Source of the DNA: a virus
Virus record (IMG/VR): IMGVR_UViG_3300044678_000568
Span: 1 to 22,114 of that record
DNA length: 22,114 nucleotides
Reading direction: 5' to 3' (one strand)
Below the pieces are notes generated by a model that searched no databases, was not told the origin of the DNA, and saw only the letters and a program-made list of their open reading frames with translations. A program made the position numbers and the translations under genes. Positions 1-22,114 of the stretch are shown here, piece by piece (positions within the stretch are counted from its first letter, which is position 1; the number at the start of each line of letters is the position of its first letter).

Positions 1-13
1 CTGTATGCAATGC

Positions 14-283
14 GTGTCAAGTACATTTGAAAACTTTTTTAAATTATTTTTTTGTTTAAACATAACCGCATCTATCTTTTAGTTTTACCTGCGGTAAAAC
101 CTACCTTACCATCCGTGTCAAGTACCACTGTTTAAACATTTAAATAACAGTACACATACTTGGGTGTCAACTCTTGTACTGTTTAAACGCTATGCAATTA
201 GCAATCCCTGGGTGTGAGTGCTAATTGTTTAAACACAACTATAGTTATTTGGGTGTCAACTTTTTATGTGTTAAAACACATAA
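14..283. repeat. Imperfect direct-repeat and dyad array at left end
   Basis: The units share TGGGTGTCAAC or CGTGTCAAG followed by GTTTAAAC. GTGTCA (or GTGTGA) begins at 14, 115, 164, 212 and 253, so four neighbouring units are spaced 49, 48 and 41 bases apart. Exact GTTTAAAC copies lie at 54, 130, 181 and 227; the last unit has GTTAAAAC instead. Perfect inverted repeats are interleaved: GTTTTACC/GGTAAAAC (82-89/93-100), CAATTAGCA/TGCTAATTG (195-203/219-227), TTATGTGT/ACACATAA (264-271/276-283) and CCCAAC/GTTGGG (288-293/301-306). TGTCAA is the complement of a TTGACA -35 box, but I found no good -10 at 16-19 bases in the visible units, so a protein-binding array (operators or replication iterons) fits better than stacked promoters. 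The L5 stoperators of mycobacteriophages also contain TGTCAAG; that resemblance is only suggestive. Confidence 0.7.
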
Positions 284-312
284 TGCACCCAACGATTTTT
301 GTTGGGCAAAAG

Positions 313-350
313 AAAAACCCCCGCCAAAGCAGGGGCTTTAGCAGGGGTTT
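313..350 (-). terminator. Rho-independent terminator of the leftward operon
   Basis: Read leftward, AAACCCC and GCTAAAGC pair with GCTTTGGC and GGGGTTT around a 4-nt CCCT loop, and the stem runs into a T-rich tail (TTTTTCTTTTG). Two positions that are U-G wobbles in the leftward transcript would be C-A mismatches in a rightward one, so the structure is tuned to the leftward RNA. It lies about 40 bases past the stop of the glutamine amidotransferase gene, the last gene of that operon. Confidence 0.8.
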
Positions 351-388
351 CTTATTCGGCTCGCCTTCCACGAAAAGCCGAAACTTAT

Positions 389-1195
389 TTAGAATAGGTG
401 CGAGTCATAGTAACTTGCATGCTCGCTTAACTCATCCTCATACTTTCCGATTGCGTACTTGCGCCAGTCGTGACTGATTGCTGAGCGGTAAGGCTTGAAC
501 TTCTGATGCTCAATAATCTTTCCGTTCTTAACCTTGAAGTACTCGCCTTCCTCTGCTGAGTATGACCAGTCAAGGTCTGAGCCAAGCATGATGCCTGCGT
601 TCTCGATTGTCTCCTCTGTTGAACCATAAACCAGCGAACCAGTAAGGGTCTGACCTATCCACAGTGGGCTGTTGGATACACGAGCAAGGTGCAAGGTGTC
701 GCCTTGGTCTTGGGTAATCCAAGCCAGTGCAGCACTACCTTGGATGCGTGTCAGTACCTCGGCAGGATGTTGACCTTTAGTAAAGGCAAGCAATGCAGCG
801 ACAGCCTCTGAATCTACTTGACCGATGCGGTCAACCTTGAGTTGTTTAAACAGTTGGTCATCGTTGCTGATGTGTCCGTTGTGAGTGAGTACGATTTTGC
901 CACGAGGAATTGGGTGGTTGTTGTCGTTAATGGTTGGCGAACCCTGAGTTGCCCAGCGTGTATGCAAGATTGCAGTTGTTGCATCCTTGCACACATTCTG
1001 ACCAGCCTTGGTTGCGATGAACTTAGAGGCTGAGATTGGTGCCTTAGTAATGGCACGCTTTCCCTCCTTGTTAATCCATGCCACACCAGTGGCGTGATAG
1101 CCACGATGTTCGATGTCGAGAAGCATCTGCGATGCTAACTCTGTTGTATTGACATGATGCTTTGGGTTAAGGCAGAAGCCTGCGATTCCACACAT
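389..1195 (-). CDS. Stand-alone class II (Ntn-type) glutamine amidotransferase
   Basis: Class II amidotransferases hydrolyse glutamine to glutamate and ammonia with an N-terminal cysteine, usually passing the ammonia to a fused or partner synthase. The 268-residue product begins MCGIAGF, placing the nucleophile at Cys2 once Met is removed. The rest of the GlmS/PurF-type signature follows: HRGYHATG (30-37), HTRWATQG (78-85), NHP (93-95), HNGHISN (105-111) and DSE (128-130). There is no room for an isomerase, phosphoribosyltransferase or synthetase domain; after the amidotransferase fold (to about residue 205) only a short polar tail follows. GGAG lies 8 bases before the ATG, inside the 3' end of the preceding gene, whose TAA abuts this ATG, so the two are translationally coupled. 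It is the last gene of the operon that also encodes an amidoligase, its most likely partner. Family assignment is firm; the acceptor is unknown. Confidence 0.9.
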   Translation of the reverse strand: MCGIAGFCLNPKHHVNTTELASQMLLDIEHRGYHATGVAWINKEGKRAITKAPISASKFIATKAGQNVCKDATTAILHTRWATQGSPTINDNNHPIPRGKIVLTHNGHISNDDQLFKQLKVDRIGQVDSEAVAALLAFTKGQHPAEVLTRIQGSAALAWITQDQGDTLHLARVSNSPLWIGQTLTGSLVYGSTEETIENAGIMLGSDLDWSYSAEEGEYFKVKNGKIIEHQKFKPYRSAISHDWRKYAIGKYEDELSEHASYYDSHLF

Positions 1196-1381
1196 TTATT
1201 TATTCTCCAGTCTGTTAGGTGTTGATGTTCTGATTGTATCACGATTGGTGCGCGTTCCAATAACCTTGTTTAAACAGTCACTTGCAACGAGGTAATCTGC
1301 ATCTGATTTGGAGTAAACCCCAGCGAACTTGCGCCCGCTTGGGTCTACACCTTCCACGATGTATAACAATTCGTTACTCAT
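1196..1381 (-). CDS. Small hypothetical protein, 61 aa
   Basis: Unrecognised 61-residue soluble protein with the N-terminal stretch LLYIVEGVDPSGRKFAGVYS, which looks like two beta strands, then a polar C-terminus rich in Arg, Thr and Asn. Its ATG overlaps the end of the upstream 33-residue membrane-protein gene (ATGAGTAA arrangement), and its own stop directly precedes the amidotransferase ATG; it also carries that gene's Shine-Dalgarno sequence. An exact GTTTAAAC at 1268 is read in frame as part of Cys-Leu-Asn-Lys. Its position suggests co-translation with the amidotransferase. No function can be assigned from sequence. Confidence 0.7.
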   Translation of the reverse strand: MSNELLYIVEGVDPSGRKFAGVYSKSDADYLVASDCLNKVIGTRTNRDTIRTSTPNRLENK

Positions 1382-1475
1382 TGCTATCTGTTGCCAGTAG
1401 GTAGAAGTAGTAAACGATTCCAGCGATTGTCATGAACAGAAGCGCACGACCATCTGTGAAGAATGATAAGTCCAT
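1374..1475 (-). CDS. Very small membrane protein, 33 aa
   Basis: Starting at the ATG directly after a GTTTAAAC motif, the frame encodes 33 residues: an N-terminal MDLSFFTDGR, one hydrophobic helix (about residues 11-28, ALLFMTIAGIVYYFYLLA) and a short acidic TDSNE tail. This is a plausible single-pass inner-membrane microprotein. The junction has the same stop-motif-start layout as the two upstream small genes: the preceding gene ends GTT TAA inside GTTTAAAC and this ATG follows 2 bases later. The 3' end overlaps the next ATG, typical of coupled phage genes. Single-span phage microproteins can act in lysis or superinfection exclusion, but nothing here decides that. No strong Shine-Dalgarno is visible. 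Confidence 0.6.
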   Translation of the reverse strand: MDLSFFTDGRALLFMTIAGIVYYFYLLATDSNE

Positions 1476-1477
1476 GT

Positions 1478-1633
1478 TTAAACACCCACTGTTCTTAGTA
1501 GTTGCAGGATTACAGCATCCTGTGCATCCAGCACTTTATTGTGATGAGTACGGCATAGGTGTACCTCGCCTCCGAATGGGTGAGCAATGGTGTAATCCCT
1601 TGTGTCGTTACAGTTTTGAGCATCGCACTTCAT
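1478..1633 (-). CDS. Cys/His-rich zinc-finger-like microprotein, 51 aa
   Basis: The product has Cys3, Cys8, Cys27, His30 and His31 (CDAQNC followed by HLCRTHH), a CxxxxC plus CxxH(H) pattern compatible with one zinc site, followed by a helix-forming C-terminus. A longer frame starting at 1675 exists, but the 1633 start is preferred: AAGGAG precedes it with an 11-base spacer that contains GTTTAAAC, and the identical 20-base arrangement precedes the ATG of the upstream small gene. The stop TAA (1478-1480) lies inside the next GTTTAAAC copy. It is one of three consecutive Cys-rich microproteins. Such phage proteins often bind host nucleic acid or protein, but no specific function can be given. 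Confidence 0.7.
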   Translation of the reverse strand: MKCDAQNCNDTRDYTIAHPFGGEVHLCRTHHNKVLDAQDAVILQLLRTVGV

Positions 1634-1757
1634 GTTTAAACACGCTCCTTCGTAGTCTCGCCACACTCTTGGCATGACCAGTAGATTCCGTCTTGGCTTG
1701 ATGAATAGTCAACGCTTGCGCCACAGTCTTTGCATCTCATGTTTAAACACGCTCCTT
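1631..1757 (-). repeat. 20-bp direct repeat carrying SD, motif and start codon
   Basis: Two exact copies of AAGGAGCGTGTTTAAACATG (leftward strand) occupy 1738-1757 and 1631-1650. Each contains the Shine-Dalgarno, the last codons and stop of one gene (GAG CGT GTT TAA), and the ATG of the next. A shorter related copy (GTGTTTAAACATG) is at 1473-1485. The genes between the copies differ, so the identity marks the boundary and not a gene duplication. Confidence 0.85.
1636..1740 (-). CDS. Zinc-ribbon microprotein, 34 aa
   Basis: The frame encodes a 34-residue protein with two CxxC knuckles, CKDC (residues 3-6) and CQEC (about 23-26), the spacing of a minimal four-cysteine zinc ribbon. The stop TAA (1636-1638) is inside GTTTAAAC (1634-1641). 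The start has AAGGAG 11 bases upstream, with a second GTTTAAAC lying between it and the ATG. The last codons (KERV, stop) supply the Shine-Dalgarno for the next gene. The upstream 49-residue neighbour ends with the same KERV. Being so short it is easily missed, but motif, ribosome site and junction pattern agree. Function unknown. Confidence 0.7.
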   Translation of the reverse strand: MRCKDCGASVDYSSSQDGIYWSCQECGETTKERV

Positions 1758-1892
1758 GTAGCACTTGTCGCACACTTGGTAATCGGTTAGTTCATTCTGT
1801 GAGTTTACATCTTGGTATTGCTTTGTCGCTGGCTTGTTACACCATGCACACAACCCAACACGAGTTCCCCACTGCTTTTCAATCGTAATCAT
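1743..1892 (-). CDS. Zinc-ribbon microprotein, 49 aa
   Basis: The frame encodes 49 residues with CAWC (15-18) and CDKC (41-44), a four-cysteine zinc-ribbon pattern with a longer loop than in the 34-residue neighbour. It ends KERV with the stop TAA (1743-1745) inside GTTTAAAC (1741-1748). AGGA about 9 bases before the ATG is a usable Shine-Dalgarno, and another GTTTAAAC (1909) lies further upstream. It is the first of the run of small genes that follows the amidoligase. The conserved tail and differing body suggest exchangeable small-gene cassettes. Biochemical role unknown. Confidence 0.7.
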   Translation of the reverse strand: MITIEKQWGTRVGLCAWCNKPATKQYQDVNSQNELTDYQVCDKCYKERV

Positions 1893-1919
1893 GATTCCAG
1901 TCCTATCTGTTTAAACAGT

Positions 1920-1989
1920 GCGAGACTTTCTCGCATCTGCTTGTGCCTGCCGAGGGTAACGCTCCCTCGCTTGCCCACTTGGGGCAGGC
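1920..1989 (-). other. Structured intergenic element: three-way junction plus hairpin
   Basis: Between the amidoligase stop and the zinc-ribbon genes, GCCTGC (1945-1950) pairs with GCAGGC (1984-1989). The 33 bases inside hold two further perfect hairpins: CGAGGG/CCCTCG (1951-1956/1964-1969) and CCC/GGG (1974-1976/1981-1983). A separate perfect hairpin, GCGAGA/TCTCGC, occupies 1920-1934. All stems are symmetric, so either strand could fold. It could be an operon-internal processing or attenuation element or a small RNA; it has no T-tract. A short frame overlapping the next ATG also crosses this stretch but lacks a ribosome site. Confidence 0.55.
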
Positions 1990-1996
1990 TGTCGGC

Positions 1997-2770
1997 TTAC
2001 GCCTGACCTTGTAGACTCAAGGCGCGTTGCTTGAGGTATTCCGCTGTTCGTACATCGAGGTTGTCCTGTGCGATTTCATCGAGCAGGGTTTGGATGTTGT
2101 TTAAACGGATGTCTGTTCGTGAGTAGGTTGCTCCGAGCAGATTGTTGCCCTTGCTGTAATCAATGAGTCCTGCAATGAACTCTGCCCAAGCAACAGCCTT
2201 GCGACCATTCAAGGTGCCTTGGTGTAGGCGAACCTCGATTGTGCCATGGCGGTCAAAAGATTCGAGGTTGAGAGACACATAGCGGTCACCGATTCCGATT
2301 CTGCCTGAGCGAATTTGCTCGGCTGTGCGGTGAGCCTCCTCGATTGTGCGGACCTTGCAGAAACGATTGTTTAAACGGCTTGGGGCAACCAAGGTGCCGA
2401 TTGTCTCGTGTGCTGTGTGCCAGTTGATGTAAAAATTGGCAAGCGCGTTGAACCTATCGTTGAGCGTATCGCCAAAACTGTCGAAACCGATATGGACATG
2501 GTAACCAGTTGAGCGGTCAACCCTTGCGCCTGCATTTAACAACAAGCGTGCAACAGTTGATGCCTCGTTTAAACGGGCATCGTTGAGGATTGGAGAAACT
2601 ACCTCCGCGCCTTGGATTGAGCCGTCATAAACAGCCGTCCACTCGGTTGAGAGGACATGCTGATTGCGAGGGGCGAGACAGTTGATTCCGCCCTGAGTCA
2701 AAACAGTTGAGGCGGTGGATGGGGAGATTCCGTTGACCTCGAACTCGAGTCCGTATGTGAAAGTAGACAT
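1997..2770 (-). CDS. Amidoligase_2-family enzyme (glutamine synthetase-like fold)
   Basis: This 257-residue protein matches the phage/prophage amidoligase family, which is related to glutamine synthetase and carboxylate-amine ligases and forms amide or peptide-like bonds using ATP. Visible signatures are YGLEFEV (6-12), YDGSIQGAEVVSPIL (48-62), GYHVHIG (89-95), LNLES and GTIEVRLHQGTLNG (167-189), and Trp195 in the C-terminal part; together they supply the acidic, histidine and arginine residues used for metal, ATP and substrate. GGAGG is 8 bases before the ATG, and the TAA of the upstream gene falls between them in GCTTAAACC, a one-base variant of the repeated motif. Comparative genomics has linked this family to class II glutamine amidotransferases; one is encoded in the same operon. 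Cytoplasmic; the substrate is unknown. Three exact GTTTAAAC copies lie inside the gene. Confidence 0.88.
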   Translation of the reverse strand: MSTFTYGLEFEVNGISPSTASTVLTQGGINCLAPRNQHVLSTEWTAVYDGSIQGAEVVSPILNDARLNEASTVARLLLNAGARVDRSTGYHVHIGFDSFGDTLNDRFNALANFYINWHTAHETIGTLVAPSRLNNRFCKVRTIEEAHRTAEQIRSGRIGIGDRYVSLNLESFDRHGTIEVRLHQGTLNGRKAVAWAEFIAGLIDYSKGNNLLGATYSRTDIRLNNIQTLLDEIAQDNLDVRTAEYLKQRALSLQGQA

Positions 2771-2773
2771 GGT

Positions 2774-3343
2774 TTAAGCCTCCACTAGAGATTGGTTGCA
2801 TGCAGGGCAGATTGGGGAGCCAAGATTCACGAGAGTTGAGCGAGAAACTCGGGCAATGTAGTTGTCGTTTAAACAGGCAACCTTGATGAGGCGAGTTGAT
2901 TGTTTTGGAGCCTCGGTCAATTCGATTTTGGCGTGAGGGTATGCACCAAGGCGAGCCAAAATTGGCTCAACCCATGAGGGCAAGGACTCGAGAGGCTTAG
3001 CAACCGAGGCAGAGGCTCCGCGCCAGTTTCCAGCCTGAGCAACCTTGAGCAGGGGCAGAATTAGACGGGCAACAGTCTCGGCATCGTCCACAGTTGGAGC
3101 CACAAAAATCTCGGCTGTGAAATCGGCTGAGGCTGTTGGAGGCACGATTGAGGCTGAAACAGCCTTGCGCCCTGATTTTGGAGGAAAGCCACAGGAAAGG
3201 CGAATTGCAGATTCCTCATCGCCTCCGTTTTGGATAGTTGAGGCAAGGTGAGGGCGTACAGCAATGGCAAGGCTTGCCAGCCACTGTTCGCGGTTAAGTA
3301 CAGGCATTTGGTGCATCCAGTCTGTCGGGGGTTTTGCCGACAT
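2774..3343 (-). CDS. SprT-like protein lacking the HExxH protease motif
   Basis: The 189-residue protein has the layout I recall for the actinophage SprT-like family: an N-terminal helix (LNREQWLASLAIAVRPHL), a CGFPPKSGRKA beta region, a strand EIFVAP, a helix, LGAYPHAKIEL, and a C-terminal ribbon-like end (IKVACLNDNYIARVSR, then PICPACNQSLVEA). In that family the helix after the strand carries HExxH for zinc; here the corresponding VARLILPLLKVAQ has no His-Glu pair. The first knuckle of the C-terminal ribbon is also broken (CLND in place of CxxC), exactly where a GTTTAAAC copy lies. It is therefore probably a catalytically dead derivative, or a family of its own. It is the first gene of the leftward operon and has no Shine-Dalgarno; the start fits a leaderless mRNA. 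Homology is from memory and moderately sure. Confidence 0.6.
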   Translation of the reverse strand: MSAKPPTDWMHQMPVLNREQWLASLAIAVRPHLASTIQNGGDEESAIRLSCGFPPKSGRKAVSASIVPPTASADFTAEIFVAPTVDDAETVARLILPLLKVAQAGNWRGASASVAKPLESLPSWVEPILARLGAYPHAKIELTEAPKQSTRLIKVACLNDNYIARVSRSTLVNLGSPICPACNQSLVEA

Positions 3344-3378
3344 GGAGAAATTTAGGGCATCGGTTTAAACACTGTCAA
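3344..3378 (-). promoter_or_regulatory. Leftward promoter, leaderless, with GTTTAAAC in spacer
   Basis: On the minus strand a perfect TTGACA (3373-3378) is followed after 18 bases by TAAATT (3349-3354; four of six -10 positions match). Only five bases separate this -10 from the ATG at 3343, so transcription would start on or next to the start codon, which agrees with the absence of a Shine-Dalgarno. The GTTTAAAC at 3363-3370 lies within the spacer, where a bound protein would block RNA polymerase. Confidence 0.65.
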
Positions 3379-3938
3379 CAGATAACGGCAAAAAATATAA
3401 AACCGCAGGTCGCTACGCATAAAACTTTTTTGCGACACGAGGCTTTTGGGGTGGATTTTGTGGCACAAAACAGCCGACAGCGAACAGCAAAAGTTTAAAC
3501 AGTCGTAAGTTACCGATGAGTAACAAGGCTAAAGTCAGTGCTATACACTGATAATTCGTTTCTTACTGTATCGGCGTAACTCTAAAGTGTCGTTAAACAA
3601 CTGACTTTAGCGATTTACTGGCGAGTAACTTATGGCGGTTGTTGAACTTTCAACTACTTGCGCTGTGCCTGCATGCTGGGGGGGAGCGCGATACTGTGAA
3701 ACAGCGCGAGCCTATACACAGTCAGCGCCAGCCCAAGCCCTAGCCCTGCCCTGTCCTAGCCAAGCCTGCATGCATAGCCTTGCAAGCAGGTGCTTAACTG
3801 TTTAAACAGCAAGCATTGCAGGTGGGTGAGTCATCACCCCAGGGTTATTAAACTGCTGGTATCGGTATCGGTATATCTCTACCTACATAAATTTGATAGT
3901 GGTGGGGGTCTGAGCAGGACTTTTACCCATAAGCAACA
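3379..3938. other. Noncoding divergent control region
   Basis: No credible gene was found between the leftward promoter and the Crp-type box. Besides the inverted repeat, the stretch holds GTTTAAAC copies at 3493 and 3800 (the latter a 12-bp palindrome CTGTTTAAACAG flanked by TGCTT and AAGCA), a run of seven G at 3678-3684, a CTGT-GAA-ACAG hairpin at 3694-3704 flanked by CGCG on both sides, a C-rich strand-biased run with repeated (A/T)AGCC words (about 3728-3780) and three GGTATC/GGTATA hexamers in tandem (3858-3875). The composition is typical of a phage control or origin region. Confidence 0.6.
3506..3632. repeat. Long imperfect inverted repeat with inner operator-like dyad
   Basis: The arms are TAAGTTAC ... 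GCTAAAGTCAG (3506-3538) and CTGACTTTAGC ... GTAACTTA (3601-3632). The inner 11 bases and outer 8 bases are perfect, and the middle is partly conserved (AGTAA). The left arm merges into a perfect dyad, TCAGTG-CTATA-CACTGA (3535-3551), typical in size of a repressor operator. It lies between the divergent promoters. It could be an operator pair for looping or a replication-origin element. Confidence 0.65.
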
Positions 3939-3956
3939 GTGTGATGTAAATCACAC
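3939..3956. promoter_or_regulatory. Crp/GlxR-type binding site
   Basis: GTGTGATGTAAATCACAC is a perfect palindrome in its arms and matches TGTGA-N6-TCACA exactly, the consensus shared by E. coli CRP, mycobacterial Crp and corynebacterial GlxR. Its centre (3947.5) lies about 57-62 bases before the start points predicted from the two TATAGT boxes downstream, close to the class I activator position. This suggests that the late operon is tied to host cAMP-type signalling; binding is inferred. Confidence 0.65.
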
Positions 3957-3963
3957 GCTATAA

Positions 3964-4002
3964 AGTGTCCAATAGTGTCCTTCTGGACACCTATAGTATA
4001 GT
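3964..4002 (+). promoter_or_regulatory. Probable late promoter -10 with overlapping half-sites
   Basis: Two overlapping TATAGT hexamers (3992-3997 and 3997-4002) each match five of six -10 positions, but no -35 box lies 16-18 bases upstream. Instead AGTGTCC occurs at 3964-3970 and again one helical turn later at 3974-3980, followed by the inverted GGACAC at 3985-3990. A promoter lacking a -35 element, with an activator box upstream and a repeat over the -35 position, fits regulated transcription of the terminase operon. Confidence 0.5.
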
Positions 4003-4060
4003 GAGAGGCGAAAATATCGAAGCCTCTCTGCTAAGCAACAGCGCCCTCTAGGGGCGCACC

Positions 4061-4110
4061 CTAAATGAAGCCCTAACCTTCGGCTTCGTTTAGACTTCGC
4101 CTTCGGTTAG
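4061..4110 (+). promoter_or_regulatory. 5' leader with two mutually exclusive hairpins
   Basis: CTAAATGAAGCC (4061-4072) pairs with GGCTTCGTTTAG (4082-4093), 12 pairs with one wobble and a 9-base loop. The loop CTAACC (4073-4078) can instead pair with GGTTAG (4105-4110), with GGC/GCC inside, which would disrupt the first stem. A small GCGCCC/GGGCGC hairpin (4041-4057) precedes them. They end 42 bases before the preferred terminase start, so they may control its translation or transcription. Confidence 0.5.
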
Positions 4111-4152
4111 AGTTTGCCCCAAAACTCACCACAAATGGTTTTGGAGCATGCT

Positions 4153-6012
4153 ATGGAAAGAAAGAGAACAACCTCTGCTTCGCATAAAAGCGATGCTATT
4201 AAAAAGCAAGTCATTGACTTCCTAATGCAGGGGTACTCTGTCCAAAAGGCGATGGATGCCGTAGGTCGAAGTGTTAAGACCTATGAGTATTACCGAAAGA
4301 CCGATGAACAATTTGCCTTAGCCATTGACAAGATTCGCTCAATGACAGCACGGGGTGAGGTCGGCTCTCCACGAGGGGAAGTACCACCCTTCCCAGAGTT
4401 TTCAGAAAAATTTTTAGGGGTCCAAGTATTCCCCCATCAAAAGCACTGGATTGATTTACTAGAGGGTCGAGAGCCTGAGGATATTCATCCTGCCATCTCC
4501 TATGAACCTGGGTCATCAGACTTAATCATAGTCAACACCCCACCAGAACACGCTAAGTCTACGACCATTACAGTCAACTATGCGGTATATCGGATTTGCC
4601 AGAACCCTAATATCAGAATCATGATTGTGTCCAAGACACAGGCTATGGCACAGAAATTCCTGCTTTCTATCAAGAATCGCCTAACCCATCCTCGTTATCA
4701 GGATTTACAACTAACCTTTGGTCCGCCAGGGGGATATGAAAAAAATTCCGATTCGTGGAAGCAGGACCTAATTTACCTATCCTCCGAGTCTCGTGACTCT
4801 GGAGAAAAGGACCCTACAGTTCAGGCTGTGGGTATTCGTGGTCATATCTATGGTGCCCGTGCTGACTTAATCATCATGGACGACTGTGTTGACCACACCA
4901 ACGCCCATGAGTATGAAAAGCAGATTGACTGGATTCAATCCGAAGTTATGTCTCGTATTGACAATGACGGCGGACGGCTACTGGTTGTAGGTACTCGACT
5001 ACGCCCACGAGATTTATATTCCGAATTGCGTGACCCTATGCGCTATCCAGACGAGACATCCCCTTGGACATACTTTGCCCAACCTGCCGTATTGGAGTTC
5101 GCAGATGACTCGAAGGACTGGGTTACGCTCTGGGCTAAGACCAACATGCCTCCCGTATCTGGCAATGGTGTACCTGATGAGGACGGACTCTACGACAAGT
5201 GGACAGGTCCAGCACTGCATAAGAAGCGAAGCCGTATGTCCCCGAACTTGTGGGCGATGGTCTACCAACAGCAACAGGTTCACGAAGATTCTGCTTTCCC
5301 ATCAGATGCTATCAAAGGCGTTATTAACGGCGCTCGCAATATTGGGATTATCCCGAAGGGTAAGCATGGCGTTCGACCTAATGGTATGGACGGGCTTATT
5401 GTGGTTGCTGGTCTTGACCCCGCTGGCTCTGGTTATACCGCCGCTGTGGTTCTTGGCTTGGATGTTTCTACGCAGAAGCGTTACTTGCTGGATGTCTCCA
5501 ATGTTGCGGGGATGAAACCAGATGAGATTCGTGGCTTAATCAAAGACTGGACTGAACGCTACAGAGTTACTGAGTGGCGTGTTGAGAAGAACGCATTTCA
5601 GACAATGCTTACGCAGGATAGAGAAGTCCGTGAGTTCTTAACTCGCAGTGGTTCTATGTTGCGCGAACACCATACTGGTCAGAACAAGTGGGACTCAGAC
5701 TTTGGTGTGGCATCTCTAACAACTTTGTTTTATGGATGGGATGAAGGCAATGCTCTTATTGAGTTCCCTTCAACACATTCTTCTGAGGGTCTTAAGGCTC
5801 TCATTGAACAACTTGTGACATGGTATCCAGATTCACCTAAGTCACAAAAGACAGATACAGTCATGGCGTTCTGGTTTGCAGAACTTGGATGTCGTGACCG
5901 CTTGGCAAGTGCAACTAACTTTTCTAAGAATCACAACAGAATGGGCATGTTTCATACGCCGTATGACCGCTCAAAACAATACACCGTCAATCTTGACGAA
6001 CTATACGCATAG
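4153..6012 (+). CDS. terL: Terminase large subunit (DNA-packaging ATPase/nuclease)
   Basis: TerL docks on the portal, drives DNA into the capsid by ATP hydrolysis and cuts the concatemer. From the ATG at 4153 the product has 619 residues. An N-terminal helix-turn-helix-like stretch (about 20-45, FLMQGYSVQKAMDAVGRS) resembles small-terminase DNA-binding segments. The ATPase domain has a deviant Walker A, PPEHAKSTT (130-138), Walker B LIIMDD (239-244) and the coupling motif GTR (280-282). The RNase-H-like nuclease begins at GLDPAGSG (about 420) and ends with DTVMAFWFAELG. Frames open further upstream (TTG 4114, ATG 4135), but only 4153 has a Shine-Dalgarno (TTGGAG, 6 bases away). The portal gene follows after 14 bases. 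No separate small terminase gene is visible in the window. Confidence 0.93.
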   Translation: MERKRTTSASHKSDAIKKQVIDFLMQGYSVQKAMDAVGRSVKTYEYYRKTDEQFALAIDKIRSMTARGEVGSPRGEVPPFPEFSEKFLGVQVFPHQKHWIDLLEGREPEDIHPAISYEPGSSDLIIVNTPPEHAKSTTITVNYAVYRICQNPNIRIMIVSKTQAMAQKFLLSIKNRLTHPRYQDLQLTFGPPGGYEKNSDSWKQDLIYLSSESRDSGEKDPTVQAVGIRGHIYGARADLIIMDDCVDHTNAHEYEKQIDWIQSEVMSRIDNDGGRLLVVGTRLRPRDLYSELRDPMRYPDETSPWTYFAQPAVLEFADDSKDWVTLWAKTNMPPVSGNGVPDEDGLYDKWTGPALHKKRSRMSPNLWAMVYQQQQVHEDSAFPSDAIKGVINGARNIGIIPKGKHGVRPNGMDGLIVVAGLDPAGSGYTAAVVLGLDVSTQKRYLLDVSNVAGMKPDEIRGLIKDWTERYRVTEWRVEKNAFQTMLTQDREVREFLTRSGSMLREHHTGQNKWDSDFGVASLTTLFYGWDEGNALIEFPSTHSSEGLKALIEQLVTWYPDSPKSQKTDTVMAFWFAELGCRDRLASATNFSKNHNRMGMFHTPYDRSKQYTVNLDELYA

Positions 6013-6026
6013 AACAGGAGGCGAAT

Positions 6027-7856
6027 GTGGCTCTATCTTTAGATGATATTAAAGATAACTATGACCGCTACCGCCAGCAATTCGCCGAGCGAGACAGCCG
6101 CATGGAAGCAGTGCTGCTTGTCCGCAAGGGTCGCATGCGTGATGTTTACCCAGACCTTTTCCCCGATGGTCCTTTTGAAAATCCTATCGTGGCAAATATG
6201 GTGGACATCGCAGCACGCGACTTGTCAGAAGTAATTGCTCCGCTACCAGCATTTAACTGCAACTCACCTACCATGGTGTCAGAGGCTGCTCGTAAGAAGG
6301 CAGACAAGCGTGAAGAAATTGTTAACTCTTATGTTGACTTCTCTGACTTGCAGACACAAATGTTTACAGCAGCAGACCGCTATGTATCTTATGGCTTTGT
6401 TCCTGCACAAGTAGAGTTCGACATGGAAGCGCAGATGCCTCGCATCCGTTTCTTAGAAGCAGTTGGTTCTTACCCAATCATTGACCGCTTTGGAAATGTT
6501 AACGCACTTTACCAGCGCACAATGAAGCCAGTATCTGAACTTATGGCTTTGTACCCAGAGTATGCACACATCTTGTACGACAAGGATGAGCACAACTCAA
6601 TGACATCTTTGTTGGAAGTTGTGCGTTATCACGACAAAGACCAGGATGTTTTATTTGTACCAACACGCAATAACCTTGTTATTGACCGTGCTAAAAACCC
6701 TATTGGCGAATGTATGGTCCGCGTTGTTATGCGCCCATCACTTGACTCACAGGCTCGTGGTCAATTTGATGATGTATTGCCAATCCAAGTAGCAAAGGCA
6801 CGCTATGCACTTCTCTCACTTGAAGCAGCAACTAAAGCAGTTCAAGCACCCATGGTCGCACCAAGAGATGTCAGTGATATTGCTCTTGGACCAGATGCTA
6901 TTATTCGTACAGAACGACCTCAAGATGTCCGAAGAATTCCACTGGAGATACCAGCAGGTGCTTTTGCACAGCAGCAGGTTCTTGAAGGAGAGTTGCGTTT
7001 AGGCTCTCGTTATCCTGAATCTCGTACAGGTAACATTGATGCTTCAATCGTTACAGGTCGTGGTGTTCAAGCCCTTATGGGTGGATTCGATACACAGATT
7101 AAAACAGCACACGCAATGTTTGCTCGTGCATTTGTCGAATTGATGAGCCTTGCTCTCAAAGTTGACGAAATGGTATTTGCCGATGTTGAGAAGAACCTAC
7201 GCGGTACACGCAATGGAACTCCATACAACATCAAGTACAAGCCAAAGAAGGACATTGATGGTGATTACACCGTAGATGTTCAATATGGTTTGATGGCAGG
7301 ACTTGACCCTAACCGCGCATTGGTATTTGGTCTACAGGCTCGCGGAGATAAGTTGATTTCACGCGACTTCCTACGCCGTCAGATGCCTTTCTCTTTCAAT
7401 GCAACACAAGAAGAAGAAAAGGTTGACACCGAAGAACTGCGCGATGCAATGAAGCAAGCGATTGCTTCTTATGCTCAGGCTATTCCAGCCCTTGCTTCTC
7501 AAGGTCAAGACCCATCTGACATTCTTTACAAACTTTCATCCGTTATCAATGCACGCCAGAAGGGAACCTCTATTGAGGTTGCGGTTTCTGATGCGTTTAA
7601 ACCACAGAATCCCCCACCTGGTGCGATGACCCCTGAGGGTATCGTAAGTCCTGACATGATTGGGCAGCCAGGCGCGGTCCCACCAGGTGAGGGCGAACTT
7701 CCACTAGGCATGTCTGCAACTGGTCGTATGCAAGGTGTAGCACCAGGACAGATTGCTCCAGGCGGTCGTCCAGATGTTCAATCTCTTTTAGCAGGATTAA
7801 CAGCGAGAGGCGAACCTAATCTACAGGCTTCTCTCCAAAGACGAGTACCAGTATAA
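6027..7856 (+). CDS. Portal protein
   Basis: The portal is the dodecameric ring at the capsid vertex through which TerL packages DNA. The 609-residue protein directly follows terL and has the features of actinophage-type portals: an early charged helix, VANMVDIAARDLSEVIAPLPAF, a beta-rich central clip/stem (for example RIRFLEAVGSYPIIDRFGN at 147-165), a segment around residues 335-360 (RTGNIDASIVTGRGVQALMGG) preceding long helices, and a Pro/Gly-rich disordered C-terminus. The start is GTG at 6027 with AGGAGG 5 bases upstream; an ATG two bases earlier is out of frame and stops at once. The C-terminus is low complexity, as expected for a flexible tail. One of the few rightward-block copies of GTTTAAAC is at 7595. 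The assignment rests on order, length and residue pattern. Confidence 0.85.
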   Translation: MALSLDDIKDNYDRYRQQFAERDSRMEAVLLVRKGRMRDVYPDLFPDGPFENPIVANMVDIAARDLSEVIAPLPAFNCNSPTMVSEAARKKADKREEIVNSYVDFSDLQTQMFTAADRYVSYGFVPAQVEFDMEAQMPRIRFLEAVGSYPIIDRFGNVNALYQRTMKPVSELMALYPEYAHILYDKDEHNSMTSLLEVVRYHDKDQDVLFVPTRNNLVIDRAKNPIGECMVRVVMRPSLDSQARGQFDDVLPIQVAKARYALLSLEAATKAVQAPMVAPRDVSDIALGPDAIIRTERPQDVRRIPLEIPAGAFAQQQVLEGELRLGSRYPESRTGNIDASIVTGRGVQALMGGFDTQIKTAHAMFARAFVELMSLALKVDEMVFADVEKNLRGTRNGTPYNIKYKPKKDIDGDYTVDVQYGLMAGLDPNRALVFGLQARGDKLISRDFLRRQMPFSFNATQEEEKVDTEELRDAMKQAIASYAQAIPALASQGQDPSDILYKLSSVINARQKGTSIEVAVSDAFKPQNPPPGAMTPEGIVSPDMIGQPGAVPPGEGELPLGMSATGRMQGVAPGQIAPGGRPDVQSLLAGLTARGEPNLQASLQRRVPV

Positions 7857-7868
7857 AGGGGGTGAAAA

Positions 7869-8036
7869 ATGAAGAAAGCGACAGCAAAGAAAGCAACAGG
7901 AAAGAAGCCAGCGAACCAAGGTTCAGCAGGTAAGCCTAACTACCAGAAGCCTATGAAGTCATCTGTTAAGAAGATGTCTAATAAGTCAGGTATGTTGTAC
8001 ACAACAAAGCAGCCAGGTGGCACACGCGGTAAGTAA
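7869..8036 (+). CDS. Lys-rich basic microprotein, 55 aa
   Basis: This short frame encodes a strongly basic, low-complexity protein beginning MKKATAKKATGKKPANQGS and ending QPGGTRGK. AGGGGGTG four to five bases before the ATG is a strong ribosome site. It lies 12 bases after the portal stop and resembles the Lys-rich microproteins downstream of the capsid gene. A nucleic-acid-binding or DNA-condensing virion component is plausible but not shown. Confidence in the gene itself comes from the ribosome site and the packing. Confidence 0.75.
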   Translation: MKKATAKKATGKKPANQGSAGKPNYQKPMKSSVKKMSNKSGMLYTTKQPGGTRGK

Positions 8037-8107
8037 TTCTTAATCCTGAGCATGATTTAAAACTGCTCAACTAATTTTAAAAGACTGAACTTAATTGTGA
8101 GGGAACT
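8037..8107 (+). other. Short AT-rich intergenic spacer
   Basis: The 71 bases hold a small GAGC/GCTC stem-loop (about 8048-8070) and the Shine-Dalgarno GAGGGA of the next gene. No promoter or terminator with convincing boxes was seen. Confidence 0.4.
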
Positions 8108-8539
8108 ATGGCACTGCCAAAAGATAAGAACTTTCAGGTGTCCGCAACAGGCGGAGCGGGAACTAATGGTCAACCAGCACGCTATGCAGCAGGCATAGAC
8201 GGCGCACAGGATTTTTATGACCTACAGACTGCAGCACAAATGAGTGGCTCAAACCCAGCGTTCTCTGCAGTTCCTTCCCCATCAGGACAACGCCCATTCC
8301 GAGGCGACAGCGCAGCACCACTTGTTCGACTAGATGCTCCAACTCAACGCCCTGAGGAAGATGTCCGCACTGGTGCAACCATTGCTCCAAACACAATGTA
8401 TGCAACAGATGGAATGGCAAACTCAGAAGATGCAGACCGCATGCGTGCAGCACTTCCATATCTTTCAACACTTGCAGAGTTGCCACAGACATCAAATAAT
8501 TTCCGCAACTATGTACGATACTTAAAGAGTGTACTTTGA
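8108..8539 (+). CDS. Hypothetical virion-module protein, 143 aa
   Basis: The 143-residue product is Ala/Gly/Pro-rich and mostly polar without a clear fold: an N-terminal SATGGAGTNGQPARYAAG, a central Pro/Arg-rich region and a C-terminal helix (DADRMRAALPYLSTLAELPQ) that then reads NNFRNYVRYLKSVL. GAGGGA six to seven bases upstream supports the ATG. Its TGA overlaps the TTG start of the giant gene that follows, implying translational coupling. Position between portal and a large internal virion protein suggests a connector-associated or chaperone role, but I do not recognise the family. Confidence 0.75.
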   Translation: MALPKDKNFQVSATGGAGTNGQPARYAAGIDGAQDFYDLQTAAQMSGSNPAFSAVPSPSGQRPFRGDSAAPLVRLDAPTQRPEEDVRTGATIAPNTMYATDGMANSEDADRMRAALPYLSTLAELPQTSNNFRNYVRYLKSVL

Positions 8540-11500
8540 GTTTTTCCGAGACACTTGGCAGTTTTGCCAAAAAACTTCAAGGTAACGGATTTGCCAACGA
8601 TATAGGCTTACCGACTTTATTATACGACCTTGCTTCTGTGTCATCTAATGACAAAAGTTGGGTGGGCGATGCATTTAATTTTGCTGGCAATGCGTTTAGA
8701 ACATCAGTATCAACAGTATCTTTTCCAATTCGCAAAACAGCAGGTTTTGTAATTCAAAAAGGTTTACTTCCAGCAGCACAAATATCTTACGAAACTGGTG
8801 GTCGTTACCTTCGTGAGCCATTATCAGCAGGATTAACAACACTTGCAACTGGTGATGCAAAGAAGTCATGGGAAAATCGTGATGAGATTTCTCCAGGTCA
8901 AGCACTTGCTTATTTACAGTCAAAGTTTCCTATAAGTGGAAATATGGTCATGGGGTTTGATGAAGATTTTGACATCTTTAACCCTAATGACCGACAAGAT
9001 TTTTATACAGACTTTACATTAAATAAACTTAGTGGTGCTTACGATACATTTTTTACAACAGTAACTGACCCACTAGGCAAGATTGGTAAAGCAGCAGGTC
9101 TTGCAAAGAAGGCTTTTGTTACTCGTCCACTTGGCGCTGTTGATGCTAACGCACAATCTTTGGCTCGTGATTTCTTTATGCCAAAGAGTATCCGCAAGAC
9201 AACAATTATTTCTCCTAAGACTCTTGCAGATAATATTAACGCAGGGCGTGAAGAAGGCGGAGAACTTTACAATACGCTTTCATGGATGGCTAAAAGCGAC
9301 CAAGTTGCAATACGCAGTCACCCAGTAATTGAAGCATCTAACGATGCAGATACATTGTCATACCTTCTTGGTGAGGCAAAGACTGTAGATGATGTTGCAG
9401 ATGTTCTTATGGCTACAGCACTTAAAGACAAAGGTGCAATGAAAAACCTTGTTGATAAGCGTTTAGATTTTAAGTTTGTTATGGATAAAATTAGAGACAC
9501 ATCCACAACAGAAATAAACATGTTGAACAATGTTCCTACTAACGGCATTGTTGACGACATCAATAAGTTAGATGCTGCAGATGCTTTTCTTAAAGTACTT
9601 GATGAAAATGAAGTTTATTATCAGTACCTAACGACACTTAACGCAAAAGGTGCAGACTTAACTAAGCGTACATTTGGTGCTTCACCATTTGAGAAGATGG
9701 CTATTAACCGCGCTGAGCGCCGTGCTGGTCGTGTTCGTGGTAAAGCAGATGATGTAGATACTCCAACAAACTTCCCTACAGTAGGTTACTTTCAACCAAC
9801 AAAGTACCACCCGCTTGTTGCGGTTGTTAACTTTGGTCTAACAAAGGTAGGCGATGCTTTCCAAGAAAAGCCAGCAGGATATATTAACCTTAACGATTCT
9901 GATTCGTATAACGAAATTGCGGCATTTGGCGGGCTTCTTCGCCGCATTGTTGGAGAAGAATCAAACCCAATTATCGAAAGACATTTAAACGACTACATCC
10001 AATCAGGTGGTACTCCTGAACTTCGTGCTCGTGTAGTTGAGTCATTTGAAGATTTAGCAATCACTTCTATTAACCGCAAACTTGGTATCTCTGATGAAGC
10101 AGGTGCACAGATTTGGGGCGCATACAAGTCTCGCCGTGAAACTGCACGCTCTATGATTCGTGACCGCAAGTTCTTGATGACTGATGACGATGTTATTCTT
10201 AAGGTTCCTTACCTAGAGCGCCAAGGTGCCAACGCATTACCAATGGTTGACCTTGAAAACTACGAGCGCGTTCTTACAAAGAACAAGGGTTTGTTGACTG
10301 CTCTTGAAGGTGGCTTCAATGTAGTAGACCCAGATTCATGGCGCTACACCACAGGTATTTTAAATGATATGTGGAAGGCTTCTGTTCTTCTTCGCCTTGG
10401 TTACACAGTAAGAAATGTGTCAGAAGGTGCAATGTCTATCATGGCTAAGGGCTACGGCTTGATGGCTCTAGGTGACTTAAATCGTGAAGGTTTTGATGCA
10501 TGGTACACAAACCGCATCCGCGACATTGAGCGCATTACAGACCGCCGCATGGTAGCGCAAGGATTGCGTGAAAACTCTGTAGAGATGCGCCGTGCGTTTG
10601 CTGAGAAGCAGTATGAATTTATGGCTGCTGACCGCATGTACAACCAACTACTTGCGTATCTTCCAGCAGCAGAGCGTGCTTACCTCAATGGTAAGTTAGA
10701 CGAGGGACAACTCAGAGAAATTATTGATGTGTTCCAGTATTCAACTGGTGAGTACCTATACCACGGAACACCTACTCCTATAAATGGGTTTGATAACACT
10801 CGTCCATTAGCGATGAGTTTATCTCAAGATATTGCTAATCGTTATGCCGATGCTGCTATGCCACAGATTTCAGCCTCTGAAATTTACAAGCGCAAAACTG
10901 GTCGCGCATACACAATGCCAAAGAACCTTCGTACTCGTGAAGGTGAACTTGTTAAAGAAGGTAAAGCAAAAAAGCCGTCACTTTCTATGCAAACCATCGC
11001 AGCAGATATGCGCGAAGGTTTTATCAATAGCACTGACAATGGTAATCAGGTAGAACTTCTTAACCCTCAAAGTGGTGAATGGCGTGCTATCAACCCATAT
11101 AATGTTTCACAGAAGATGCTTGTTGAAGGCACATTCCGTATTCGTAAGCCTGGTAATCAGGGAGCAACCCTTGGCAACAAGGTGTACGGACTTCCTGTTG
11201 ATGTGCGTTTGTTTAATGGCAATCGTACTCAACTAGGACTCAAGGATTATCCAGAACTGCAAAAGATTCTTGGTGTTGGCGAAACTGCTGGCTGGAAAAC
11301 TCGTGCAGCATGGGAAGGCAAAGAGGATGCAATCCTTGGCTGGATGCGTGCTAATGGTGTTGGCAAGTTAATCTTGCCTGACACCAAGGCTAACGGTGGT
11401 GCAACAGCACTTGTTGACCCTGACATGGTTGAAGCCTTTGGACAGCAACCATCTGTTCGACTTGCTGAGCAGCGCTTAGATGCAATTAAGAAGCAGCAAC

Positions 11501-14500
11501 AGTTGCTATCAGAAGAATCTCGTGTTGCTAAACTTATTGAAGATACCATTGCAAATGGTGGAGCAACAGTTTCATTTACTGGAGATGTACCTACACAAGG
11601 TTACTCTGTTGCAGTTCGTGGTGCTACACATACATTTTCTTTAGAAGATGCTCGTAATAATCCACAGGCATGGATTGATTCCGTGGCTGCACACTTTGAA
11701 AAGAACCTTGAGAAGTTTGGAACAGCAGACCACTTTGGCACTTGGGTAGAAGATATTGATGGCGTGCCACATATTTGGGCTGACCCTACAAATGTTATTG
11801 TAGACAAAGCAAAGGCTGCTAGACTAGGACTTGAAAGAAACCAAGTTAATGTTGCTGACCTAGCCGCAATTAAAAGAGGCGACTGGGACAACGCTATGAT
11901 TGACACTAAGGGCACAGGAGATAAAAATGCCAGCGCAGAATTTGCATTGGGTCAAGGCACCCAAGCCAGTATCGGAAATGTCGCAAGAGGAACGCAAGGC
12001 GTTCGCAGAGTTATTGGCACAGAGGGCTTTGGAAAACGCATTAGCGAACTCGAAGCCATCCTCAGCACAGGAAAGTATCCAACAGACGGGCTTGTAAATC
12101 TTGTTCGTGAGTTTGCTGATGGGCAGGCTGCAGCAAAGCGTGACATGAATGGTCTATTAACTAGACTAGATGCACGCCTTGTAGAAGAAGCACGGATAGC
12201 AGCACCTCGTGCTATTCAGGGTACAGGTCGCCGTTTTGAAACTCTTTATGATGGAACAGTTATTGAGATTGATGATGCTTTCCGTGGTGAAGGTGGAGCA
12301 ATTCTTTTATCTCAAACAGATAACGCACAGTCTTATCGCAATTTTGTAGACCACCCAGCACAATTATTTAGTGCTGAGCACACAAACTTTACCGAGGCTC
12401 GTCTTACACCTAAGATGCCTGAGTACTACACAGGTTATGCAAACCAACTTAATACTTTCTTCCGCTCACCTGATGGTCGCATTGACCCAGTAATTGAAAT
12501 GTTCCTTAATGGAATGAAGCCAGAGCAGGCTGTTGCTTGGTTGCGTAAACCAGAAAATGCTACTTATGCTCGTAGGTTTAACATTGATGTTCCTGGTATC
12601 AAGGTAATGTCAGAGCGTTTAAATGTATCTATGGATGCAGAAGATTTTGTTGGTGACTTATACAGCGCCTATAACCGCTACCTTCCAGATGGTGAAGTGC
12701 AAGAAGCCTTCCGTAATGGCGAAGCAACCGAGCAATGGTTGCGTACTCACTTTACTGATAACCCAGATATGCCAGACATTATTGGTCGTATCGTGCCTAC
12801 AAGCCCAGAAGCGGCTAACTGGCGTGAGGGTATGAGTAAGGTTGTAGAGCGTGCGTTCCACTTCCTTGGCTCATTGCCTGAAACAACAGTGGCTCGTCAC
12901 CCATTAGCCCGTCAGATTTACCGCGCTGAATACAAGAACCGTTTAGATATTGCTCTTGCTACAAAGCGTTTAAACGAAGGCGATGCTGCTGAACTTACTG
13001 TAGATGAGATTAACAATCTACGCGGACAGGTCATTGAGGCTACACGCAAAGAAGTTAATAGCACACTCTTTACCATTATTCGCAAGTCATACGCAGGCGA
13101 AAAAATGCGTTTCATTATGCCGTTCTTTAACGCATGGGAAAACACTATCCGCCGTTGGTATGGACTTACTAAGGAAAATCCAGCAGTTGTCGCCCGTGCA
13201 GGACAGGTTATTTCTTCTCTGCGTAACCAGCCAAATGTGGTTGACCAAGATGGTAACCCAACTACTGAGTTTAGTTATGACAATAAGATTGTCCTACCTA
13301 TGCCAGAAGGTGCGATTAAAACAATCAGCCTTATTCCAGGGTGGGGCAAGGGAATGGCAGAGGCAATGCGTTCATCTGGAACACAGATGTCTATTCCAAT
13401 CCGAAGCCTTGACCTCTTGTTCCAAGGTGAAGCACTTGCGGGATTTGGTCCTATCGTAACTATCCCAGTTAATGAATTAGTTTTGATGAAGCCAGACCTA
13501 GAAGATATAGTCACATCAAGCGTGCTACCAGTTCTTCCATTTGGTCCACAAGGCTCCAGCAAAGATGTTATTCAAAGAATGGTAAGCCAACTGTTTCCAC
13601 CTGCAGCACAGAAACTTATTTCTTTGCAGGGTCAAGATGAAGCATGGAGCCGTACATTCAACACTGTTTACCGCTATGAGTTAATTCGTTTTAACCTTGG
13701 CGAGCGCAATACGCTACCTGAACTAGGTGAGATTAAAAACTTGGCAGATAGCCTGTATAGAGTTAGGATTCTTTCTAACTTGGTAATGCCATTTGCTGCA
13801 CAGTATGACTCAACTTTGAGTTTCTATACTCAACAGTTCCGCCGTTTGCAACAAGTTTATGGTGCAGATGCAGAGGCTTTATTCCTTGAGATGTACCCTG
13901 AAATGGGTCCTGCTTTAGTTAGCGCCTCATATAACCCAACTGGTGCTGTTGCATCACAGGCTGCATTTAAGAACATCCAGAAGTACGGTGGCTTGATTGG
14001 CAAGATTGGTCAGACTACACCTGAAATGATTGGCTTCTTAGTCAATGACCCTGATGGCAAGTATGACTTCTCAGAAGCAGTTTATGCATGGCAGTATGGC
14101 AATGCCCCTGTTCCTGGTTCTACAGAGAACTATCGTACTCGCCGTAACCCAGCAGACTTGAAGAAGGATGCTAATGTGAAGATGGGTTGGATTGAGTTCC
14201 GCAAGAACATGAACCTTCTTAACTCACAACTGTTTGCACAAGGCTACGAATCTTATAGTGAATCAGGTGCTGAGGAGTTGCAGGCTATTAAGCAGATGAT
14301 GGTTGCTGACCTGACTAGTCGTAATAAAGATTGGGCTGTGGATTACTTTAGTGTAGACCGAGGTAAGTGGGTCTATCGTATGGACTCAATGCGTACAATG
14401 TTAAGCGACCCTACATGGATGAAAGAAAATGGTCAGCGCCAAGTAGTTCAGGCTATGGCTGTTTATCTAAATGTACGCACACAAATTGCACGAGAGTTGG

Positions 14501-14664
14501 CAAGCCGTAAAGCATACGGAATGGCATCAACTCTTGCGGCAAAAGACAATGCAGACCTTGATGGTTTGTGGAATAAGACAATCGCTCAACTACTTCAAGG
14601 CTCTGGTGAGTTTGAAGATTTCTATAACCGTTTCTTGCAAAATGACCCTGTGACTTTGGGATAG
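8536..14664 (+). CDS. Giant polyvalent-type virion protein with ART-like segment
   Basis: This 2042-residue protein is most likely carried in the virion and ejected with the DNA, as the large multi-domain (polyvalent) proteins of many podoviruses are thought to be. Residues about 736-970 resemble an ADP-ribosyltransferase-like domain: EYLYHGTP (739-746), SLSQDIANRYADA (761-773), and the usual closing pattern WMRANGVGKLILPD followed by ALVDPDMV (about 936-967). Residues about 1005-1110 (GYSVAVRG, FGTWVED, LERNQVNVADL) match a domain often next to it in such proteins. Residues 1522-1548 (KMRFIMPFFNAWENTIRRWYGL) recall the long helical C-terminal part of internal virion proteins. The start is TTG overlapping the previous stop by four bases, with only a weak AGAG upstream. 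Domain calls are from pattern memory; the virion role is inferred. Confidence 0.75.
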   Translation: MSFSETLGSFAKKLQGNGFANDIGLPTLLYDLASVSSNDKSWVGDAFNFAGNAFRTSVSTVSFPIRKTAGFVIQKGLLPAAQISYETGGRYLREPLSAGLTTLATGDAKKSWENRDEISPGQALAYLQSKFPISGNMVMGFDEDFDIFNPNDRQDFYTDFTLNKLSGAYDTFFTTVTDPLGKIGKAAGLAKKAFVTRPLGAVDANAQSLARDFFMPKSIRKTTIISPKTLADNINAGREEGGELYNTLSWMAKSDQVAIRSHPVIEASNDADTLSYLLGEAKTVDDVADVLMATALKDKGAMKNLVDKRLDFKFVMDKIRDTSTTEINMLNNVPTNGIVDDINKLDAADAFLKVLDENEVYYQYLTTLNAKGADLTKRTFGASPFEKMAINRAERRAGRVRGKADDVDTPTNFPTVGYFQPTKYHPLVAVVNFGLTKVGDAFQEKPAGYINLNDSDSYNEIAAFGGLLRRIVGEESNPIIERHLNDYIQSGGTPELRARVVESFEDLAITSINRKLGISDEAGAQIWGAYKSRRETARSMIRDRKFLMTDDDVILKVPYLERQGANALPMVDLENYERVLTKNKGLLTALEGGFNVVDPDSWRYTTGILNDMWKASVLLRLGYTVRNVSEGAMSIMAKGYGLMALGDLNREGFDAWYTNRIRDIERITDRRMVAQGLRENSVEMRRAFAEKQYEFMAADRMYNQLLAYLPAAERAYLNGKLDEGQLREIIDVFQYSTGEYLYHGTPTPINGFDNTRPLAMSLSQDIANRYADAAMPQISASEIYKRKTGRAYTMPKNLRTREGELVKEGKAKKPSLSMQTIAADMREGFINSTDNGNQVELLNPQSGEWRAINPYNVSQKMLVEGTFRIRKPGNQGATLGNKVYGLPVDVRLFNGNRTQLGLKDYPELQKILGVGETAGWKTRAAWEGKEDAILGWMRANGVGKLILPDTKANGGATALVDPDMVEAFGQQPSVRLAEQRLDAIKKQQQLLSEESRVAKLIEDTIANGGATVSFTGDVPTQGYSVAVRGATHTFSLEDARNNPQAWIDSVAAHFEKNLEKFGTADHFGTWVEDIDGVPHIWADPTNVIVDKAKAARLGLERNQVNVADLAAIKRGDWDNAMIDTKGTGDKNASAEFALGQGTQASIGNVARGTQGVRRVIGTEGFGKRISELEAILSTGKYPTDGLVNLVREFADGQAAAKRDMNGLLTRLDARLVEEARIAAPRAIQGTGRRFETLYDGTVIEIDDAFRGEGGAILLSQTDNAQSYRNFVDHPAQLFSAEHTNFTEARLTPKMPEYYTGYANQLNTFFRSPDGRIDPVIEMFLNGMKPEQAVAWLRKPENATYARRFNIDVPGIKVMSERLNVSMDAEDFVGDLYSAYNRYLPDGEVQEAFRNGEATEQWLRTHFTDNPDMPDIIGRIVPTSPEAANWREGMSKVVERAFHFLGSLPETTVARHPLARQIYRAEYKNRLDIALATKRLNEGDAAELTVDEINNLRGQVIEATRKEVNSTLFTIIRKSYAGEKMRFIMPFFNAWENTIRRWYGLTKENPAVVARAGQVISSLRNQPNVVDQDGNPTTEFSYDNKIVLPMPEGAIKTISLIPGWGKGMAEAMRSSGTQMSIPIRSLDLLFQGEALAGFGPIVTIPVNELVLMKPDLEDIVTSSVLPVLPFGPQGSSKDVIQRMVSQLFPPAAQKLISLQGQDEAWSRTFNTVYRYELIRFNLGERNTLPELGEIKNLADSLYRVRILSNLVMPFAAQYDSTLSFYTQQFRRLQQVYGADAEALFLEMYPEMGPALVSASYNPTGAVASQAAFKNIQKYGGLIGKIGQTTPEMIGFLVNDPDGKYDFSEAVYAWQYGNAPVPGSTENYRTRRNPADLKKDANVKMGWIEFRKNMNLLNSQLFAQGYESYSESGAEELQAIKQMMVADLTSRNKDWAVDYFSVDRGKWVYRMDSMRTMLSDPTWMKENGQRQVVQAMAVYLNVRTQIARELASRKAYGMASTLAAKDNADLDGLWNKTIAQLLQGSGEFEDFYNRFLQNDPVTLG
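11927..12097 (+). CDS. Candidate nested gene inside the giant gene, 56 aa
   Basis: In a different forward frame within the giant gene, AGGAG sits 6 bases before an ATG opening a 56-residue frame that begins MPAQNLHWVKAPKPVSEMSQ. It continues into a strongly helical, charged amphipathic stretch (EERKAFAELLAQRALENALA, 21-40) and a polar tail. Both the ideal ribosome site and the natural-looking amino acid pattern are unusual for a chance frame. The overlying region of the giant protein is a linker between domains, which would tolerate dual coding. It could still be a coincidence. Confidence 0.35.
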   Translation: MPAQNLHWVKAPKPVSEMSQEERKAFAELLAQRALENALANSKPSSAQESIQQTGL

Positions 14665-14668
14665 GACT

Positions 14669-15838
14669 ATGGACGAAAAAGTAATATATCAGATACTTAA
14701 AAAAGAAAATCCTAGTTTTTCAGAGAGCAGACTTCGTGCTACCGCAAAACAAATTGCGGATAACCCAGAGATACTTGAAAGCATTACGCTTGGTGGTTTA
14801 TTAAGCAAGGCTGCTGCAACAAAAATAGGCAAAGGACTCAAGGCTGTTGGTGGTCTTGCGGGAACTCTTGTTGCACGCCAACCAAGTGGAAAAGTTGCTA
14901 AAGGTAAAACAGCGCTTCGCGTTGGTGGAGTTGGCGCTGCTGGTTTAGGTGTTCAACAAGGATTCTTTGGCGGTGGAGACTCAACTGCACAAGAAGATGC
15001 AACTCCAGATGCAACGGCTCAGGTAAATATGATGCTGTCGTTAGCAACGGCTCAATCTCAAGGAGTTAATATTGAGGGCGTAGTGCAAAGTCCTGTTTTT
15101 CAGCAAATCATGAAAAATCCAAAATTTACTATTGGTTCACTTTTGAATAGTGGTACTGTTGATTTAGGTGAAGATAACGGTGTTTACACTGGAAAGTCTG
15201 TAAGTTCTGGTGGTCAATATGTAGGTTCACAATTTGTTCCTAATCCAAATAAAACATCTGTTCCATTAACAGAGTGGAAGAATCAGTTTCCTATTTCAGA
15301 CCCAAAGGCTTTGGCTGCTTGGAAAGCAAAACTTGTATCTGCTGGTGTAGTTAGTGCAAGTGCAGGATTACCTGAACTTAAGAAACAATGGGAAGCCTGG
15401 GGAGAATACTCACAGGAGATGAATCGTCAGGGTAAGAAATTGACTCCTGACCAACTACTTGACATCCAGCGCGGACTATGGGGTGGTGGCGGTGGAGAAG
15501 ATTATTCAACCAAGTACCAAGTCAACCTCCTTAAAGAAGAAAATGTTAAGGCTATGTACAAGGCTGCTAGAGAACAAGAGGCAGGTCTTATCGTAGGCGA
15601 TGAGCAGGCTGCTGCATTTGCAGAGCGTATCAAGGCTCGTCAAATGGCAACACCTACAAAGACTGAGTACAAGAAGATTAAGGGCAAGATGACACCTGTG
15701 ACTACACCAGGTTTCGGTGAAGCAGAGACTGCTGCTGCCGCATTAGAACTTGCTAAGAAGGACCCACTATACGCAGAATTCCAAACAGCAAATGTGTTTG
15801 GTTCAGCACTTGAGAAGGCATTGGGGGTTAGACCATAA
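14669..15838 (+). CDS. Probable internal virion protein, 389 aa
   Basis: The N-terminal 40 residues are charged and helical; residues about 42-102 are Gly/Ala-rich and moderately hydrophobic (LLSKAAATKIGKGLKAVGGL, then ALRVGGVGAAGLGV), like a membrane-active segment. The rest is soluble, with a Lys/Gln/Trp-rich helical part (LKKQWEAWGEYSQEMNRQGK) and a Gly-rich WGGGGGED turn. It follows the giant gene after four bases and its TAA overlaps the next ATG. Such a mix of an amphipathic Gly-rich segment and helices recurs in ejected internal proteins, which may help the genome cross the envelope. I do not recognise a named family. Confidence 0.7.
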   Translation: MDEKVIYQILKKENPSFSESRLRATAKQIADNPEILESITLGGLLSKAAATKIGKGLKAVGGLAGTLVARQPSGKVAKGKTALRVGGVGAAGLGVQQGFFGGGDSTAQEDATPDATAQVNMMLSLATAQSQGVNIEGVVQSPVFQQIMKNPKFTIGSLLNSGTVDLGEDNGVYTGKSVSSGGQYVGSQFVPNPNKTSVPLTEWKNQFPISDPKALAAWKAKLVSAGVVSASAGLPELKKQWEAWGEYSQEMNRQGKKLTPDQLLDIQRGLWGGGGGEDYSTKYQVNLLKEENVKAMYKAAREQEAGLIVGDEQAAAFAERIKARQMATPTKTEYKKIKGKMTPVTTPGFGEAETAAAALELAKKDPLYAEFQTANVFGSALEKALGVRP

Positions 15839-16860
15839 TGGCAGATGCAAAAACAGCACTGGCTAAACTCCAGAGAGGACAGACTTTAACAGCAGAAGAA
15901 AGAATACTGCTTGGCTTAGAGGCTGACCCGTTGGCTGGAGAAGAAGGCAATCTATCAACTCCATCAATGACAACTTGGATTGTCAACTTACTTAAGAATG
16001 TTCCTGAACTTAAGAATATCTACGATTCAATTCGCAACCCAGACGGTAGTTTCAATAGAACCGTTGATGCCATTGTAGATATGATTACCAGCAGTTCTTG
16101 GTACCTAGACAATGGACCAACTGTTGCTGCAAATATTGCTGCACGCTATAAGTTTGGTGAGAAGTACTACAACCAAAAGGTTGGTCAGTACAAGATTACT
16201 ATTTCTGGTCTTGCTACAGCCATTGGTTTAGATGTTAATGACCCAACTGTTGCTGACTACCTAGAAGGTTTAGCAGAGACATCATTCCTTAATGGCTGGG
16301 ATGAGGACTACATTGAGAATACAATCATCGGCAATGCTGACATTGTTAATAAAATCAGTGGCGGTGCTTACGAGAAGTCAGTACAAGACTTGGCTGAGTA
16401 TGGACAACTTATGGGCTTTACCCTAAGCGATACAACTAGAAAAGATTACCAGCGCCGTCTTATTGGTCAAGTAACCGAAGGTGGGCTGCGCTCTCGTACG
16501 ACACCAGACCAGATTAAAAAAGAGATTCGTGATAAGCAGGCTTTGCTTTATCCAATGTTTGCCGATGACTTTGCAGTAGGTCGTACCCTTTGGGATGTAA
16601 CTGCATCACAGCGTAAGAAGTGGGCTGACCTTCTCGAACTAAACGAGGATGACCTTGACTGGAATGACCCACTATGGAAAGACGGAAAAATCTTTACTAT
16701 GGTTGATGAGAAAACTGGCAAGGTAGTTGCTCGCCCAGCATGGGATGCTGAGAAACTTATCAAGGCAGATGAGCGTTGGCAGTTCACAGAAAATGCTACA
16801 AAAACTTACGATAAGTGGGGCACTGGAATCCTTACTAAATTTGGAATGGCGGCTATCTAA
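15838..16860 (+). CDS. Probable internal virion protein, 340 aa
   Basis: A soluble, mainly helical acidic protein of 340 residues (for example YKFGEKYYNQKVGQYKITIS, QLMGFTLSDTTRKDYQRRL, ADLLELNEDDLDWNDPLW) without signal peptide or membrane span. It overlaps both neighbours by one base (TAATG at each end), so the three genes are probably made in fixed proportion. The repeated short helices ending in GL or LG recall bacterial interaction modules but give no firm call. The context (between the giant virion gene and scaffold) points to an internal or neck-associated structural protein. Confidence 0.7.
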   Translation: MADAKTALAKLQRGQTLTAEERILLGLEADPLAGEEGNLSTPSMTTWIVNLLKNVPELKNIYDSIRNPDGSFNRTVDAIVDMITSSSWYLDNGPTVAANIAARYKFGEKYYNQKVGQYKITISGLATAIGLDVNDPTVADYLEGLAETSFLNGWDEDYIENTIIGNADIVNKISGGAYEKSVQDLAEYGQLMGFTLSDTTRKDYQRRLIGQVTEGGLRSRTTPDQIKKEIRDKQALLYPMFADDFAVGRTLWDVTASQRKKWADLLELNEDDLDWNDPLWKDGKIFTMVDEKTGKVVARPAWDAEKLIKADERWQFTENATKTYDKWGTGILTKFGMAAI

Positions 16861-18557
16861 TGGCTAGATTTAATCCAGACATAATGCAACTTGATGGCGA
16901 CCAACCAACTCGGCGTATATTTGGTACTCAAACCGATACATCTAAAATAACAGATGCCGAAGTGAAGGCTGCTTCTATTGCTGCTGCAAGAGAACTAGCA
17001 GCAGTTCCTTATGCTGATTTGCCAGCCGAAGTAAAAAATGCTATGAGTACCACAGAAAAGCGTGAGTACATAACTGCTCAGCGTGAAGAAGAAATAAGAC
17101 TTCGCAGAGAAGAAGCCGCTGCTGCTGACCCATTGAAGGACCCAACCCAACGCCCTGATGCTCAGACAAAGGGTGATAACGAATACATCATGTATTACAG
17201 TTGGGTCGGTGGGTATGAGACTGGTAACTGGAGATTAACTAGAGTTCCACGCAATGAAAAAAACCTTGAGGTTTATGGTGGTCGCCAAGTAGGTGGACCT
17301 ACACGGGTTGAAGAAACTGGTAAAGTTTCAGATGCAAATACTCTGGTAATCCAACCAAGACCCAAGCGAAATAATGATGGAGTGATTATTGGTTGGGAAG
17401 TTGATGGCACTGATGCTATTGATTTAATTGGTACTGACGGCAGGGTTCCAGATGGTGCTGGCGGAAACAATGACAATACTGGTAATACAAATACTGGTAC
17501 TCCTAATTTTAATAGACCTAGCGGAACAGGTGGCACAGGTGGCACAGGTGGCACAGGTGGTACTGGTGGTACTGGTGGTACTGGTGGTACAGGGGGCACA
17601 GGTACAAGAGGTCTTACTCAGGCAGATGTAGATGCAGCCGTTGCTAAAGCAGTTGCTGCTGCTACTGCACAAACTAATGCTTTAGTTGCTGAACAAAAAG
17701 CACAGGCTGCTGCTGCAGCATTTGCTACAAAGACAAAAGCATCTGACCGCCTCAAGGCAATGTTTGATGCAGTTGGCTTAGGAAGTCTTGCTGGCTTTAT
17801 CAATAAGAGAATTATGGAAGATGCTTCTGAGGAAGCAGTGCTTCTTGAACTTTATGAACAACCAGAATATCAGTTGCGTTTTCCAGGTATGAAAGCATTA
17901 CGCGCTAAAGGTAAAACTATTACCGAAGATGAGTACATTAAAAATGAAAAAGCGTTTGAAGCAACTGCTCGTTTCTTTGAAATCCCTGTAGGATTTTATG
18001 ATACGCCTGATGACTTTGGAAAACTTATTGGAAATCTAGTTTCTCCAAAAGAATACCAAGACCGCTTGCAAGTAGGTCAGGATTTGTCTCGCTCCATGTC
18101 TCCAGGTGTCAAGTTGCAACTACAAGAACTTTACAATATTGGAGAAGGCGGCATTACAGCCTATGTTCTTGACCCAGATAGAGCATTAGCGATTCTCCAG
18201 AAGCAAGCAAAGTCTGCACAATTTATTGGCTTTGGTCGTGAAAAGGGCTTGAAGTTAGAAGGTATGACTGCTGCTCAGGCAGAACAGATTGTCGGAACAG
18301 AAGCCTACTCTAAACTATCAGCACAACAAATGCAGACAGCACTTGGTCAAGCAGCACAATTACGCAAAACTCAATCACGCCTTACAGGAATTGAAGGCGA
18401 AGTTTACAATGAGAATGAAGCGTTACAGGCTGTTATCGAAGGAAGCCCAGAAGCAATCCTTGCATCACAACAAAGAGCACAGCGTGAAGGCGCTCGCTTT
18501 GGTGGTGGTTCAGGAATTACTGGCTCATCACTTCGTTCAACACCAACAACAATATAA
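16860..18557 (+). CDS. Virion protein with Gly-Gly-Thr repeat linker, 565 aa
   Basis: This 565-residue protein has two parts joined by a low-complexity linker. The N-terminal part (to about 215) is soluble and Arg/Glu-rich with a beta-like segment (YIMYYSWVGGYETGNWRLTR). The linker (about 216-250) is a Gly-Gly-Thr tandem array. Then follow an Ala-rich coiled segment (ADVDAAVAKAVAAATAQTNA) and a helical domain starting RLKAMFDAVGLGSLAGFINK that includes PVGFYDTPDDFGKLIGN, QLQELYNIGEGGITAYVLDP and a Gln-rich end. The C-terminal domain resembles ones repeated across actinophage internal virion proteins. The start overlaps the previous stop by one base. It is the last gene before a hairpin and the scaffold gene. 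Confidence 0.72.
   Translation: MARFNPDIMQLDGDQPTRRIFGTQTDTSKITDAEVKAASIAAARELAAVPYADLPAEVKNAMSTTEKREYITAQREEEIRLRREEAAAADPLKDPTQRPDAQTKGDNEYIMYYSWVGGYETGNWRLTRVPRNEKNLEVYGGRQVGGPTRVEETGKVSDANTLVIQPRPKRNNDGVIIGWEVDGTDAIDLIGTDGRVPDGAGGNNDNTGNTNTGTPNFNRPSGTGGTGGTGGTGGTGGTGGTGGTGGTGTRGLTQADVDAAVAKAVAAATAQTNALVAEQKAQAAAAAFATKTKASDRLKAMFDAVGLGSLAGFINKRIMEDASEEAVLLELYEQPEYQLRFPGMKALRAKGKTITEDEYIKNEKAFEATARFFEIPVGFYDTPDDFGKLIGNLVSPKEYQDRLQVGQDLSRSMSPGVKLQLQELYNIGEGGITAYVLDPDRALAILQKQAKSAQFIGFGREKGLKLEGMTAAQAEQIVGTEAYSKLSAQQMQTALGQAAQLRKTQSRLTGIEGEVYNENEALQAVIEGSPEAILASQQRAQREGARFGGGSGITGSSLRSTPTTI
17526..17603 (+). repeat. 9-bp tandem repeat encoding Gly-Gly-Thr
   Basis: Eight 9-bp units plus a partial one. 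The first four start ACA GGT, the next three are ACT GGT GGT, and the last full unit is ACA GGG GGC. The clustering of synonymous variants indicates expansion by slippage or unequal exchange of whole units. The array stays in frame and encodes a flexible linker. Confidence 0.9.
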
Positions 18558-18564
18558 AAGAATC

Positions 18565-18592
18565 CCCACCGTGACCGACTAGCCCACGGGGG
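18565..18592 (+). terminator. Strong hairpin between virion genes and scaffold
   Basis: CCC and CCGTG (18565-18573, with a bulged A) pair with CACGG and GGG (18585-18592) around an 11-base loop. There is no T-tract, so it may be a processing or stabilising structure or a leaky terminator, setting expression of scaffold and capsid apart from the upstream genes. The remaining bases to 18680 hold no gene and no convincing promoter. Confidence 0.4.
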
Positions 18593-18680
18593 CGTACAAG
18601 TCTAGGAGCAATAGCCAATTTAGTTTCCCCGAACTTCATTGTGGATTGCGAATACAACTACTAACAAGGGAGATAGGCTG

Positions 18681-19139
18681 ATGCCTACAAATTACCAGTT
18701 CGATGACGAAGATGACATTGACACATCAACAGATGTGGTGTCTCAACTCCGTAAGGTAAATCGTGCGCTTGAAAAGCGTGCAAAAGAACTAGAACAGGAG
18801 TTGAGTGGTCTTAAAACACAGACCCGTCAACGCACTGTCAAGGATGTATTACAGGCAAAGGGATTAAACCCAAAGATTGCAGTATTCATACCACAAGATG
18901 TAGATACCTCTGAGGAGGCTATTGCTGCATGGGTAGATGAATACGGAGATGTCTTTGGTGTACAGCCCGCTCAAACAAATGAAGCGCCAACACAAAAGGG
19001 TCCAGACCTCTCAGCACAACACCGTATGAACAATGTCGTATCAACTGGCTCAATGCCAAGTATTGATGAGGACATGTTCGCCAAGGTAGCAGGTGTAAAG
19101 AGTAAAGAGGACCTAGATGCACTCCTTGGACTTAACTAA
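18681..19139 (+). CDS. Probable capsid scaffold protein
   Basis: The product (152 residues from this ATG) has the composition of a phage scaffold: an acidic N-terminus (DDEDDIDTS), a predicted coiled coil (about 18-45, VVSQLRKVNRALEKRAKELE onward), a flexible Gln/Pro-rich middle and a short C-terminal helix (EDMFAKVAGVKSKEDLDALL) of the type that binds capsid protein. It lies directly before the capsid gene, the usual scaffold position. A longer frame opens 42 bases upstream, but GGGAG lies 7-8 bases before this ATG and the extension is not preceded by a ribosome site. Scaffolds guide procapsid assembly and leave before packaging. Sequence motifs alone cannot prove it. Confidence 0.8.
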   Translation: MPTNYQFDDEDDIDTSTDVVSQLRKVNRALEKRAKELEQELSGLKTQTRQRTVKDVLQAKGLNPKIAVFIPQDVDTSEEAIAAWVDEYGDVFGVQPAQTNEAPTQKGPDLSAQHRMNNVVSTGSMPSIDEDMFAKVAGVKSKEDLDALLGLN

Positions 19140-19175
19140 TAAACAAACATCAACCAATCACCAGGAGGTGAACAC

Positions 19176-20348
19176 ATGGCATATAACGACACTACCTCGA
19201 TGGCGGGACTCGTCAAAACAGCGTATGACCGTTATGTAGAATTCGCACTTCGTGCCCAGCCAATGATTCGTGCAGTGGCTGACAAGCGCCCAGTGCAGCA
19301 GGCGATGCCAGGTTCAAGCGTTGTATTCTCACTTTACAATGACTTAGCACCAGCAACATCTGCTCTATCAGAGACATCAGATGTAGATGCAGTAGCACTA
19401 CCAGATGTCAACACAGTTTCTGTAACTCTAAATGAGCAAGGAAACTCATCACTTACAACTCGCAAGTTAGAGTTGTTCTCACTTTCAGATGTTGACCCAG
19501 CAATCGCTGACATCATCGCATACAACATGGCAGACTCTTTGGATGTCATTGCCCAGACACCACTTCGTCAGGGACAGAATGTTATCTACTCAGGTACAGC
19601 AACATCAACAGCAACAATCACAGCAGGTATGACAATCACATCTGCTAACCTTCGTAAGGCAGTTGCTAAGTTGCGTACAAACAAGGCTGTTCCTCGTCAG
19701 GGAAGCCTATACTGGGCAGGTATTCACCCAGAAGTTTCACACGACCTTCGTGCTGAGACAGGCAATGTTGGATGGCGTGACATCCACACTCACACAGAGC
19801 AGTCACAGGGCAACCTATGGGCTGGCACAATCGGTACATACGAAGGTGCTTTCTATGTAGAAAACCCACGCATGTTCTCTGAGAAGGCTGGCGCTGACCA
19901 GACCGCTCTAGCAACAACTGCAGTAACAGTCGCTGGTACATCAGCAGGCTTTACATTTGGTGTTGCTTCAACAGCCGTCATTGCTTCTCGTGCAGAAGTT
20001 GGCGACAAGATTGCAGGAACAGGTATCGCTTCTGGTGCCAAGATTACTGCTATCACAACATCAGGTTCAACAACAACATTTACTGTTGACACAGCAAACA
20101 CTGCTGCAGTTACAGTATCAACTGTTGTAACCGTTACACCAGTAACAGAAGTATTCGACACAATTCTCTGCGGTAAGCAGGCATTGGCGGAGGCTGTGGC
20201 TCAAGAGCCAGGCGTTGTTATTGGTAATGTGACTGACCGCTTGATGCGTTTCCGCCCAATCGGATGGTACGGCGTACTTGGTTTCGCCCGCTACCGTGAG
20301 GCTGCGCTATATCGCATTGAATCAGGCTCATCAATCGCTGCACTTTAA
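19176..20348 (+). CDS. Major capsid protein, N4-gp56 type, with inserted domain
   Basis: This 390-residue HK97-fold protein matches the N4-gp56 capsid family in pattern: N-terminal AYDRYVEFALRAQPM, SVVFSLYNDL, an E-loop-like stretch, LTTRKLELFSLSDVDPAIAD, then YWAGIHPEVSHDLR and the closing VFDTILCGKQALAEA with IGWYGVLGFARYREAALYRIE. Between FYVENPRMFSEKAG (about 226-239) and VFDTILCGK (326-334) lies an extra segment of roughly 85 residues, Thr/Ala/Val/Gly-rich and beta-like (VGDKIAGTGIASGAKITAIT, TTFTVDTANTAAVTVS), resembling small Ig-like or fibre repeats and likely exposed on the capsid surface. AGGAGGTG five bases before the ATG is the strongest ribosome site in the window, as expected for the most abundant protein. 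A terminator-like hairpin follows. Confidence 0.9.
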   Translation: MAYNDTTSMAGLVKTAYDRYVEFALRAQPMIRAVADKRPVQQAMPGSSVVFSLYNDLAPATSALSETSDVDAVALPDVNTVSVTLNEQGNSSLTTRKLELFSLSDVDPAIADIIAYNMADSLDVIAQTPLRQGQNVIYSGTATSTATITAGMTITSANLRKAVAKLRTNKAVPRQGSLYWAGIHPEVSHDLRAETGNVGWRDIHTHTEQSQGNLWAGTIGTYEGAFYVENPRMFSEKAGADQTALATTAVTVAGTSAGFTFGVASTAVIASRAEVGDKIAGTGIASGAKITAITTSGSTTTFTVDTANTAAVTVSTVVTVTPVTEVFDTILCGKQALAEAVAQEPGVVIGNVTDRLMRFRPIGWYGVLGFARYREAALYRIESGSSIAAL

Positions 20349-20358
20349 TCGTGCGGGA

Positions 20359-20382
20359 GGGGTGGGGCGAAAGCCCTGCCCC
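20359..20382 (+). terminator. Terminator-like hairpin after capsid gene
   Basis: GGGGTGGGGC pairs with GCCCTGCCCC (10 pairs, two of them wobbles) around a GAAA tetraloop, followed by TTCACTTATT. The stem is very stable but the T-tract is weak, so termination may be partial, with read-through feeding the downstream small genes. Confidence 0.65.
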
Positions 20383-20406
20383 TTCACTTATTAGTAAGGA
20401 CAAACA

Positions 20407-20667
20407 ATGACTCAGTATAAATTCACAACACCAACCGTTGAGGAAACTCCAATGGGTGAGGGAGTATTGTTTGAGCGTTATACCATCACACGAGGTGTCA
20501 CTGTGATGAGACACAATGGTATCTACTCCTCTTACCGATACCCAAGTCAGACAGAAACCCTATCTGCACAAGAACTGTATATGGGTGGAACTGTCACTGT
20601 TATTGACCAGGCAACCGCTGATGCCCTAACAGCACAGGGATACGGCGCTTACATAGAGGCTATCTAA
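20407..20667 (+). CDS. Hypothetical small head-region protein, 86 aa
   Basis: An 86-residue beta-rich protein (EGVLFERYTITRGVTVMRHN, GIYSSYRYPSQTETLSAQEL, GGTVTVIDQATADALTAQGY). AGGA seven bases before the ATG supports the start. Its stop overlaps the next ATG by one base. Placed directly behind the capsid gene, it could be a minor capsid or decoration protein. I do not recognise a named family. Confidence 0.72.
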   Translation: MTQYKFTTPTVEETPMGEGVLFERYTITRGVTVMRHNGIYSSYRYPSQTETLSAQELYMGGTVTVIDQATADALTAQGYGAYIEAI

Positions 20668-20936
20668 TGAATTTACATCAAAGACAAACGCACCCTGTAT
20701 ATGTTGAAGGTTGCTTTGGATGCAAGGTTACAACACTTGAAATGGGAGTAGGCGATGCCAACTCTAAGGTAGCAATGTCTACAAGTAAGTGGGATGCAGA
20801 ACTAAAAGCCTATAAGGATGCTCGTGCACAAGGTATTCAACCAGCAGGAACAACTATGGCAAAGGTTCAAGAAGCGGTAAGAATTTCCGACAAGGTTGGT
20901 AAAGCCTTTGACGGTAACACGGGAACATTCAAATAG
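20667..20936 (+). CDS. Conserved actinophage CxxC protein, 89 aa
   Basis: It has one CxxC knuckle in HPVYVEGCFGCK (9-20), followed by TLEMGVGDA, a helix WDAELKAYKDARAQGIQPAG and AVRISDKVGKAF. I recall this composite pattern from many actinobacterial and environmental phage genomes, where it remains uncharacterised. With only two cysteines it cannot form a full zinc ribbon alone and may dimerise or pair with the Cys-containing gene two positions downstream. TAATG overlap with the previous gene. Confidence 0.78.
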   Translation: MNLHQRQTHPVYVEGCFGCKVTTLEMGVGDANSKVAMSTSKWDAELKAYKDARAQGIQPAGTTMAKVQEAVRISDKVGKAFDGNTGTFK

Positions 20937-20944
20937 GAGGAGCC

Positions 20945-21202
20945 ATGGCTGCTAGAAAGAAACCAGCAAGTAACAAGGTGCAAAAGGTTCAGGTTATTGA
21001 TGATAACTACTCACCTTTAGAGCAGTACTGCATAGCACTAAATGAATACTGGAAGGCGCTTAAGAAGGCAGGCTTCCCTGAGTCAATCTGCATGACACTT
21101 ATCATGGATAGAGATTCATACCCTGATTGGATTCTTCCTAAGCCAATTAACCCAACCGATATACCACTGTTCGACCCCTACGAAGATGAAGATGAGGACT
21201 AA
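20945..21202 (+). CDS. Hypothetical acidic-tail protein, 85 aa
   Basis: A basic N-terminus (MAARKKPASNKVQKVQVIDD), a helical centre (LEQYCIALNEYWKALKKAGF, then PESICMTLIMDRDSYPDWIL) and a very acidic C-terminus (DPYEDEDED). AGGAGG sits before the ATG, overlapping the end of the previous gene. The pattern (a SPLEQYCI helix, then PDWILP) resembles small conserved phage proteins of unknown function lying between capsid and tail genes. Confidence 0.72.
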   Translation: MAARKKPASNKVQKVQVIDDNYSPLEQYCIALNEYWKALKKAGFPESICMTLIMDRDSYPDWILPKPINPTDIPLFDPYEDEDED

Positions 21203-21204
21203 TT

Positions 21205-21384
21205 ATGTGCATTAAATGTGGATGCTACGGCTCAGTAAACCCCTACGGTGTAGGTGGTCGCGCACTAAACGCTGCTCCAGCAGAGGCGAACATTGCCTTG
21301 TATAACAACATCAAGATTGTTCGCATTGGCGAAGAAGGACCTATGGCAGAAAAGGATGACAAGAATGAAGAAAAGTACTCCTAA
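21205..21384 (+). CDS. Small Cys-containing protein, 59 aa
   Basis: A 59-residue frame starting two bases after the previous stop and opening MCIKCGCYGSVNPYGVGG, with CxxC plus a third cysteine, then ANIALYNNIKIVRIGEEG and a charged end. Its last 20 bases overlap the next gene. The Cys-knuckle followed by Gly turns suggests a metal-binding microprotein, perhaps structural. No strong Shine-Dalgarno; coupling to the upstream stop is likely. Confidence 0.62.
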   Translation: MCIKCGCYGSVNPYGVGGRALNAAPAEANIALYNNIKIVRIGEEGPMAEKDDKNEEKYS

Positions 21385-21547
21385 GAAAGATAAGGTTGCC
21401 AAGGTAATGGGTGAGTTTAAACGCGGAACCCTTAACGCAGGCAAAGACCCAAAGGGTTCAAAGAAGGCACCAGTAGTCAAGAACCGCAAGCAGGCAATCG
21501 CTATTGCATTGTCTCAGGCTGGCAAGGCTAAGAAGCGTGCCAAGTAA
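21365..21547 (+). CDS. Lys-rich DUF6496-like protein, 60 aa
   Basis: The 60-residue product contains KVMGEFKRGTLNAG (13-26) and VVKNRKQAIAIALSQAGKAK (37-56), a pattern I recognise as DUF6496, common in environmental phages. The frame opens earlier (21293), but the extension overlaps the preceding gene heavily and looks unnatural; the 21365 start with GGAT upstream is preferred. A GTTTAAAC copy (21415) is read in frame as Glu-Phe-Lys-Arg. Function unknown; strong positive charge suggests nucleic acid contact. Confidence 0.72.
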   Translation: MKKSTPKKDKVAKVMGEFKRGTLNAGKDPKGSKKAPVVKNRKQAIAIALSQAGKAKKRAK

Positions 21548-21803
21548 GAAAGATTCACGGTTGGCACGAGCAGGAGTGTCTGGCTTCAACAAGCCAAAGC
21601 GCACTCCTTCTCACCCAACTAAGTCACATGTTGTGGTTGCTAAAGAAGGCAGCCAAGTTAAGACCATTCGATTTGGTCAGCAGGGTGTAACTGGCGATAG
21701 AAAGCCAACAGCCCGTCAAGCATCATTCAAAGCCCGTCACGCTAAGAACATTGCCAAAGGCAAGATGTCTGCAGCGTACTGGGCAGACAAGGTGAAGTGG
21801 TGA
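21537..21803 (+). CDS. DUF5872-like protein, 88 aa
   Basis: A basic 88-residue protein: GVSGFNKPKRTPSHPTKSHV, VKTIRFGQQGVTGDRK, ASFKARHAKNIAKGKMSAAY and a final WADKVKW. This set of blocks is the DUF5872 pattern, widespread in cyanophage and environmental phage genomes next to capsid genes and of unknown function. The GTG at 21537, overlapping the previous gene by 11 bases, is the likely start because the conserved part begins just after it; an upstream ATG at 21504 would add residues that look out of frame with the family. Confidence 0.78.
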   Translation: MPSKKDSRLARAGVSGFNKPKRTPSHPTKSHVVVAKEGSQVKTIRFGQQGVTGDRKPTARQASFKARHAKNIAKGKMSAAYWADKVKW

Positions 21804-21958
21804 AGAAGAAAGCATTTTGGGATACAAAGAATCCTAACAAGAAATCAAAACCTTTAACTGCATCTCAGAAGGCAAAGGCTAAGGCATCAGCAAAGAAGGC
21901 TGGTCGTCCGTATCCAAACCTTGTAGATAACGCAGCAGCAAAGCGAAAGGCTAAGTAA
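21800..21958 (+). CDS. Lys/Ala-rich microprotein, 52 aa
   Basis: GTG start overlapping the previous stop by four bases, with AAGGTG upstream. The 52 residues run from MKKKAFWDTKNPNKKSKPLT through a Lys/Ala helix to AGRPYPNLVDNAAAKRKAK. The GRPYPNLVDN block is a pattern I associate with small conserved phage proteins in this genome position. Its TAA overlaps the next ATG by one base. Role unknown. Confidence 0.72.
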   Translation: MKKKAFWDTKNPNKKSKPLTASQKAKAKASAKKAGRPYPNLVDNAAAKRKAK

Positions 21959-22114
21959 TGGCAACAGGAGCAGCAGGAAGTTCATTAGCAGACGAACTCA
22001 ATCGTCTTGCAAACGGTGGCACATATCCAGTAATGACAGCATACAAAGTAGAACAAGGTGCTGCTAACGCATGGGCTGGTACATCTGGTCTAGGTCTTAT
22101 TGCTGCTCTTAATT
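21958..22114 (+). CDS. Conserved phage protein, N-terminal part (cut by window)
   Basis: Fifty-two codons are present before the window ends. The start MATGAAGSSLADELNRLANG continues with a GAANAWAGTSGLGLIAALN block, a pattern I recall in short phage proteins located between capsid and tail genes. Function unknown; the C-terminus lies outside the window. Confidence 0.7.
   Translation, partial: MATGAAGSSLADELNRLANGGTYPVMTAYKVEQGAANAWAGTSGLGLIAALN

Follow-up and report, generated by a model that had tools for sequence, protein, structure and literature searches.

The 8-base palindrome GTTTAAAC, repeated through the early genes of a tailed phage, appears to be the binding site of a SprT-like protein, the product of the gene at 2774-3343(-). 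From sequence comparison, we infer that this protein binds the sites directly, represses its own gene and acts as a dispersed-site roadblock with a role in the life cycle, and we give this reading a probability of about 0.6. Proteins of this kind, derived from a protease that here is without its cutting site, probably form a class of viral repressors that has been overlooked and that binds these sites. The DNA analysed (the window) is the whole of a linear, incomplete IMG/VR virus record of 22,114 bases and forms part of a larger tailed phage. Its leftward genes encode GATase_6, amidoligase_2 and 189-aa proteins and are followed by rightward terminase, portal and capsid genes.

Twenty copies of GTTTAAAC were found in the window, 17 of them at 54-3807 and three across the other 18 kb (Table 1). 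Dinucleotide shuffles gave 0.53 expected copies per window and a maximum of 3, so that the copies counted by the first-pass annotation were all present and far above chance. Its impression that T is favoured before the palindrome and A after it was also real, since 16 of the 20 copies have the flanks Y-GTTTAAAC-R, and T or C on the 5' side and A or G on the 3' side are preferred among 1487 distinct sites family-wide. The site consensus is YGTTTAAACR, with the 8-bp palindrome as its core. The five leftward ORFs contain seven copies, whereas synonymous-codon shuffles, the codon-preserving comparison which that annotation had proposed, gave 0.48, and codon or composition bias was thus ruled out as the source of the sites. 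Its view that selection acts on DNA binding and not on protein is strongly supported by this shuffle, by exact conservation of the sites and by their concerted conversion in a sister class (see below). The TAA stop of the ORF at 1478-1675(-) is provided by the site at 1476-1483. The four TTGACA-like hexamers at 15-259 were not called as full promoters in a sigma-70 promoter scan. A different repeated word, GTGGTACT/AGTACCAC, was found nine times at 121-17582 (0.5 expected); three of these copies fall at 17557-17582, in a coding repeat rich in Gly.

Table 1 Features of the window related to the GTTTAAAC array
Feature	Position	Strand	Remarks
Four GTTTAAAC sites, leftward control region	54-61, 130-137, 181-188, 227-234		
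TTGACA-like -35 hexamers, leftward control region	20-15, 121-116, 170-165, 259-254	-	Found by eye
Class II glutamine amidotransferase-like gene	389-1195	-	Pfam GATase_6, 1e-20; one site, 844-851
Five sites in small leftward ORFs and spacers	1268-1916		Sites at 1268, 1476, 1634, 1741, 1909
Amidoligase_2-like gene	1997-2770	-	Pfam PF12224, 7e-18; three sites, 2099, 2369, 2567
SprT-like pseudoprotease, proposed motif reader, 189 aa	2774-3343	-	Internal site 2867-2874
SprT-like gene promoter	3349-3378	-	TTGACA 3378-3373, 18-nt spacer, TAAATT 3354-3349; GTTTAAAC 3363-3370 in spacer
Two sites, gap between leftward operon and rightward terminase	3493-3807		3493-3500, 3800-3807
Outlying site, portal gene	7595-7602		
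Outlying site, 2042-aa late gene	12968-12975		
Outlying site close to right end	21415-21422		

The first-pass annotation had described the enrichment as confined to the leftward operon, which turned out to be a truncation effect of the incomplete record. Hundreds of relatives of the window were found in IMG/VR, and in three complete circular ones (G016, G015 and G011; 39.6 kb, with a 123-base end overlap) the palindrome is dense over about 9 kb to the left of the terminase gene, a block that spans the leftward operon as well as rightward primase, sigma-like and kinase genes. Outside this block the sites are sparse yet above chance, with about 0.4 per kb in the late genes of G016, and the early-gene sites of the window's family occur every ~0.3 kb. 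The spacing of the G016 early array is more even than random (CV 0.51, p=1e-4), as is that of the arrays in phages Intolerant (CV 0.43), Yang (CV 0.44; p<5e-5 for both) and Pan1 (CV 0.34, p=0.001), these three against ~0.9, and in Gretchen (CV 0.47, p=0.004); in G029-G032 and G039 the site spacing was not more even than random. One relative, the 76,622-base IMG/VR contig G003 (L187-L190), carries two terminase genes 45% apart and is possibly two joined phages or a chimeric assembly.

The arrays fall into three motif classes, nearly mutually exclusive and each with ~2-5 sites per kb: class A, to which GTTTAAAC belongs; class B, with GTTTAGAC (36 copies in G002, where GTTTAAAC and GTCTAGAC both number 0); and class C, with a motif of ~10 bp centred on GTCTTAAG and weakly symmetric flanks. 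Orthologous GTTTAAAC sites remained exact at 71-78% DNA identity (7/7 in L033, 14/15 in L075), and of eight orthologous positions in class B, six have the site in a form that differs by one base, a concerted conversion to GTCTAAAC. The asymmetric sites, those of class B and GTGTAAAC, lie in mixed orientation relative to genes (15/18 for GTTTACAC/GTGTAAAC in Intolerant), which argues for recognition at the level of DNA and ruled out an RNA-level element. In classes A and B, the GATase (389-1195) and amidoligase_2 (1997-2770) genes occur as a pair in the early operon, whereas class C has neither.

Two phages, L009 and L016, have terminases 97% and 94% identical to that of the window, yet belong to class C, and a motif class that follows the structural-gene phylogeny was therefore ruled out. 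Their leftward block is foreign, with a 220-aa C-type SprT-like gene and no GATase or amidoligase gene, and in the rightward genes that they retained the A sites are down to 3 and 2 through point substitutions. The two arose by recombination, through which otherwise similar phages exchanged the leftward early block together with the motif class. Loss of the sites in close relatives that keep the genes, which the first-pass annotation had named as evidence against its reading, does occur here; since it coincides with the swap of the block encoding the putative reader, the idea is supported and not refuted. Immanuel3, which at ~49% terminase identity is the closest structural relative among isolated phages, has neither a SprT gene nor the motif.

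The 189-aa protein consists of a SprT-like N-terminal domain and a C-terminal zinc-ribbon-like domain (KQSTRLIKVACLNDNYIARVSRSTLVNLGSPICPAC) of the pattern KQxTR...C..C/D.Y..R.S...C..C; the alignment of homologues gave KQxTR...C..C....R.S....C..C. The protein alone had no Pfam match, and 28 of 69 aligned homologues matched the Pfam SprT-like family PF10263, which the window protein's family resembles in its N-terminal fold. Its AlphaFold2 model reached a pLDDT of 84.8, with >90 in the ribbon, and the best viral fold match of the model was the SprT of Bordetella phage FP1 (Foldseek, E=1.7e-10); sequence and fold searches of the PDB returned nothing useful. Judged by homology and predicted fold, the window protein is a member of the SprT family without the HExxH protease site. 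SprT/Spartan proteins are known for cleaving DNA-protein crosslinks in cells, and for jumbo phages cleavage of host proteins has been proposed (PMC7824862). The window protein and the class A and B proteins have lost HExxH, which class C proteins and most homologues from unrelated phages retain. In several class A members (G005, G007 and G011) only the ribbon is left, ~55 aa long, and the array is intact. The loss of the protease site, together with these ribbon-only sisters, points to DNA binding as the retained function.

The motif was linked to this protein from both directions. A search with paired GTTTAAAC retrieved unrelated phages, on contigs of 58-64 kb and other lengths, in which the palindrome occurs 20-54 times, and the homologue of the SprT-like 189-aa protein was the only protein consistently common to the unrelated 32-64 kb phages and the window's family. 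Outside that family, the SprT-like gene was present in 18 of 43 dense and 1 of 54 sparse contigs of the motif scan (p=5e-7). Conversely, among 90 loci of at least 7 kb fetched by the SprT-like protein only, GTTTAAAC was the most enriched 8-mer in 57 and among the top three in 65; GTTTAAAC or GTGTAAAC was in the top three in 53/62 viral and 14/28 GTDB loci. About a quarter of the SprT-positive viral or prophage loci, such as L396, had no clear enrichment. In a primase-selected control, the motif was found in 17 of 18 loci with the SprT gene and in 4 of 11 without it (p=0.0014), the latter being partly truncated. The Pseudanabaena phage (cyanophage) Pan1 has 10 copies against 0.1 expected, and motif-bearing prophage-like loci occur in Beta-, Alpha- and Gammaproteobacteria, Verrucomicrobiota, Streptomyces and Bacteroidota. 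GTGTAAAC is the motif of the high-GC actinophages (33 copies in Intolerant, 27 in Powerpuff, 22 in Zeta1847, 20 in Yang and 14 in Gretchen). Other enriched words were AGGAGTGCGC in Gretchen (L365), CCGCTATAAC in G033 (L343) and AGAGACAGA in L435.

Furthermore, the motif type changes with the ribbon type. KGRNTN ribbons go with GTCTTAAG in 64 of 66 loci, and KQxTR ribbons go with GTNTAAAC. Outside the window's family, loci with TRMxKVxC ribbons have 199 GTGTAAAC and 29 GTTTAAAC sites, and those with K[C/A]xC ribbons have 572 GTTTAAAC and 64 GTGTAAAC sites. L497, from a GTGTAAAC group, combines a K-C-E-C, CxxC ribbon with GTTTAAAC sites, both having been swapped together. Dismas and Armstrong, whose SprT-like proteins have SRSGKS in place of KQxTR, carry neither motif. 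These correlations are partly confounded by phylogeny, class C being almost one phage genus; despite this contribution, several independent lineages agree on the pairing of ribbon and motif sequences.

The placement of sites upstream of the SprT-like gene suggests autoregulation. The window promoter of this gene has 10/12 consensus matches, and the GTTTAAAC copy at 3363-3370, inside the 18-nt spacer, is best read as a putative autoregulatory operator. A site within 80 bp upstream was found for 58 of 65 class A SprT-like genes, ribbon-only genes included, against ~11 expected. It was also found at -24 to -81 in all six of the first motif-bearing isolates checked (Pan1, Yang, ep3, Intolerant, Alexa and Gretchen); ep3 has only four sites in 42 kb. 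In Powerpuff, the SprT gene immediately precedes the serine integrase gene and has a site at -44. In Zeta1847, the site at 33421 falls just inside the annotated start of the SprT gene (gene 45, L589:33389-34045); this start may be annotated too early, and one ~50 bases downstream would leave the site upstream.

In the mechanism that we propose, the zinc-ribbon-like domain would read the DNA, and the protein would repress its own gene by binding at the promoter, occupy the site cluster at the leftward control region and, through binding at sites across the early genes, block both initiation and elongation. In the window's family it would act as an early-gene shut-off. This is the likely role because integrase, recombinase and partition families were not found among the Pfam matches of the 50 predicted proteins of G016, and without an integrase a lysogeny role cannot simply apply to this family. 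The even spacing through whole genomes, late coding sequence included, exceeds the need of promoter operators and counts against the proposed mechanism. Proteolysis may be the ancestral role, many homologues having an intact protease site.

The first-pass annotation had compared the array with the stoperators of cluster A mycobacteriophages and the operators of SPbeta. Both are good functional analogues, but the protein of neither system was found, and the site here is symmetric and shows no orientation relative to transcription. Cluster A phages such as L5 and Bxb1 have tens of short dispersed sites, some in promoters but the majority elsewhere, and the consensus and the phage protein co-diverge between lineages (PMC6550527). 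The window's family likewise has tens of short dispersed sites, some in promoters. However, stoperators are asymmetric 13-bp sites that are oriented with transcription and bound by a two-domain HTH monomer (PMC9283540), whereas the sites here are an 8-bp palindrome or near-palindrome without orientation, the putative reader is a SprT-like/zinc-ribbon protein and the hosts belong to many phyla. Unlike in cluster A, lysogeny genes were not found in the complete relative G016, nor was an HTH-type immunity repressor among the Pfam matches of its 50 predicted proteins. The SPBRE of SPbeta are dispersed 15-bp elements in promoter regions only, and their repressor MrpR/YopR is a dead tyrosine recombinase (PMC10516654). 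The proposed reader would resemble MrpR as an enzyme that has lost catalysis, here a dead protease, but the sites here also lie deep in coding sequence and a recombinase-fold repressor was not found in G016.

Of the other explanations considered, it is unlikely that the sites are docking points at which the SprT-like protein, bound evenly over the phage genome as a protease, strips host DNA-binding proteins or DNA-protein crosslinks, with repression of its own gene as a side effect. In favour of docking, SprT/Spartan proteins remove crosslinked proteins by DNA-dependent proteolysis (PMC5127644), most homologues outside the window's family have HExxH intact, and whole-genome spacing is even in Intolerant, Yang and Pan1. 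Against it, the window's family is without HExxH and several of its members are without the whole protease domain while their array is intact; in addition, the autoregulatory placement is stronger than docking needs, and the array in this family is confined to early genes. That the sites serve DNA architecture, replication or packaging (phage nucleoid, priming, segregation) and not transcription control is highly improbable. Such a role would fit the even spacing and the sites inside coding sequence on both strands, but the sites of the window's family are limited to the early region, stand in promoters, lie far above chance upstream of the SprT gene and are without the orientation bias of Chi-like or packaging signals.

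A different reader, either host-encoded or a co-inherited small phage gene, with which the SprT-like gene co-travels or of which it is a target, is improbable, even though a site upstream of the SprT gene would also be expected of a mere regulon member and genes for WhiB-like and sigma-70 region 4 proteins occur in the window's family. These were the only DNA-binding families among the Pfam matches of the 50 predicted G016 proteins. The WhiB-like protein occurs in all classes, but its sequence is not separated by motif class, and it was rejected as the reader. Its fast-evolving gene (L167:8221-8574 in G016), which in each of the three motif classes adjoins a transglycosylase-like gene, suggests actinobacterial hosts. 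A host-encoded reader is disfavoured because cyanobacterial and actinobacterial phages share the motif with phages from other host phyla. The SprT-like family is present in 25 of 25 diverse motif-bearing genomes and no other protein family in more than 8, a comparison that is partly circular since many of these genomes were fetched by SprT. The motif also shifts with the ribbon sequence itself.

The SprT-like protein as reader of these sites would have consequences for temperate phages. It has been reported that Powerpuff (cluster AZ) is temperate and homoimmune and that all AZ/EH phages "lack identifiable repressors" (PMC8758107). The position of the Powerpuff SprT gene before the serine integrase, with its upstream site, makes the SprT-like protein a direct candidate for a repressor, and thus a candidate for the missing repressor of the homoimmune Arthrobacter AZ and Microbacterium EH phages. 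We see an even chance that phage SprT-like proteins are, more generally, widespread and unrecognised sequence-specific regulators, in which a ribbon code (KQxTR or KGRNTN, and the residue after TRMxK) would set the operator (GTTTAAAC, GTGTAAAC, GTCTAAAC or GTCTTAAG), the sites would be evenly spread, either across whole genomes or within early regions, the protease domain would be dispensable, and the AZ/EH immunity repressor would be one of them. An earlier description of GTTTAAAC or GTGTAAAC in phages or of a SprT-linked repeat was not found in the open-access literature searched, nor was a sequence-specific DNA site or repressor role for SprT/Spartan. If true, the proposal would give a function and a target sequence to the "SprT-like protease" family, annotated in far more than 100 phage isolates (163 records). 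It would also place a second enzyme fold, besides the recombinase fold of SPbeta MrpR, among the phage regulators that act at dispersed sites, and would offer a protein-DNA specificity code that could be read via natural motif switches.
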